Below are positions 1 to 64,000 of a stretch of 64,000 bases of DNA, piece by piece. The notes beneath the pieces were generated by a model. The model was not told the DNA's origin. It saw nothing but the letters and a program-made list of their open reading frames with translations, and made no database searches. The position numbers were made by a program, and so were the translations under genes. The first letter of the stretch is position 1. The number at the start of each line of letters is the position of its first letter. This DNA comes from Oligoflexales bacterium. Its GTDB lineage: Bacteria > Bdellovibrionota_B > Oligoflexia > Oligoflexales > RGVZ01. The DNA lies in assembly GCA_947494335.1 (NCBI GenBank), contig CANLUT010000003.1:349705-413704 (forward strand), given 5' to 3'.

Positions 1-1932
1 TATGAAGGAGTGCGGCCCAGACGAATCGATTGCACAAATGGCTGCGGTAATTCAGGGGTTCCTACGATCGCTGACAGCGCCGCGTTGATATCGTCTCCCG
101 AGGATTTAAATGACATCAGCATTTCCAAAACTGTGCTGCCGTCTTCATCTTTAGAGCGTTTTTGGGCGCGATTAGATGTGTTCATTGACCCGACTCCATT
201 GAGTTCAATCAAAAAATCCGAAGAGTATTTTGTCTTTGCCTTGCCGCAGATCTCATATCAATTTGCCAGGGTCCAGGTGAACGGGGAATTTGCCGGAACA
301 TTTGCAAATAATACGCCCATCAGGTTGACGATTCCGCAAGCTGCCATAGGTAGTGAGCCCTTAGCCGTGCGCGTGACTTTTTCATTGCATAACAACGGGA
401 TCGCCTACCTTGACCGTAGCGACCTGATTCCGGCATATGTATCGACGCTCGCTGAATCCAGTCGTATGGAACAGTTCCGGATTTCCAGAAAAGACAACAG
501 CGGTGCCATGGTAGGCATGATGTCTAGGGTGTTGATTGGCGTCTTTGCATTGATGTTATTTATTTTCATTGATAGCGCCCCGGAGAGTCTTGGTTTGGCT
601 CTATTTCTGGGATTTGAAGCCTTGGCCATTGGATTAGGTCAAGGATGGATGTCGTCCAGTTACAATCCGTTTATGATTCACTACAGCTATCAGATGGGCG
701 ATATTTTTCGGCTCTATTTCTTTTTGCAGCTGGCGCGGGTGGCAAAACCTAATCCAAGAATGTGGTTATTAATTGGAACACTGCTAAGTATCCCCTACGG
801 CTTTGCAAAACAAATGGAGGTCGCATGGCAAATCGACGGACTACCGATTATTCCTCGGATTCGCGATGCGACCGCTGGAACTTTAGGCGCTCTTGCTTGC
901 CTAAGAACGCTGTGGAGTATTCGTGGCAAAAAATTGCCTTGGAGACGGATAGCCTTGATTCTCGGCGCAATAGGAAGTGCGCAGCAGGTGCTGGGTCCAA
1001 TCACGCACTATTGGCCTGAGCTCAATGAGAGTGCAAATTTCCGGGGTCTTTATGTCGTGCTCGAGGCGCTTTCCGTATACGTTTTGGCGTTGAGTGCGTT
1101 CACCAATATTTCGACTCTAGAAAACCGTGTACGTAGTCTATCGGCTGCAAAAGCAAAAAGTGATTTAATTGAGCAGGAGCTAGAACTAGGACGAACTGTT
1201 CAGCGTGCGTTTCTCAATATTCCAAAAGTCCCACATGATTTTGAGGTCATTGGTAGTTTAGAAGCTGCCGTTTACGTCTCTGGAGATATTTACTTCGTTC
1301 ATTGGGATGAGGTTGAACAGCGTCTCGCCCTGGTTTTGTCAGACGTTACTGGGCATGGTGTGCAGGCTTCCTTGAAGGCGACGGCTTGCTTTATGGTTGC
1401 ACGTAACCTTTGGCAGTCAAGAGCGCCTCAAGAATTAAGTCAATCCGGGATCGGACAAAAATCAAAGTTAAAGAGCTTTCACAGGCAGACAACGGATATT
1501 CTCGGACTGTTTAACCCGATTCCCGATATCGCCACATTTGCTGGCATCGAAATTTTTCCTCGAAGACGACGTGCGTACCTATATAGAAATAACTTCCATT
1601 CGCCCATCATTCTTGCCCCGAATGATACCGGTGGATGGGATCTGGAAGTTCCTGCCGTTGTTGTCGGTGAAGTGTTCGAATACTCAATCAAGCCCGGGAC
1701 GGTGTTTGTTTTGTTTAGTGACGGCTTTGTAACCGGTACCAGACAGCTCTCGGACATGAGGCGATTTATCACGAGTAGGCTTGATAAGTTTGACGGTCAT
1801 GCTGAAACGATGAAGAACATCATGCACGACTTTAATGAACAAAATCTCCAGAGGCCCGTGGACGATCGCACGCTTCTCGTGCTGTCATGGAAGCGTGACG
1901 AATATCTTTCGCAGCCAAAAAAGACCGCATAG
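1..1932 (+). CDS. Membrane 7TM sensor with SpoIIE/PP2C phosphatase domain (5' partial)
   Basis: The reading frame is open to the left edge, so the true start probably lies outside; a GTG at 10 is the first possible start inside. Numbering from that GTG, residues about 40-160 look like an extracytoplasmic beta-sandwich sensor as in 7TMR-DISM proteins. About 170-370 hold roughly seven hydrophobic segments. A short helical linker containing EQELELGRTVQRAFL leads into a SpoIIE-type Ser/Thr phosphatase domain. Metal-site motifs are visible: SGDIYF, LSDVTGHG, FSDGF and a terminal DDRTL. Proteins of this type dephosphorylate anti-sigma-factor antagonists in partner-switching pathways in response to an envelope signal. 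No antagonist or anti-sigma gene is visible beside it, so the partner is unknown. A lipoprotein gene follows after 26 bases and is probably cotranscribed. The family call is strong; ligand and output are unknown. Confidence 0.85.
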   Translation, partial: YEGVRPRRIDCTNGCGNSGVPTIADSAALISSPEDLNDISISKTVLPSSSLERFWARLDVFIDPTPLSSIKKSEEYFVFALPQISYQFARVQVNGEFAGTFANNTPIRLTIPQAAIGSEPLAVRVTFSLHNNGIAYLDRSDLIPAYVSTLAESSRMEQFRISRKDNSGAMVGMMSRVLIGVFALMLFIFIDSAPESLGLALFLGFEALAIGLGQGWMSSSYNPFMIHYSYQMGDIFRLYFFLQLARVAKPNPRMWLLIGTLLSIPYGFAKQMEVAWQIDGLPIIPRIRDATAGTLGALACLRTLWSIRGKKLPWRRIALILGAIGSAQQVLGPITHYWPELNESANFRGLYVVLEALSVYVLALSAFTNISTLENRVRSLSAAKAKSDLIEQELELGRTVQRAFLNIPKVPHDFEVIGSLEAAVYVSGDIYFVHWDEVEQRLALVLSDVTGHGVQASLKATACFMVARNLWQSRAPQELSQSGIGQKSKLKSFHRQTTDILGLFNPIPDIATFAGIEIFPRRRRAYLYRNNFHSPIILAPNDTGGWDLEVPAVVVGEVFEYSIKPGTVFVLFSDGFVTGTRQLSDMRRFITSRLDKFDGHAETMKNIMHDFNEQNLQRPVDDRTLLVLSWKRDEYLSQPKKTA

Positions 1933-1958
1933 TTGAGCGAAGACCCTAAGGAGGTTAT

Positions 1959-3134
1959 ATGGGTTTGGATCGATTGAGGAACTCTTGGGAGCTCAAAATA
2001 GTGATCATCCTATTTTTTATGGCGTCTGGCTGTGTCACATCTGATCCTAGAGCCAACATTTACGCAGAGGCTCCAGAGTATTGTCGACAACTGAAGAAAG
2101 CTCAGGATTGGGATGATCCCATTAGAGCCTTGAACAATATTTCCCGATTCCATGAAAAAGGTTGTTATCAAGATGTCATCGAGCAGGTCGAAATTGCCCG
2201 TGGAAAATTAAGTCACAAAACCCATTCGATTCTGAAGGAAGGTTTAGAGTTTCTCATACCAGAGGGAAAACTTACGGACTACGTCCTGGAAAGTTATGAG
2301 CGTGGTTACCTGTCGTTTTTAGCGGCTACGTCATACCTTCACACTGAAAAAATTGAATCAGTGACGCCTGAATTGAACAAGCTTTACAACGAGGAATCCG
2401 CCTTGACGTATAACCACGGACGAGATCCCGTAAATGCCCTCATCCAAGGGGCGATGTGGGATAACTTTAGTAAGCCTGGATTCTCGGCTAGACCATTTTG
2501 GCTTTGGTTGTCCAAAAGTAGTGATGTCAGTCCCAAGGCTAGGGCGTTCGCCAAGGTTCAGATTTCCAGGATTGATTCGCAGGCAGCTGAAAACAAATCA
2601 AAAGCCCTCTGGAAAATTTACGAGGTGGGTCGTTTCCCGGCACTAGACTGGGAGATGAAGTTCCTAGATAACGAGCATGGTTACTTCAAAATTCGTCCAA
2701 AACAGCAGTTTCCCGAAACCTGTACCCAAAATGGCGCAATTTTATTACCAACGACCTCATGGTTTACGAAAATAAGTCGCCGGCACGCCTATAGTTATCA
2801 TCCTTTAGTTAACGCCAAGAGTTGGGTTCGTTTGCCCATTGGTGTCTTTTTGGGCGTGAGCACATTTACGGTAGGAACGTCAATTACTGTTGGCGGGTGT
2901 GTCGCTGATGCCAGTGCTAAAATGTCAGGTGATCTGTGTAAATTAAGTATCCTTGGCGGAAAAGCTGTCATCGACTTGTCGCCGAAAGTAGTGGACTACG
3001 CTTTACAACCTGATTTGAGACACTGGGAAGAATTGCCTTCGGCGATCGCGATACTACCAATTGATGGTGACAGTCCAGCTACAAATGAGTGCCTGAGGTC
3101 ATTTTCCCCAGAGTTTATCAGACGTATTCTATAG
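1959..3134 (+). CDS. Putative lipoprotein of unknown function
   Basis: A 391-residue protein preceded by a strong ribosome site (AAGGAGG, 6 bases before the ATG). The N-terminus has a basic stretch, a hydrophobic core and a lipobox ending FMASGC, so it is expected to be lipidated and anchored in the envelope. I recognise no catalytic family. The middle is rich in helical, TPR-like character (many Leu/Ala/Tyr, spaced Lys/Glu), and a glycine-rich hydrophobic stretch near residues 290-330 could be a membrane-associated hairpin. It sits 26 bases after the SpoIIE-type phosphatase gene, so it may act in the same envelope-signalling unit; that is inference from spacing only. Confidence 0.75.
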   Translation: MGLDRLRNSWELKIVIILFFMASGCVTSDPRANIYAEAPEYCRQLKKAQDWDDPIRALNNISRFHEKGCYQDVIEQVEIARGKLSHKTHSILKEGLEFLIPEGKLTDYVLESYERGYLSFLAATSYLHTEKIESVTPELNKLYNEESALTYNHGRDPVNALIQGAMWDNFSKPGFSARPFWLWLSKSSDVSPKARAFAKVQISRIDSQAAENKSKALWKIYEVGRFPALDWEMKFLDNEHGYFKIRPKQQFPETCTQNGAILLPTTSWFTKISRRHAYSYHPLVNAKSWVRLPIGVFLGVSTFTVGTSITVGGCVADASAKMSGDLCKLSILGGKAVIDLSPKVVDYALQPDLRHWEELPSAIAILPIDGDSPATNECLRSFSPEFIRRIL

Positions 3135-3145
3135 ATGATCGTATT

Positions 3146-3190
3146 GATAAAAAGAAAATGGCAAAGGGTGATTGTGATCGCCTCTTTGCC
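3146..3190 (-). terminator. Rho-independent terminator of the small secreted-protein gene
   Basis: Read on the minus strand, a GGCAAAG...CTTTGCC stem with further pairing toward the loop is followed directly by a T-rich run (ATTTTCTTTTTATC). The plus-strand side has no T run, so it serves the minus-strand gene ending at 3248. Confidence 0.7.
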
Positions 3191-3247
3191 AGTTCTAGGA
3201 TGAGAACGCATTAAATCAGAAATTGGTTTATCGGTACAACGCCGACC

Positions 3248-3643
3248 TTAAGGCGCGGAGCAGGTCCAGCCAGTTGATTTCAGTTTCTCAACGAACTCAC
3301 CAGCCTTCTGTTCGCAATAGCCTTCCTGGGCAGCTGCGCTGTAAAGCACCTTTTCTTCGCCGCTGGCCGCATCGCGCACGTAGTTAACTTTGCAAGGAAC
3401 CTTGGATCCCTCTTTTTCGTAGGCGACGCGAATCGTACGTTTGGCATTGTCCATGGTGCAGCTGAAGTCAGTCGCGGATGGTGCAGTGTTAGCCGATGGC
3501 GCCGTCTCTTTGGGCTCTTTTACAGGTTCGCTGGCTTTCGGTGCATCCGCCGGCTTATCTGCGGCAGGAGTTCCTTCATTTGCCAAAGCGACGGAGGACA
3601 TAGTTAGGAAAATAGTCATGGCTAGAGATGTTCTTGTTAGCAT
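3248..3643 (-). CDS. Small secreted protein, Cys-containing C-terminal domain
   Basis: A 131-residue protein with a clear Sec signal peptide (cleavage expected after SSVALA). A low-complexity Pro/Ala/Lys/Glu linker (about residues 23-58) joins it to a compact domain of about 70 residues. That domain carries four cysteines (in FSC, VPCKV, GYCEQKA and GWTCS), probably two disulfides. It resembles a widespread class of small proteobacterial periplasmic proteins of unknown role with a KVNYV...LYSA...YCEQKA...L...GW.C pattern. The gene has its own terminator downstream and is separated by 135 bases from the ABC permease gene, so it is probably a single-gene unit. Confidence 0.75.
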   Translation of the reverse strand: MLTRTSLAMTIFLTMSSVALANEGTPAADKPADAPKASEPVKEPKETAPSANTAPSATDFSCTMDNAKRTIRVAYEKEGSKVPCKVNYVRDAASGEEKVLYSAAAQEGYCEQKAGEFVEKLKSTGWTCSAP

Positions 3644-3778
3644 CAGATGAGCTCCTCATGGGATAGATTTTATGATCGATAGATGATCGCGAAAAACGGA
3701 ACAATTTCAAAGTGAATTTGTTAACGGACGCTCTTGAAGGGCCAAGGGTTGAGAAACTTTAAGAAAAATCAAAAGCCT

Positions 3779-6379
3779 TTAGGAATTAAGCAGGTTGGTG
3801 ATGGTTGATTTTTTGACCGACCTGGTCGCCAGCAAAGTAAGTCCAAGACAGACTGGAATGATGATAAACCCTGTGAGTGCGGAGTTTAATTCGAGTGACG
3901 TCCACGTGGTTTTCAAGATGAGCGTTGCAACAGCCCAGCTTGCAAGTGCTCCGAGGGAGACTCCGAAAATAACTGCTGCCGAGGAGATGATGCCGTATTC
4001 AACGAGCAGAGCCTTTAAGGCGTCATTTGACGTCGCGCCCAAAGTTTTCAAGATCGCCACTGATTTGAATCGTTCAATTGATTGCGCATACGCAATTGCA
4101 TAAAGAACCCCGGCACCGCCAGCAAGCGCTAGCCAGGCGACGATGCCCACGGCGATGCTGATCTGATCAATAAATTTCATAAGTCGTTGGACGGCGGCTT
4201 TGACATCGACAGCACTGACGTTTGAGTGCATTTTGACGAGTGCGGCCTGTAGTCGGTCTATATCGTTCGGGTTAATTCCGGAGGCACTGCCTACCCAGAT
4301 CTTCGGGGCATCGTCCAATACCCCAGGTTGTACCAGGATCATGAAGTTTGGTTCAAACGACGTCCAACGCACCTTGCGGATGCTGGTGACCTCGCCAGTA
4401 ATGGGTACACCCATCACATCAAATTTGATGCGGTCACCGATTTTTACGCCAACTCTCTTTGCAAATCCCTCTTCTATCGATAGTGCAGGTAAGCCCTGAC
4501 CTGAGAATGGTTCGGTCGGGTACGTTCCTGTAATAATCGACTCTGCAGAACTTAATCTTGAGCGGTAAGAAAGATTTTGTGTTCTGGCCTGTAGTCCTTC
4601 GCGCTGCTGCTGCTCGCGCTCACCCTCAAAGTCCATTTTTCTTTGATCGATACTAACGTCATTAATGGATTCCAGACGAGCTCGAACCATGGGGGACATG
4701 ACTCCCGTCGTCGCACCATTCGACTCAAAAAAACTTTTAACGGAATCAACTTGATCATCTTGAATGTCAAAGACGAATAGCTGGGGTATGACTGAATCTG
4801 GTCGTGATATTTCCCGAACAATGATTGAGCGAAGCTGAGGTATGAGATTAATCAGAGAGGTGCCAAGAGCCAGGGCGAGAAAGGTGCTGACGGATGCACC
4901 TTTATTGCGGCTCATTTGGCGAAGAGCTAGGGAGACGAGCCAAGACATTTTCTTCCAAGCGGAGGCAATGACTCCTGCTCGTAGTAATGGGATTGCAGCT
5001 AATGAGAGTGCTAATGCAGCTCCCACGCAAATGCCGGCAAAAACTGATCCTGTAGTCCATGATTTTGACTCGTGCACAGCTGTTAACCACCACAGCAAAA
5101 CTGACGGCAGGTAGGCAATCGTCGTTATTTTGCGCTGAGAGTCAGCACCGGTGCTTGCCTCTTGAAAAAGAAATCCTGGGCGTAGAACTGATAGATGGAT
5201 GAGCTGCGGTAAAGATAGTAGCAGGCCACTTGTAATCGCAAAAAGAGATGTCACTAAAACTGACCCAAGAGGAACACGGAGATCGCTCAAGGTACCAGCG
5301 ATAGGTGCAAGTGATTTTGCCAGTACCGGAAGTCCGCCGCTTGACACCGCTGCGGATACAAGGGTGGCCCCCAATCCCAAAAAAACACATTGAGTCACAA
5401 AGACCATTGGTGCAATCCAGGGATTTGCACCCAATGATGAAAGAATTGCGAACTCTCGGACTGTTTTTCGTAAATGTCCACGCATGAGATAGCTGGTGCC
5501 AACGGCTGCCAAAAAAAGTGCAGAAAGTGCAATGAGTGACAGGTAGTCGTTAACATATGCTTGCAGCCTGGTGAGATCCTCCGATGCCTTGCTGTGCGAG
5601 CGCACTCGAAGGTCTTGGTGTCCTGGCAGAGGCAATAGCTCTTTTCGAATCTTTTCTACGAGTAACTCAATGTCTTGGTTTGTCGTTTGCGACGGAAGTC
5701 GCACTCGAAATGTATGAAATGATCGACTGCCAACCCCTAGAAGTTTTGTCTTAGGCAGGTCTTCAGAGCGAAGAATTAGACGTGGAGCAAATGAAAACCC
5801 TCCGGCGCCGGCAGTGGGGTCGTCGATAACGATGTCCTTCACTGTTAGCTCTGCCTCACCAAGTCTCAGTTTTGAGCTAATGCCCACATTCATTTGTGTA
5901 CGGAGCTCGCGGTAGATCCATACGTCTCCTGGGCCTAACCCTTTCGCTGCTCCTGGCGGGAGATCGACATCAGACTCAAGGATCAAACCTTTGTACAGAG
6001 GATAGTTTTCATCCACAAATCGTACCTCAACCAAACGGCTGATGGCATCATTGGTAGCCATAGATACTAGCGTGGTTTCCTCGGATAAAGTCGCTGCTGC
6101 AGGAACGGAAGTTCTGATTTGGTTCCTTAGTTGTTCCGTCCAAGGTTGTCTGGACGAGATCACAATATCAGCTCCAGCTATTTGTCGCGTTCTTTGAGCT
6201 ATCTCTGACCGAAACGAGCGATTAAAGCCGTCCACAACCATGAAGCCCGTGAGACCAAGGGCCATGTTAATCATCATCGATATGGAGAATGCCTTCTGCG
6301 TAAGTAACTGACGATAGGCTAACTTTAGAGTTAATCGTGTAGACTGCATAAAGTGTTGATTCATTGAACGTGGTCTCAA
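3779..6379 (-). CDS. ABC transporter permease, FtsX/YbbP-like, two permease halves
   Basis: An 866-residue inner-membrane protein. An N-terminal transmembrane segment (MINMALGLTGFMVVDGF) is followed by a large periplasmic domain (about residues 50-270). A cluster of transmembrane helices follows, then a second FtsX-like half with its own periplasmic region (about 530-740) and three C-terminal helices. Length and arrangement match the YbbP branch of the MacB/FtsX superfamily. Its start overlaps the stop of the ATPase gene by 4 bases (ATGA), so the two are translationally coupled. In this family the transporter is thought to extract or move a lipid or lipoprotein-type substrate rather than pump small solutes; the substrate is not known. 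The neighbouring TesA-like esterase supports the YbbA/YbbP assignment. Confidence 0.85.
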   Translation of the reverse strand: MRPRSMNQHFMQSTRLTLKLAYRQLLTQKAFSISMMINMALGLTGFMVVDGFNRSFRSEIAQRTRQIAGADIVISSRQPWTEQLRNQIRTSVPAAATLSEETTLVSMATNDAISRLVEVRFVDENYPLYKGLILESDVDLPPGAAKGLGPGDVWIYRELRTQMNVGISSKLRLGEAELTVKDIVIDDPTAGAGGFSFAPRLILRSEDLPKTKLLGVGSRSFHTFRVRLPSQTTNQDIELLVEKIRKELLPLPGHQDLRVRSHSKASEDLTRLQAYVNDYLSLIALSALFLAAVGTSYLMRGHLRKTVREFAILSSLGANPWIAPMVFVTQCVFLGLGATLVSAAVSSGGLPVLAKSLAPIAGTLSDLRVPLGSVLVTSLFAITSGLLLSLPQLIHLSVLRPGFLFQEASTGADSQRKITTIAYLPSVLLWWLTAVHESKSWTTGSVFAGICVGAALALSLAAIPLLRAGVIASAWKKMSWLVSLALRQMSRNKGASVSTFLALALGTSLINLIPQLRSIIVREISRPDSVIPQLFVFDIQDDQVDSVKSFFESNGATTGVMSPMVRARLESINDVSIDQRKMDFEGEREQQQREGLQARTQNLSYRSRLSSAESIITGTYPTEPFSGQGLPALSIEEGFAKRVGVKIGDRIKFDVMGVPITGEVTSIRKVRWTSFEPNFMILVQPGVLDDAPKIWVGSASGINPNDIDRLQAALVKMHSNVSAVDVKAAVQRLMKFIDQISIAVGIVAWLALAGGAGVLYAIAYAQSIERFKSVAILKTLGATSNDALKALLVEYGIISSAAVIFGVSLGALASWAVATLILKTTWTSLELNSALTGFIIIPVCLGLTLLATRSVKKSTITNLLNS

Positions 6380-7077
6380 TTGCTCGTCTGTTGTTCTTCC
6401 AGCTTACCGTTGGTCATTTTCAGAATTCTTTGACAACGCAGTGCGAGCTCCATGTTGTGAGTGACCAGAATCATCGCCATCTCATGACGTGCTGCAACAC
6501 TAAAAATCAGATCAGAGATTTGCTTTCCCGTTTCTGGATCAAGACTGCCGCTTGGCTCATCGGCGAGAAGCAAGGTGGGAGTGGTCACGATAGCTCGAGC
6601 AATCGCGACGCGCTGACATTCACCTCCGCTTAAAGCCCCCGGTAAATGGTCTAATCGTGCAGATAGTCCAACCTCGACCAAGGCTTCGCGTGCTTTGACC
6701 CGAGCATCTTCTTTCCCGGCAATTTCTAAAGGTAGAGAGACATTTTCAAGTGCGGTCAGCGAGGGCATAAGATGGAACTGCTGGAAGATGATTCCTAAGG
6801 ATCGTCCGCGCCAACGTGCTAACTCCAAATCGCTCAAACTTGCTATGTCTGTAGACCCTATAACTAAAGTTCCCGATGAAGGGCGATCGAGGGTTCCGAG
6901 AAGCGAAAGTAACGTGGATTTACCGCTGCCACTCGGGCCGATAATTGCCAAAGATTGGCCACGACGAAGATCAAGATCAACGCCTTTTAAGACATCAATG
7001 GGGCCTGCAGGCGTCGTCCATGTTTTCGTGAGTTTTTCAGCTTTTAGGACGATGTCTTGAGAGTTAGAGCTAATCAT
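6376..7077 (-). CDS. ybbA: ABC transporter ATP-binding protein, YbbA/LolD type
   Basis: A 233-residue ATPase with all motifs intact: Walker A GPSGSGKST, Q-loop IIFQQFHLMP, signature LSGGECQRVAIARA, Walker B LLLADEPSGSLD and switch His in VTHN. The size and the FHLMPSLTALENV segment are typical of the LolD/MacB/YbbA group, which energises FtsX-type permeases. It overlaps the permease gene downstream (ATGA) and the esterase gene upstream (ATGA), forming a tightly coupled tesA-ybbA-ybbP transcription unit. In E. coli the same three genes are adjacent but tesA is divergent; here they are co-directional. Confidence 0.9.
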   Translation of the reverse strand: MISSNSQDIVLKAEKLTKTWTTPAGPIDVLKGVDLDLRRGQSLAIIGPSGSGKSTLLSLLGTLDRPSSGTLVIGSTDIASLSDLELARWRGRSLGIIFQQFHLMPSLTALENVSLPLEIAGKEDARVKAREALVEVGLSARLDHLPGALSGGECQRVAIARAIVTTPTLLLADEPSGSLDPETGKQISDLIFSVAARHEMAMILVTHNMELALRCQRILKMTNGKLEEQQTSN

Positions 7078-7676
7078 AAGAGAGTTTCCAGAAATTTAGC
7101 GACGTGATTGGCAATGATTTTGTGTCCCGAGACGTTGGGATGAATTCCATCTGGTAAATTTAACTCAGCTTTTGCTGCGACGCCGTCAAGCAGAAACGGC
7201 AAAAATGGTAGTTTCAGTTGCTTGGCAATAGTTGGATAAATTGAATCAAATGATTTTGCATAGGCTGCACCTAAACTTGGTGGGACTTTCATGCCCGCTA
7301 AAATTACTTTTTTTGCTCCAAGTTCTGTTGCAATCTGAACCGTCTTCTCAAGGTTTTTGCGCGCGGATGCGACATCTTGTCCCCTTAGTCCATCATTAGC
7401 GCCCAAAGCTAGAAAAACCCAATCAGGTTTGGGCGGAGATTTCATGTGCCATTTTACGCGGGAGGGGCCGCTAGCTGTGGTGGATCCACTAACGCCTGCA
7501 TTGACGAGCGTGACGTTGTACTTTTTTTCCTTGAGGGTCTTTTCGGCGACGGCGGGCCATGCAGACTCCTTTGGGACACCATAGCCCTCTGTTAATGAGT
7601 CGCCAAGGCAAAGAATGGTCGTCGCATGCGCTGGGAGCGCAAGACTTAGAATGACAACTAAAAAAAGGTATCTCAA
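7074..7676 (-). CDS. tesA: GDSL esterase/lysophospholipase (TesA family)
   Basis: A 200-residue protein with a signal peptide (MRYLFLVVILSLALPAHA) and the SGNH-hydrolase blocks in order: GDSLTEGYG with the nucleophile serine (block I), a conserved glycine in the GVSGSTT region (block II), LGANDGLRG with the Asn (block III) and DGIHPNVSGH with the Asp/His pair (block V). The family hydrolyses thioesters, lysophospholipids and arylesters in the periplasm. It overlaps ybbA by 4 bases and starts 2 bases after the upstream secreted-protein gene, so all four genes are likely cotranscribed. The linkage suggests the transporter handles the substrate or product of this esterase, which is unproven. Confidence 0.92.
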   Translation of the reverse strand: MRYLFLVVILSLALPAHATTILCLGDSLTEGYGVPKESAWPAVAEKTLKEKKYNVTLVNAGVSGSTTASGPSRVKWHMKSPPKPDWVFLALGANDGLRGQDVASARKNLEKTVQIATELGAKKVILAGMKVPPSLGAAYAKSFDSIYPTIAKQLKLPFLPFLLDGVAAKAELNLPDGIHPNVSGHKIIANHVAKFLETLL

Positions 7677-7678
7677 GG

Positions 7679-8584
7679 TTATTCCCAGACCGACTCTGCA
7701 AGCAGTTTTGTGTCAGAGTACAAATCGTAAATATCCTGTGACTCGGTGTGACGCTTGAAAAGCATTTCTGTTTCGCCATCTCCGTCGAAGTCACCTGCAT
7801 CCACTAACATCATATCTGAGCCGAGATAATGTATCTCTTTACTCGGTAGAACGCGAAATGTTTCTGTCTTGCGTGACTTGGGTAATGTTTGTATCGATAC
7901 AATCAATCCATGTTTGACAGAGGCCCAGGTGCGATGAATGCGAACGTCTTTTTCATTAAATTGGTAGAAGTCTGCTTCGCTCTCCGGGCTCGCCATTTTT
8001 TTATTCAGTTCATCAATCATTTGTTTAAGATGAGGTCTTGATTTATCAGCTGTGGCTTGACGCCATTTATAGGGGTCAACGCAGGAGCTGCTAAGCGATG
8101 ATTTAAGCAAGATTGGTTTATAAACGGGTGTGGCCAGCCATCCCGCGTAGTCAGCTGATCTTTTTGTGCGCCATGGTGCACGATCCTCGGGTCGCAGGAG
8201 GTAGGGTGGTTTTGCGCCAGCTTCATTCTCTTTCTCCAGCATGGCCGTTAACTGACCTTCGGCTCGTCCGCCGAAACAGACGTCCCAGGAAAAAGCTTTC
8301 GGAAGAGCTACGACAGGATTGCTATCTTGAAGTCTTGGGGCAGCCTGCCAAGGTTTCTTGTCGATACGCACAAAAAGAGGTCGCACCCGGGCTTCATACT
8401 GTGTGTCATTTTTGACTTCAGATTTTTCTTGTCCAGAGCCTACTGATTTTTTTTCGTCAGCGGACGCCGAGATTTGATTTGGCCTAATCGGCCAATCTTC
8501 CAAAACACCCACCCAATTTGTCCACGCAAACGATGGACTCGCAGTTAATATTGATACGATAGATAAGGAGCGCAACAGGAGCAT
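7679..8584 (-). CDS. Secreted protein of unknown function
   Basis: An upstream in-frame TTG (8602) exists, but the ATG at 8584 gives a clean signal peptide (MLLLRSLSIVSILTASPSFA) and is preferred. The mature protein (about 280 residues) has no family I recognise. Near its C-terminus the sequence DAGDFDGDGETEMLF resembles an FG-GAP/VCBS-like or EF-hand-like calcium loop, often found in secreted beta-propeller repeats, though only one copy is seen. It ends 2 bases before tesA and is probably the first gene of the tesA-ybbA-ybbP operon. Its role in that unit is unknown. Confidence 0.7.
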   Translation of the reverse strand: MLLLRSLSIVSILTASPSFAWTNWVGVLEDWPIRPNQISASADEKKSVGSGQEKSEVKNDTQYEARVRPLFVRIDKKPWQAAPRLQDSNPVVALPKAFSWDVCFGGRAEGQLTAMLEKENEAGAKPPYLLRPEDRAPWRTKRSADYAGWLATPVYKPILLKSSLSSSCVDPYKWRQATADKSRPHLKQMIDELNKKMASPESEADFYQFNEKDVRIHRTWASVKHGLIVSIQTLPKSRKTETFRVLPSKEIHYLGSDMMLVDAGDFDGDGETEMLFKRHTESQDIYDLYSDTKLLAESVWE

Positions 8585-8637
8585 GGATTCTTTTTCCCAC
8601 AACGGTTTAAGACATATGATTGCTCACTCAAATGATA

Positions 8638-9945
8638 TCATGCGACGCGTTTAGAACGGGAGTCGCGGCGCAGGTTTAGGGGTAGAATTTTTGCAGCTGC
8701 TTCAATAGATGGACGAACGGTCATAAGTGTTGCAATTCCTGACTTTACTCGTAGATCTTTGAACCGGAACAAATGATGACGGCGCAGATACCAAAGAAGG
8801 CCAAATCCTGTCAAAAGTCTAAGAACGCCCGAAAATGCGAATAGTGAATGATAGCTATCTGTCAGTCGGAGAATGTAACCCCCAACGACTCCTCCGGCAA
8901 CGCTTCCCAAACTGCTTAAAGCCAAATAAACGCCGAGCTTTTGTGTAATACTGCGGGGATACATATTCTGAACAAGCAAAATACTGATCAAATCAAAGCC
9001 CGCCCAACTGAGTCCTGAAAGAATCTGCAGAAAGCTCAACCAAGGTGTGCTCGCGTTTATAGCCCATAGAACCGGAACGGTACCGATGGCGAAGGTGGCG
9101 ATAGCGAGGCCTTCAAATTTTCGATTATCGTCCAAAAGGCGTGCCCAGTTAGTCAGACAGAGAGCCTTTGTAATCAACGGGAGAGCGGTCAAAAATGAGT
9201 AGATCGTAAATCCTAAATCGATCTCCCGTAACATATATGTGGAGTAAAAAGGTGACGAGAGGTTGACGGCGCATCGAAACAGCATCATGACTAGACTTAG
9301 TTTAATAATTGAAACAACCGCTTCATCGGGCGGCACAGGAGTGGAGTGACTTAGGGTTGAGTGTGTTTTCTCCGCGGTTAGATAAATGAGAGACATCGAG
9401 ATAAATCTTGTTCCAGCGGCAACAAGCAGGAACATGGCCATAACATTATTTGTTAGTCCTGTTTCCAAAATCCTCGCCGACGACAGATTACAAACGAGAG
9501 TTAAAATTGTCATAACCATGGCGCGGCGACTGAAGAATCGATTGTGAAGAGAGGCGTCAACGTTGTGGGCTAAAATTTCCTGAGTCGGGCTTGAAGAAGT
9601 CATCCCTCCAACCCAGTACATGCACTGACCGATGAACATCCAGGTACTATGACCGTCTCTGACTGCCAGAGAGTGGGCCATGATGACGAGTCCAGAAATT
9701 TGTACAGCCATTGCGCAAACGGCTAGCCGCTTTGCGTCGGAACAAAACTTTCTAACATTGGTGAGGGCTGCCTGTGACAAAGCTCCTAAAGCCGCTGGCA
9801 CCGTAATAAATACCGCCAAGGTGACGGGGTCCATATCTTGGCTGCCATAGTAGATCGCCAGCAGCACTTCGCTAAAGCCTATGGTCACGCCGAGGCATAG
9901 TGCTTCGATGTACCAAGCGGTGTTTTTTGAGCGTGCAGACTGCAT
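8638..9945 (-). CDS. MFS transporter of unknown substrate
   Basis: A 435-residue integral membrane protein with about 12 hydrophobic helices in two halves joined by a polar loop near residues 190-210 (TAEKTHSTLSHSTPVPPDE). This is the layout of a major facilitator superfamily carrier. The C-terminal half contains LGVYLALSSLGSVAGGVVGGYI, typical of MFS helix 10/11 packing. I cannot assign a substrate. Uridine kinase lies 84 bases upstream on the same strand, so it could share that transcript; a nucleoside or pyrimidine substrate is therefore conceivable but not shown by the sequence. The C-terminal tail is basic and cytoplasmic. Confidence 0.75.
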   Translation of the reverse strand: MQSARSKNTAWYIEALCLGVTIGFSEVLLAIYYGSQDMDPVTLAVFITVPAALGALSQAALTNVRKFCSDAKRLAVCAMAVQISGLVIMAHSLAVRDGHSTWMFIGQCMYWVGGMTSSSPTQEILAHNVDASLHNRFFSRRAMVMTILTLVCNLSSARILETGLTNNVMAMFLLVAAGTRFISMSLIYLTAEKTHSTLSHSTPVPPDEAVVSIIKLSLVMMLFRCAVNLSSPFYSTYMLREIDLGFTIYSFLTALPLITKALCLTNWARLLDDNRKFEGLAIATFAIGTVPVLWAINASTPWLSFLQILSGLSWAGFDLISILLVQNMYPRSITQKLGVYLALSSLGSVAGGVVGGYILRLTDSYHSLFAFSGVLRLLTGFGLLWYLRRHHLFRFKDLRVKSGIATLMTVRPSIEAAAKILPLNLRRDSRSKRVA

Positions 9946-10029
9946 TCCCTAAGGATATCACGCCGGAGTCTTCGGTTGTGGACAACGTCGATGTAACACG
10001 CCGAAATTTTGAAGAAAATACGCCTAATT

Positions 10030-10653
10030 TTATGGTCGTCTAATCGATGATTTAATCATTTTTGCAAGCATATCGATTGTACGATCATTGAAGTGATCCC
10101 AATGTACGACTAGGTCAGCTTGATGCTTGGTTGGAGCGACGAATTGATCATGCATGGGTTTAACTGTTGAAAGATATTGTTTGATGACACCCTCATTGGT
10201 TCGACCACGCTCATCAACATCGCGACGAAGTCTGCGAATGAATCGAACGTCGTCACTCACATCAACAAAAATGGCGCAATTCAGGTGTTTTCTTATTTCG
10301 GGGGAGTAAAGGGCGAAAATCCCGTCAACTATGATCACATCAACAGGATCCAGTCGAGCGACTTTGGAGCTACGCGTGTGGCTGGCAAATTCGTAGGTTG
10401 GGCGATCAATCGCTTTACCCATCGCAAGCTGCTCAACGTGGGATGCTAAAAGCTCCATTTCAAGGGCATCGGGATGGTCAAAATTGACCTTCTCACGGGC
10501 GGCTGGCTCCAAATGGGCCAGGTCCCGGTAGTAATGGTCTAGCTGAAAAATTGTGATGGCAAGGTCGGTGCACCGCTCTTGGATTTTGCGGGCTATGGTG
10601 GTCTTTCCCGATCCTGATCCACCTGCAATGCCTATCATCAGTGGGGTTTGCAT
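10030..10653 (-). CDS. udk: Uridine kinase
   Basis: A 207-residue P-loop kinase with Walker A GGSGSGKTT at the N-terminus, FQLDHYYRDL (substrate and catalytic Asp region), the FDHPDALE motif, PTYEFASHTR and VIIVDGIFALY. All are hallmarks of uridine/cytidine kinase, which phosphorylates uridine and cytidine to UMP and CMP in salvage. RRDVDERGRT matches the lid segment. The gene is divergent from the uracil-catabolism operon across a 127-base gap, which makes sense because the URC route uses uridine-level and UMP-level intermediates. In several fungi and bacteria kinase and UPRT genes are linked to URC genes. Confidence 0.93.
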   Translation of the reverse strand: MQTPLMIGIAGGSGSGKTTIARKIQERCTDLAITIFQLDHYYRDLAHLEPAAREKVNFDHPDALEMELLASHVEQLAMGKAIDRPTYEFASHTRSSKVARLDPVDVIIVDGIFALYSPEIRKHLNCAIFVDVSDDVRFIRRLRRDVDERGRTNEGVIKQYLSTVKPMHDQFVAPTKHQADLVVHWDHFNDRTIDMLAKMIKSSIRRP

Positions 10654-10705
10654 GTTCTTGGACCTCCAAACCGGGGTGGATAATGCGTTCTAAGCAAGCC
10701 GAATA

Positions 10706-10754
10706 ATTGACAAAGGAGCTTGCATTTTCGCTAAAAAATCACCAAAATGTCAAT
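10706..10754. promoter_or_regulatory. Divergent control region with ATTGACA/TGTCAAT inverted repeat
   Basis: The 127-base gap between udk and the URC operon contains ATTGACA at 10706-10712 and its exact reverse complement TGTCAAT at 10748-10754. Each arm contains a consensus TTGACA -35 hexamer, one for each direction. The matching -10 boxes are poor (AT-rich GCTAAA on plus, CGAAAA/GCGAAA on minus). The arms may be a regulator site, facing promoters, or both. Confidence 0.35.
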
Positions 10755-10780
10755 AATTTCGATGTAAAAGGTGTGAAAAC

Positions 10781-12253
10781 ATGCTGGTAGAACGTCTTAA
10801 GACTGTTCGCGACTGCGACAATTTCGTTAATGGAGTCTTTGTAAAAGCAAAGCAGTATTCCGATGTTGTGTCTCCTTGGACCGGTGAGATCATCGGAAGG
10901 GTTGCCGTGTCGGGGCGTGAGGATGTCCAAGGAGCAGTAACAGCAGCCACCAAGGCCTTTCCAACCTGGCGTGCCACGCCAATTAAAGAGCGCACCACGA
11001 AGTTGTTTAAATTTCGCGAGCTTGTTTTGGAAAAATTAGATTTTCTGGCCAATGTTGCCGCATTAGAGGCGGGCAAGACTTTTGCTGAAGCCAAGGCAGG
11101 AATTTTGAAGGGGCTTGAGGTCTCCGAGTTTGCGCTGAGTTTGCAGAACATGGATTCCGGCGGAGCCATGGAAGTCAGTCGCGGTGTTACCTGTGAATAC
11201 AGGCGTGAGCCATTGGGCGTTGTAACGGGAATTGCGCCATTCAATTTTCCAGCGATGGTCCCAATGTGGATGTACCCAATCGCCGTGACCCTCGGAAACT
11301 GCTTTATTCTGAAGCCCTCCGAAAAAGTTCCGCTGACATCGCAGTGGATGGCTGAACTGATGCATGCCGCTGGATTTCCAGCTGGTGTCTTTCAACTGGT
11401 GAATGGTGGACGTGATGCTGTTGAGTGTCTCATCGATCATCCGGACGTGAAGGCCGTCGGCTTTGTAGGATCGACGCCGGTAGCGAAAGCTCTTTATGCT
11501 AGAGCGACATCTCATGGGAAGCGAGCCTTGTGCTTGGGTGGCGCTAAAAATCACCTTCTCGTCGTTCCAGATGCTGACGAAAAAATAACTGTTAGGGGAG
11601 TCGTGGACTCCTTCACTGGCTGTGCAGGACAGCGTTGTATGGCTGCCAGTCTAATGCTTGCCGTTGGATCCGTGGATCATATCATCAATAAGATTGCACA
11701 GACTGCTTCAAGTCTTGAGCTCGGGTCGCAAATGGGAGCCATCATTGATAATTCCGCGCTTGCGAGAATTCACACGGCTATTGCGGATGCTGAAAAGCAT
11801 GGAGCGAAAATTCTGGTCGATGGGCGCAAGGCCAACCCTCCGAAGGGCTTTGAAAAAGGATGCTGGATTGGTCCGACGATCATTGATCGTGCAACCCCAG
11901 ACATGCAATGCGCTCAGATGGAGATTTTTGGGCCCGTGATCACCATTGTTCGCGTAAATAACTTGAGTGAAGCCATGGCGCTTGAAGCCAAAAGCCCGTT
12001 TGGCAATGCTACAAGCGTGTTTACCACCAACGGTGCAGTGGCAAGATTTGTTGCAGACCACGCAACCAACGGCATGATTGGCGTCAATATTGGAGTTCCA
12101 GTTCCTCGAGAGCCATTCTCTTTCGGTGGTAGCAAAGAGAGCAAATTCGGAACCTGCGATATCACTGGCGAGAGTTCGCTGGAGTTTTGGTCCCAGAGGA
12201 AAAAAATAACCATGAAATGGGCTGAACAGTCCGATGCAACGTGGATGAGTTAA
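10781..12253 (+). CDS. mmsA: CoA-acylating (methyl)malonate-semialdehyde dehydrogenase
   Basis: A 490-residue aldehyde dehydrogenase of the MMSDH/IolA type. Visible features are PFNFPAMVPMWMYPIA, the NAD-site FVGSTPVA, the LGGAKNH stretch in place of the usual ELGGK (family members lack the general-base Glu and use CoA for deacylation), and the catalytic cysteine in GQRCMA (residue 286). The reaction converts malonate or methylmalonate semialdehyde plus CoA and NAD to acetyl- or propionyl-CoA with CO2. As first gene of the URC operon its likely role is to dispose of malonate semialdehyde formed from the three-carbon end product of uracil breakdown. A ribosome site (AAGGTG) precedes the ATG. 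Confidence 0.9.
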   Translation: MLVERLKTVRDCDNFVNGVFVKAKQYSDVVSPWTGEIIGRVAVSGREDVQGAVTAATKAFPTWRATPIKERTTKLFKFRELVLEKLDFLANVAALEAGKTFAEAKAGILKGLEVSEFALSLQNMDSGGAMEVSRGVTCEYRREPLGVVTGIAPFNFPAMVPMWMYPIAVTLGNCFILKPSEKVPLTSQWMAELMHAAGFPAGVFQLVNGGRDAVECLIDHPDVKAVGFVGSTPVAKALYARATSHGKRALCLGGAKNHLLVVPDADEKITVRGVVDSFTGCAGQRCMAASLMLAVGSVDHIINKIAQTASSLELGSQMGAIIDNSALARIHTAIADAEKHGAKILVDGRKANPPKGFEKGCWIGPTIIDRATPDMQCAQMEIFGPVITIVRVNNLSEAMALEAKSPFGNATSVFTTNGAVARFVADHATNGMIGVNIGVPVPREPFSFGGSKESKFGTCDITGESSLEFWSQRKKITMKWAEQSDATWMS

Positions 12254-12311
12254 CAGGGAAAAAAACCGAGTCGACGCATGCATGGTTCGGATGGAAATGA
12301 AGGAGGCTGTC

Positions 12312-13571
12312 ATGCCGGATAAGAAAAAAGTTAAACACATAAAGTTAACTAGTCACCCAGGACTTCCTGGTGCCGAGGTTGCAAAACCGATTCGCTGGGG
12401 TGCAAAGACTCCAGGAGAGCGCGGTCCTGTGATCGCTTCGGTCACAAATCCTGCGCATCGCAATGTGATTGGAACCCACAGCGGAAGTTACACCGTTTAC
12501 AGAGCTTTGGCTGTTGCTGCTGGTGCGCTCAACGCCGAACATCGTCCGGATCTCACTAACACAACTCCAGCCGAATCATTGGGCCCGCACCCTCAGTGGC
12601 TGGATCCCGAAAAAATTGTATCGATTGATCCCTGGGGTGCAGATATTGCGACGGCATTCGCCGATGACTTGAAAAGTGGTTACGACATTCGTCCTACGAT
12701 CGCGGTTACAAAAGCGCACATCAATATGCCAGAGCTTCAAGCTGCGATTCAGGCAGGACGCTTGAAGGCTGACGGTAAAATCCTCAGCCCAAACGGCGAT
12801 TGTGTCGTCACCAAAGCTGCAATCGAGCCTGTGTGGTGGTTGCCTGGCATCGCAAAGCGATTTGGAATCGAAGAGCCAGAGCTGAGACGGATTCTCTTTG
12901 AACAAACTGGTGGAATGTATCCAGAGTTGGTCACAAGACCAGATCTAGAGGTCTTCCTTCCGCCGATTGGTAGCATGTCTGTGTACTTCTTCGGTGATAT
13001 TACCAAGATTGGCAAAGAAAACGTTGAACACGCATGTCGGGTGCACGACGAGTGTAATGGTTCAGATGTTTTCGGTAGTGACATTTGTACCTGTCGTCCC
13101 TATTTGGCGCACGGAATTGAAGTAGCAATCGAAACAGCACAACGCGGCGGCGTTGGCATTATCGTTTACTGCCGTAAAGAAGGACGCGCTTTGGGCGAAG
13201 TGACCAAGTTTCTTGTGTATAACGCCCGTAAGCGCCAAGAGGGTGGCGACACAGCTGAAAAATACTTTGAGCGAACCGAGTGCGTGGCTGGAGTCCAGGA
13301 CATGCGCTTTCAGCAATTGATGCCTGATGTTCTGCATTGGCTAGGGATTAAGAAGATCGATCATTTTGTTTCGATGTCGAATATGAAGTTTGATGCCCTA
13401 GCGACCAGCGGAATAAAAATTATCAATCGGGTACAGATTCCTGAAGAGCTAGTTCCGGCTGATGCAAAAGTGGAGATGGATGCCAAAAAGGCAGCTGGAT
13501 ACTTCACGGCAACTGGGGTCCCGACAAATGAGGAACTTAAAAAAGCCAAGGGTCGAGGCTTAACGGAGTGA
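12312..13571 (+). CDS. urc1: URC1-type GTP-cyclohydrolase-II-like uracil catabolism protein
   Basis: An in-frame ATG at 12282 exists, but AGGAGG at 12301-12306 points to the ATG at 12312 (MPDKKKVKHIK). The C-terminal half is clearly GTP-cyclohydrolase-II-like: ACRVHDECNGSDVFGS, then ICTC, RKEGRALGEV and a region replacing the usual DTVEAN (DTAEKY). Cysteines at 248, 259 and 261 have the spacing of the zinc ligands of RibA. The long N-terminal part (about 200 residues) is absent from ordinary RibA and typical of URC1/RibA-like proteins. Because the gene is followed by a DUF1688 (URC4) gene and upp, it belongs to the URC uracil-degradation route and is not a riboflavin enzyme. In that pathway URC1 is thought to open the pyrimidine ring of a uracil nucleotide-derived substrate. 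Confidence 0.88.
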   Translation: MPDKKKVKHIKLTSHPGLPGAEVAKPIRWGAKTPGERGPVIASVTNPAHRNVIGTHSGSYTVYRALAVAAGALNAEHRPDLTNTTPAESLGPHPQWLDPEKIVSIDPWGADIATAFADDLKSGYDIRPTIAVTKAHINMPELQAAIQAGRLKADGKILSPNGDCVVTKAAIEPVWWLPGIAKRFGIEEPELRRILFEQTGGMYPELVTRPDLEVFLPPIGSMSVYFFGDITKIGKENVEHACRVHDECNGSDVFGSDICTCRPYLAHGIEVAIETAQRGGVGIIVYCRKEGRALGEVTKFLVYNARKRQEGGDTAEKYFERTECVAGVQDMRFQQLMPDVLHWLGIKKIDHFVSMSNMKFDALATSGIKIINRVQIPEELVPADAKVEMDAKKAAGYFTATGVPTNEELKKAKGRGLTE

Positions 13572-13593
13572 AAGCTCTAGAAGGGGCGCTGTG

Positions 13594-14826
13594 ATGTCTG
13601 ACAATGCCGACATTTTGTTTATGCGCTCGCCGCGGACTATTCGCGAGCGAAGTCGACAGCTTTATGAAGTCGGACTTCAGGCCAAGTTGCCACACTTTCG
13701 CGTTCGCCCAGAAAAAATTGTAGACGTTGCAAAATTTGTTATCGATGTGACCAGGGAGAATTATCCGGACGGCAATATTCCGTACCATAGTCGTTGGAGT
13801 CACTTTCAGGTAGGTGGAATCGATCGCATTTCCTGGCTTCGAAAACATGCCCCGGAGGGGCGCCGCGATCAATTGTCCATGGCGCGGATGTTTTATGATT
13901 TAGTTGTACCGAGTATTCTGCTGGATGCGGGTGCTGGTATGAAATGGGCTTATAAGGACTCTTACGGCAAAGAATTTCGCAAAAGCGAGGGTTTGGCTGT
14001 CGCAAGTTTTGATATGTTTGCCCAAGGATTGTTTTCCAGTGATCCTCGGTGCGCTATGCAAAGTGACGCCACAGGGCTTGAGCGACTTCAGTCTGATGTT
14101 CTAGCCAATGGTATGCAAGTTTCGTCAGACAATCCCCTGGTTGGACTTGAAGGTCGTTTGCTGCTGCTTCGAAACCTCGGCAAAGCTTTGCGTAATCCTA
14201 AGTTCTTCTCTGGCAAAGCAGTGGGTACCATTGGTTCATTGGTGGACTATATCCTTAATCAATTTGGTGCTGAGACGGTTAGCGCAACTGATGTGCTCTC
14301 AACCGTGCTTGAAGCCTTTGGGCCAATTTGGCCAGGCAGAATTGAAATCGCAGGTGAAAACCTTGGAGACGTTTGGAAACACTCCCTGGCTGGTGGTGAT
14401 GGGGTCACGAAGAATTTAGTTCCATTCCATAAACTCAGCCAGTGGATGACTTACTCTCTGCTTGAGCCTTTGGAGTGGGCGGGTGTTCGCATCACCAAGG
14501 TTGAAGAAATGACGGGACTACCCGAGTACAGAAATGGTGGTCTATTTCTTGACTGCGGTGTTTTGGAAACAGTCCGTCCGGACGCTTTGTCGAGAGAATA
14601 TAGTCCCGGTGACGAATTTATTGTTGAATGGCGCGCCTTGACCGTGGCTCTCCTGGATGTGGTCGGAGCTGAGGTTCGTAAAGAACTTGGGAAAACACCA
14701 GCGGAACTTCCTCTTGCTAAAGTACTTCAAGGCGGCACTTGGGCTGCCGGTCGAAAGATTGCGGCGAAGTTGCGATCCGATGGCGGATCACCAATAAAAA
14801 TTAAAAGTGACGGAACGGTCTTTTAG
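13594..14826 (+). CDS. urc4: URC4-type DUF1688 uracil catabolism protein
   Basis: GTG at 13591 and ATG at 13594 are both possible; AAGGGG at 13581-13586 has better spacing to the ATG. The protein (410 residues) shows the DUF1688 hallmarks: [16 protein letters not shown] near the N-terminus, [33 protein letters not shown], and a C-terminal [11 protein letters not shown]...V. URC4 is required for uracil use as nitrogen source in Lachancea kluyveri, and bacterial homologues lie beside URC1 as here. Its exact reaction is less well settled; it acts on the open-ring intermediate, with urea and a three-carbon acid as eventual products. It lies 22 bases after urc1 and 26 before upp, in a single operon. 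Confidence 0.9.
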
Positions 14827-14852
14827 GACCTGAGTTTGAGAGGAACAAAAGT

Positions 14853-15488
14853 ATGACTACTAGGCAAATTCATGTGATCAATCATCCGATGGTACAACAT
14901 AAGCTGACCATTATGCGTGAGAAGGGTACAAAGACAGGCGAATTTAGGTCGCTCTTACGTGAAATCAGTATGCTTCTCGGTTATGAAGTCATGCGCGATG
15001 TTCCAATGACCACGCGTCGTATTGAAACACCAGTTGCACAAATGGATGCGCCTGTCATGGCTGGTAAAGACCTTGCGTTTATTTCGATCATGCGTGCAGG
15101 ACAGGGGATTTTAGACGGTATGCTTCGTCTCGTCCCCACAGCAACAGTAGGGCACATTGGATTGTACCGGGACCCAAAGACTCTTGTTGCTGTTGAGTAT
15201 TACTTTAAGGTTCCAAAAGATATTCAGGACCGAGATGCGATTGTTTTAGATCCAATGTTGGCGACAGGTCATTCTGCGGTGGCAGCTCTCGATCGTCTCA
15301 AGGAAGCGAAACCAAGAAGTATCAAATTTGTTTCGCTACTGTGTGCGCCTGAAGGCGTTGAGTATTTTCATGAGTATCATCCGGATGTTCCGATCTATAC
15401 GGCTTCGGTCGATCAAAAGCTGAATGAAAAGGGTTACATCATTCCTGGTCTCGGCGATGCTGGAGACCGTTTGTTTGGGACGGCATAA
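14853..15488 (+). CDS. upp: Uracil phosphoribosyltransferase
   Basis: A 211-residue type I PRTase. The PRPP loop reads [12 protein letters not shown] (usually ATGGS; here His replaces the second Gly), with [15 protein letters not shown] upstream and the uracil-binding [17 protein letters not shown] at the C-terminus. It makes UMP from uracil and PRPP. In the URC context (URC6 in yeast) this is the entry step that feeds uracil into breakdown at nucleotide level, not only salvage. GAGAGGA precedes the ATG. It is the last gene of the operon mmsA-urc1-urc4-upp. Confidence 0.94.
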
Positions 15489-15726
15489 GCGCTAGCAAGT
15501 TTTATTGAAGCACCGCCTCAAATTATTTTGAGATGGATGTGATTTTATTGCTTCCGCAGCCCCAGTAACTACTGCATGGACTTGAAACGCTGATGGAGTA
15601 AATAGTATCTCGACTTGTGGGGCATGGCACAAACAGTTAGCGGCAAACAGGCAAATTTTATTCAGGTCTACGCAGTCTCGCGATACCGGGGGCTAAAGTC
15701 ATGAGCGACTAAAGCCGTATTAAATT
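15489..15726. other. Convergent intergenic region with two hairpins, no clear T-run terminator
   Basis: A nested inverted repeat follows upp: outer arms GAAGCA (15507-15512) and TGCTTC (15549-15554), inner stem CTCAAA/TTTGAG (15517-15532). A second hairpin, GGCT-AA-AGTC / GACT-AA-AGCC, lies just past the stop of the minus-strand gene (about 15692-15718). Neither has a convincing T run, so termination function is uncertain. No small gene is apparent. Confidence 0.3.
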
Positions 15727-16506
15727 TCAAGTTTCTGCGTGATGACGCACTTTGATCATTTTAAGTAGAAAATAACAACCAGCTGCAGCCAAAAGGTGTT
15801 TGAGTGCGTGACCACTTGTCATCTCACCAGTGGTTGTCCAAATCGCCTGGTCCATATCTTCGCTTATTTTAGCGAGCACATAGCATCCGATGGCAAACCC
15901 AACATACTTTGCGTGAGTAAATCGTGGTGGGCAGAGTCCAATAAGACAGGGGATGGCGATGATCGGATAGAACTGAATAAATGCATAGGGGCGGAGATCT
16001 CCTGCTCCAGCCTTCTCTGTCCAAATCCAATACACGACACTTAACAGACCGAGGATAACAAGTGGCCACAACAACAATTGGTATGCTCTTTGACTAACTC
16101 GTTCGCCAATGATGGATGCAAATAACCCAGAAAAACCCATTGTCATGGGTAATCGATCCCAAAACAGCCCCCAGTTATCAGGGTGCCAATGGTAGTAGCC
16201 AGAACCGAGTGCTGTTAGAAAAACTCCGGAAAAAAATATGATCCAACCTGTCTTTTGTTCCCCAACTGCATATGCTTGTGATTTGGAGCGAGCAATCGTC
16301 ATGAGCCCCAAAATGCCCACGACGGCAAATGGCAAATTTGAAAGTACGTTCTGCCAATTAGGAATTTGTAGGAGAGGTATTTCATCAGCAAAGCGGTGAT
16401 AGGATGGATCCTGTGCGATGCGACTCAACGAGCCAATGATACTCGCCACAACTAGGGCCGATATCGCCAGGAAGGTGAGCCTTTGACGCTCTGTTGTTAA
16501 CTTCAT
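15727..16506 (-). CDS. Alkaline-ceramidase-like (CREST superfamily) membrane hydrolase
   Basis: A 259-residue polytopic protein with about seven hydrophobic helices. It carries the CREST-family metal-site signature: GSGYYHWHPDN (Ser-x3-His), FWDRLPMTMG (Asp) and SGHALKHLLAA (His-x3-His). The family includes alkaline ceramidases and adiponectin receptors, which are zinc-dependent amide hydrolases embedded in the membrane. Bacterial members are commonly annotated alkaline phytoceramidase, but their substrates are mostly untested. The WDRLPMT and SGHxLKHLxAA stretches are very typical of the bacterial group. GAGGGCGG precedes the ATG. It is followed (after 72 bases) by the unrelated secreted-protein gene upstream on the same strand. 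Confidence 0.8.
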   Translation of the reverse strand: MKLTTERQRLTFLAISALVVASIIGSLSRIAQDPSYHRFADEIPLLQIPNWQNVLSNLPFAVVGILGLMTIARSKSQAYAVGEQKTGWIIFFSGVFLTALGSGYYHWHPDNWGLFWDRLPMTMGFSGLFASIIGERVSQRAYQLLLWPLVILGLLSVVYWIWTEKAGAGDLRPYAFIQFYPIIAIPCLIGLCPPRFTHAKYVGFAIGCYVLAKISEDMDQAIWTTTGEMTSGHALKHLLAAAGCYFLLKMIKVRHHAET

Positions 16507-16578
16507 GAAGCCGCCCTCAAAAATGAACAGAATCTTTAAGGTTATTAGAACCGTTACGCTTCTCTTAAACAGAGAAAA

Positions 16579-18120
16579 TTATTTTGTCGCAGTCCCTCTG
16601 ATTGCGATTAAATCATCGCGCAGTTCTCCGAGGCTGTCTCCCATAAGCATTCTAAAGTCGTCAACTGTCTCAGGGGTCGGCCAAAGGTAGTCGGTAATGA
16701 CGCGAAGGCCAATGTTCAAAAAGAAATTATCCTTGATCTCAGTCGAAGTGATAGTGCGAATGATTGTTGATTGATGAACCGTTGAATTAACTTCCATGGA
16801 TCCAAATGTTCCTCTGCCGCCATTTCCTTTAACCAGGCCAACCGTTAAGATCTTCGAGTACTCTCGAAGATTGCCGGGCATCATAACGTCCAGAAATCCA
16901 GGGGGCATTAGCCCAAAAAGAGCGCCGCTAAAGCTAGGAATTGGCATGCTAGTAAGTTTCCAGTCAAAGCGAGCCACCGTCCCATCGCGGTAAGACATAC
17001 TGAATTTTGTTTCCTTAGATTTCATTCTTAAACCCAGAACGGAAATATCTACGTTAGATATCAGCTCACCATCAAAGGATTTGAGTTCTGATGGAATCAA
17101 AGCTTTGCTAAAAACTGGTTCGCCGCTCTCGCCTTCAGGCAGGAAGGCGCCACCAGCGGTTAAAAAACTCATGCTGATTTCATGCGAAGCACTATTGTAG
17201 CCAAAATTTATAATTTTCAAGCCATCACTCGTGAGCAATTCAGTCGAAGATTTAACAACCACAAACCTCATGATGCGTTCTAGGTAGGCTCCTAAGTTTG
17301 CGTAGGATTCTTGTATGCGATCGATATTCAAGCTTGCCCGGATGGTGAACTTGAGCCACTGCTGTGATCCAGAAGACTTTGGCTCTGCTTTGACAGTGAC
17401 TTTAGATAGATCATTCATAAAAGCGGAAAATTTTGGTACGACACTGCCCATTTCGTTGAGGATAGTTCGTCCTAATCCTTCATTGTTTGTGAAGTAAGGT
17501 AATTGCTTGGGCGTAAGTTTTGCAAGATTGCTCGGATCAATGACTTTTAATTGGCGTGACGTGAGTGCCATTTGTGCTTTGTGGTTCAGCTCATCAGTTT
17601 GTAAAAAGCCCAGCCATGACATCCGGTATCCTGGACCGTATTTTTCCTTTTTGCCGTCATTGTACAAAATGCCAAATTGTAGGCCACCATCGAGAAATTT
17701 TTGTGGCGATAGGCCATTTGGAGGCGACTTTACATAGTCAACCACATAAGAGTCGCCTGCTGTTTTACCCGTGAAGGAGAAAAATCTTGTACCGTCGCTT
17801 TGCACGTGTGCAATGGGTGTTGACGTAAACAGTTGTAGCGAGAGACTTTGTAGCGCATCAGACGTAAACCGCAGTACATTTGACGCAGCGTGAGTAAGTT
17901 TGAGTGAATTGGCGATCTGCCATTGGGCTGAAATCCATTTCTCAAATGGTTGCAACTCTTGGCAGGCAGCCGTGTCACCGCATAACGCCTGGCGTGCCGT
18001 GTATGCAGGAGTGTCAGCGCCTTTGCTAACTTGTGCTTGATGAGCAATCAGCAATACTAGTGTTGCTTGCAGTAAATGGCTTAAATTTTTGCTAAATTTT
18101 GGGGTTATTTGTCTCACCAT
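16579..18120 (-). CDS. Large secreted protein of unknown function
   Basis: A 513-residue protein with an N-terminal hydrophobic signal (LLQATLVLLIAHQAQVSKGA) preceded by a basic region; export is likely. After that lie two close cysteines (ALCGDTAACQEL) that could form a disulfide. The rest is beta-rich with alternating polar and hydrophobic residues (for example SSGSQQWLKFTIRASLNI and MKSKETKFSMSYRDG), which could be a lipid-binding sandwich or part of a barrel, but there is no terminal aromatic barrel signature. A hydrophobic, Gly/Pro/Met-rich stretch (about 405-430, SFSGALFGLMPPGFLDVMMPG) is unusual for a soluble protein. No family recognised. AAGGCAGG precedes the ATG. It lies 72 bases upstream of the ceramidase-like gene and could be cotranscribed. 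Confidence 0.65.
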   Translation of the reverse strand: MVRQITPKFSKNLSHLLQATLVLLIAHQAQVSKGADTPAYTARQALCGDTAACQELQPFEKWISAQWQIANSLKLTHAASNVLRFTSDALQSLSLQLFTSTPIAHVQSDGTRFFSFTGKTAGDSYVVDYVKSPPNGLSPQKFLDGGLQFGILYNDGKKEKYGPGYRMSWLGFLQTDELNHKAQMALTSRQLKVIDPSNLAKLTPKQLPYFTNNEGLGRTILNEMGSVVPKFSAFMNDLSKVTVKAEPKSSGSQQWLKFTIRASLNIDRIQESYANLGAYLERIMRFVVVKSSTELLTSDGLKIINFGYNSASHEISMSFLTAGGAFLPEGESGEPVFSKALIPSELKSFDGELISNVDISVLGLRMKSKETKFSMSYRDGTVARFDWKLTSMPIPSFSGALFGLMPPGFLDVMMPGNLREYSKILTVGLVKGNGGRGTFGSMEVNSTVHQSTIIRTITSTEIKDNFFLNIGLRVITDYLWPTPETVDDFRMLMGDSLGELRDDLIAIRGTATK

Positions 18121-18256
18121 CCTGCCTTCACAAGCTGAAATTTTTGAAGCGACAGATCATAGTTGAGGTTGTCATAATTAATTTTGTCGTTACGTTAATG
18201 ATAGCAGCTCTATGACCAAGCCGTAAAATTGCGCTCGAAGCGATTAGGGGTATCGG

Positions 18257-18300
18257 TTAAAAAACAAAAAGCCCCGGGGCTTTAAGCTCCGGGGCTTTTT
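18257..18300 (-). terminator. Strong Rho-independent terminator after the small secreted peptide gene
   Basis: A near-perfect GC stem AGCCCCGG/CCGGGGCT with an 11-base loop. On the minus strand it ends in TTTTTGTTTTTT, and on the plus strand in TTTTT, so it may work both ways. It lies 36 bases past the stop of the 65-residue gene. Confidence 0.9.
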
Positions 18301-18336
18301 CGCGGACTTTATAGGTCCACAATTGATCGCCGTAAA

Positions 18337-18534
18337 TTAGCGAGGAACGCAGCTTCCACGCCATGTGCAATGTGGCTGAGCCTCGCAGGTCGCTGGCTTG
18401 GTGTAGCCACCGCATGTGTTGAAGCTCATCTCAAAAGAGCCAAGATCCGTAGCAACTGCTGAGGACTGGAATGTTGAGCCCATCATGAACGCACTAGCCA
18501 ATACTGCGGCTGCCAATACAAAAGCTTTTTTCAT
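18337..18534 (-). CDS. Tiny secreted cysteine-containing peptide
   Basis: A 65-residue product with a textbook signal peptide (MKKAFVLAAAVLASAFMMGS). The mature part of about 38-45 residues contains four cysteines in the pattern C-x8-C-x5-C-x5-C (TCGG...TCEAQPHCTWRGSC), probably two disulfides. An excellent ribosome site (GGAGG) and a dedicated strong terminator show it is a real and probably well expressed gene. No family is recognised; the CxxxxxCTWRGSC element is reminiscent of small cysteine-knot or PSI-like domains. A function as toxin, inhibitor or envelope factor cannot be decided. Confidence 0.75.
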   Translation of the reverse strand: MKKAFVLAAAVLASAFMMGSTFQSSAVATDLGSFEMSFNTCGGYTKPATCEAQPHCTWRGSCVPR

Positions 18535-18860
18535 TTTTTCCTCCGTTGGAAAACTTGGTTGTTTTTCGCCCCAGTGCCATGCACTTAAATGAAGCCAACT
18601 TATTTAAAAGATTGGGCTAAAACTGAGCATGGACGCCTAAGGCTACATGTGGGTAGAAACTAGTATGCCAAACTGACCAAGGCAAGAATTATTTAATATA
18701 ATGATTTTGGCATCTTGTGACCAAAGGAATGAGGGAATGGTGGACTATCGGAGCCATGACCTCTGCATATTTAGATAATCATCATTGCCCGTGCGGTGCA
18801 TGTGCTGGTAAGTAGCGGCCTCTAAATAAGCAAGATGTCCCAAGGTTTTGGAGGTTCGCC
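18535..18860. other. Divergent intergenic region between two small secreted-protein genes
   Basis: 326 bases with no supportable gene. It must hold promoters for both flanking small genes. The only clear promoter-like element is the TATAAT box on the plus strand at 18697. The long leader to 18861 (about 150 bases) could carry post-transcriptional control, but I see no known riboswitch. Confidence 0.4.
18673..18702 (+). promoter_or_regulatory. Candidate sigma-70 promoter for the 85-residue secreted protein
   Basis: A perfect TATAAT (18697-18702) lies 18 bases after CTGACC (18673-18678), a partial match to TTGACA. The predicted start leaves a leader of about 150 bases. Confidence 0.4.
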
Positions 18861-19118
18861 ATGAGATCACTAGTGTCTATCATCGTCGTGAGTGCAGTTT
18901 TTGGTGTGTTTGCATCGGGCGTCATGGCGTATGACGAAAATAAAGCTGAGCTCTGGTCATGCAGGGGCTACTGTTTTATGGGCGGTGATACGCCAACCAA
19001 TCCTTGGATCCCAGTTAGTTCTACTGGTGCTTCGGAGGAAGAAGCTAGGGATAATATCGACTGCGGATCATTCATCGAGGTTGAAATCACTTGCCGAAAA
19101 GTGGAATACATTAGGTAG
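18861..19118 (+). CDS. Small secreted protein with four cysteines
   Basis: An 85-residue product. GGAGG stands 8 bases before the ATG. The signal peptide MRSLVSIIVVSAVFGVFASGVMA is followed by a mature part of about 62 residues with four cysteines (SCRGYC, NIDCGS, ITCRK). No family recognised. The cysteine pairs and the Gly/Trp-rich centre (MGGDTPTNPWIP) suggest a compact disulfide-stabilised fold. It is followed by a strong terminator and is probably monocistronic. It is divergent from the other tiny secreted peptide gene; whether the two act together is unknown. Confidence 0.75.
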   Translation: MRSLVSIIVVSAVFGVFASGVMAYDENKAELWSCRGYCFMGGDTPTNPWIPVSSTGASEEEARDNIDCGSFIEVEITCRKVEYIR

Positions 19119-19133
19119 TGCGATCATTAATTA

Positions 19134-19175
19134 AAAAACGATTGGCTGTATTGATGCAGCCAATCGTTTTTTTGT
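19134..19175 (+). terminator. Bidirectional Rho-independent terminator
   Basis: A perfect stem ACGATTGGCTG/CAGCCAATCGT flanked by A6 on the left and T7 on the right, with an 8-base loop. It sits between convergent genes ending at 19118 and 19191 and can serve both. Confidence 0.93.
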
Positions 19176-19190
19176 CTTCAAAGGAACCGA

Positions 19191-20243
19191 TTAGGACCTT
19201 TTCTTCTCGATCATGACGATGGAGAACTTTTTTGATGATCCATTGAATGAGCAATAACCAGTTTTAATATCGCGTTTTAGATCACTGATGTAGTGGTCAA
19301 CTACTGCCGGTTTCGCTGTTGCACATGCTTCAATAGATTCATAGACGGTTTCAGGCTTGATGATGAGCATCTGAGAGGGTGTCTGTGACATGCTAACTAA
19401 AGCCGCACCAGTGCGTGCCAATGGGTCCTTTGCACAATAGACACCAAAGCTTCGCAAATCCGAGTCATTAAGAATTCTTTGAGTGTCCTCAACAAGCTGG
19501 GTACAGTCTGTGGGGTTTTGAAATTCAGATATCGTCATTTCTTCCAGGCGAATGGTTTGGTCGCCGTAGTATCGTACTGCTAGGTTTTGGTGACTGAGAG
19601 CATTCTCAACTGTGAGCTGTGCGACTTCGAAACCAAACTTGGCAAATTCCCGGCTCATCATGTCCGTAAATGTTTCCCGCGTATGGCCGAGAATTGTTCC
19701 AAAAACATTGCTGGAAACAGCGTATGGACGGCGCTCCGGATTGCCAAAGCTTGTGACATTGATTTCCCATGAATCACTGCTGTACGAGGGAATCACACAG
19801 TAGGCGGAAAAAATATCAAGCTTCGTTTGGCGGGTGAAGATTTCTTTTTCAGAATCAATCGTGGCAATGCACGCCTCTTTGGTCTTAAATTGTGGTCTGA
19901 AATAACTAAAAACTTCGTAAGTCGAAACAATCGGAAGCTGCTTTTCTGCGGTGTAGCTGATCTCAACATCCCATCGCGCAAGTGGTCCGTGGCTTCCGTT
20001 ATCAACACATCTTGCATCCGTAACGTCGATTTGCAGGCCTAGTGTGTTCGCCAAGAAGGTTTTGAGACGCTGTCCCTCCGAGTAGGCGACATCGTCACAA
20101 AGAGTGCTGCTATCAGGGGTTAATCCATCGATTCTGAACAAAAAGTTACCTGCCACTGCCGCGGACGAAGAAATAGCCGCAAGCATAGTCGCAACTATGG
20201 CTTTTTTGCTGATGATCTTAAATGACGCTAAATTAAAACGCAT
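19191..20243 (-). CDS. Secreted protein of unknown function, Cys-rich repeats
   Basis: A 350-residue protein. GGAG is well placed before the ATG. The N-terminus has a basic leader and hydrophobic core (AIVATMLAAISSSAAVAG), giving a signal peptide of about 32 residues. The mature part contains three or four similar segments, each with a Cys pair flanking an acidic stretch, e.g. EACIATIDSEKEIFTRQTK...AYCV, DCTQLVEDTQRILND...GVYCAK and EACATAKPAVVDHYISD...GYCSF. This suggests an internal repeat of about 100 residues with a helix and a disulfide. No family recognised. It ends at the shared bidirectional terminator and lies 27 bases after the beta-propeller-like gene, so the two probably form an operon. 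Confidence 0.7.
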   Translation of the reverse strand: MRFNLASFKIISKKAIVATMLAAISSSAAVAGNFLFRIDGLTPDSSTLCDDVAYSEGQRLKTFLANTLGLQIDVTDARCVDNGSHGPLARWDVEISYTAEKQLPIVSTYEVFSYFRPQFKTKEACIATIDSEKEIFTRQTKLDIFSAYCVIPSYSSDSWEINVTSFGNPERRPYAVSSNVFGTILGHTRETFTDMMSREFAKFGFEVAQLTVENALSHQNLAVRYYGDQTIRLEEMTISEFQNPTDCTQLVEDTQRILNDSDLRSFGVYCAKDPLARTGAALVSMSQTPSQMLIIKPETVYESIEACATAKPAVVDHYISDLKRDIKTGYCSFNGSSKKFSIVMIEKKRS

Positions 20244-20270
20244 AAGAACTCCATTTCTTGTGGTTAAGAT

Positions 20271-21392
20271 TCATTTACAGGATGACTGAATGCGATCTGA
20301 AAAAGACTGATCGAGTTTGACCACTCGATTATTTTCCTTATCGCAAGGTTCAAGGATTGGATTGCAGGCATTGGCAGCGCGTGCAAAAACCGTTGACGTT
20401 TTGTCGTCGATGACAATGCTCTTGATGCCAGAGAATTCATCAGCCCCCATGTTGATCTCGTCAGCAAACATCGGCAAGGATGCCTCACCATTCAAGTCAA
20501 AAACCTCAACTACATTTGATTCGTCATTGCCGACAACGACGCAATGCCCGGTGATAACAAAAGATCGTGGATAGCCTTTAGTCTTGAATTCATGGCGGGT
20601 CTCTCCGGAGACTGTGTCGATTACCCTGACTTTGCTCTCCGATAATGCGCTGGTGACGATTTGTGATGTTCCAGGAAGTACTGCGATGCCGCGGTATTTT
20701 GCTGCTTTTGATTTTGTGATGACCCTGGTCGCTGAGGTCTTTGGATCCACTTCCACGATGCTGGATGCGTCCTGGCCCATCCCTTCACTCGAGACTAGCA
20801 GCAGTTTTCCATTGAGACTTGTGCCAGACACTGGCATGCGCACTCGCGCAGCAAGGTATTTGGAATCTGTGCCTGTCGAGGAAAAGATTGTTTGGGCTGG
20901 AAGACCAGCCGCCGGATCACTTGTATCGTTTGGATTGCCGCCCATATCGGTGAAGAAGTGGCGACCATTCACGGTGGAAACCCAAAAGGTAATAAAACCG
21001 CCGAGGGCGATTTCATTAGTTGTCTTTTTGATTTTTCCATTTTCGAGACGCGCCAATGTATACTGCGTCAGACGAGATTCTGGGCTGATCCCGGTGATGA
21101 TGATGGAGCCGTTACCTGCCACTTTCATGGAATTAAGACTATGCGATAGCGTGACTCTATCAATCAGGGTGCCATTAGGTTGGTAAGCTTCGAGTCTATA
21201 ATTTGCGTTAAACTGCAGGCGAGACTGACCAATCCACAAGACGTCTCCGTCTGCCACCATGGAGTCATAAGGCTCTCCTCGATCTAGTAAAGTCACAGTT
21301 TCTGCTGCGTTAGCCCACGTGGACGTTACAATCAGCGCAGCAAAAAATGAATTTAAAAAGCTTATCCTCAGCATCATCGTGGTCCTCTTCAT
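20271..21392 (-). CDS. Secreted beta-propeller-like (YVTN/NHL-type) protein
   Basis: An upstream in-frame start at 21440 exists, but AAGGAG located 10 bases before the ATG at 21392 and the resulting signal peptide (MKRTTMMLRISFLNSFFAALIVTSTWANA) favour 21392. The mature protein has repeating four-strand blade-like segments (for example SLNSMKVAGNGSIIITG, YRGIAVLPGTSQIVTSAL, PRSFVITGHCVVVGND, GIKSIVIDDKTSTVFA) as in seven-bladed YVTN/NHL or WD-like propellers of secreted proteins. No catalytic motif is visible; a binding or scaffold role is likely. Four cysteines are near the C-terminus (NACNPILEPCDK, SSCK). It is upstream of, and likely cotranscribed with, the 350-residue secreted protein. 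Confidence 0.65.
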   Translation of the reverse strand: MKRTTMMLRISFLNSFFAALIVTSTWANAAETVTLLDRGEPYDSMVADGDVLWIGQSRLQFNANYRLEAYQPNGTLIDRVTLSHSLNSMKVAGNGSIIITGISPESRLTQYTLARLENGKIKKTTNEIALGGFITFWVSTVNGRHFFTDMGGNPNDTSDPAAGLPAQTIFSSTGTDSKYLAARVRMPVSGTSLNGKLLLVSSEGMGQDASSIVEVDPKTSATRVITKSKAAKYRGIAVLPGTSQIVTSALSESKVRVIDTVSGETRHEFKTKGYPRSFVITGHCVVVGNDESNVVEVFDLNGEASLPMFADEINMGADEFSGIKSIVIDDKTSTVFARAANACNPILEPCDKENNRVVKLDQSFSDRIQSSCK

Positions 21393-21455
21393 AATGTTGT
21401 ATCTCCTTGTGAGTATGGTTGAGCTAACACGCCGGCGCAACGGCTAATTTTTGGG

Positions 21456-21479
21456 TTAAACCGCCATCATCAGGTTTAA
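21456..21479. promoter_or_regulatory. Inverted repeat in divergent promoter region
   Basis: TTAAACC (21456-21462) and GGTTTAA (21473-21479) form a perfect 7-base inverted repeat with a 10-base spacer, between the propeller gene and the nuclease gene. It is operator-like in size; no regulator is known. Confidence 0.3.
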
Positions 21480-21549
21480 AATATGAGCTTTAGCTGGCAT
21501 TGCAAGAATGTTCGTCATGTTGGCTATTTTCACTGAGCGCAGGAATCAA

Positions 21550-21577
21550 TTGATTTGCGCTTTTTGCGGGCTATACT
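21550..21577 (+). promoter_or_regulatory. Candidate promoter giving a near-leaderless mRNA for the nuclease gene
   Basis: TTGATT (21550-21555), 16-base spacer, TATACT (21572-21577). The ATG of the nuclease gene is at 21584, only 6 bases after the -10 box, and no Shine-Dalgarno is present before it. Confidence 0.5.
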
Positions 21578-21583
21578 TTAGCT

Positions 21584-23101
21584 ATGCTTAATTCCTATGC
21601 ATTGCTTTTTGTTGATTGTCAGTCCACGGGGGCAAGCCCTCAAACAAGCTCATTGCTGGAGCTTGCCGTCAATGGGCAGTCCTGGGTTTTACGTCAGGAC
21701 GAGGCAGTTAGTCCCAAAATACTGCGTCTAATTGGCATATCGTCCGAGGAGATCGCAATCGGCAAGTCGGCTGACGAGGTGTTCGCTGACTTTACACAGT
21801 TGATCGACGATGCACGGGAAGGTTTTGGCGAGAAGATTTTTGCGGTCGCTCATTTTGCCAGGCTCGAGCAGTCTTATTTGGACCGCCTTTGGCAAAATTT
21901 TGCCCAAACAAATTTTCCACTACCTTTGATTTGTACACACAAGTTGGCAAAAATACTTCACCCGCGTCTTCCCAACTATGGGCTAAGAGCACTTGGTGGT
22001 TGGTTTGGCAAACCTTTAGACGATGGTAAACGTGCCGCCCATCACGTTGACGCTACGCGTTGCATTTGGAATGCGCTCTCAGTCGAACTTGATCGGCGGG
22101 GCATCGGAACACTGGATGATCTAATAAAATTCATGGAGCAGAAGCCAGCTCGCGCCAGTGGTCGTCGCGAGTTTTTGATTACTCGCGAGAGGCGTTTGGG
22201 GCTTCCCTCTGATCCAGGTGTTTATCGTTATCTGGATCGTAATGGAAAAATCCTTTATGTGGGTAAGGCTACATCGCTAAAATCACGTGTTAACAGTTAC
22301 TTCACCGGTGGATGTCGTGGAGATCATCGTAAACTTGAAATGCTGGCGCAGGCAGTCGAGGTTGAGGTCACCACCACTGAAGCTCCTCTCTTTGCGGGTC
22401 TCCTGGAATATGACGAGATTCGTAGGTTAAAGCCAACTTACAATATCGCCTTCAAGGGCCGTGGGCGCGATCACTTGCAGGCTCTGCAGATCCTTATGGT
22501 TCCTCCGACTCAGATTGTCATGTTTGAATATGCAAATATCATGAAGGAGTATTTTTATGATCTTGAGGATCAAAATATTCTCGTGGATGGATTAAAGTTG
22601 TGGCGTCACAAAAGAGGTGTATCGGTAGAGGATACGCTATCAGAGAGAGGCCTCCTAAATCTTGGAATGCCCCTTCTAAAAAACTGGATTGCTGAAGAAC
22701 GACAAAGACGAAATTGTCGTGAGATAGACGTGGACGATGCCACGGATTCAGAGGAAGAAGACATTGACGGCGTCGATGACGAAGATAATTTTGTATGGAC
22801 TGCTGAAGTTGTGGTAGCCGTTTGTGAGAGAATCGTCAGACGGGCGACACGGAATTATATCCGGTCCAAATGGTTGCGCCGGATTGCTGGAGCGACAATA
22901 CAATTGAAATTTACAGCAGGACGGAAACAGAAACATAACACTGCAGATCGAGAGGCCACGATTTTTCCGTCAGAACGATATCCTGAGGTAGATCTTCGTC
23001 GGGTTGGCGTGTTGGTGCACGAGCTTCGTCGTATGGAATCCAAAGGCGACAAGTGGCAGATTATCAGTCCGTGGCCCATGACGATTCCCTTTTGGATTTA
23101 G
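21584..23101 (+). CDS. DnaQ-fold exonuclease-like domain fused to GIY-YIG (UvrC/Cho-like) nuclease
   Basis: A 505-residue protein. Residues 1-175 have the DnaQ/DEDDh exonuclease fold outline (LLFVDCQSTG, AHFARLEQSYLDRLW, HPRLPNYGLRALGGWFG). However, motif I reads D-C-Q instead of D-x-E, and motif III reads HHVDATR rather than H-x4-D, so catalysis by this domain is doubtful. Residues about 205-290 are a GIY-YIG nuclease: GVYRYL (G about 212), ILYVGKA, LKSRVNSYF, and LLEYDEIRRLKPTYN with the metal-binding Glu. The rest (290-505) resembles no family I know and has an acidic run near 379-402. Exo-GIY-YIG fusions are known as UvrC/Cho relatives in nucleotide-excision repair. The stop overlaps the following helicase frame, pointing to joint function. 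Confidence 0.8.
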   Translation: MLNSYALLFVDCQSTGASPQTSSLLELAVNGQSWVLRQDEAVSPKILRLIGISSEEIAIGKSADEVFADFTQLIDDAREGFGEKIFAVAHFARLEQSYLDRLWQNFAQTNFPLPLICTHKLAKILHPRLPNYGLRALGGWFGKPLDDGKRAAHHVDATRCIWNALSVELDRRGIGTLDDLIKFMEQKPARASGRREFLITRERRLGLPSDPGVYRYLDRNGKILYVGKATSLKSRVNSYFTGGCRGDHRKLEMLAQAVEVEVTTTEAPLFAGLLEYDEIRRLKPTYNIAFKGRGRDHLQALQILMVPPTQIVMFEYANIMKEYFYDLEDQNILVDGLKLWRHKRGVSVEDTLSERGLLNLGMPLLKNWIAEERQRRNCREIDVDDATDSEEEDIDGVDDEDNFVWTAEVVVAVCERIVRRATRNYIRSKWLRRIAGATIQLKFTAGRKQKHNTADREATIFPSERYPEVDLRRVGVLVHELRRMESKGDKWQIISPWPMTIPFWI

Positions 23102-25458
23102 GTGAGATCGTGGCAAAGCTCAAGATTGCAGTGACAGATTTCGCGCAAAAAAATCAGTTGTCTGGTGATATTGATGAATCACAGGCTACAGGTCAGGTTT
23201 CTCCAGAATTGGGAATGGAGATTCACCGTGAGATTCAGGATCGCCGCGCGTCCGAGTTTTTGGACTACCAACGTGAACATCAAGTCAAAGGCTGTCTCAC
23301 AACATCCAGGGATCTAGAGATTGATCTATCCGGACGCATAGACGGCATGTGGTCAGAGGGAGACTCTCTCCTTGTTGAGGATGTTAAAAGTACGCTTAAT
23401 CTACGTAAGCTCCGGCGAAATCTTTTGGAGGATCCGGAGCATGATTATATCTTGCAGGTTAAAACCTATGGTTGGCTGCTTTGGAAACAGCGCGGCATCG
23501 TGCCAAGACTTAGACTTTTACTCGTGTCCGCAGGGAGCCGCGAGGAAGAAGTCTTTCCCGTGGAGTTTGACCCGGAAAAATTTTCTGAATGGGTAGAGCT
23601 GCGCCAAGAGTTTTTGGAAAAACTATGGGTCGAGGTTCGTCAATTCAAGATGCGGCGCAAAGAGATGGTAAAAGATCTGAAATTTCCCTTTGCGCGTAAA
23701 CGCTCAGGTCAGTCTGAATTAATCAAAGAGGTTGAATCGGCATGTAAATCAAAGTTACAACTCATTATTCAGGCTCCGACCGGAATGGGTAAGACTGCGG
23801 GCGTTCTTTTCCCGTTGTTGAAGTCAGGTCTGCGACGTGGTGATAAAGTGTTTTACGTAACTCCTAAGAATAGCCAGCTACGTGAGGCCGAATCCTTCAT
23901 GAAATCAGTCGCGGTTGATGGCGAAAGGCCATTGGGCTTGATCATGACGTCCAAGCCCAAAATTTGCGTGAATACAGAAGTTAGCTGCACGCCCGAGGCA
24001 TGTCCGTTCGCAAAGGGGCACTATGACAAAGTCAATGAGCATAAGTTAATTGGCGCGTTGAGGCAGGAGCCCATCATTACGGGTGACGTGCTTCGAGATT
24101 ACGCTGCTCGCTATGAAGTTTGTCCATACGAACTAAGTAAGCAACTGATGCCGTGGGTCGATCTTATTGCAGGTGACTATCACTATGCGCTGTCGCCACA
24201 AGCAAACTTGCGTGAGATCGCTAAGCTGCCTCTTGTTACTGATCCAAAGCCTTTGCTTGCAATTGATGAAGCGCACAATCTCGCGGAGCGATCTCTTGAC
24301 TGGTACAGTCATGAAGCGACTCACATTGCGGAAGCGGTCCTGGCCATCAGCCCTAAAAAACTTCGAAGACGTATGCAGATTCTCAATGAGTGGTTAGACA
24401 CATGCTTGTCGGGAGCCCCCGCTGGATCAGTGGTCAAGCGGTTTGATCGAAAAGCTCTTATTGACAACGTGAATCTTTGGTCTGCCGAAATGCCAGCGGT
24501 TTTGGAGGCGGCGCAAGATGACGATGCTTACAGGCCTCTCGTCGAAACCTGGTTTAGCTGGATGAATTTAAGAGATCTGTGTCAGCTTCCGGATGAGCTT
24601 TTTTTTGCTACGAAGAGTCGGGACGGCTGTGGTTTAAACATGCATTGTGTCAACGCCGGGCCGCTGATGCGTGAGAGTCTGGCCAAATACCAAACTTTAG
24701 TAGCATTTTCGGCAACTATGAAGCCATTTTCCTATCATCAGACGATGGCTGGGTTCTGTGAAGAACGAGCGGTCAACAAAGAGTTTGTCTCGCCTTTTCC
24801 GAGAGAGCATCGAAAGATCATAGCGATTCCGCAAATTTCGACAGCATGGCGTGACCGACCGAGAAGTTTGAACAGAATCGCTGAGGTTATTGAGAGGGTG
24901 ATTTCAATGAAACGCGGAAATTATATCGCGTTTTTCCCGAGTTTTGAGCTTCTCAGACAGGCGTTGTCATTGGTCACGGCGGATGGATTTGAAGTCGTCG
25001 AGCAGCCTGTGGGTGCAACAATGAGCTGGGTGCAGGATGTTTTGCGTAAGCTGCGCAAACGTCGCAATGTGTTGCTTTTTGCGGTTCAAGGTGGAGTATT
25101 GTCTGAAGGAATCGATTTACCAGGTGAGCAGTTGATTGGCGCTTTCATTGTAGGACCGGCGTTGTCCATGATCACAACTGAACGCGAAGAGCGTAGGAAG
25201 CTTTTAAGTAAGGATGGAGCTGATGGATACGCATTGACGTATGGATACCCTGCGATGGCTAAGAGTATTCAGTCAGCAGGACGCGTCATTAGGTCCTCCA
25301 AAGACCGGGGACTGATCATCTTGATGGACCCCCGATTCCTAAAGCCGCCATACTCCGACGCCATACCAGCCGACTGGATTGGCGAGGGCGAGTCGACCGA
25401 AGCACTGATAAGTCATTCAATTTTATCGGATATAGCAAGCTTTTGGTCAGAGTCCTAA
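23053..25458 (+). CDS. RecB/Cas4-type nuclease fused to an Fe-S XPD/DinG helicase
   Basis: The first possible start (GTG 23053) overlaps the upstream gene by 49 bases; a GTG at 23110, just past the upstream stop, is an alternative. Numbering from 23053: residues about 50-190 form a PD-(D/E)XK nuclease of RecB/Cas4 type with GMEIHREIQ (His), GRIDG (Asp97), EDVK (Asp110-x-Lys112) and QVKTYGWLL (QxxxY). Residues about 215-790 are an SF2 helicase of the XPD/DinG group: Walker A APTGMGKT (241-248), four cysteines (305, 312, 317, 357) placed as for a 4Fe-4S cluster, DEAH (405-408), and QSAGRVIRSSKDRG near the C-terminus. It should unwind DNA 5' to 3' and cut or trim it. Translational coupling to the nuclease gene suggests a repair or foreign-DNA-processing machine. 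Confidence 0.85.
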   Translation: MADYQSVAHDDSLLDLGEIVAKLKIAVTDFAQKNQLSGDIDESQATGQVSPELGMEIHREIQDRRASEFLDYQREHQVKGCLTTSRDLEIDLSGRIDGMWSEGDSLLVEDVKSTLNLRKLRRNLLEDPEHDYILQVKTYGWLLWKQRGIVPRLRLLLVSAGSREEEVFPVEFDPEKFSEWVELRQEFLEKLWVEVRQFKMRRKEMVKDLKFPFARKRSGQSELIKEVESACKSKLQLIIQAPTGMGKTAGVLFPLLKSGLRRGDKVFYVTPKNSQLREAESFMKSVAVDGERPLGLIMTSKPKICVNTEVSCTPEACPFAKGHYDKVNEHKLIGALRQEPIITGDVLRDYAARYEVCPYELSKQLMPWVDLIAGDYHYALSPQANLREIAKLPLVTDPKPLLAIDEAHNLAERSLDWYSHEATHIAEAVLAISPKKLRRRMQILNEWLDTCLSGAPAGSVVKRFDRKALIDNVNLWSAEMPAVLEAAQDDDAYRPLVETWFSWMNLRDLCQLPDELFFATKSRDGCGLNMHCVNAGPLMRESLAKYQTLVAFSATMKPFSYHQTMAGFCEERAVNKEFVSPFPREHRKIIAIPQISTAWRDRPRSLNRIAEVIERVISMKRGNYIAFFPSFELLRQALSLVTADGFEVVEQPVGATMSWVQDVLRKLRKRRNVLLFAVQGGVLSEGIDLPGEQLIGAFIVGPALSMITTEREERRKLLSKDGADGYALTYGYPAMAKSIQSAGRVIRSSKDRGLIILMDPRFLKPPYSDAIPADWIGEGESTEALISHSILSDIASFWSES

Positions 25459-25478
25459 TTCGGACTTACATAGCGACA

Positions 25479-25509
25479 TTGCGAAACCTCAAACTCATCT
25501 GACTATAAT
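25479..25509 (+). promoter_or_regulatory. Candidate promoter of the acyl-CoA dehydrogenase gene
   Basis: A perfect TATAAT at 25504-25509 with TTGCGA (25479-25484) 19 bases upstream. Spacing is longer than ideal. The leader to the ATG region at 25571 is about 55 bases. Confidence 0.45.
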
Positions 25510-25570
25510 AGAGAGGGTGGATAGTTTTTATTTGGGTATTAAGTTGGCTTACGTCCAGAGGTAGTCTTTT

Positions 25571-26725
25571 ATGATGAGTTTCAAATTGTCGTCTGAGCAA
25601 CAAGCAATTATTGATATGGCACGAGAGTTTGCTCACAAGGAAATGATGCCCAAAGCGGCTCATTTCGACGAGACGATGGATTATCCTTGGGACATCATTA
25701 AAAAGGCCCACGCAAACGGTTTGCTAAATCTGGGTCTTAAAGAAGAGCACGGTGGACTCGGTGTCGGATCGCTGGTGCAAAGCATGGTTGTCGAAGAGCT
25801 GGCCTATGGCTGTTCCGGGATGTCGACTGCAATTACAGCCAATGATTTAGCACTCGGTCCGTTACTGGTGGCCGCTAATCAGGAACAAATCGAAGAATTT
25901 GTGAAACCGATGGTTAACGAGGCTAAGATGGCCGCCTACTGTGTAACGGAGCCAGGAGCCGGAAGTGACGTTGCCGGAATTAGAACGAGCTGCAAAAAAG
26001 ACGGCGATAACTATATTTTAAATGGCGAAAAAATGTGGATCACGAATGGTTCCGTTGCTTCTTGGTATTTTGTTTTGGCAACCATGGACTCATCTCTTGG
26101 TCACAAAGGAATGTGCGGTTTTGTTGTGCCGTCAAATTTGCCCGGTATCATTGTTGGTAAGAAAGAGGTCAATCTCGGACAACGTTGTTCTGATACCCGA
26201 GGCATTGTCTTTAAAGATGTGAAGGTTCCGAAGAAATATTTGCTTGGCAAAGAGGGCGAGGGATTCAAGTACGCCATGAAAGCGTTTGACCATTCGCGCC
26301 CGTTCGTCGCGGCAGTCGGGGTTGGTATTGCCCAATGCGCGATGGATCATGCCGTCAAATATTCTTTGGAACGCAAAACTTTTGGAAAGCCAATCGCAGA
26401 GCACCAAGCAGTGGCATTTATGATTTCTGATATGGCAACTGAAATAGAGGCGGCTCGACTACTCTACCAAAAAGCGGCTTGGATGGCTGACGAAGGAATC
26501 AAAAACACCAAGTGGTGCTCCATGGCAAAATGTCTGGGTGGCGACATCGCTGTCAAAGTATCGCAGGATGCTGTCCAGATATTCGGTGGTTATGGCTATA
26601 ACTCCGAATATCCAGTTGAGAAGTTATACCGTGACTCAAAAATTTGTCAGATCTATGAAGGCACTCAGCAAATTCAAAGAGTCATTATCAGTAGAGCTGT
26701 TTTTGCTGAGTACTCCAAAAGCTGA
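25571..26725 (+). CDS. Acyl-CoA dehydrogenase (medium-chain type)
   Basis: A 384-residue flavoprotein covering the family from end to end. FAD/substrate signatures are YCVTEPGAGSDVAG and KMWITNGSVASWYFV; the catalytic base Glu lies in ICQIYEGTQQIQRVIISR, the position used by medium- and short-chain enzymes; a C-terminal helical domain contains ERKTFGKPIAEHQAVAF. It catalyses the first step of beta-oxidation, passing electrons to ETF. The first two codons are both ATG (25571 and 25574). It stands alone between a nuclease/helicase pair and a lipoprotein/porin operon. The FadL-like porin downstream could serve fatty-acid uptake, so a lipid-use connection is possible but unproven. Confidence 0.93.
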   Translation: MMSFKLSSEQQAIIDMAREFAHKEMMPKAAHFDETMDYPWDIIKKAHANGLLNLGLKEEHGGLGVGSLVQSMVVEELAYGCSGMSTAITANDLALGPLLVAANQEQIEEFVKPMVNEAKMAAYCVTEPGAGSDVAGIRTSCKKDGDNYILNGEKMWITNGSVASWYFVLATMDSSLGHKGMCGFVVPSNLPGIIVGKKEVNLGQRCSDTRGIVFKDVKVPKKYLLGKEGEGFKYAMKAFDHSRPFVAAVGVGIAQCAMDHAVKYSLERKTFGKPIAEHQAVAFMISDMATEIEAARLLYQKAAWMADEGIKNTKWCSMAKCLGGDIAVKVSQDAVQIFGGYGYNSEYPVEKLYRDSKICQIYEGTQQIQRVIISRAVFAEYSKS

Positions 26726-26770
26726 TATTTGGTCAGTCTGAAACAATCAATGAATTTAGCAATTATCTCA

Positions 26771-26801
26771 GCACAGCTTGATCGATGCGGTTAAGCTGTG
26801 C
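26771..26801 (+). other. Perfect 9-bp hairpin after the acyl-CoA dehydrogenase gene
   Basis: GCACAGCTT (26771-26779) and AAGCTGTGC (26793-26801) form a 9-bp stem with a 13-base loop. No T run follows, so it may be a transcript 3' structure or regulator site rather than an intrinsic terminator. Confidence 0.4.
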
Positions 26802-26873
26802 GCGTAACCTCCGATAACTACTAGGTTAAATTAAAACTGACTAGATGGTCACCTAGGGGCGGAGGATCAGCGT

Positions 26874-27899
26874 GTGATTCTGCGGATGAAAGCCAGTGTT
26901 GTTTGTATGCTGTTAGGCATTAGCTTTTTTACTGCGTGTGGTGGTAAGCCTGGTGATCGAGTTGGCCAAAGAATGGCACCGTCATTATCTGGTGATGCAG
27001 ATTCCGAGATAGGCGAAAGTGATGATGCGACATCTGAGCCGCCTGTCGATGCCGTGCTTCCGGGCGAAGAAGACATGGAATACCACAATCTTTTGAGAGC
27101 CTGTGGCGGAATCAATCCTGAGACTCCTGAAGCTTTGATTCTCGATCAGACGCTGAAAGCATATGCCACAAGGCAGCAGGGGACAGAGTCTATTGGTGGA
27201 ATTCCCGTGCGCTATCAGGTCGACTTTGATGGCGAGCTGATCATAAAGTCATCTATCAATAAAAACGATTTGAATCGAACGCTTAGCCTAATTGAAGCGA
27301 CTCCACAACTTGCAGCTAGAAAAGCACGTGAGCGCTTGGCTGCTCAAAGTGGTGAGTTGGCGACGGACTATGTTCCGTATTCCGAGCGGTCTGCACTTTC
27401 TGACGTCGATGCTGCTTGGGATGGTCTGATCTGTACAATTCAACCCGCACTTAAGACGGTAAATACCGTTGGTCGGCGCGTCGTTGTCACCTACAATAAA
27501 CCGCTGCCTATCCACGTGTCTCCCATTGCAGTTCGCGATCGCTATGAAATGGAGCACACGGGTCACCGTCGCTTCGAGCTGGAGGCCACGATTGTCGAGT
27601 CTGAGCATCCCGATTTGCCCGCCGGCAGAGTCATTCCCGGTTTTGTGATAATTGAACCAGTCTCTCCAGAGCAAGTGGTCACTTTGCCTGACGCATCTTC
27701 GATTGTGGTGCGGGGGGATTTTGGCATTCGTATCCATATTCGATTCGGCAGTGATCAGATGACAAATATGATGGGATTAACTCCAGATTCAACCTATCTG
27801 ATTGATCACACCAGGCGTATATTTCGTTCAATCACCGCTGATATTAAGGATGGTTCGACTCCTGTTGTGACGTTCGCGGCTCAGGAGGCTGAACTATGA
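26874..27899 (+). CDS. Putative lipoprotein, first gene of lipoprotein-porin operon
   Basis: A GTG at 26874 has GGAGG 8 bases upstream; an internal ATG at 26886 is also possible. The signal ends in a lipobox (ISFFTACGG), so the protein is lipid-anchored. A Ser/Asp/Glu/Pro-rich linker (about 30-65) follows, typical of proteins that reach across the periplasm. The main domain (about 70-341) is beta-rich and not recognised; it contains RYQVDFDGELIIKS and VLRFELEATIVESEHP-like strands. Its stop overlaps the next lipoprotein start by 4 bases (ATGA), and the third gene encodes a FadL-like barrel, so the three probably form one outer-membrane assembly. Confidence 0.7.
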   Translation: MILRMKASVVCMLLGISFFTACGGKPGDRVGQRMAPSLSGDADSEIGESDDATSEPPVDAVLPGEEDMEYHNLLRACGGINPETPEALILDQTLKAYATRQQGTESIGGIPVRYQVDFDGELIIKSSINKNDLNRTLSLIEATPQLAARKARERLAAQSGELATDYVPYSERSALSDVDAAWDGLICTIQPALKTVNTVGRRVVVTYNKPLPIHVSPIAVRDRYEMEHTGHRRFELEATIVESEHPDLPAGRVIPGFVIIEPVSPEQVVTLPDASSIVVRGDFGIRIHIRFGSDQMTNMMGLTPDSTYLIDHTRRIFRSITADIKDGSTPVVTFAAQEAEL

Positions 27900-28810
27900 A
27901 ATATTTTAGCTTGATGTCAATTATATCCGTCTGCGTATCATGCGGTGCAAATCCGCCAGCAAAAAAGCCCTTGGCGAATGAATTTGAGTCAGATGCCAGT
28001 GCTGCGAATGTCGATGACAAGTCTCCTTATGCGCTCGCATGTTCAGAGGCTGTCAGACGTGATGCTTACGGCCAAACTCTTGATGAGGCATTCAATATTT
28101 TATGTGCAGGTGATTTGAAACCAAGTGGTACGTTTGTGAAAACACTAGCTGGAGATCCCTGGGACGGCTCGTCAGGTCTAAAGATTTTCAAGATTGGAAA
28201 CGCTGAGCACGACACGACAGCAAGAACGACAAAACTAACGGGCGGCGGCACAATTCTGATTCCGATCGAGGCTGAAAAGTTTGCGGAGATGTCCCTTCTC
28301 TATGCCGCAAATCCTGATTTGGCTGAGGAGCACGGAATTCGTCTTGTCGATGGATTGAGGTTAGAACGGAAACTCGATGAAAATCTTGGTTCAATGGATG
28401 GCGTTCTCATGGGTAGAGTTACGTCGCGATTATTGATCGAAAAAGAAATCAATCACCAGAGAATCACGATTGAATATGACGCATCTCGCTCATCAGCCAG
28501 GTTTTCCCCAGATGTTTTTGTAACAGCGACAAAACTGATCCGCCCGATCCAGGGCATCAAAGACATGTATAGCGTCAGTCTTTCTTATCCATGGGAGGGT
28601 GCAGTCGCCGTCACGACATTGATTATGACAAAGACTGACAATAAGAATCAGCCTGGTGTCGCTGCCGAAGCGTTAATGAAAACATTTAAAGAGGGGATTC
28701 AGAACCTGCGCGCTAACGCAGTTGTCATGGGACTGCGAGAATCAGAGTTATGGCTTCGTGCTCCCAATGCGTGGGGTGATCTATTCGATGGGGTTGCAAA
28801 TGAGGATTGA
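27896..28810 (+). CDS. Putative lipoprotein, second gene of lipoprotein-porin operon
   Basis: A 304-residue protein whose N-terminus (MKYFSLMSIISVCVSCGAN) is a lipoprotein signal with the cysteine in VSCGA. A polar linker and an unrecognised domain follow. Both this and the preceding lipoprotein have a short helical Cys-containing segment after the linker (LACSEAVRRDAYGQTLDEAFNILC here; LLRACGGINPETPEALILD in the first). This may mean distant paralogy, but I cannot show it by eye. Coupled to its neighbours by ATGA at the 5' end and by an 11-base overlap with the porin gene at the 3' end. Confidence 0.7.
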   Translation: MKYFSLMSIISVCVSCGANPPAKKPLANEFESDASAANVDDKSPYALACSEAVRRDAYGQTLDEAFNILCAGDLKPSGTFVKTLAGDPWDGSSGLKIFKIGNAEHDTTARTTKLTGGGTILIPIEAEKFAEMSLLYAANPDLAEEHGIRLVDGLRLERKLDENLGSMDGVLMGRVTSRLLIEKEINHQRITIEYDASRSSARFSPDVFVTATKLIRPIQGIKDMYSVSLSYPWEGAVAVTTLIMTKTDNKNQPGVAAEALMKTFKEGIQNLRANAVVMGLRESELWLRAPNAWGDLFDGVANED

Positions 28811-30065
28811 AAAACAATTGAAGTTACATTCAGCCGCATTGATATATTCTTTGTTGAGCCCCTCAGTTGCAAGTGCTTATCCGTTTCTTTACACAGGAAT
28901 TCATCAGATTGCTAACTCCGGTTTATCGGCTCTCGGTAGTTCGGATGCCACGGCAACTGCAGCAAATCCTGCGAATCTTTCGGATGCCCAAGCGACGAGT
29001 TCCTACGCAGATATGGCGATTGTCTCCATGCAGTACATATATGCACATACAAACTACGATCCAGTTTATCTGAAGACAGTAGCTCCTCCAGTCAATCTTG
29101 GACTTAACGTGAAGACTGACTCAGGTCTCAGTTTAGGTCTTCTTGTGAGTCCTCGTACTGCTCCTGGCGCAAAACCTATCCGTGTGAATTCTGTGCCGAC
29201 ATTTACTGGTGCGGGATACGCCCTATTTAATCTAGACATTGAGCAAAGCGGATTTATGGGTGGACTTGGTGCAGGTTATAAGCTTCCAGCAACAGGTTGG
29301 TCTGTCGGATTAACACTTCTTTATGGAGAGGATGGTCAGGAGATCTCCGCCTATGCATCAGAAGGTGATCAAAGTTTGCCGGGCATGGATATGAAGTATT
29401 CTGGGCGCAGTATCCAGGGACTAATGGGAATCGCATACGCAGATGGTCGATCATCTCTAGGTATGACTTTTAGGAGTCCTGCTGCCAGGCGTTATGATGG
29501 CGATATCGCCAGTGCGGTGACAGATAACGTTTATGACCACTACCACGGCGTTTCTTATCATCCTGCGCAGCTGACCGGAGCCGTGCAAGTTGGTAGAGGT
29601 GTGATGGATTATTTGATGCAGGTAAATCGAGACTTTTGGTCGCTCGGGCGCAACGTCGCAAATCGCGGTTTACCTTATGGATCTCCAGAAACGGACTTCA
29701 CGGATAGTTTTGGGGTGTCCTTCGCCGCAAAGCTTCGCCAAAGCGACTCAACGTCGCTGTCGGCGTCCTGCGGGTATTATTCAGCTAATACGGGAGACGG
29801 AAGTGCCATCGATCACGGCTCTACGGCTCTCGATGACACTGCCATTCCGGTTCAAACTGGGATGGAGTTCGGTCAAATGGAGGCCATTCCCCGGGCTGTG
29901 CTGGGTGCTGGAATGATAAGAACCCTTGGAGACAACAGAGGATCTTGGGTTTTTTCCGGTAATTACCAAACGGGCACAAGGACCATACCCGTGGGCCACA
30001 AGGGTGAAGGTTGGTACCACATCGACGTTTTCACCGTGGCGAGCGGGCTAAATGTGAAATTTTGA
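28800..30065 (+). CDS. FadL/OMPP1-like outer-membrane beta-barrel
   Basis: The reading frame opens at 28722, but that would overlap the lipoprotein gene by 89 bases. The ATG at 28800 gives a proper signal peptide (MRIEKQLKLHSAALIYSLLSPSVASA) and a short coupling overlap. The mature N-terminus shows the FadL-type hatch pattern SGLSALGSSDATATAANPANLSDA. The rest consists of alternating amphipathic strands, and the last residue is phenylalanine (SGLNVKF), the barrel-assembly signature. The FadL family carries hydrophobic compounds across the outer membrane. The two upstream lipoproteins are likely partners. The family call is good but the substrate is unknown; other OmpP1-type barrels are possible. 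Confidence 0.7.
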   Translation: MRIEKQLKLHSAALIYSLLSPSVASAYPFLYTGIHQIANSGLSALGSSDATATAANPANLSDAQATSSYADMAIVSMQYIYAHTNYDPVYLKTVAPPVNLGLNVKTDSGLSLGLLVSPRTAPGAKPIRVNSVPTFTGAGYALFNLDIEQSGFMGGLGAGYKLPATGWSVGLTLLYGEDGQEISAYASEGDQSLPGMDMKYSGRSIQGLMGIAYADGRSSLGMTFRSPAARRYDGDIASAVTDNVYDHYHGVSYHPAQLTGAVQVGRGVMDYLMQVNRDFWSLGRNVANRGLPYGSPETDFTDSFGVSFAAKLRQSDSTSLSASCGYYSANTGDGSAIDHGSTALDDTAIPVQTGMEFGQMEAIPRAVLGAGMIRTLGDNRGSWVFSGNYQTGTRTIPVGHKGEGWYHIDVFTVASGLNVKF

Positions 30066-30718
30066 ATTTGGACCTATTTCCACTAACGGAAAATTCTTAT
30101 TTTCTTCCGCATGGTATGCACCGCTTTTTATTAAAATTCGTGCTGAATGAGTTCTGTGTCTAAGCACTGGTCTGAGCCGTCGTCACATGACCTGCATAAT
30201 CTCTTGCCCGTAAATATATCGCACGAGACCCATTAGTCAAACCAGTAAATGAAACGGGCGACGAACAAGCAATATATGTCGTGTTATCAAGATTACACTC
30301 AAATCCATAGACGCCGTTTGTACAGCTCTTATAAGGTCGTCGATTCACGGAGCTGTTCACACCACGGTAAAGGGCCGCCACGGCTGCGTCGTTGGCCAGG
30401 GGGAGCTTAAAAAGATTGGTTTTGATCCTTTATTTTCATTTAATCACACGGCCGCAAGCGCGAGCAAATATCAATCGACTATTTTGAAAAACGTGGTGCA
30501 TCAGCAAGAGACAGGACTGTTTCCAAGATCACTTGGATATCTTATTTGTCATAGCTGATTGACTTTCCAAATTTTAAGCAAAACTTGAGTTCATACCCCA
30601 TGGTTTAGGGGGCTTGGCTTGACCGCTCCGACCATCGTTTGGCAAGGGTTTCCAAGACTAGCCCTACAGCGCCGCCCCCAGCTGGCCAATCAATAGCTAA
30701 TCAGTCGGGTGTCCCCAA
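30066..30718. other. Convergent intergenic region with a decayed Ig-like gene remnant
   Basis: 653 bases between the porin gene and the giant gene. Apart from the remnant at 30160-30431 I see no gene. No convincing intrinsic terminator could be found for either flanking gene; a small CCCC/GGGG hairpin straddles the stop of the giant gene (about 30711-30726) but lacks a T run. Confidence 0.5.
30160..30431 (-). pseudogene. Remnant of an Ig-like repeat protein (C-terminal end only)
   Basis: A GTG (30381) would start a 73-residue product, but the frame carries domain-like sequence upstream of it (KTNLFKLPLANDAAV) until a stop near 30431, with no start codon or ribosome site. The translated part has the secreted Ig-like pattern GFECNLDN...YIACSSPVSFTGLTNGS...YLRARDYAGHVTT. 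This belongs to a domain type (F-x-C-x-LD...C-x-SP...L-x-G...R-A-x-D-x-AG) often repeated in large surface proteins. It does not match the domain types of the adjacent giant protein and is in another frame, so it is best read as the 3' leftover of a second large gene, or of an earlier C-terminus. Confidence 0.5.
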
Positions 30719-33700
30719 TTAGGGGCTGGTGAGGAGGGCAGAGCTGGTGGTTACTGTCATGCCTGTTGTGTACAACACACAGCGGTAGAGGTGGTTGTTA
30801 TTGGCTGAAGTAAGATCGATAAGATACAGGGTACTATCCGTACCGCCATCAACCGCAATCCACGTCACTCCGCTATCCGTACTGAGCTGCCACTGATATG
30901 TGATACCCAGATTTTGAGGCGAGAAGGCTGCTACACTGAATGTGGCCTGTCCACCGGAAGCGGTCTGAGAAATTGGCTGGGACGTAACGATAATCTCACC
31001 AGAGCTTGACCCAGTTAGACCAACACTATAGCTTGCACCGGCAGAGACCGCCGTCCAGTTAGTATATGATCCAATCTGTAAAGGCGCTGAACGAGTGATA
31101 GTTGTGCCGTCGCCAAGTCGACCGTTGCTGTTGGCACCCCAGGCATAAAGCATACCTCCCCGAACTCCAAGGCCATGGCTACCACCAGCAGACACGTCAG
31201 TCCAGTTCGTGAAGGCTCCAATCTGCACCGGTGCCGTTCTTTGTGTCAGCGTTCCATCACCCAAGTGATAAGAGCTGTTAGCACCCCATCCCCAAAGGGT
31301 GCCTGACCTCAAGCCAAAGCTATGGTACGCGCCACCCACAACCTTGGTCCAAGTGGTGAGAGCGCCGATTTGAACCGGTGTTGTTTTATTGACCGTGGTG
31401 CCATCACCCACCTGACCATTGCTGTTGCCGCCCCACGCAAAGAGCATTCCGCCCCTGATACCAAGAGAGTGTTGGGTACCGACACCGATACTAGTCCATG
31501 TGGTATTCGCGTCAATTAGGACAGGTGACAAGCGATTGGTCGTCGTGCCATCACCTAACTGGCTCACGTTATTGTATCCCCATGCATAAAGCTGACCACC
31601 TTTAATACCGAGTACGTGATGCCCGTTGGAACTGATTGTCACGTCCGTCCAGTTAGTATCCACGCCGATTTGAACTGGCGCACTACGCTGGGTTTGCGTG
31701 CCATCACCAACTGTGCCGAAAAAGTTGTAACCCCAACCATAAAGCCTTCCGGCGCGTATCCCTAAACTCGCTTGGAGACCTGCCGCTACGTGCGTCCAGT
31801 CTGTAAATGCCCCGATTTTAACCGGCGTGGTGCGAGTGACAGTTGTACCATCTCCTAGCTGGCTAAATGAATTTGTTCCCCAAGCGTATAGCACCCCATC
31901 ACGAATACCAAGGGTGTGGTTAGCTCCTGCTGACAATTTACTCCAGTTAGAATCTGTTCCGATTTGGGTTGGGGCAAGTCGCTGACTGGTTGACGTGGTA
32001 ATACCCAATTGACCGCTGGAGTTGTTACCAATCACGTAGAGCTTGCCTGCACTCAGCATCAGATTATGGTGAAAACCAATCTCAATAGCACTCCAGTTGG
32101 AATCAGACCCAATTCTCACCGGAGAACTGCGATCAATGGTTGTGCCGTCAGCATGCTGTCCAAACTGGTTATTACCGAAACTCCAAATCTCTCCAGATTT
32201 CATGGCCACTGAGTGGGCGTGACCTGCATTCACGGCAGTCCATGTGGTCTCACTACCAATTTGGACAGGAGATGTACGCTGGGTGGTCGTTCCGTCACCA
32301 AGCTGACCACTGGAGTTTAGACCCCATGCATAGATTTGACCACCAGCCCGAAGAGCAATGGTATGGACTGATCCCGCAGAAACCATCGTCCAATCTGTGA
32401 AAACGCCCACTTGCACTGGCGAAGTTTGCTGAGTGGTGTTGCCAATACCAAGTTGACCGTTGGTATTAAGACCCCAGGCATAGAGTCGACCTGCACGAAT
32501 ACCCATCGAGAAGTTACCCATTTGGGCTGCCGATATCCACGTCCAGTCCGTAGCGGTACCGATTTGGACAGGCGACAATCTCTGTGTGGTTGTACCGTCA
32601 CCAAGCTGACCGCTCGAGTTTAAGCCCCATGCGTATAGCTTGCCACCTTTGATACCTAGAGAATGTGAAGCACCTGCAGCCACCATGGTCCAGTCCGAAT
32701 CAACGCCGATTTGTACGGGTGAAGCACGATTGATCTGAACACCATCACCGATACGACCGCTAGAACCAGCACCCCAAGCCCACAAAGTACCTGAGCGAAG
32801 ACCTAGACCATGGAATTGGCCATTTGAAACTGCTGTCCAGTCCGTAGCCGTGCCAATTTGGACTGGCAATGTCTTAGTGACGGCTGTTCCATCACCCAAC
32901 TGGTTGTTAGCACCTAGGCCCCATGCGTAGAGACGACCAGAACGGATAGCGTGCGAGAAGCTGCCGCCGGCACTAACCGTCGTCCAATCGCTATCCACAC
33001 CAACCTGGGTCACAACCATACTCATGGCATTAGGCAACCCGTCACCATGCTGAGAGTTGGCGTTTAGACCCCATGCATGGTAATAAGACGCTGCATTCAG
33101 ACTGTAGGTAAAGTTCATTGTATTGGAGGCTGTATTATTATTGCCTGCAGTATCAGTCGCGACGGAGGCCGCGATAGAGACGCTGACGGTGCCTGCGCTA
33201 GTTGGGGTCACGGTAAATGAATAACTCGATCCACTGCCGCTGAAGCTTCCAGCTGTACCGTTCACGACTGTCACATCACCCACGACAAACCCAGCCACTG
33301 ACTCACTGAAAGTCGCTGTCATGGAAATGGCGCCAGATGTATGCGAGGCGGTCGAACTCGTAAGTGCGACCGTAGGACTCGATGTGTCAATGATAACATT
33401 GTGCAAGTTAGCCAAGTTGTTTGAAACGGGTAGCGTCAACGTCGCATCGGTGCTCGCTTGATCCTTAATGGAGTCAGTGCCGACATTGAAAGCCGTCACA
33501 TTTAGATCTGCGGCGCTATGACCAGACATGACCGTGTAGCGGTAGCGTATGGTGTCTCCATCTGGCTTTGACTGGTAGACTGCAAGATAACCGTTGGTTA
33601 GGGTTAGCGTTGAATTGGTTCCCACCTGAGTGACGGATTCTGAGAAGTTCACATCGATGTCAACCACTGTGCCGGCTGCGTATGTACCATTAACACCAGT

Positions 33701-36700
33701 TATTGTAGAAATAGTCGGAGTGGTCGTATCGATGACGATATTTTTCTGGCCACCAATACTGCTCGCACCGCCCGGGGCCGGCAGTGTCAATGTGGCGTTA
33801 TTGTTAGACGCATCTTTAATGGTGCCAGAATTAAGACCGAGGGACGTTGTGGCAATATAATCAAGATCTGCAGCGTTTTGACCATTTACGACCGTATAAT
33901 TGAACGTCAACACCGTTGTTCCCGAACCAGACGAGTAATTAACGACCGCGTTGTTTCCACCGCCGCCTGTACCAAGGGTAATCTGCGGTGTACCAGTGAC
34001 GATCACAGCTTCGGTGAACGTAACGGTGATCGGTACGAGCTGCGTTGCTTTATACGCGCCGTCCGCAGCAGTTGATGTGACCGACGACACGGTTGGTATT
34101 ACAGAATCGTTGACGTACGTGGTCATACTTGTACACGCTGAGACGTTACCAGCAGCGTCTGTGACTTGGGCAAAGATCGTATTGGTCGAGTTAGCGGTCA
34201 GAGCATTGGTGGTTTTAGTCGCTGAGCCTGCGCTGGCGCCAGTGGTTCCCGAAATAGCTGTGCTACAGCCGCTGTTGCTGTAGAGCGTAAAGTTTGAAAC
34301 TGTTTCAGACAATGTCGCTGTAATGGTCGGCGTTGTGCTAACGTTTGGCGAGATCGGCGAAATGGAGCTATAGGTGACCGTCGGAGTCACAGTGTCGATC
34401 ACAATCGCCTTAGTGCCCGCAATACTGAAGGATCCACCAACCCCTGGAAGGGTCAATACTGCGTTGTTTCCAGTCGAGTCCTTAATTGTACCGCCGTTCA
34501 GTGCTAAGGACGAAGTGTTAACATAGTCAAGATCTGCAGAGTTATTCCCTGCTCCGACCGTATAGGTAAATGTCAGAGTCGTTGAGCCAGAGCCACTCGC
34601 GTAGTTAACAGCAGTTCCTGCGCCGCCAGTAGCAAGAGTTAGTTGAGGGAAGCCAGTCACCGTGACACTTTCAGTGAATGTCACTTGAATGGAGACCGCT
34701 TGGCTGGCTCTATAGCTGCCGTTACCAGTACTTGAAGTGACAAGTGAGACCGTGGGGGCTGTGCTGTCATTTATGTAAGTGACCAACGACGTACAGCCAG
34801 ACGCATTACCTGCAGCGTCGATCGCTTTACCGTAGATGATGGTACTGTTGTTAGCGTTGACGTTGGCATTAACTGTTATGCCAGGCGATGCGAACGCCGT
34901 ATTAGCTGTGGCTGCGGACTTAGGCGTCGCACAACCAGAATCGTAATAAAGAGTAACTGTAGAAGTCTCAGACGCTGTACCAAAGACCGTCGGCATCAGG
35001 GATGTTCCTGGCGTTGCAGGGCTTACCGATGAATAGGTCAGAGTCGGAGCCGAAGTATCAAGAGTTACCGTGTTATCAGACGATGTGGAGGCCGAGTTGG
35101 TGTTACCAAAAGTATCTGTCACCGTATTGGCTGCAATTGACGGTTTAAGGGTCCCTGCTCCTGTCACAGGAGTAGCTCTCAAGTTCCAGGTGATATTATC
35201 TGTGGTCGTCAAAGTCCATGTGATGCCTGTTGCTGTGCCGCCCGTATTGAGGATATCTCCGTTCGTAAATGTGCTCGGATCCACGGCCGCAGAGAAGACC
35301 ACCGTAAAGTCGATCGGTGCCGCATTAACTGGATCAGACTGACCAACTTTTTGGTTGACTGTGACTGACAGGGCCGCAGGTGAGTAGCTGACACTATTTG
35401 AAGAATCCACCAACCCAGCAGATACGTTACCGGCAGCATCAGTAACCGCGGCCGCGGCGAGACGTGGCTGCAGGGTTCCGCTGCTGGCGGATGTTGCACC
35501 GACGGTGAAGGTGGTGCTATCGCCACTGTTTGTGATGGACCATGTCACTCCGGTCGCGGTTCCCAAATTAGTGATATCTGCAGCCGTCAATGTGGCCGGG
35601 TTGATCGCCTCTGAAAAAGTCAATGTGAAGTTAATCGGCGCAGAATTTGTCGTAGCGGTTCCAGTTCTCGCAAACGAGTTCACTGTTGGCGCAATATTAT
35701 CATAATTGTATGTCACCATACCTACACAAGCTGTGGTATTACCCAGGGCGGTGACACCTAACGCGTATACCTCTGTTACGCTATTTGCCGGTAAAGTGAA
35801 CATCGGAATTGTTTGGCCAGAACCCGTCGTAATAGCTGTTGGGTTTGATATCTGCCCACCGCATTCAAAATCGTCATATAATGTAACAGTGGCCGCCTCT
35901 GTTGTTGTCAATGTTAAAGTCGGCGTACCGTTCGAGCTTGGAGACGATGGAGAAATCGAGACATATGTCAAAGTCGGCGGAGCTGTATCGATCACAATCG
36001 CTTTTTGACTTGCAAGGCTTGATGCACCTGAAGTTGATGGCAACCCGAGTGCGGCATTATTACCTGCAAGATCTTTAATAGTGCCGCTGTTAAGGGCTAG
36101 AGCTGAAGTGGAGGCATAGTTCAAATCAACTGAGGTCTGCCCGAGAGCGATCGTATAGTTGAAGGTCAGAGTCGTTGTACCAGAGCCGCTTGCATAATCT
36201 ACCACAGCATCACTCGCACCGCCGCCTGTACTCAAAGTCAATCGTGGAGTGCCAGTGACGTAGACGACTTCGCCAAAGACAACGTTGACAGGGATTGTTT
36301 GACCAAGTTTATAAGTACCGTTGGCCGCACTGGAGGTGACACTTGTAACCGCTGGTACATTTCCGTCATGGACATAAGTGGTCATACTTGTACAGCTTGA
36401 GACGTTTCCTGAAAGGTCAGTCACTTGAGCGTGAATGTTATTAGTGCTGTTGGCAGCAAGTAGCGTCGTAGCCACGTTGTTACTGCCAGCCGTTCCGCTG
36501 CCGGTAGGCGACGAGATGCCAGTTAAGCAAGAACCATCACTATAGAGACGGACTAATTGAGCAGCCTCTGACAAGTTGATTGTCAAGGTCGGCGTTTGTG
36601 TCGTGCCCGGCGAAACTGGTGAGATAGACGTATACGAGACGGTTGGAGTCACAGTGTCGATGACCAGAGCTTTATTGGCTGCCAAGCTACCTGTAGCACC

Positions 36701-39700
36701 AGGTGTCGGTAGTGTGAGGGACGCATTGTTGCCAATGGCATCGCGGATTGTGCCGCCATTGAGAGCAAGAGAGCTCGTCGCCGCATAGTCTAGGTCTGCT
36801 GAGTTTTCCCCGTTAAAGACCGTATAATTGAAGGTCAGTGTGTTGGTGCCTGATCCGCTTGCGTAGTTAACAATGGTATTAGAGCCGCCAGTGGCTAGGG
36901 TGATTTGAGGGGAGCCTGTGACGGTCACGACTTTGGAGAAGGTCAACTGCACGGGCACAGCCTGCCCAGACTTGTAGTTGCCATTGGCAAGACTTGACGT
37001 AACATTGGTGACTGTTGGAGCTGCATTGTCGTGTGTATAGCTGACAAGGTTCGTACAGCTTGATGCGTTACCAAGAGCATCGACGGCTCTTGCATAGATA
37101 GTGGTCGAAGCATTCGCGGCCACATTACTGGTAAGCGTAATACCAGGACTTGCAAACGCGGCATTAGACTGAGCAGCAGAGCGTGGTGTGTTACATGCCC
37201 CATCAAAGTAAAGGGTCACAGTTGAAGTCTCAGTCGCCGTACCTCTGACAGTTGGTGTAAATGAGTTATTAGGACTGGTTGGCGAAATGGACGAGAACGA
37301 CAGAGTCGGCGCCGTCGTATCCATGGTGACCGTATTATCGATCGATGTGGACGCGGCGTTTTGATTACCGTAGGCATCGGTTACAGAGCCAGCCGCAATG
37401 GATGGTATGACTGTACCAGAAGTCGAGATGGCTGTAGCCGTCAGTGTCCATGTGATGTTATCTGTGGTGCTAAGAGACCATGTGAAACCCGAAGCCGTGC
37501 CGTTTTGAACGATATCATTCGTAGCAAAGCTTGATGCACCGACGGCTTTGGAGAAGACCACGGTAAAGCTAATCGGTGCTGCTGCTACGGGATCAGCCTG
37601 GCCGGACGCTTGATTTATATTCACTGTATAACTTGATGCGGCATAATCTACCGACTGAGTAGCCGTGATAGCGCTTGCATTGGCATTGCCGGCCAAATCG
37701 GTCACACCGGAGGCCGCGATGCGAGGAATCAATGTTCCATCACCCGATGACGTTGCAGACACTGTGAATGCTGTCGTAGACACCGCAGATACGGTCCATG
37801 AAACCGCTGATGCTGTACCAGAGTTGCTAATATCGGCTCCAGTAAAGCTCATAGGGTCTATCGCTTCATTGAAAGTCGCCGTGAAGTTCACCGAAACTGA
37901 GTTAGTGGTTGTAGCCTGGCCCACAGCCCTCACGAATGTCACATTAAGCGGCGCAACACTATCGTTGGTGAAGACCACCAAGTTCGTACACGAAGCGTTA
38001 CCAAAGGCGTCTACGGCGCGAGCATAAATGGTCGTGGCCGCATTAGCGGAAAGACTATTTGTTGTAATCGTCTTGCCCGCACCTGACGTCATTGAGGAAG
38101 AACTTGAGACTGGCGACGTACAAGTAGCCTCACTATGCAGGGTCACGGTTGCGTTCTCAGATAGACTGAATGTGACCGTCGGAGTAAGAATCGTCGCAAA
38201 GTTCGCAGGTGAGATCGATGTATAGGTGACCGTCGGTGCCAATGTGTCCACAATGATCGCTTTTTGACCCGAGAGACTTGATCCGCCGGCTAGGGCTGGC
38301 AAAGCAATGGACGCAGAGTTACCAGCGATGTCTCTGATGGTTCCGCCGTTGAGCGCCAAAGCTGATGTGGATGCAACTTCCAAAGGATTCGCTGATTGAC
38401 CAGCACCAACTGTGTAATTGAATAGAATCGTCGACGTTCCACTGCCCGAGACATAGTTGACCGCAGTCCCTGCACCACCCGTTGCGAGAGTCAATTGGGG
38501 CGTACCTGTGACAGTGACCGCCTCAGAGAACGCAACCGTTACCCCAATCACCGCACCGGCGCTGTAAGTGCCGTTCGCCGTATTCGAACTGACGGAAGAA
38601 ACGCTTGGCGCTATGCTATCGTGGGTATAACTAGCAATGGATAGACAGCTTGAAGCGTTACCAACAGAGTCGGTCGCTTTGATGGACAGGCTTGTGGTCG
38701 TATTAGCTGTCAGCGAAGTGGTGACTAGAGTGTTGTTACCAGACGCACCCGCCACAGAAGCAGACGCGGTAACGGAGCAGGTAGCGTTACTGAAGAGTTG
38801 TAGGGCTGAAGTTGCCTCACTCACATTAACTGTGATGCTTGGAGTCTGAGTTGTTCCTGCTAGTGACGAGCTAGCGGCCACAAGAGATACGGATGGAGCC
38901 GTCGTATCAATGACGATATTCTTGTTAGCCGTCAGGCTACCCGGTGCCGCAGAGGCTGGAAGTGTCAGGTTAGCATTATTTCCAAGTGAGTCTCTTATGG
39001 ATCCGCCGTTTAGGGCGAGAGACGATGTGCTTACATAGTCTAGTTTAGCTGACGTATCGCCAGGTGCTACAACATAGGTGAATGCTAAAGTATTGGTGCC
39101 AGTACCACTGACGTAGTTGACTGTGGTATTAGCTCCGCCGGTAGCCAACGTTAGCTGTGGGATTCCGGTAACGGTTACTACTTTAGAGAATGTGACGGTC
39201 AATGCCACCGACTGGCCTGACTTATAAGTACCGTCCGCCAAACTAGAAGTCACGTTGGTGACCGTTGGCGCGGCACTGTCATTTGTATATGTAACCAGGT
39301 TTGTACAGCCGGAGACATTTCCGGTCGCATCCACTGCTTTACCGTAGATCACAGTCGTCGTGTTGGCGTTGGCATTTGACGTCAAAGTAATACCTGGTGA
39401 AGCAAATGCTGTGTTCGCGACACTTGCAGACCTAGGAGTCTGACACAGAGAATCATAGTACAGAGTTACTGTAGACGTTTCAGATGTCGTGCCGAGTACT
39501 GTCGGCGTTAAAGTAGCCGCTGGATTGGACGGAGTGACTGATGAGAAGGTGAGGGTTGGCGCCACGTTATCGTAGGTCACGGTGCTATCAACACCGGTCG
39601 AGCTTGAATTAGCATTACCGAACGCGTCGACGACCGTGTTTGCGGCGATACTTGGGATAATCGTTCCAGGACTTGCTACACCGGCGGCCTGAAGAGTCCA

Positions 39701-42700
39701 AGTTATATTGTCTGATGTGGTGAGTGTCCAAGATGTAACAGACGCCGTACCGCCAGCGACGATATCGGCAGGCGTGAACGATGCTGGATTTACGGCTTGC
39801 GAGAACACAACCGTATAGGTCACTGGCAACACATTTGTTGGATCACTCTGTCCAGCGGCTTGGTTGAGTGATACTGAAAGTGCAGCTGGCGAGTACGTCA
39901 CGTTGTCTGATGCATCCACAGCAGACGCGCTAGAGTTACCCGCCACGTCCGTCACTGCAGAAACAGCAAGTCTTGGCTGTACCGTACCCGTTCCAGCTGC
40001 GGTGGCTGCGATCGTGAATGTCTGATTATTGCCGGAGTTTGTCACACTCCACGACACACTGGTTGCGGTTCCGACGTTCGTAAAGTCAGCAGCCGTGAGG
40101 CTCAGCGGCGCAATCGCTTCTGAGAAGGTCAACGTAAAGTTCATCGGTACCGAGTTGGTCGACGCCAACTGACTACCCGCCCGCGCAAACGAGGACACAG
40201 TTGGCGGCGCCGAGTCATGGGTATAGGTCGTCATGCTTGTGCATGAGGTCGTATTGCCAAGAGCCGTGACGCCTTTGGCGTAAATCGCAGTAGAGCCGTT
40301 AGCCGCCAGTGTAAACGTCGTCACAGTCTGGCCTGCACCAGTGGTCAATGACGCTCCACCTGATATGGCCGTACCACAACCTGAGTCGCTGTAGAGAGTA
40401 ACCGTTGCCGCTTCGGTTGTGGTCAGGGTCACTGTGGGTGTCCGACTGCTGCCTGGAGACGACGGCGAAACGGATACGTAAGCCAATGTTGGTGGCGTCG
40501 TATCGATCACAATCGCTTTTTGGCCGGCGATGCTTGAGCCAGAGCCCGGATTAGGAAGGGTCAAGGTGGCGTTATTGAGGGCTGCATCTCTGATTGTACC
40601 GCCGTTCAGCGTCAACGCAGCTGTGGATGCATAATCAAGATCTGCAGAGGACTGACTGAGGCCAACCGTATAAGTGAAGGTCAATACACTTGTACCAGAA
40701 CCACTCGTGTAATTGACGACTGCGTTGTTAGCACCACCGCCAGTTGATAGTGTCAACTGAGGTGTGCCGGTGACCGTGACACTTTCGGTAAACGTTACAT
40801 TGATGGCCACGGTCTGTCCAAGCCTATAGGTACCGTTAGCCGACGATGAGGAAACTGATGTAACCGTAGGTAGAGCACTATCGTTCGTATAAGACGTCAT
40901 GAGCGTACATGAGGAGGCGTTACCCGCCAAATCCGTAACCCTACCGTAAATGCTGGTGACAGCATTCGCCGTCAAAGTAAGGGTCGTGAGAGTATTGGCC
41001 CCAGCGGCACCAGCTGTGGAAGCTGATGCGGAGACCAGACATGAGCCATCACTAAAGAGTTGAATCGCTTGTGCAGCCTCTGAGACATTGAAGGTCACTT
41101 GCGGCGTTTGCGACGATCCAGGCGAGGTCGGTGAAATAGCTGTGTAGGTGATGGTCGGTGTGACCGTATCGATAACAATCGACTTATTGGCGCCAAGGCT
41201 GCCTGATGCACCAGGCGCAGGCAAGGTCAGAGCCGCGTTATTTCCGAAAGCGTCGCGGATTGTTCCACCATTGAGAGTCAATGATGCCGTCGAAACATAA
41301 TTGAGAAGTACCGAGTTCTCGCCAGCGAAGACCGTATAATTGAAGGTCAGGGTATTGGTACCTGAGCCACTGGCATAGTTTACAACTGTATTGGAACCAC
41401 CAGTTGCAAGGGTGATTTGCGGGGTTCCAGTTACGGTTACAGCTTTAGAGAAGGTCAACTGCACTGGCACAACCTGGCCAGCCTTATAACTACCACTTGC
41501 TAGGCTGGTGTTGACATTGGTAACCGTAGGCGCTGTACTGTCATGGGTATAGGTTGTCATGCTCGTACAGCTTGATGCGTTACCAAGTGAGTCTACGGCT
41601 TTAGCGTAGATGGTCGTCGAAGCGTTACTTGCCACGTTACTGGTCAACGCAATACCTGGGCTTGCAAAGATGGTATTGGCCTGACTCGCAGAACGAGGTG
41701 CAGTACAAGACACATCAAAGTATAGGGTCACGGTCGATGCCTCTGAGGTCGTACCAAGTACAGTTGGCGTTAGTATATTGTTCGGACTGGTTGGTGTAAT
41801 CGACGAGAACGTCACGGTCGGTGCGATGGTATCCATTGTTACAGTGTTATCGATTGCAGTCGATGCCGCGTTCTGGTTACCGAATGCATCCGTTACCGTT
41901 GAAGCGGCAATGGATGGAATGAGCGTACCAGAAGCACTGACGGACGTTGCTGCTAGTGTCCAGGTGATATTATCGGTTGTCGCCAAAGACCAAGTTAAAC
42001 CGGTAGCCGTGCCATTCTGCACAATATCATCTGTATTAAAGCTTGATGAGCCGACGGCTTTGGAGAAGACCACGGTAAAGTTAATCGGGGCCACTGCCAC
42101 TGGATCAGATTGACCTGCCGCCTGGTTAACCGTAACTGTAAACGGAGCTACGGAATAATCGACAGACTGTGTAGCGATCATGGCACTGCTATTCGTATTA
42201 CCAGCCAAGTCAGAGATACCGTTTGGCGCAATTCTTGGCATTAAGGTGCCATCACCAGAAGACGTTGCAGCCACAGTAAACTGAGTTGAGGAGATTGATG
42301 TGACGGTCCAGGCGACCGCTGATGCGGTACCAGTGTTACTAATATCTGCGCCCGTGAAGCCAGCGGCATTAATCGCCTCATTAAATGTCGCTGTGAAACT
42401 TACTGGGACGGAATTTGTAACCGCCGCCTGACCACCAGCGCGAACAAAGGACACAAGAAGCGGCGCCACACTATCATTAGTGAAGACCACCAAATTCGTG
42501 CACGAAGCGTTACTAAAGGCGTCTACAGCGCGAGCATAAATGGTCGTGGCCGCATTAGCGGAAAGACTATTTGTTGTAATCGTCTTGCCCGCACCTGACG
42601 TCATTGAGGAAGAACTTGAGACTGGCGACGTACAAGTAGACTCACTATGCAAAGTTACTGTCGCACTCTCGGAGAGACTAAATGTAACAGTTGGAGTCAA

Positions 42701-45700
42701 AGTCGTCCCGAAGTTTGATGGCGATATGGATGTATAAGTGACAGTCGGTGCCAGCGTATCCACAATAATCGCTTTTTGGCCGGAGAGACTTGATCCGCCG
42801 GCTAGAGCAGGCAAGCCGAGGGATGCATTGTTGCCAGCGATGTCTCTGATGGTACCGCCATTCAAGGCAAGCGCTGATGTAGATGTTACTTCCAGCGGAC
42901 TTGCCGATTGACCAGCACCAACGGTGTAGTTAAAGAGCAATGTCGTCGTTCCACTGCCCGACACATAGTTAACCGCAGTCCCTGCCCCACCCGTTGCCAG
43001 GGTCAATTGCGGCGTGCCTGTGACAGTGACCGCCTCAGAGAACGTCACCGTTACACCAATGACGGCGCCCGCGCTGTAAGTACCGTTTGCAGTGGTGGAG
43101 CTTACTGACGATACGCTTGGGGCATTTCCGTCATGTGTGTAGCTCGCGATTGATAGACAGCTTGACGCGTTACCCACAGTATCCGTTGCTTTGATGAATA
43201 GACTTGTGGTCGCGTTGGCCGTCAAGGAACTGGTGACAAGCGTGTTATTACCAGAAGATCCTGCAACTGAGGCTGATGCCGTTACTGAACATCCAGCATT
43301 ACTGAACAGTTGCAGTGATGACGTCGCCTCACTCACATTGACTGTGATACTTGGGGTCTGAGTTGTTCCCAGAAGTGATGAACTAGCTCCCACAAGGGAT
43401 ACGGTTGGGGCCGTTGTGTCAATCACGATATTTTTATTAGCCGTCAGGCTACCTGGCGTCGCAGAGGCTGGAAGTGCCAGGTTGGCATTATTTCCCAGTG
43501 AGTCTCTTATCGATCCCCCGTTCAGGGCAAGAGACGACGTGTTGACATAGTCTAGTTTAGCTGACGTATCACCAGGCGCCACAACATAAGTGAATGCGAG
43601 AGTATTCGTGCCTGTGCCGCTGACGTAGTTAACTGTGGTGTTGGCACCGCCGGTAGCCAGAGTTAGTTGTGGTACGCCGGTGACCGTCACTACTTTTGAG
43701 AACGTGATGGTCAATGCTACAGACTGGCCTGACTTGTAGGTGCCGTCAGCCAAACTTGAAGTCACGTTGGTGACTGTTGGCGCGGCGCTATCGTTGGTGT
43801 AGGTGACAAGGTTTGAACAGCCTGAGGTGTTACCTGCCGCGTCCACGGCCTTGCCATAAATAATCGTCGTCGTGTTGGCGTTGACGTTTGACGTCAAAGC
43901 AATACCAGGGGAAGCAAACGCCGTGTTTGCGACACTTGCCGATCTTGGCGTCTGACAGAGGGAATCGTAATAAAGGGTTACCGTCGAGATTTCAGATGCC
44001 GTACCAAGTACAGTCGGTGTCAATGTGGAAGCTGGATTCGACGGACTAAGCGACGCGAACGTAAGCGTTGGCGCTACGTTATCGTAGGTTACGGTACTGT
44101 CAACACCGGTAGAGCTTGAATTGGCGTTACCAAACGTATCGACCACGGTGTTAGCAGCGATACTCGGAATAATCGTTCCAGGGCTTGCCACGGCATTAGC
44201 CTGTAGAGTCCAGGTGATGTTGTCTGAAGTAGTGAGGGTCCATGAGGTAACTGAAGCCGTACCGCCAGCAACAATATCGGCCGTCGTGAAGGATGCAGGA
44301 TTAATTGCTTGCGAGAATACAACTGTATAGGTGACTGGCAAGCCATTGGTTGGATCACTCTGTCCAGCCGCTTGGTTGAGTGATACTGAGAGAGCAGCTG
44401 GTGAGTAGGTTACATTGTCGGCTGCATCCACAGCTGACGCGCTCGCATTGCCTGCTACATCTGTGACGGCAGATGCCGCAAGTCTTGGTTGTACGGTACC
44501 ATTGCCAGCTGAAGTCGCCGCAATGGTGAACGTTTGATTATTGCCCGAGTTCGTAACACTCCAAGACACGCTGGTTGCGGTTCCGACGTTCGTAAAGTCA
44601 GCTGCTGTCAGACCGAGTGGCGCAATCGCTTCTGAGAACGTCAACGTGAAATTCATTGGCACAGAATTCGTGGACGCCAACTGACCAACCGCACGTGCAA
44701 ACGAGGACACAGTTGGAGGTGCCGCGTCATGGGTATAGGTGGTCAAGGTTGTACAAGAAGTCGCGTTACCCAGAGCCGTGACGCCCTTGGCGTAAATGGA
44801 TGTGGAACCGTTGGCAGCCAGTGTGAACGTGGTGATAGTTTGACCGGCGCCAGCGGATAGGGAAACCCCACCGGAAATGGCGGTACCGCATCCGGACTCG
44901 CTATAGAGGGTAACAGTCGCGGCCTCAGTTGTGGTCAAGGTCACCGTTGGAGTTCGGCTGGTGCCTGGGGACGACGGCGAAATGGACACGTAAGCTAATG
45001 TTGGTGGAGTCGTGTCGATCACAATTGCTTTTTGACCTGCGATGCTGGTACCTGAGCCTGGGACGGGAAGTGTCAAGGTGGCACTATTGAGTGCTGCATC
45101 TCTGATCGTACCGCCATTAGGAGTCAGTGCAGATGTTGAAGCATAGTCAAGATCAGCAGAGGACTGACTGAGGCCAACTGTATAATTGAAGGTCAACACA
45201 TTCGAGCCAGAACCACTCGCATAATTGACGACTGCATTATTAGCACCACCGCCAGTTGATAGTGTTAACTGCGGAGTACCGGTGACCGTGACGATCTCGC
45301 TGAAAGTCACATTAATCGCCACAGTCTGTCCAAGCCTATAAGTACCGTTAACTGACGACGAGGAAACCGACGAGACTGTTGGCGCCGTACTATCATTGTT
45401 GTAGGTTGTCATCAGAGTACATGCAGAAGCATTACCAGCAAGATCTGTGGTTCTGCCGTAAATCGAAGTTGTGGCATTGGCTGTCAACGTCGCGGTTGTA
45501 ATCGTATTGGCACCTGCATTTCCGGAACTTGCCGCAGATGCGGAAGTCAAACACGAACCATCACTAAATAGCTGAATCGCCTGTGCAGCCTCAGAAACGC
45601 TGAGTGTTACCTGCGGCGTTTGTGATGATCCAGGCGAGACTGGCGAAATAGATGTGTAAGCAATCGTCGGTATGACCGTATCAATCACAATTGATTTATT

Positions 45701-48700
45701 GGCGCTCAGGCTGCCGGAGGCACCAGGTGCTGGCAGGGTAAGTGCTGCATTATTACCGATCACGTCACGGATTGTGCCACCGTTGAGAGCCAATGACGTT
45801 GTTGCAACATAATCAAGGAGCCCGGAGTTCTCACCCGAGAAGACCGTATAGTTGAATGTCAGTGTATTGGTGCCTGAGCCGCTGGCGTAGTTTACAATCG
45901 TATTAGAACCACCAGTTGCAAGTGTGAGTTGTGGGGTTCCAGTCACAGTTACAACCTTGGATAAGGTCAACTGAATTGGAATAAGCTGGCCGGCTTTATA
46001 ACTACCATTCGCCAGGCTGGTATTGACGTTGGTGATTGCAGGAGCCGCGCTGTCATGGGTATAGGTTGTCATACTCGTACAGCTTGATGCGTTACCAAGT
46101 GCATCTAAGGCCCTAGCGTAGATGATCGTTGCGCTGTTACTTGCCACGTTACTGGTCAACGTAATACCTGGGCTTGCAAAGATAGTGTTTGCCTGGCTCG
46201 CAGAACGAGGCGCCGTACAGGACCCATCAAAGTATAGGGTTACTGTCGATGCTTCTGATGTCGTACCAAGCAGTGTTGGAGTTAGAACATTGTTAGGACT
46301 GACTGGTGTAATCGACGAGAACGTCACTGTCGGTGGTGTCGTATCTATGGTTACGGTGTTATCGATTGCAGTCGATGCTGCGTTTTGGTTACCGAATGCA
46401 TCCGTTACCGTTGAAGCGGCAATGGATGGAATCACGGTGCCAGATCCACCTACGGTCGTTGCTGACATTGTCCATGTGACATTGTCGGTTGTCGCCAAAG
46501 ACCAAGTTAAACCGGCAGCCGTGCCATTCTGCACAATATCATCTGTATTAAAGCTTGATGAGCCGACGGCTTTGGAGAAGACCACGGTAAAGTTAATCGG
46601 GGCCACTGCCACTGGATCAGCCTGACCCGCGGCTTGGTTAACCGTCACTGTAAACGGAGTCGCTGCATAATCTACGGACTGGGTTGCTGTCATTGAGCTA
46701 GTGTTTGTATTACCTGCCAAATCAGAGATGGCAGTCGCCGCGATTCGCGGAACCATGGTGCCATCGCCACCAGAGGTCGCTGCGACAGTAAACTGAGTCG
46801 AAGAAACGGACGTAACAGTCCAGGCCACTGCCGATGCTGTACCAGTGTTACTGACGTCAGCACCCGTGAAGGTGCTCACATCAAGCGCCTCATTGAAGGT
46901 CGCGGTGAAACTTACCGGAACAGAATTTGTGATAGCACCCTGACCCACAGCCCGCACAAAAGAAACCAGTAGAGGAGCGGTATTATCGTGGGTGTATACA
47001 ACCAAGTTGGTACAAGATGTGTTGCTGTAGGGGTCAACAGCCCGGGCATAAATCGTGGTCGCCGTATTAGCAGGCAATGTATTGGTGGCAATCGTTTTTC
47101 CTGCACCCGCAGTCATAGCTACCGAATTCGAAATCGGCGAGGTACAAGTGGACTCACTGTGCAATGTGACTGTCGATGTTTCAGACAAGCTGAATGTTAC
47201 AGTTGGGACCTGAGTATTGCTGTGCATCCCTGGAGATATGGACGCGTACGTTACTGTTGGGGCTAATGTATCGATCACGAGCGCTTTTTGCCCAGATAAA
47301 CTCGAACCACCACCAAGATTTGGCAGTGTCAATGACGACGTGTTCCCGGCAAGGTCCCTGATCGTTCCGCCATTGAGTGTAAGAGCAGAAGTCGAGCTAA
47401 CCTCGAGAGGGTTTGCACTTTGATTAGCGGCCACCGTGTAGTTGAAAAGAAGTACTGCTGTTCCACTACCTGAAACGTAGTTGACAACTGTACCAGCACC
47501 ACCCGTGGCAAGGGTCAATTGTGGCGTACCGGTAACCGCAACAGCTTCCGAGAAGGTAACGGTTACACCAATGACAGTGCCTGCACTGTAGGTGCCGTTA
47601 TTACTGGTTGAACTTACCGACGTAATACTCGGAGCCATTCCATCATGGGTATAAGTTACAATAGACATACATCCAGAAGCGTTACCAACCAGGTCAGTTG
47701 CCTTAATAAAGAGACTTGTGGTCGCGTTAGCAGCCAGAGACGTTGTCACAATCGTATTGTTACCAGCACTGCCGGCAGCGGCGCCAGAAGCAGTCACAGA
47801 GCAGGCAGCATCGCTAAAGAGTCTAAGGACCGATGCCGCTTCGCTTACGTTAACCGTGATGCTTGGCGTTTGAGTCGTTCCAGATATTGTCGAGCTTGCA
47901 GCAACCAAAGCAGTCACTGGAGCTGTCGTGTCGATGACTAAGTTCTTATTGGCCGTTAAACTGCCAGCAGATGCGGATCCTGGGAGGATCAAGTTTGCGT
48001 TGTTTCCAAGACCGTCTCTTATCGCACCCCCATTCAAGGCCAGAGACGAAGTATTCACATAATCAAGTTTAGCGGACGTATCCCCTGCGGCGACAATGTA
48101 ATTAAAGGTCAAGTTACTTGAACCAGATCCACTGGCGTAGTTGACGACAGTATTTGCACCACCCGTCGCCAGTGTCATTTGCGGGTTACCGGTGACTGTA
48201 ACCACTTTAGAGAACGTTATCGTTACTGGAATTGACTGGCCGGCTTTGTACGTGCCGTCTGCCAGGCTTGAACTCACGTTGGTGACGGTTGGCGCGGTAC
48301 TGTCATTCGTGTAGGTCACAAGGTTTGTACAACTTGAGATGTTACCTGCTGGATCAATCGCCTTACCGTAGATGATTGTTGTTGTATTAGAGTTCACATT
48401 CGAGGTTAGCGTGATACCTGGCGAAGCAAAAGTCGTATTCGCAACACTCCCAGAACGTGGGGTTTCACAAAGTGCGTCATAGTAAAGGGCGACTGTCGAC
48501 GCCTCAGATGCTGCCCCAAGAACTGTTGGAGTGAGGGTTGCAGCTGGGTTGGATGGGCTAATGGATGCGAACGATATGGTCGGTGCAACATTGTCATATG
48601 TAACGCTTCCATCGGTTCCAATGGAGCTTGAGTTTCCGTTACCAAACGTATCAACAACCGTGTTTGCCGCGATGGTCGGAATGACAGAGCCGGCACCCGT

Positions 48701-51700
48701 CATGGAAATCGCCTGCAACGTCCATGTGATGTTATCTGCCGTATTGAGGGTCCAGGAAATTCCCGAAGCCCCACCAGTATGCACAATATCGTTAGTCGCA
48801 AACGACGCTGGGTTGATAGCTTGTGAGAATACGACAGTAAATGTAATTGGCAAGGTGTTCACTGGATCACCCTGACCAACGGCTTGATTAAGCGTCACAG
48901 ACAGTGCCGCCGGAGAATAGCTTACTAGCTCGGTGGAGTCTGCCGCCGCAGTGCTCGCGTTGCCAGCAACATCAGTGACAGCAGCCGCGGCGAGGCGTGG
49001 CAAGACGGTTCCTGTTCCTGATGAGGTCGCAGACACCGTGAATGTCTGATTATTACCAGAATTTGTGACGCTCCAATTTACGCCCGTTGCAGTACCCGCA
49101 TTAGAGAAATCAACGACTGTGAGACTTGAAGGATTGATCGCCTCAGCGAAGGTCAAAGTGAAATTCATCGGCACTGAGTTTGTACTCGCCAACTGCCCAA
49201 CTGCTCTTGCAAACGATGAAACAGTCGGAGGCGCTGAGTCATGTAGGTAAGTGACCATGCTTGAACATGATGTGGTGTTACCAAGGGCTGTGACTCCCTT
49301 GGCATAAATTGCTGTCGAACCGTTGGCGGCGAGTGTATACGTTGTGATGGTCTGACCAGCACCCGCACTCAATGCGACACCGTTTGATATGGCCGTCGAG
49401 CAACCTAAATCACTATAAAGTGTAACCGTTGCCGCTTCGGTCGTCGTAAGCGTTACTGTCGGTGTACGGCTTGTTCCAGGTGAAGCCGGCGATACCGAGA
49501 CGTAAGCAAGGGTTGGAGGCGCCGTATCGATAATAATTGCTTTTTGGCCACCGAGACTTGAGGCTCCACCGGGATTTGGCAAGGTCAGGGTTGCGCTGTT
49601 ACCAGCTGCGTCGATGATTGCTCCCCCGTTGAAGGCAAGGGCTAACGTCGAAGCATAGTCAAGATCTGCCGAGGATTGTCCAAGGCCTACTGTGTAATTG
49701 AATGTCAGTACGTTGCTACCAGAACCACTGGCGTAGTTGACGACAGCATTAAGGGCTCCACCACCGGTGGCCAATGTTAGCTGCGGCGTACCGGTAACCG
49801 TAACGTTTTCATTAAACGTAATGTTAACTGGAATTGTCTGACCAAGTTTGTAAGTGCCGTTGGCCGACGACGAGGTGACCGAAGAAACAGTCGGTGCATT
49901 ACCATCGTGTGTGTAAGATGTCATCAGCGCACAAGCCGAGTCATTGCCTGCAACGTCTCTGACTTTAGCATAGATAGAGCTTCCTACATTGGCCGCTAGT
50001 GTCGAGGCTGTTATGGTATTAGCTCCCAATACACCCGCTGTCGATGCAGACGCCGACGTTGTACAAGCACCATCGGTGAATAACTGCATGGACTGGGTTG
50101 CTTCCGATACGTTTACAGCCACCTGCGGCGTCTGACTCGACCCTGGCGAAGTCGGTGTGATGGAGGTAAATGCAACGGTTGGGCTCACTGTATCGATCAC
50201 TAATGTTTTATTTCCGCCAAGACTTCCGGCTGCTCCTGGAGCAGGGAGAGTCAAAGTTGCGCTGTTGCCGATCGTATCTCTGATTGTGCCGCCATTGAGC
50301 CCCAGTGCCGATGCACTCACATAATCAAGCTTCGAGGTATTCTCGCCGGCAAAGACTGTATAGCTGAAGACTAGGGTTGTTGTTCCGGAACCACTGCTGT
50401 AGTTAACGGCCGTATTTGACGCACCAGTAACTAGCATTAACTGCGGTGTTCCTGTAACGCTGACGGCTTTGGAGAAGGTCACCTGAATCGGTATCACTTG
50501 GCCAGCCTTGTAGCTGCCGCTTGCGAGCGACGAGTTGACATTGGTGATGGTTGGCGCAGTACCATCATGTGTATAATCCACCATTTTGGTACAGGCAGAG
50601 ACATTGCCAAGCCCGTCGACCGCGCGAGCGTAGATCGAAGTGACAGCATTTGTCGCCAAATTACTAGTCAGGGTGATACCAGGGCTAGCAAAGATCGTGT
50701 TAGCATGGCTTGCAGACCTTGGAGTTGAACAGCTGGATTCAAAGTATAGAGTCACAGTTGAAGACTCCGACGATGTACCAAGGACAACAGGGGTCAAGGA
50801 ATTGCTTGGGCTTGCTGGGGTGACCGTCGAGAATGATAGTGTTGGCGCCGTCGTGTCCATGGTTACGGTGTTATCAATGGATGTTGACGCCGCGTTTTGA
50901 TTACCGAATGTATCGGTCACTGTGTTTGCCGCAATCGATGGAATTACCGTTCCAGAGACAGCAACTGTTGTAGCAGACAGTGTCCATGTGGTGTTGTCAG
51001 TCGTATTGAGAGTCCATGTAATGACAGATGCGTTGCCGTTTTGGACAATGTCAGACGTTGTAAAGCTATTGGATCCAACGGCTTTTGAGAAGACGACTGT
51101 GAAGTTTATCGGTGTCGCGGCAACGGGGTCAGATTGACCAGAGGCTTGTTCAACCGTGACCGTAAATGTTGACGCCGAGTAGCTAACGTTCTCACTAGCG
51201 GTCATTGCACTTGAATTCACATTTCCTGCTAGATCGGATATTCCAACAGCTGCGATTCTTGGGATTAATGTACCGTCACCCGCCGCCGTCGCCCTGACTG
51301 TAAACACCGTTGGGCTTACCTGAATGACTGACCACGATACAGCTGAAGCTGTGCCAGCGTTACTGATATCGGCTCCCGTGAAGCCTGCCGCGTCAATAGC
51401 TTCATTAAATGTGGCCGTGAAGTTGATCGGCACAGAATTTGTAACCGCAGACTGCGCCCCAGCCCGAACTAATGAAACATTAAGTGGTGCAATATTGTCA
51501 TGGGTGTAAGTAACCAGACTTGTGCATGACGCGTTGTTGACACCATCAACACCACGCGCGTAAATCGTCGTCCCAGCATTGGCAGGCAGAAGATTGGTCA
51601 TAATGGCCTTACCCGCACCTGCGGTCATAACAGTCGAACTGGAAATTGGTGACGTACAAGTCCCTTCACTGTGGAGAGTAACCGTTGCAGCCTCTGACAG

Positions 51701-54700
51701 GGTGAACGTAACGGTCGGATTCTGAGATGCACCAAACGTATTGGGCGATATAGATGTGTAAGCAATGACTGGCCCCGCTGAGTCAACTACAATTGCTTTC
51801 TGACCCGATAAGCTTGATGGTCCACCGAGGGTAGGTAACCCAAGAGATGCAGTGTTACCTGCGATATCTGTAATTGTTCCACCATTCAGTGCTAGAGCGG
51901 AAGTGGAAGCCACTTCGAGCGGACTTGCATTTTGGCCAGCTGCTACGGTGTAGTTGAACTGTATAACCTTCGTACCGCTACCCGAGACATAATTTACGGC
52001 TGTGTTTGACCCGCCGGTGGCCAAAGTGAGCTGAGGCGTTCCGGTTACCGTCACGTTTTCAGCAAAGGTCACAGTCACGGCAATGGCCGATCCCAGCCCA
52101 TAGGTTCCGTTGGAAGCTGTCGAGCTGACCGAGGTTACAGCTGGAGCAAGGCCGTCATGGGTATAACTTGCGATTGCGGCACAACCTGACACGTTACCGG
52201 CAACGTCCGTACCCCTAACGAAGATGCTTGTGGTGGCATTAGCAGTCAATGAGGTTGTAACCAAGGCGTTGTTACCTGCAGTTCCAGCTACTGAACCCGA
52301 AGCTGCTACTGAACATGCCGCATCACTAAATAGCCTCAAGGCAGTCGTGGCTTCAGACATGTTTAGTGTAATCGTTGGAGTCTGGCTGGTGCCGGTCAGT
52401 GAAGAATTTGGTGCGACTAATGTTGCCACTGGCGCAGTCGTATCAATAATAAGGGAGGTGTTGGCCGCTAAACTACCGACGAAGCCCGAGGTTGGTAACG
52501 TCACGCTTGCGTTATTGCCAAAGCTATCACGGATGGTGCCACTGTTGAGAGCCAGTGCTGCAGTATTTGGATAGTCAAGTTTTACTATGTTGTCGCCAGC
52601 ACTCACAATATAGTTGAAGGTGAGCGTATTGGTGCCAGAGCCACTTGAGTAATTGACGGCTGTGTTTGCAAGGCTGGTGACTAAAGTCAGCTGAGGTGTA
52701 CCCGTTACGGTCACAGCTTTGGAGAATGTAACTGTAATTGGCACCGACTGACCTACCCGATAACTGCCGTTTGCCAATGTTGACGAAACGTTGGTTACCG
52801 TAGGTGGTGCACTGTCGTTGGTGTAAGTCACGATATTGGTACAAGTGGAGACGTTACCAGCTGTGTCTGTCGCCTGAGCGTAGATCACGGTCGTATTGTT
52901 AGAGTTTACATTAGACGTTACCGTGATACCGGGTGCAGCAAATACCGTATTGGCGACTGTGGCAGAACGCGGCGTAGCACAAGCTGCATCATAGAAGAGC
53001 GCCATGGTCGACGTTTCAGACACTGTACCCAAAATAGTTGGCGTTAAGGTTGCGGCCGGATTAGACGGACTCACCGACGACAGCGTAATCGTAGGTGCCA
53101 AGACATCGTAGGTGACTGACGTATCGGTTCCAGTCGAACTCGAGTTCCCATTGCCGAATGTATCAACTACGGCATTAGCCGCAATTCCTGGAATCACAGT
53201 TCCTGAGGTCGTAACACTCGTAGCCTGGAGTGACCAAGTAATGTTATCAGCGGTGCTAAGCGACCAGGTTATACCAGCTGCCGTGCCGGATTGGACAATA
53301 TCCGCTGTAGTGAAGCTTGCTGGGTTGATCGCCGTGGAGAACACAACCGTGAACCTTACTGGCGCAATGTTGACTGGATCCACTTGTCCTGCGGCTTGGT
53401 TAAGTGTCACAGACAATGCCGCTGGCGAATAGCTCACACTCTCTGCCGAATCACTAGCTGAAACATTAGCGTTGCCAGCCACATCGGTAACACCATTGGC
53501 GGCGATCCTTGGAATGAGCGTACCGGCGGTCGCCGCAGTGGCGGCAACAGTGAACGTCTGATTATTTCCGGAATTCGTTACAGCCCAGTTAACGCCTGTG
53601 GCAGTACCCGTATTTGAAATATCAGCTGCCGTAAACGATGCAGGAACAATGCTTTCTGAGAATGTAACGGTGAAGTTCATGGGCACAGAGTTAGTAGATG
53701 CCACTTGGCCAGCAGCACGAGCAAAGCTTGAGATGCTTGGAGGTGTCGAATCATGGGTATAAGTCGTGAGGAGTGTACAGACTGAAGCGTTAGCCACGGC
53801 GTTGACGGCCTTACCATAAATAGTTGTAGCGCTGTTAGCGGTGAGCGTAAACGTCGTAACAGGCTGTGTAGCACCCGTTGCCACAGCGGTTGCTGCTGAC
53901 AGAGCTGTACCACAACCCAAGTCACTATAGAGTGTCACATTGACCGCTTCTGATGCCGTAACAGATACCGCAGGCGTTCTACTTGTTCCTGGTGAGGTCG
54001 GTGATACAGATACATAAGATAGCGTCGGCGGCGTTGTATCAATGACAATCGCTTTTTGAGCTGCCAAGCTTCCTACACCGCCAGGAACAGCCAGTGTCAG
54101 CGTTGCTTCGTTGCCAGCTATATCCTTGATGCTAGCACCGTTGCCGGAGAGAGCAGATGTGGATGCATAGTCTAGATCGGCGGAAGACTGACCAATGGCT
54201 ACCGTATAGTTGAACGTTAGTGTGTTAGTTCCTGAGCCGCTAACAAAATTAACGACTGCGTTGTTTGCTCCGCCACCCGTCGCCAATGTTAGCTGAGGTG
54301 TTCCGCCTGTGACATTAACGACTTCACTGAATGTCACCGTGACTGGGACGACTTGCGCAACCTTATAGGTTCCATTGGCAGCAGTTGAACTAACTGACGT
54401 GACAGTCGGAGCTGCGCTGTCATTAGTATAACTGGTCAGAGATGTACAACTTGACAGGTTACCCGCAAGATCTGTTACGCGACCAAAGATCGCGGTGGCG
54501 GCATTCGCAGGAAGTGATGTGGTTGTTATGGCATTAGCACCAGCGTTACCAGTTAAACCCGCGACTGAAATAGCAGAGTTACAGGTACTTTCACTGAAGA
54601 GTCGTACATTTGATGCCGCCTCAGATAGACTGACGTTGACCTGCGGTGTGAGGCTCGTATTGGGCGATGTTGGAACAATCGAAGCATAGGAGATCGTTGG

Positions 54701-57700
54701 AACTGTCGTATCGATCACCAGCGTCTTATTGGTGCCTAAGCTTCCAGCGGTATTTGGGGCGGGTAGGGTGAGAGATGCATTGTTGCCCATCGCATCTTTA
54801 ACGGTACCGCCATTGAGAACAAGAGACGACGTCGCCGCGTAATCCAGCTTCGCAGTGTTGTCGCCTGCAAATACGGTGTAGTTGAAAGTAAGGGTATTTG
54901 TGCCTGTGCCGCTGGTATAGTTCACAGTCGTAGTGGATGCACCGGTTGTCATTGTAATCTGCGGAGTGCCAGTAACCGTAACAACTTTTGAGAATGCGAC
55001 CTGCACTGGAACGACTTGGCCACCTTTGTAGCTACCACTTGCAAGACTAGAATTCACGCCTGTTACGGTCGGTGCAATACCGTCATGAGTATATGTGACA
55101 AGCTCCGTACAACTTGATGCGTTACCCAGAGAGTCGACTGCACGGCCGTAAATCACTGTGGTAGAATTCGACGCCACGTTGCTCGATAGGGTGACACCAG
55201 GGCTTGCAAAAACAGCATTGCTCGTTGCCGAAGATTTTTGGGTCGAACAGCTTGAATCATAGAAAAGAGTCACGGTCGAGGTCTTAGAAGCCGTACCAAG
55301 CACGGTTGGGGTCAGCGAGTTTCCAGGGTTGCCTGGGGTTAGAGCCACGAACGCGAGAGTAGGCGCCGTCACATCGTAAGTGACCGTATTGTCCGAGGAC
55401 GTTGAAGCGGCATTATTGTTGCCGAAAGTATCTGTTACTGAGTTCGCCGCAATTGACGGTATAACGGTACCGGTCGCCCCAACCGCCGTAGCAGAGAGGG
55501 TCCATGTGATGTTATCGGTTGATGCCAAGCTCCACGTAACCCCTGTAGCCGTGCCGTTTTGCACGATATCGGCAGTCGTGAAGCTCGAGGAACCGACCGC
55601 GCGAGAGAACACGATCGTATAGTTAATTGGCGCGACTCTTACTGGATCAGCCTGACCAGCTGCCTGATTGATTGTAAGCGTGTAACCTGCTGACATGTAG
55701 TTTACGCTATCACCAGAATCGGTCTGACTCGTGTTGGTGTTACCAGCGAGGTCGGACACAGCACCAGCGATGAGTCTTGGAATTAGAGTCCCTGTTCCTG
55801 AGGTCGTAGCTGACACTGTGAATGTGGTGCTGTTGATCGAGGTCACGGCCCAAGCAACACCGTTGGCAGTACCGGCATTCATAATATCAGAAGCAGTAAA
55901 CGACGAGGTGTTAACCGGCTCGTTAAACACGAGCGTAAAGTTCACTGGCACTGAGTTGGTAACTGTTGGTTGGCCTGACGCCCTAGCAAACGAAGAAACA
56001 CTAGGGCCAATACTATCATGGGTGTATGTGACCATTCCTGTACAGCTTGATGCATTACCAACAGAATCGACAGCCTTGGCGTGGATACCCGTCGCCGTGT
56101 TGACAGTAAGTCCACCCGTCGTGACCGTCTGACCTGGGCCGGCTACCAGTGACGTCTCAGCCGAGATGGCATCAGTACATGAAACATCTTTATACAGAGT
56201 AACCGCAGCGGCCTCGGATAGATCCATGGTTACAGTTGGAGTTTGGCTTTGGCCGGGGCTAGTCGGTGCAACAGATGTATAACTGATAGTTGGCGCCGTG
56301 GTGTCAATCACAAGCGTTCTCTGACCGGCCAAGCTGTTGACTCCACCAACAGGTGGTAGTGCAAGATTAGCACTATTGCCAGAGCCATCAAAGATCGTGC
56401 CGCCATTGAGCGTCAGTGACGACGTCGCGACGTAATCAAGACTTGCCGTGCTATCAGCAGGCGCAACCGTGTAGTTGAATGTGAGGGTATTTGTGCCGCT
56501 ACCGGATGCATAAACCGCATTACTGCCCGCACCGCCCGAAGCAAGAGCTAGACGTGGCGAGCCAGCAACCGTTACCACTTCGGAGAAGGTAACCTGAACG
56601 CTAATAAGTTGTCCCACACCGAATGTTCCGCTGTTTTGCTGCGACGTAACAGAAGAAACTGTCGGAGCAACGCCGTCGTGAGTGTAACTGGTCAACGATG
56701 TACAGCCTGACACGTTACCTGCTGTATCAGTTGCCTGACCAAAGATTGATGTCACGGCGTTTGCAGGGAGAGTTGATGTTGTGACTGTGTTTGGACCAAG
56801 TATTCCCGCAGCCGATGCTGAAATGGCATTGTTACAACCAGCATCGCTAAAGAGTCGGTAGCTTGTCACGATCTCAGAAACATTCACTGTAAGCCCTGGT
56901 GTTTGGCTTGTACTTGGGGACACAGGCGAAATAGAGGTAAAGGCAATGGTTGGTGCAGCCGTATCAATGACTAGAGATTTATTGGCAGACAAGCTACCCG
57001 CAGCCGCAAGTGCCGGCAGCGTTAAACTGGCGTTGTTGCCAAGGCCGTCTTTTATGGTGCCGCCGCTTAGAGACAGTGCATTGGTGGCGGTATATTCGAG
57101 TTTGTTAGACGTATCGCCCGGTGCAACCACATAGTTGAATGTCAGAGTGTTAGTACCGGTGCCGGACAGATAACTTGTAACTGCAGGAGTTGCCCCAGCA
57201 GCAATCGTGATCTGTGGAATCCCCGTCACGTGAACCACTTTTGAGAATGTCACGTCGATTGGAATCGCCTGGCCAGCCTTATAATTGCCGTTGGCGAGGC
57301 TAGACGTAACATTTGTAACAGTTGGTGAGGCGCTATCGTTGGTGTAGCCAACCAAACTAGTACAGGTCGAGCTATTACCCACAGCGTCAATGGCGCGTGC
57401 GAAAATGGTGGTGGTGGAATTGGCAGCAACATTACCCGTCAGCGTAATGCCTGGGCTCGCAAACGCCGCGTTAGCAACAGATGCGGATTTTGGCGTCGAA
57501 CAAGTATTATCAAAGTACAGGGTGACCGTCGACGGCTCAGAGACAGTTCCGAATAGGGTCGGAGTGAACGTCGCAGCTGGATTCGAGGGACTTAATGACG
57601 AGTACGTGACCACTGGAGCAGTGACATCATAGGTCACAACTTTATCTGTGGATGTAGATGTACCGTTGTTATTTCCAAAGTCATCAACGACCGTGTTGGA

Positions 57701-60700
57701 TTGGATGACCGGGATAATGGTGCCCGATCCGCCAGTAATTGCTGTAGCGGTAAGATTCCAAGTGATATTATCTGTGGAGCTCAAGGCCCAAGTGATGCCA
57801 GTCGCTGAACCGGTTTGCACAATGTCGTTGACCGACAAGCTCGTCGACCCAACGGGGGCAGAGAATACGACCGTGTAGTTAATTGGCAAGCTATTGACTG
57901 GATCCGCCTGACCAGCAGCTTGATTCAGAGTCACCGTAAAGGTTGCAGCTGTATAGTTGACCGAATCACTGGCCGTATAAAGAGTCGCGGTCGCGTTTCC
58001 AGCTAAATCAGTGACTGCGCCTGAAGCCAAGCGTGGCACGATCGTACCGTTTGTTCCGGTGATTGCTGAGACTGTGTAGACTGTCGAGCTAACTTGAGAG
58101 ACTTCCCAGCTCACACCAGTCGATGTGCCTGAGTTACTGAAATCAGCCGCGGTAAGTGTCCCTGCGATAATAGGCTCACTGAATGTCACAGTGAAGCTGA
58201 CGGGCAGTGAGTTAGTCAGAGCTGATTGACCAGCTGTTCTAACGAACGATGTGGCCTGCGGCACCATGTCATCGTTCGTGTAGGTTGTAAGACTTATACA
58301 AGCTGACGTATTACCATAGGCGGCGACTGCTATACCGTAGATACTGGTCTGAGCATTAGCCGACAGTGTCAAGGTCTGAATGCTTTGAGCCGGAGCCGTT
58401 GTCACAGCTGTAGCACCGGAAATTGCACTTGAACATTGGTTATCACTGTAGAGGGTTACAGTGGCATTCTCGTTGACACTGACACCAACAAACGGCTTAC
58501 GATCTGGATTTGGCGACGATGGCGATAAGGTCGTGTAAGTGAGTGTTGGTGGATTGGTTTGAATGACGAGAGCCTTCTGTGCCGCAAGGCTATTACCAGA
58601 TGCAAGATCGGGCAGGGCTAAAATTGCGTCGTTGCCCGAGTTATCTTTGATAGTGCCACCGTTCGCTGAGAGCGAGGCCGTCGACTGGTACTGTAGGTCG
58701 CCCGAGGCGTCACCGAGAGCGATCACATAATTAAACACGAGTGCAGTCGTGCCAGATCCGGAAACATAATCTACCACAGCATCAACAGTACCAGTTTCAA
58801 GCGTCAACCGCGGCGCACCTGTGACGTTGACCACTTCAGAGAAGTTAACCGTTACGTTGACAGTCTGTCCAACCCGGTACGTATTGTTTACGCTCGTTGA
58901 CGAAACTGATGAGACTGTGGGCTGGATGCCGTCGTGAACATAAGTGGTCAAGGATGTACAAAGTGACCCGTTGCCTGCTATATCAGTTGCTTTTGCAAAC
59001 AACGTAGTGGAGCCATTGGCGTTGAGCATGGACGTTGTGATGAGATTTGTTCCAGCAACTCCAGGGTCCGAAGCGGATACAACTGCAGAACAGTTCGAGT
59101 CACTATATAAAACGATACTCGATGTTACCTCAGAAGCCGTCAACGAGACCTGCGGTGTCTGCGTCGCACCGGGAGCCGTTGGAGTTATAGAGTTGAAAGA
59201 AACTGTTGGTGCCTGCGTATCGATCACGTATGAACGGTTAAATCCAAGACTTCCAGACGCTCCTGGGCTCGCCAATGTCAATATTGCATTGTTACCAACA
59301 GCATCTTTGATACTGCCAGTTCCCGCGCTGAGTGATGTCGTCGCAGCGTAGTCGAGATCAGCAGTTGTGTCACCGGGGCCTACCACATAGTTAAACGTAA
59401 GTGTCGTTGTTCCAGATCCCGACGCGTAATTCACCGTAGCGCCACCTGCCCGAGCAGCAAGGGTGAGCTGCGGGACGCCCGTGACAAATACGTTTTTGGA
59501 GAATTCGACTGTTATTGGTATCTGCTGGCCCGCTTTGTAAGACGCATTGGACAAGGTTCCAGAAACATTGACCACTGATGGTTGAACACTGTCGTGATTA
59601 TAGGTAACCAGCGAGGTACATGTGGACTGGTTTCCCGCGGTGTCAGTTGCTCGGGCGTACAGAATAGTCGACCCATTAGCATTTACGTCATTGGTCAGGG
59701 TCATACCAGGCGATGCGAAGATCGTGTTGGCAGCTGTGGATGACTTTGGCGTAGTACATGCTGAATCAAAATAAAGAGCAACCGTTGAAGCCTCCGAAAC
59801 TGCGCCTTTAACTGTAGGCTTCAGCTCCGAGGATGGGTTTGCTGGGAGAATAGAATTGTAGGTAATAGTAGGCGAAGTAATATCATAGGTTACAGAGTTG
59901 TCCGTGGATGTAGATGCGGCGTTGTTATTACCAAATGTATCAACCACACGGTTGGCCGCAATCGACGGAATAATTGTTCCTGCAACGCTTACGGCATTGG
60001 CGCTTAGATTCCACGTGATATTATCTGTGGTACTGAGGGCCCAAGTAATTCCAGACGCCGAACCGTTTTGCGTAATATCGTTAGTTGCAAACGTATTGGA
60101 ACCAACTGCGCGCGAGAAGACAACCGTATAGTTAACCGGGAGTGTGTTGATAGGATCTGCTTGGCCACCCAATTGGTTGACGGTCACGGTATATGATGAT
60201 GCCAGATAGTTAACCGTATCCGCTGCATCTACAAATGCCCCAGACGCGTTGCCAGCCAAGTCATTGATCGAAGCGGCAAGCAGCCTTGGGCGAAGGGTGC
60301 CGTTACCAGAAGCCGTCGCCGATATGGTATAAACCGTCGTGGTCACAGGTGTCACGGTCCAGGTCACACCCGTAGCGGTTCCGGTATTACCAATATCGGC
60401 AGCCGTGAGTGACGATGACACAACCGGTTCATTGAACGTTAATGTATAGGCGATCGGCACTGAGTTAGTGGTGAGCGGCTGGCTCGTGCCCTTCACAAAT
60501 GACGCCACTGTTGGAGCAATCGTATCGTTTGTATAAGTCACGAGCGTCGTACAAGATCCGGCGTTATTCACACCATCAACGGCTTTTGCGTAGATTGTGG
60601 TTGCAATATCGCTGCTCAATGCTGTCGTCGTGATCGTCTGGCCGCTACCAGCAGTAAGCACCGTCGCTGCTGAGACTGCTACCGTACAAGTATTCTCACG

Positions 60701-63700
60701 ATAGAGGGTCACCGTCGCAGCTTCAGTCAAGTTCATACTGACTGTTGGTGTCAATGTTGGCGCTGTTGCCGCCGGAGAAATGGACTCATATGTAATAGAA
60801 GGCGCTGTTGTATCGATCACAATTGCTTTTTGCGCACCTAAGGTGTTCGGCCCAAGTAACGCTGGTAAGGCAAGCAAGGCATTATTGCCTGAAATGTCTT
60901 TGATCGTTCCACCGTTCAGGGTGAGAGACGATGCCGAGGAGTACTCCAAGTCTGCCGCGTTATCACCTGCTGCTACCACGTAGTTGAACGTTAGGGTATT
61001 GGAACCAGAACCAGAAACATAGTTTGCGGCTCCGTTAGCTGAACCTGTAGCCAATGTGATACGCGGAGCACCTGTTACATAGACAGTTTCAGAATATGCC
61101 GCCGTTATAACGATTGTTTGACCAACTCCGTAGGTGCCGTTAGTGGTCGTTGAGGTAACACTTGTAACAGCTGGAGCAGCTCCGTCATGAGTATACACCG
61201 TCATTGAGCTGCAAAGACCAACGTTGCCGGCAGGATCAGTTGCCCGCGCGAAAATCGATGTTGTTCCGTTAGCTGTGAGGCTTGTGGTAGTAAGAGCATT
61301 TGGACCAGCTACACCCGCCCCTGCTGCCGAAATCGGCGCCGAGCAGCTGGCATCGGAGAAGAGTCTAAGGCTAGTTGCAGCCTCTGATAGGTTGACGGTC
61401 AATGTCGGTGTTTGTGTGGCACCTGGTGATACCGGGTTAATGGATGAGAATGTGACTAACGGATCGGTCGTATCGATAATCACTGCCTTCTGACCTGCAA
61501 TACTCGCGATACCGCCCACTTGTGGCAAAGTCAGTGTTGCGTTATTGCCTACGGAATCACGGATCGCTCCACCGTTGAGCGCCAGAGCAGATGTAGACGC
61601 GAAATCAAGATCAGCCGACGTATCACCAGCTGATACGGTGTAGTTGAATGTCAAAGTTGCGGTACCAGATCCACTCGTGTAGTTGACGACGGAGTCTACG
61701 GCACCGGTCTCAAGGGTGATCTGAGGGCTGCCGGTTACTGTGACTGCTTCAGAGAAGGTCACTTCAATTGGCACCACCTGTCCTACTTTGTAACTGCCGT
61801 TAGCCAGACCCGATGTGACACTAGCCACCGTTGGAGCTGTGCTGTCGTTGGTATAGGTCACTAAGTTCGCACAGCCAGAAGCGTTACCGGCAGGATCTAT
61901 GACCTTACCGTAGATGGTCGTCGTCGTATTGGCATTAACGATACTGTTGACCGTGATACCAGGGGTTGTAAGTACAGTGTTAGCCACGGCCGCAGACTTC
62001 GGCGAGCTACAGCTTGCATCATAATAAAGAGTAACGGTCGACACTTCAGACGCAGAGCCAAACACCGTCGGGGTGAGAGTTGCTCCGGTTAAGCCTGGGC
62101 TGAGTGATGAGAAAGACAGTGTCGGAGTCACAATATCGTAGGTCACCGTGTTGTCGGTTCGAGTTGATGCACCGTTTTGGTTACCAAACTCGTCGACGAC
62201 CGTATTTGCGGCAATCGTTGGGATCACGGTACCAGACCCGCCCGAGATGGCAGTCGCCTGCAGGTTCCAGGTGATATTGTCAGCTGTGGCCAAAGACCAG
62301 GTAATGCCACTTGCAGTGCCGGTTTGGACGATGTCACCCACTTCAAAGCTTGATGAACCCACGGCGGTTGAGAAGACCACGGTGAAGTTCAGAGGAAGGC
62401 TATTAATTGGATCAGCTTGGCCAGCTGCCTGATCCACACTAACTGTAAACGTGGCAGCCGCGAAGTTGACCGTCTGACTTGCATCTTGAAGACTGCCGTT
62501 TAGGTTTCCTGCAATATCACTAACCGATCCTGCCGCCAGGCGAGGAATGATCGTACCGTTACCAGCAGTGGTAGCAGCTACTGTGTAGGTCGTGCTGTTG
62601 ACTTGGGTTAGTTCCCAGACCACGTTAGCTGCAGTACCCGAGTTGGTAATGTCTCCAACTATAAACGAGGACGCAGCAATGGGCTCACTGAAGATGAGCG
62701 TAAAGTTGGCAGGCAAGCTATTGGTTGATGCAATCTGACCAGCTGTTCTGACAAACGAGCTTACAGTTGGAGCCACGTTATCGTGAGTGTAAACCACCAA
62801 GCTCGTGCATGCTGAAGTATTGGCAAAGGCAGCTACGGCCTTAGCATAAATATTAGTTACGGTGTTGGCGACTAGAGTCGATGTGGTCACGGTTTGGCCA
62901 GCAGCAGACGCGACTGCGGTTGGTGCAGAAATGGCTGCACTACAGCTGTCATCACTATAAAGAGTAACAGTAGAAGCCTCAGTCAGGGTCATCGTCACCG
63001 TTGGTGTACGAGACATGCCAGGTGTTGCAGGCGAGATCGACTGGTATGTAATCATTGGTGGAGCCGTCAGGATCTGAATAGCCTTTTGACCTGCCAGACT
63101 CGAACCACTGCCAAGGGCAGCAAGTTCAAGGTTGGCGTTGTTTCCTGCTAGATCTTTAATCGTGGCGGCTGCCGCAGTCAGAGCACTAGTCGACTGATAA
63201 TCAAGGTCACTAGAACCATCCGCAAGGGCAATCACATAGTTAAAGGTCAGAGTCGTTGTACCAGAGCCAGAAGCGTAGTTAGCGACCGTGTCTACTGCAC
63301 CCGTCTCAAGGGTGATCTGAGGAGTACCGCCCACCACAAACACGGGCTCGGTAAAGGTCACCGTCACTGGTACCGTCTGACCAACGCGGTAGCTGCCATT
63401 TTCCGCAGTCGAACTAACCAATGTCACAGTGGCCGGCGTATTATCGTGGGTGTAGCTGGTCATGGATGAGCAGCTTGATGTGTTGCCAGCTGCATCTGTT
63501 GCTTGAGCGAAGATTGCCGTTACGGCGTTAGCAGTCAACGAATCTGTCGTGATCAGGTTAGCGCCAGATGTACCGACTCGAGACGTAGAGATCGCAGCAC
63601 CGCAGCTTGAATCATTGTAAAGTCTGACATTGGCAACGGCCTCAGAGAGATTAATTCCAACTTGCGGCGTCTGGCTCATGCCAGGAGAGACTGGGTTGAT

Positions 63701-64000
63701 CGACGAATACGTGATCGACGGTGCCGTCGTATCGATGATCAGACCCTTTGTAGCCGAGAGACTTCCCGCCGCGCCTAGAGCCGGAAGAGTTAAATCAGCA
63801 TTGTTATTGACGACATCCTTGATGGTGCCGCCGTTAAGCGTCAGTGAGCCCGTCGACACATAAGACAGATCAGCTGAGTTATCACCAGCGAATACTGTGT
63901 AATTGAATGTCAAAGTATTCGTACCAGAGCCACTCGTGTAGTTCACTTGAGTATCAGATGCACTCGTATCCAAAAGAAGCCTTGGCATACCAGTGACGTA
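30719..64000 (-). CDS. Giant repetitive surface/secreted protein with beta-sandwich modules, RCC1 propellers and C-terminal Ig domain (5' partial)
   Basis: The frame runs uninterrupted from the stop at 30719 to the right edge and is open there (the last codons read YVTGMPRLLL in mid-domain), so more than 11,090 residues are seen and the N-terminus is missing. From N to C: seven-domain modules of about 752 residues built from four domain kinds. These are a: a two-Cys sandwich with SISP...TLYSDSSC...; b: NGTYxxGQ...VTVTG.PQLTLATG...; c: TNSVPxNFTxTFxEAI...; d: VNQAAGQxDP.... The order is a-b-a-b-a-c-d, with 13 d domains visible. Then come a variant b domain, one Big-like domain, 14 RCC1 repeats and an Ig-like domain. 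No transmembrane barrel, LPxTG or sortase-type anchor is present; the export route is unknown. Likely an adhesin or surface filament. The reading frame stays intact over 33 kb, showing selection. Confidence 0.9.
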   Translation of the reverse strand, partial: YVTGMPRLLLDTSASDTQVNYTSGSGTNTLTFNYTVFAGDNSADLSYVSTGSLTLNGGTIKDVVNNNADLTLPALGAAGSLSATKGLIIDTTAPSITYSSINPVSPGMSQTPQVGINLSEAVANVRLYNDSSCGAAISTSRVGTSGANLITTDSLTANAVTAIFAQATDAAGNTSSCSSMTSYTHDNTPATVTLVSSTAENGSYRVGQTVPVTVTFTEPVFVVGGTPQITLETGAVDTVANYASGSGTTTLTFNYVIALADGSSDLDYQSTSALTAAAATIKDLAGNNANLELAALGSGSSLAGQKAIQILTAPPMITYQSISPATPGMSRTPTVTMTLTEASTVTLYSDDSCSAAISAPTAVASAAGQTVTTSTLVANTVTNIYAKAVAAFANTSACTSLVVYTHDNVAPTVSSFVRTAGQIASTNSLPANFTLIFSEPIAASSFIVGDITNSGTAANVVWELTQVNSTTYTVAATTAGNGTIIPRLAAGSVSDIAGNLNGSLQDASQTVNFAAATFTVSVDQAAGQADPINSLPLNFTVVFSTAVGSSSFEVGDIVQTGTASGITWSLATADNITWNLQATAISGGSGTVIPTIAANTVVDEFGNQNGASTRTDNTVTYDIVTPTLSFSSLSPGLTGATLTPTVFGSASEVSTVTLYYDASCSSPKSAAVANTVLTTPGITVNSIVNANTTTTIYGKVIDPAGNASGCANLVTYTNDSTAPTVASVTSGLANGSYKVGQVVPIEVTFSEAVTVTGSPQITLETGAVDSVVNYTSGSGTATLTFNYTVSAGDTSADLDFASTSALALNGGAIRDSVGNNATLTLPQVGGIASIAGQKAVIIDTTDPLVTFSSINPVSPGATQTPTLTVNLSEAATSLRLFSDASCSAPISAAGAGVAGPNALTTTSLTANGTTSIFARATDPAGNVGLCSSMTVYTHDGAAPAVTSVTSTTTNGTYGVGQTIVITAAYSETVYVTGAPRITLATGSANGAANYVSGSGSNTLTFNYVVAAGDNAADLEYSSASSLTLNGGTIKDISGNNALLALPALLGPNTLGAQKAIVIDTTAPSITYESISPAATAPTLTPTVSMNLTEAATVTLYRENTCTVAVSAATVLTAGSGQTITTTALSSDIATTIYAKAVDGVNNAGSCTTLVTYTNDTIAPTVASFVKGTSQPLTTNSVPIAYTLTFNEPVVSSSLTAADIGNTGTATGVTWTVTPVTTTVYTISATASGNGTLRPRLLAASINDLAGNASGAFVDAADTVNYLASSYTVTVNQLGGQADPINTLPVNYTVVFSRAVGSNTFATNDITQNGSASGITWALSTTDNITWNLSANAVSVAGTIIPSIAANRVVDTFGNNNAASTSTDNSVTYDITSPTITYNSILPANPSSELKPTVKGAVSEASTVALYFDSACTTPKSSTAANTIFASPGMTLTNDVNANGSTILYARATDTAGNQSTCTSLVTYNHDSVQPSVVNVSGTLSNASYKAGQQIPITVEFSKNVFVTGVPQLTLAARAGGATVNYASGSGTTTLTFNYVVGPGDTTADLDYAATTSLSAGTGSIKDAVGNNAILTLASPGASGSLGFNRSYVIDTQAPTVSFNSITPTAPGATQTPQVSLTASEVTSSIVLYSDSNCSAVVSASDPGVAGTNLITTSMLNANGSTTLFAKATDIAGNGSLCTSLTTYVHDGIQPTVSSVSSTSVNNTYRVGQTVNVTVNFSEVVNVTGAPRLTLETGTVDAVVDYVSGSGTTALVFNYVIALGDASGDLQYQSTASLSANGGTIKDNSGNDAILALPDLASGNSLAAQKALVIQTNPPTLTYTTLSPSSPNPDRKPFVGVSVNENATVTLYSDNQCSSAISGATAVTTAPAQSIQTLTLSANAQTSIYGIAVAAYGNTSACISLTTYTNDDMVPQATSFVRTAGQSALTNSLPVSFTVTFSEPIIAGTLTAADFSNSGTSTGVSWEVSQVSSTVYTVSAITGTNGTIVPRLASGAVTDLAGNATATLYTASDSVNYTAATFTVTLNQAAGQADPVNSLPINYTVVFSAPVGSTSLSVNDIVQTGSATGITWALSSTDNITWNLTATAITGGSGTIIPVIQSNTVVDDFGNNNGTSTSTDKVVTYDVTAPVVTYSSLSPSNPAATFTPTLFGTVSEPSTVTLYFDNTCSTPKSASVANAAFASPGITLTGNVAANSTTTIFARAIDAVGNSSTCTSLVGYTNDSASPTVTNVTSSLANGNYKAGQAIPIDVTFSKVVHVTGIPQITIAAGATPAVTSYLSGTGTNTLTFNYVVAPGDTSNKLEYTATNALSLSGGTIKDGLGNNASLTLPALAAAGSLSANKSLVIDTAAPTIAFTSISPVSPSTSQTPGLTVNVSEIVTSYRLFSDAGCNNAISASAAGILGPNTVTTSTLPANAVTSIFGQATDTAGNVSGCTSLTSYTHDGVAPTVSSVTSQQNSGTFGVGQLISVQVTFSEVVTVAGSPRLALASGGAGSNAVYASGSGTNTLTFNYTVAPADSTASLDYVATSSLTLNGGTIFDGSGNSANLALPPVGGVNSLAGQRTLVIDTTAPTISYTSVAPTSPGQSQTPTVTMDLSEAAAVTLYKDVSCTDAISAETSLVAGPGQTVTTGGLTVNTATGIHAKAVDSVGNASSCTGMVTYTHDSIGPSVSSFARASGQPTVTNSVPVNFTLVFNEPVNTSSFTASDIMNAGTANGVAWAVTSINSTTFTVSATTSGTGTLIPRLIAGAVSDLAGNTNTSQTDSGDSVNYMSAGYTLTINQAAGQADPVRVAPINYTIVFSRAVGSSSFTTADIVQNGTATGVTWSLASTDNITWTLSATAVGATGTVIPSIAANSVTDTFGNNNAASTSSDNTVTYDVTAPTLAFVALTPGNPGNSLTPTVLGTASKTSTVTLFYDSSCSTQKSSATSNAVFASPGVTLSSNVASNSTTVIYGRAVDSLGNASSCTELVTYTHDGIAPTVTGVNSSLASGSYKGGQVVPVQVAFSKVVTVTGTPQITMTTGASTTTVNYTSGTGTNTLTFNYTVFAGDNTAKLDYAATSSLVLNGGTVKDAMGNNASLTLPAPNTAGSLGTNKTLVIDTTVPTISYASIVPTSPNTSLTPQVNVSLSEAASNVRLFSESTCNSAISVAGLTGNAGANAITTTSLPANAATAIFGRVTDLAGNLSSCTSLTSYTNDSAAPTVTSVSSTAANGTYKVAQVVPVTVTFSEVVNVTGGTPQLTLATGGGANNAVVNFVSGSGTNTLTFNYTVAIGQSSADLDYASTSALSGNGASIKDIAGNEATLTLAVPGGVGSLAAQKAIVIDTTPPTLSYVSVSPTSPGTSRTPAVSVTASEAVNVTLYSDLGCGTALSAATAVATGATQPVTTFTLTANSATTIYGKAVNAVANASVCTLLTTYTHDSTPPSISSFARAAGQVASTNSVPMNFTVTFSESIVPASFTAADISNTGTATGVNWAVTNSGNNQTFTVAATAATAGTLIPRIAANGVTDVAGNANVSASDSAESVSYSPAALSVTLNQAAGQVDPVNIAPVRFTVVFSTAINPASFTTADIVQSGTAAGITWSLSTADNITWSLQATSVTTSGTVIPGIAANAVVDTFGNGNSSSTGTDTSVTYDVLAPTITLSSVSPSNPAATLTPTILGTVSETSTMALFYDAACATPRSATVANTVFAAPGITVTSNVNSNNTTVIYAQATDTAGNVSTCTNIVTYTNDSAPPTVTNVSSTLANGSYRVGQSVPITVTFSKAVTVTGTPQLTLVTSLANTAVNYSSGSGTNTLTFNYIVSAGDNIVKLDYPNTAALALNSGTIRDSFGNNASVTLPTSGFVGSLAANTSLIIDTTAPVATLVAPNSSLTGTSQTPTITLNMSEATTALRLFSDAACSVAASGSVAGTAGNNALVTTSLTANATTSIFVRGTDVAGNVSGCAAIASYTHDGLAPAVTSVSSTASNGTYGLGSAIAVTVTFAENVTVTGTPQLTLATGGSNTAVNYVSGSGTKVIQFNYTVAAGQNASPLEVASTSALALNGGTITDIAGNTASLGLPTLGGPSSLSGQKAIVVDSAGPVIAYTSISPNTFGASQNPTVTFTLSEAATVTLHSEGTCTSPISSSTVMTAGAGKAIMTNLLPANAGTTIYARGVDGVNNASCTSLVTYTHDNIAPLNVSLVRAGAQSAVTNSVPINFTATFNEAIDAAGFTGADISNAGTASAVSWSVIQVSPTVFTVRATAAGDGTLIPRIAAVGISDLAGNVNSSAMTASENVSYSASTFTVTVEQASGQSDPVAATPINFTVVFSKAVGSNSFTTSDIVQNGNASVITWTLNTTDNTTWTLSATTVAVSGTVIPSIAANTVTDTFGNQNAASTSIDNTVTMDTTAPTLSFSTVTPASPSNSLTPVVLGTSSESSTVTLYFESSCSTPRSASHANTIFASPGITLTSNLATNAVTSIYARAVDGLGNVSACTKMVDYTHDGTAPTITNVNSSLASGSYKAGQVIPIQVTFSKAVSVTGTPQLMLVTGASNTAVNYSSGSGTTTLVFSYTVFAGENTSKLDYVSASALGLNGGTIRDTIGNSATLTLPAPGAAGSLGGNKTLVIDTVSPTVAFTSITPTSPGSSQTPQVAVNVSEATQSMQLFTDGACTTSASASTAGVLGANTITASTLAANVGSSIYAKVRDVAGNDSACALMTSYTHDGNAPTVSSVTSSSANGTYKLGQTIPVNITFNENVTVTGTPQLTLATGGGALNAVVNYASGSGSNVLTFNYTVGLGQSSADLDYASTLALAFNGGAIIDAAGNSATLTLPNPGGASSLGGQKAIIIDTAPPTLAYVSVSPASPGTSRTPTVTLTTTEAATVTLYSDLGCSTAISNGVALSAGAGQTITTYTLAANGSTAIYAKGVTALGNTTSCSSMVTYLHDSAPPTVSSFARAVGQLASTNSVPMNFTLTFAEAINPSSLTVVDFSNAGTATGVNWSVTNSGNNQTFTVSATSSGTGTVLPRLAAAAVTDVAGNASTAAADSTELVSYSPAALSVTLNQAVGQGDPVNTLPITFTVVFSQAINPASFATNDIVHTGGASGISWTLNTADNITWTLQAISMTGAGSVIPTIAANTVVDTFGNGNSSSIGTDGSVTYDNVAPTISFASISPSNPAATLTPTVLGAASEASTVALYYDALCETPRSGSVANTTFASPGITLTSNVNSNTTTIIYGKAIDPAGNISSCTNLVTYTNDSTAPTVTNVSSSLADGTYKAGQSIPVTITFSKVVTVTGNPQMTLATGGANTVVNYASGSGSSNLTFNYIVAAGDTSAKLDYVNTSSLALNGGAIRDGLGNNANLILPGSASAGSLTANKNLVIDTTAPVTALVAASSTISGTTQTPSITVNVSEAASVLRLFSDAACSVTASGAAAGSAGNNTIVTTSLAANATTSLFIKATDLVGNASGCMSIVTYTHDGMAPSITSVSSTSNNGTYSAGTVIGVTVTFSEAVAVTGTPQLTLATGGAGTVVNYVSGSGTAVLLFNYTVAANQSANPLEVSSTSALTLNGGTIRDLAGNTSSLTLPNLGGGSSLSGQKALVIDTLAPTVTYASISPGMHSNTQVPTVTFSLSETSTVTLHSESTCTSPISNSVAMTAGAGKTIATNTLPANTATTIYARAVDPYSNTSCTNLVVYTHDNTAPLLVSFVRAVGQGAITNSVPVSFTATFNEALDVSTFTGADVSNTGTASAVAWTVTSVSSTQFTVAATSGGDGTMVPRIAATAISDLAGNTNTSSMTATQSVDYAATPFTVTVNQAAGQADPVAVAPINFTVVFSKAVGSSSFNTDDIVQNGTAAGLTWSLATTDNVTWTMSATTVGGSGTVIPSIAASTVTDAFGNQNAASTAIDNTVTIDTTPPTVTFSSITPVSPNNVLTPTLLGTTSEASTVTLYFDGSCTAPRSASQANTIFASPGITLTSNVASNSATIIYARALDALGNASSCTSMTTYTHDSAAPAITNVNTSLANGSYKAGQLIPIQLTLSKVVTVTGTPQLTLATGGSNTIVNYASGSGTNTLTFNYTVFSGENSGLLDYVATTSLALNGGTIRDVIGNNAALTLPAPGASGSLSANKSIVIDTVIPTIAYTSISPVSPGSSQTPQVTLSVSEAAQAIQLFSDGSCLTSASAASSGNAGANTITTATLTANATTSIYGRTTDLAGNASACTLMTTYNNDSTAPTVSSVSSSSVNGTYRLGQTVAINVTFSEIVTVTGTPQLTLSTGGGANNAVVNYASGSGSNVLTFNYTVGLSQSSADLDYASTSALTPNGGTIRDAALNSATLTLPVPGSGTSIAGQKAIVIDTTPPTLAYVSISPSSPGTSRTPTVTLTTTEAATVTLYSESGCGTAISGGVSLSAGAGQTITTFTLAANGSTSIYAKGVTALGNATSCTTLTTYTHDAAPPTVSSFARAVGQLASTNSVPMNFTLTFSEAIAPLGLTAADFTNVGTATSVSWSVTNSGNNQTFTIAATSAGNGTVQPRLAASAVTDVAGNASASAVDAADNVTYSPAALSVSLNQAAGQSDPTNGLPVTYTVVFSQAINPASFTTADIVAGGTASVTSWTLTTSDNITWTLQANAVASPGTIIPSIAANTVVDTFGNANSSSTGVDSTVTYDNVAPTLTFASLSPSNPASTLTPTVLGTASEISTVTLYYDSLCQTPRSASVANTAFASPGIALTSNVNANTTTIIYGKAVDAAGNTSGCSNLVTYTNDSAAPTVTNVTSSLADGTYKSGQSVALTITFSKVVTVTGVPQLTLATGGANTTVNYVSGTGTNTLAFTYVVAPGDTSAKLDYVNTSSLALNGGSIRDSLGNNANLALPASATPGSLTANKNIVIDTTAPTVSLVGASSSLLGTTQTPSITVNVSEATSSLQLFSNAGCSVTASASVAGSSGNNTLVTSSLTANATTSLFIKATDTVGNASSCLSIASYTHDGNAPSVSSVSSTTANGTYSAGAVIGVTVTFSEAVTVTGTPQLTLATGGAGTAVNYVSGSGTTTLLFNYTVGAGQSASPLEVTSTSALALNGGTIRDIAGNNASLGLPALAGGSSLSGQKAIIVDTLAPTVTYTSISPSNFGTTLTPTVTFSLSESATVTLHSESTCTSPVSSSSSMTSGAGKTITTNSLSANAATTIYARAVDAFSNASCTNLVVFTNDSVAPLLVSFVRAGGQAAVTNSVPVSFTATFNEAINAAGFTGADISNTGTASAVAWTVTSISSTQFTVAATSSGDGTLMPRIAPNGISDLAGNTNSSAMIATQSVDYSVAPFTVTVNQAAGQSDPVAVAPINFTVVFSKAVGSSSFNTDDIVQNGTATGLTWSLATTDNITWTLAATSVSASGTLIPSIAASTVTDAFGNQNAASTAIDNTVTMDTIAPTVTFSSITPTSPNNILTPTVLGTTSEASTVTLYFDVSCTAPRSASQANTIFASPGIALTSNVASNASTTIYAKAVDSLGNASSCTSMTTYTHDSTAPTVTNVNTSLASGSYKAGQVVPVQLTFSKAVTVTGTPQITLATGGSNTVVNYASGSGTNTLTFNYTVFAGENSVLLNYVSTASLTLNGGTIRDAFGNNAALTLPAPGASGSLGANKSIVIDTVTPTITYTAISPTSPGSSQTPQVTFNVSEAAQAIQLFSDGSCLVSASASTAGAAGANTLTTLTLTANAVTSIYGRVTDLAGNASSCTLMTSYTNDSALPTVTSVSSSSANGTYRLGQTVAINVTFTESVTVTGTPQLTLSTGGGANNAVVNYTSGSGTSVLTFTYTVGLSQSSADLDYASTAALTLNGGTIRDAALNNATLTLPNPGSGSSIAGQKAIVIDTTPPTLAYVSVSPSSPGSSRTPTVTLTTTEAATVTLYSDSGCGTAISGGASLTTGAGQTVTTFTLAANGSTAIYAKGVTALGNTTSCTSMTTYTHDSAPPTVSSFARAGSQLASTNSVPMNFTLTFSEAIAPLSLTAADFTNVGTATSVSWSVTNSGNNQTFTIAATAAGTGTVQPRLAVSAVTDVAGNSSASAVDASDNVTYSPAALSVSLNQAAGQSDPTNVLPVTYTVVFSQAVNPASFTPADIVAGGTASVTSWTLTTSDNITWTLQAAGVASPGTIIPSIAANTVVDAFGNANSSSTGVDSTVTYDNVAPTLTFSSVTPSNPAATLTPTVLGTTSETSTVTLYYDSLCQTPRSASVANTAFASPGITLTSNANANTTTVIYGKAVDATGNVSGCTNLVTYTNDSAAPTVTNVTSSLADGTYKSGQSVALTVTFSKVVTVTGIPQLTLATGGANTTVNYVSGTGTNTLAFTYVVAPGDTSAKLDYVSTSSLALNGGSIRDSLGNNANLTLPASAAPGSLTANKNIVIDTTAPSVSLVAASSSLAGTTQTPSITVNVSEATSALQLFSNATCSVTASASVAGASGNNTLVTTSLTANTTTSLSIKATDSVGNASSCLSIASYTHDSIAPSVSSVSSNTANGTYSAGAVIGVTVAFSEAVTVTGTPQLTLATGGAGTAVNYVSGSGTSTILFNYTVGAGQSANPLEVASTSALALNGGTIRDIAGNSASIALPALAGGSSLSGQKAIIVDTLAPTVTYTSISPANFATILTPTVTFSLSENATVTLHSEATCTSPVSSSSSMTSGAGKTITTNSLSANAATTIYARAVDAFGNASCTNLVVFTNDSVAPLNVTFVRAVGQATTTNSVSVNFTATFNEAIDPMSFTGADISNSGTASAVSWTVSAVSTTAFTVSATSSGDGTLIPRIAASGVTDLAGNANASAITATQSVDYAASSYTVNINQASGQADPVAAAPISFTVVFSKAVGASSFATNDIVQNGTASGFTWSLSTTDNITWTLTATAISTSGTVIPSIAAGSVTDAYGNQNAASTSIDNTVTMDTTAPTLSFSSISPTSPNNSFTPTVRGTATETSTVTLYFDGACNTPRSAAQSNAAFASPGITLTSNVAANASTTIYARAVDALGNASSCTNLVSYTHDNAAPTVTNVTSSLANGNYKSGQAVPVQLTFSKVVTVTGSPQITLATGGSNTIVNYASGSGTNTLTFNYTVFNGENSADLDYAATSSLALNGGTIRDAIGNNASLTLPTPGATGSLAANKALVIDTVTPTVSYTSISPVSPGTTQTPTLTINLSEAAQLVRLYSDGSCLTGISSPTGSGTAGSNNVATTLLAANSTNNIHAQVTDLSGNVSSCTSMTTYVHDGNVPAVTSVTSSAANGTYKLGQTIPVNVVFGEVVYVTGTPRLTLSTGGGASDAVVDYASGSGTTTLTFNYTIALGQTSVDLNYASTSALALNSGTIKDLAGNNAALGLPSTSGASSLASQKAIVIDTAPPTLTYVSISPSSPSSNGTPTLTLTTTEAATVTLYDDFECGGQISNPTAITTGSGQTIPMFTLPANSVTEVYALGVTALGNTTACVGMVTYNYDNIAPTVNSFARTGTATTNSAPINFTLTFSEAINPATLTAADITNLGTATGVTWSITNSGDSTTFTVGATSASSGTLQPRLAAAAVTDAAGNVSAGLVDSSNSVSYSPAALSVTVNQKVGQSDPVNAAPIDFTVVFSAAVDPSTFTNGDILNTGGTATGITWTLTTTDNITWNLRATPVTGAGTLKPSIAANTVTDTFGNTNSASTSSDNTVTLDTSAPTLTYSSVSPATPGTSLMPTVFGTASETSTVTLYYDSGCATPKSAATANTAFASPGITVNANVNANNSTIIYGKAIDAAGNASGCTSLVTYINDSTAPTVSLVTSSTGNGSYRASQAVSIQVTFTESVTVTGFPQLTLATGGAGTAVNYASGSGSTTLTFTYTVGAGNNSADLDYVNTSSLALNGGTIKDSTGNNAVLTLPGVGGSFSIAGTKAIVIDTVTPTVTYSSISPISPNVSTTPTITATLSETVSNFTLYSNSGCSTAISGTTGASAGSATKTTNALTANSTNTIFAQVTDAAGNVSACTSMTTYVNDSVIPTVSSVTSTAADGAYKATQLVPITVTFTEAVIVTGTPQITLGTGGGGNNAVVNYSSGSGTTVLTFNYTVVNGQNAADLDYIATTSLGLNSGTIKDASNNNATLTLPAPGGASSIGGQKNIVIDTTTPTISTITGVNGTYAAGTVVDIDVNFSESVTQVGTNSTLTLTNGYLAVYQSKPDGDTIRYRYTVMSGHSAADLNVTAFNVGTDSIKDQASTDATLTLPVSNNLANLHNVIIDTSSPTVALTSSTASHTSGAISMTATFSESVAGFVVGDVTVVNGTAGSFSGSGSSYSFTVTPTSAGTVSVSIAASVATDTAGNNNTASNTMNFTYSLNAASYYHAWGLNANSQHGDGLPNAMSMVVTQVGVDSDWTTVSAGGSFSHAIRSGRLYAWGLGANNQLGDGTAVTKTLPVQIGTATDWTAVSNGQFHGLGLRSGTLWAWGAGSSGRIGDGVQINRASPVQIGVDSDWTMVAAGASHSLGIKGGKLYAWGLNSSGQLGDGTTTQRLSPVQIGTATDWTWISAAQMGNFSMGIRAGRLYAWGLNTNGQLGIGNTTQQTSPVQVGVFTDWTMVSAGSVHTIALRAGGQIYAWGLNSSGQLGDGTTTQRTSPVQIGSETTWTAVNAGHAHSVAMKSGEIWSFGNNQFGQHADGTTIDRSSPVRIGSDSNWSAIEIGFHHNLMLSAGKLYVIGNNSSGQLGITTSTSQRLAPTQIGTDSNWSKLSAGANHTLGIRDGVLYAWGTNSFSQLGDGTTVTRTTPVKIGAFTDWTHVAAGLQASLGIRAGRLYGWGYNFFGTVGDGTQTQRSAPVQIGVDTNWTDVTISSNGHHVLGIKGGQLYAWGYNNVSQLGDGTTTNRLSPVLIDANTTWTSIGVGTQHSLGIRGGMLFAWGGNSNGQVGDGTTVNKTTPVQIGALTTWTKVVGGAYHSFGLRSGTLWGWGANSSYHLGDGTLTQRTAPVQIGAFTNWTDVSAGGSHGLGVRGGMLYAWGANSNGRLGDGTTITRSAPLQIGSYTNWTAVSAGASYSVGLTGSSSGEIIVTSQPISQTASGGQATFSVAAFSPQNLGITYQWQLSTDSGVTWIAVDGGTDSTLYLIDLTSANNNHLYRCVLYTTGMTVTTSSALLTSP
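30722..31000 (-). other. C-terminal Ig-like domain of the giant protein
   Basis: The last 93 residues have the pattern of bacterial Ig-like (immunoglobulin I-set-like) domains: VTSQPISQTASGGQATFSVAA, then YQWQLSTDSGVTWIAVDGGTD and YRCVLYT. The Trp and Cys positions correspond to the core of such domains. It terminates the protein, in the place where type I or type IX secretion signals usually sit, but matches none of these that I know. Confidence 0.7.
31005..33089 (-). repeat. Array of 14 RCC1 repeats (probably two seven-bladed propellers)
   Basis: Fourteen consecutive copies of about 50 residues (about 149 bp), each with the core LYAWGxNSxGQLGDGTTxxRxSPVQIGxxTxWTxVxAGxxHSxGI (G, W and D positions conserved). 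Seven RCC1 repeats make one closed propeller, so 14 fit two propellers. Copies 7 and 8 are the most diverged (IWSFGNNQFGQH, LYVIGNNSSGQL). Confidence 0.9.
33100..33720 (-). other. Transition domains between module array and RCC1 region
   Basis: Two domains unlike the array. One is a divergent b-type domain starting TISTITGVNGTYAAGTVV (about 33380-33720). The other is a Big-type Ig-like domain starting PTVALTSSTASHTSGAISM (about 33100-33378). Together they link the repetitive stalk to the RCC1 propellers. Confidence 0.7.
38016..38127. repeat. 112-bp tract identical to 42528-42639 (offset 4,512)
   Basis: Base-by-base comparison shows complete identity over 112 bp, with mismatches immediately on both sides (38015 G/A, 38128 C/A), while flanking module DNA differs at many silent sites. 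This is the sort of patch left by gene conversion or recent unequal exchange. Confidence 0.9.
41973..42108. repeat. 136-bp tract with one mismatch to 46485-46620 (offset 4,512)
   Basis: Only position 42004 (T against C) differs; mismatches resume just outside both ends. The homologous stretch one unit away (about 37461-37596) is clearly more diverged, so this sharing is local and recent. Confidence 0.9.
53377..64000 (-). repeat. Older, monomeric part of the module array (truncated by window)
   Basis: Anchors continue at 55645, 57901, 60154 and 62410, with intervals of 2268, 2256, 2253 and 2256 bp. There is no alternation, and modules share one consensus without the two-class split. This looks like the ancestral single-module array from which the dimeric section arose. 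Confidence 0.7.

Follow-up and report, generated by a model that had tools for sequence, protein, structure and literature searches.

As a general rule, domain repeats grow by the copying of several domains at once, frequently in the central part of an array; the duplicated units in one survey reached up to nine domains, and nebulin carries a super-repeat of seven (PMC1553488). In the A-band of titin, which with nebulin is the best-known example of such copying, recursive block duplication produced super-repeats of seven domains in the D-zone and of 11 domains in the C-zone, whose Ig/FnIII-type domains are alike by position and whose middle repeats are closest to each other (PMC10665226). Intragenic higher-order repeats (HORs), with the monomers grouped inside the gene, have also been described for human NBPF and hornerin (PMC9584774). 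The array described here, found in an Oligoflexales bacterium, is an unusually long and regular bacterial example of these known domain super-repeats. Among known kinds it comes closest to the titin/nebulin super-repeat, as it consists of multi-domain blocks in tandem with domains alike by position. It shares with titin the block-duplicated super-repeats of Ig/FnIII-type domains and the close similarity of the middle repeats, but it is bacterial and intronless, is built of other Ig-like families, and alternates two seven-domain modules in a 14-domain unit. Nebulin likewise has a seven-domain unit and multi-domain copying, although its fold is unrelated, and the units of the survey do not exceed nine domains against 14 here. 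The NBPF and hornerin repeats also lie inside a gene, but they are primate repeats and NBPF has introns, whereas this array is wholly coding and bacterial and its copies are old and strongly diverged. It offers a clear example, from bacteria, of super-repeats nested within one another (domain, seven-domain module and 14-domain dimer) in a very large protein.

A giant gene, probably split over two contigs

ORF analysis of the window, by which we mean the whole stretch of 64,000 nucleotides that was analysed (G000:C3:349705-413704, from a source genome of 3.34 Mb in 8 contigs), revealed a minus-strand open frame of more than 33 kb. The end of a second contig, C8, holds a 3,062-aa frame built of the same type of module, with three further modules (n01-n03). 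Since the C8 frame has a start and no stop, and the window frame a stop and no start, the two are most simply parts of one gene, of which the C8 frame is almost certainly the N-terminal part; no overlap was found between the C8 and C3 ends, and we infer the join. The joined gene would encode no fewer than 14,155 aa, and a stretch of about 290 aa or more is missing between the C8 and C3 parts. By inspection, the N-terminus on C8 (MFLKGLTNWRSKVAPGAAWALLCVLPLSSC) contains the lipobox LSSC and with it the N-terminal signal of a bacterial lipoprotein, the processing of which is predicted. At the opposite end of the protein, a Pfam search identified RCC1 repeats (PF00415, E=5.5e-123) in 13 stretches. 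The features are given below, the modules being numbered m01-m13, with a partial module m00p, and those of the dimer zone falling into two classes, E and O; all are in frame, and the 13 complete modules measure 750-756 aa each.

Contig C8, L010:2655-11840 (L010 = G000:C8:36000-47841): almost certainly the 5' part of the giant gene, 3,062 aa, module-built, with lipoprotein signal
30719..64000, minus strand: giant gene, 3' part, stop-free over 11,093 codons and cut by the end of contig C3 at window position 64000
62438..64000, minus strand: m00p, partial module, last 521 aa
60182..62437, minus strand: m01, 752 aa, neither E nor O (anchor spacing, diagnostic columns)
57929..60181, minus strand: m02, 751 aa, neither E nor O, grouped with m00p at 95/96 (anchor spacing, tree)
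55673..57928, minus strand: m03, 752 aa, neither E nor O (anchor spacing, diagnostic columns)
53405..55672, minus strand: m04, 756 aa, class E, start of the dimer zone (anchor spacing, tree, columns)
51155..53404, minus strand: m05, 750 aa, class O (anchor spacing, tree)
48893..51154, minus strand: m06, 754 aa, class E (anchor spacing, tree)
46643..48892, minus strand: m07, 750 aa, class O (anchor spacing, tree)
44381..46642, minus strand: m08, 754 aa, class E, first half of the youngest duplicated block
42131..44380, minus strand: m09, 750 aa, class O, second half of the youngest duplicated block, AlphaFold2 pLDDT 88
39869..42130, minus strand: m10, 754 aa, class E, copy of m08 (87% aa identity, dS 0.81), AlphaFold2 pLDDT 89
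37619..39868, minus strand: m11, 750 aa, class O, copy of m09 (89% aa identity, dS 1.03)
35360..37618, minus strand: m12, 753 aa, class E, end of the dimer zone (anchor spacing, tree)
33104..35359, minus strand: m13, divergent, 46-53% identical to the others, last two domains of other Ig-like types (Big_12)
30722..33103, minus strand: C-terminal end, 13 RCC1 repeats of beta-propeller type (Pfam), followed by a final Ig-like stretch (by inspection)

Seven-domain modules in two alternating classes

Each module comprises seven Ig-like domains of about 107 aa in the order D-B1-A1-B2-A2-B3-C (types A, B, C and D), the borders of which were cut from the beta-strand runs of AlphaFold2 models of one E module (m10, pLDDT 89.0) and one O module (m09, 88.4); both models show the same strand pattern, a run of beta-sandwiches. 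The original prediction had missed this domain level beneath the module. Big_5 (m10 and m13) and Big_12 (m13) passed the Pfam gathering score, a Big_3_3 match in m10 lay below it, m09 gave no match to Pfam, and the module profile gave none to PDB sequences. In a domain tree, B1, B2, B3, C and D each form one clade over all modules, those on C8 included, and therefore whole seven-domain modules were copied and the module is the ancestral unit; the A domains show no one-clade-per-position grouping. Domain identity averages 31.5% at lag 1 (46% at most), 56.0% at lag 7 and 75.9% at lag 14, the copies of the 14-domain unit being far more alike than the monomers inside one unit. Between modules at lag 1, the divergence of E from O is greatest in B2, B3 and C (46-49% identity) and smallest in A1 (66%).

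With modules delimited by the anchor [VLI]xQxxGQxDP, which yields the lengths listed above for m01-m12, the spacing alternates between 2250 and 2262 bp (750 and 754 aa) across 53404-37619, and the interval at 35360-37618 measures 2259 bp, as the original prediction had described. Another choice of anchor changes the amplitude of the alternation (other anchors give 751/753) but not the pair sum of 4,512 bp. The mean self-identity of the protein peaks at a lag of 1,504 aa exactly (47.9%, against 22% at 752). The 12-bp difference in spacing is due to three class-specific indels, near alignment columns 470 (+2 aa), 646 (+1) and 726 (+1), which together make up four codons present in E and missing in O.

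The dimer zone (35360-55672) contains five modules of class E (m04, m06, m08, m10, m12) and four of class O (m05, m07, m09, m11). Protein identity among these nine is at least 63.5% within a class and at most 57.9% between classes, without overlap. Over the modules of the window, protein identity averages 56% (lag 1), 68% (lag 2), 55% (lag 3) and 64% (lag 4). The alternating split is the best by identity of the 126 possible 5/4 splits, and is marked by 21 unanimous diagnostic columns, the next-best split having 10. In the maximum-likelihood tree of the modules, O resolves as (m05,(m07,(m09,m11))) with support of 100/100, and E as (m04,(m12,(m06,(m08,m10)))) with 94/93, or 100/99 when m04 is left out. 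The two classes alternating in step and the separate clades of odd and even copies were thus correctly foreseen; the prediction was to be given up if neighbours were always the closest relatives, and within the zone they never are. It fell one module short in the extent of the zone, since it missed m04 (53405-55672), and its view of the distal modules as monomeric holds roughly for m01-m03 but not for m04, which is of class E. Module m13 lies outside both classes, as do m01-m03, and n01-n03 on C8, when tested, showed no clear class. Tandem Repeats Finder, with a period limit of 500, missed the array.

Block copying of the E-O pair and its alternatives

We hold, with a probability of roughly 0.85, that the locus is a single protein gene repeated at three levels, in which old copies of an E-O block are maintained by purifying selection, and which probably encodes a surface lipoprotein with an RCC1 head. 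The distance matrices of the two classes correlate with r = 0.977 in the E-O register, that is (m04,m05), (m06,m07), (m08,m09) and (m10,m11), and with r = 0.069 in the O-E register, values that are suggestive rather than precise given six distances per class. This congruence in a single register indicates that two-module blocks were copied together. DNA identity at a lag of 4,512 bp reaches 63-94%, with most values at 75-89%, between m08 and roughly residue 640 of m09; ahead of this youngest block it lies at 60-77%, and past it the values are lower. Both the congruent E and O trees and distances and this jump in identity support the block duplication of a two-module unit that had been proposed. 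The end of the youngest block, domain C of m09 and m11, is less alike, and domain C of m09 is nearer to that of m07 than to that of m11; a crossing-over close to where domain C starts would explain this, although the differences are small.

In our preferred reading, a module was first duplicated in the middle of the array, E and O being the two forms into which its copies diverged. The pair as a whole (14 domains, 1,504 aa, 4,512 bp) would then have been block-copied about three times, the latest copy giving rise to m08-m09 and m10-m11, putatively by in-register unequal recombination between class-mates, and strong purifying selection has kept every copy in frame and in fold. Only m08/m10 (dS 0.81) and m09/m11 (dS 1.03), with dN of 0.07, retain strong synonymous similarity module-wide; in the remaining pairs 4-fold-site identity is at or somewhat above the chance level of 27%, with a small excess in m10/m12 and a few others. 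Class-mates are 63-89% identical in protein, only one pair of blocks has escaped saturation or near-saturation of its synonymous sites, and dN/dS is ~0.08. Purifying selection on the protein explains why the dimer pattern is legible there despite the saturation. Outside the last block the synonymous signal has been lost, and how many duplications took place, and in what order, is taken from protein comparison alone; the congruent protein trees still allow the order of block copying to be read.

In m08/m10, domains D-B1 display 79% identity at 4-fold sites against 49% elsewhere (p = 2e-8), and consequently at least one later, local exchange within class E is likely, and more than simple block duplication must have taken place. 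The D-B1 stretches of m08 (44381-46642), m10 (39869-42130) and m12 (35360-37618) have a younger synonymous identity than the rest. This patch and the weaker m12 excess, all among class-mates, are what a satellite-like array in concerted evolution, through continuing unequal exchange or gene conversion, might leave behind, and the layout, with at least two monomer classes in tandem and in fixed order, is identical to that of alpha-satellite HORs, to which the array had been likened from the start. The likeness is one of layout and does not extend to the process. It fails on the chief property of alpha-satellites, the near-identity of copies, which are here of 63-89% protein identity, nearly all of them synonymously saturated or nearly so, which largely refutes concerted evolution; no significant exchange patch was found between neighbouring E and O modules, and the protein is far better conserved than the DNA, in keeping with the low dN/dS. 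We therefore regard concerted evolution as improbable, and the array is a protein super-repeat that is old and under selection, its class-specific exchange being limited at most; a higher-order repeat layout alone does not imply satellite-like homogenisation. A non-coding satellite was also considered and rejected.

Positional selection on modules copied singly, with neighbours driven to diverge or two alternating binding faces, could draw on the strong purifying selection on modules and on the identity of adjacent domains, at most 46%, which fits the reported pressure against misfolding of similar neighbours (PMC4660218). The congruence of r 0.977 in one register and the contiguous two-module block of raised DNA identity both need joint copying, and leave this explanation with only a very slim chance, although selection may still help to hold the E and O classes apart. 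We also consider it unlikely that the alternation is itself functional, as a selected 14-domain structural period of the fibre with two binding or packing faces, rather than a mere trace of copying. A false duplication or chimera in the assembly, which the break of the gene at a contig end might suggest, is scarcely credible, as even the youngest copies differ at ~18-20% of bases and 13 of 13 modules are in frame. Old block copies of the E-O pair under purifying selection remain our preferred explanation.

Probable function and relatives

The lipobox, the ~120 Ig-like domains and the C-terminal RCC1 propeller suggest a shaft that is anchored in the membrane and carries a head for binding. The protein is likely to be a lipoprotein adhesin of the cell surface in which the array forms the long shaft, with the propeller at the C-terminal end as its head, surface exposure and adhesion being deduced from the architecture. 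By the rules established in E. coli, the Asp at position +2 of this lipobox would lead to inner-membrane retention, which counts against surface exposure. Upstream of the giant gene on C8 (L010:2-2494) lies a gene for an 830-aa protein with an Ala/Lys/Glu-rich middle and an outer-membrane-barrel-like C-terminus ending in W, a possible export partner; in the search for a conserved partner gene this neighbour gave no Pfam match, and the congener loci had different neighbours.

The best Foldseek neighbour of the module model is GhpA of Aureispira (9fly, E 3.8e-13), to which VIA-align gave Z 7.9-8.8 for several fragments at 11-16% identity; against SiiE and FdeC, Z was 8.2 and 9.1. These middling scores, for GhpA, titin, SiiE and FdeC alike, show a shared Ig-like arrangement only and not to a common function. 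GhpA is likewise a giant bacterial Ig-like chain, although of low identity, and SiiE, FdeC and other giant Ig-like adhesins also form long Ig-like shafts on the bacterial surface; we know of no lipoprotein anchor combined with an RCC1 head among them. A literature search on Bdellovibrio-type giant Ig/RCC1 lipoproteins yielded nothing relevant.

Among the 43 genomes of the order that were searched, the source genome included and several of them incomplete, neither an orthologue of the array nor a seven-domain array of such size was found outside the source genome. The congeners G003 and G001 encode lipoproteins of 1,600-2,200 aa that share the A and B domains of the array and, by inspection, end in kelch-like or RCC1-like repeats. 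Two of these lipoproteins (L055:5825-12346 and L056:11571-17453), with C-terminal kelch-like repeats, have a four-domain super-repeat of their own, of 443-445 aa, and block expansion of such shafts therefore recurs in the genus. The lag profiles of L069 and L070 are meaningless, probably owing to masked stretches. Another family member, L071 (G009:C11), has a 3,322-aa frame with its best self-match at a lag of 311 aa, about three domains, which represents a further super-repeat.
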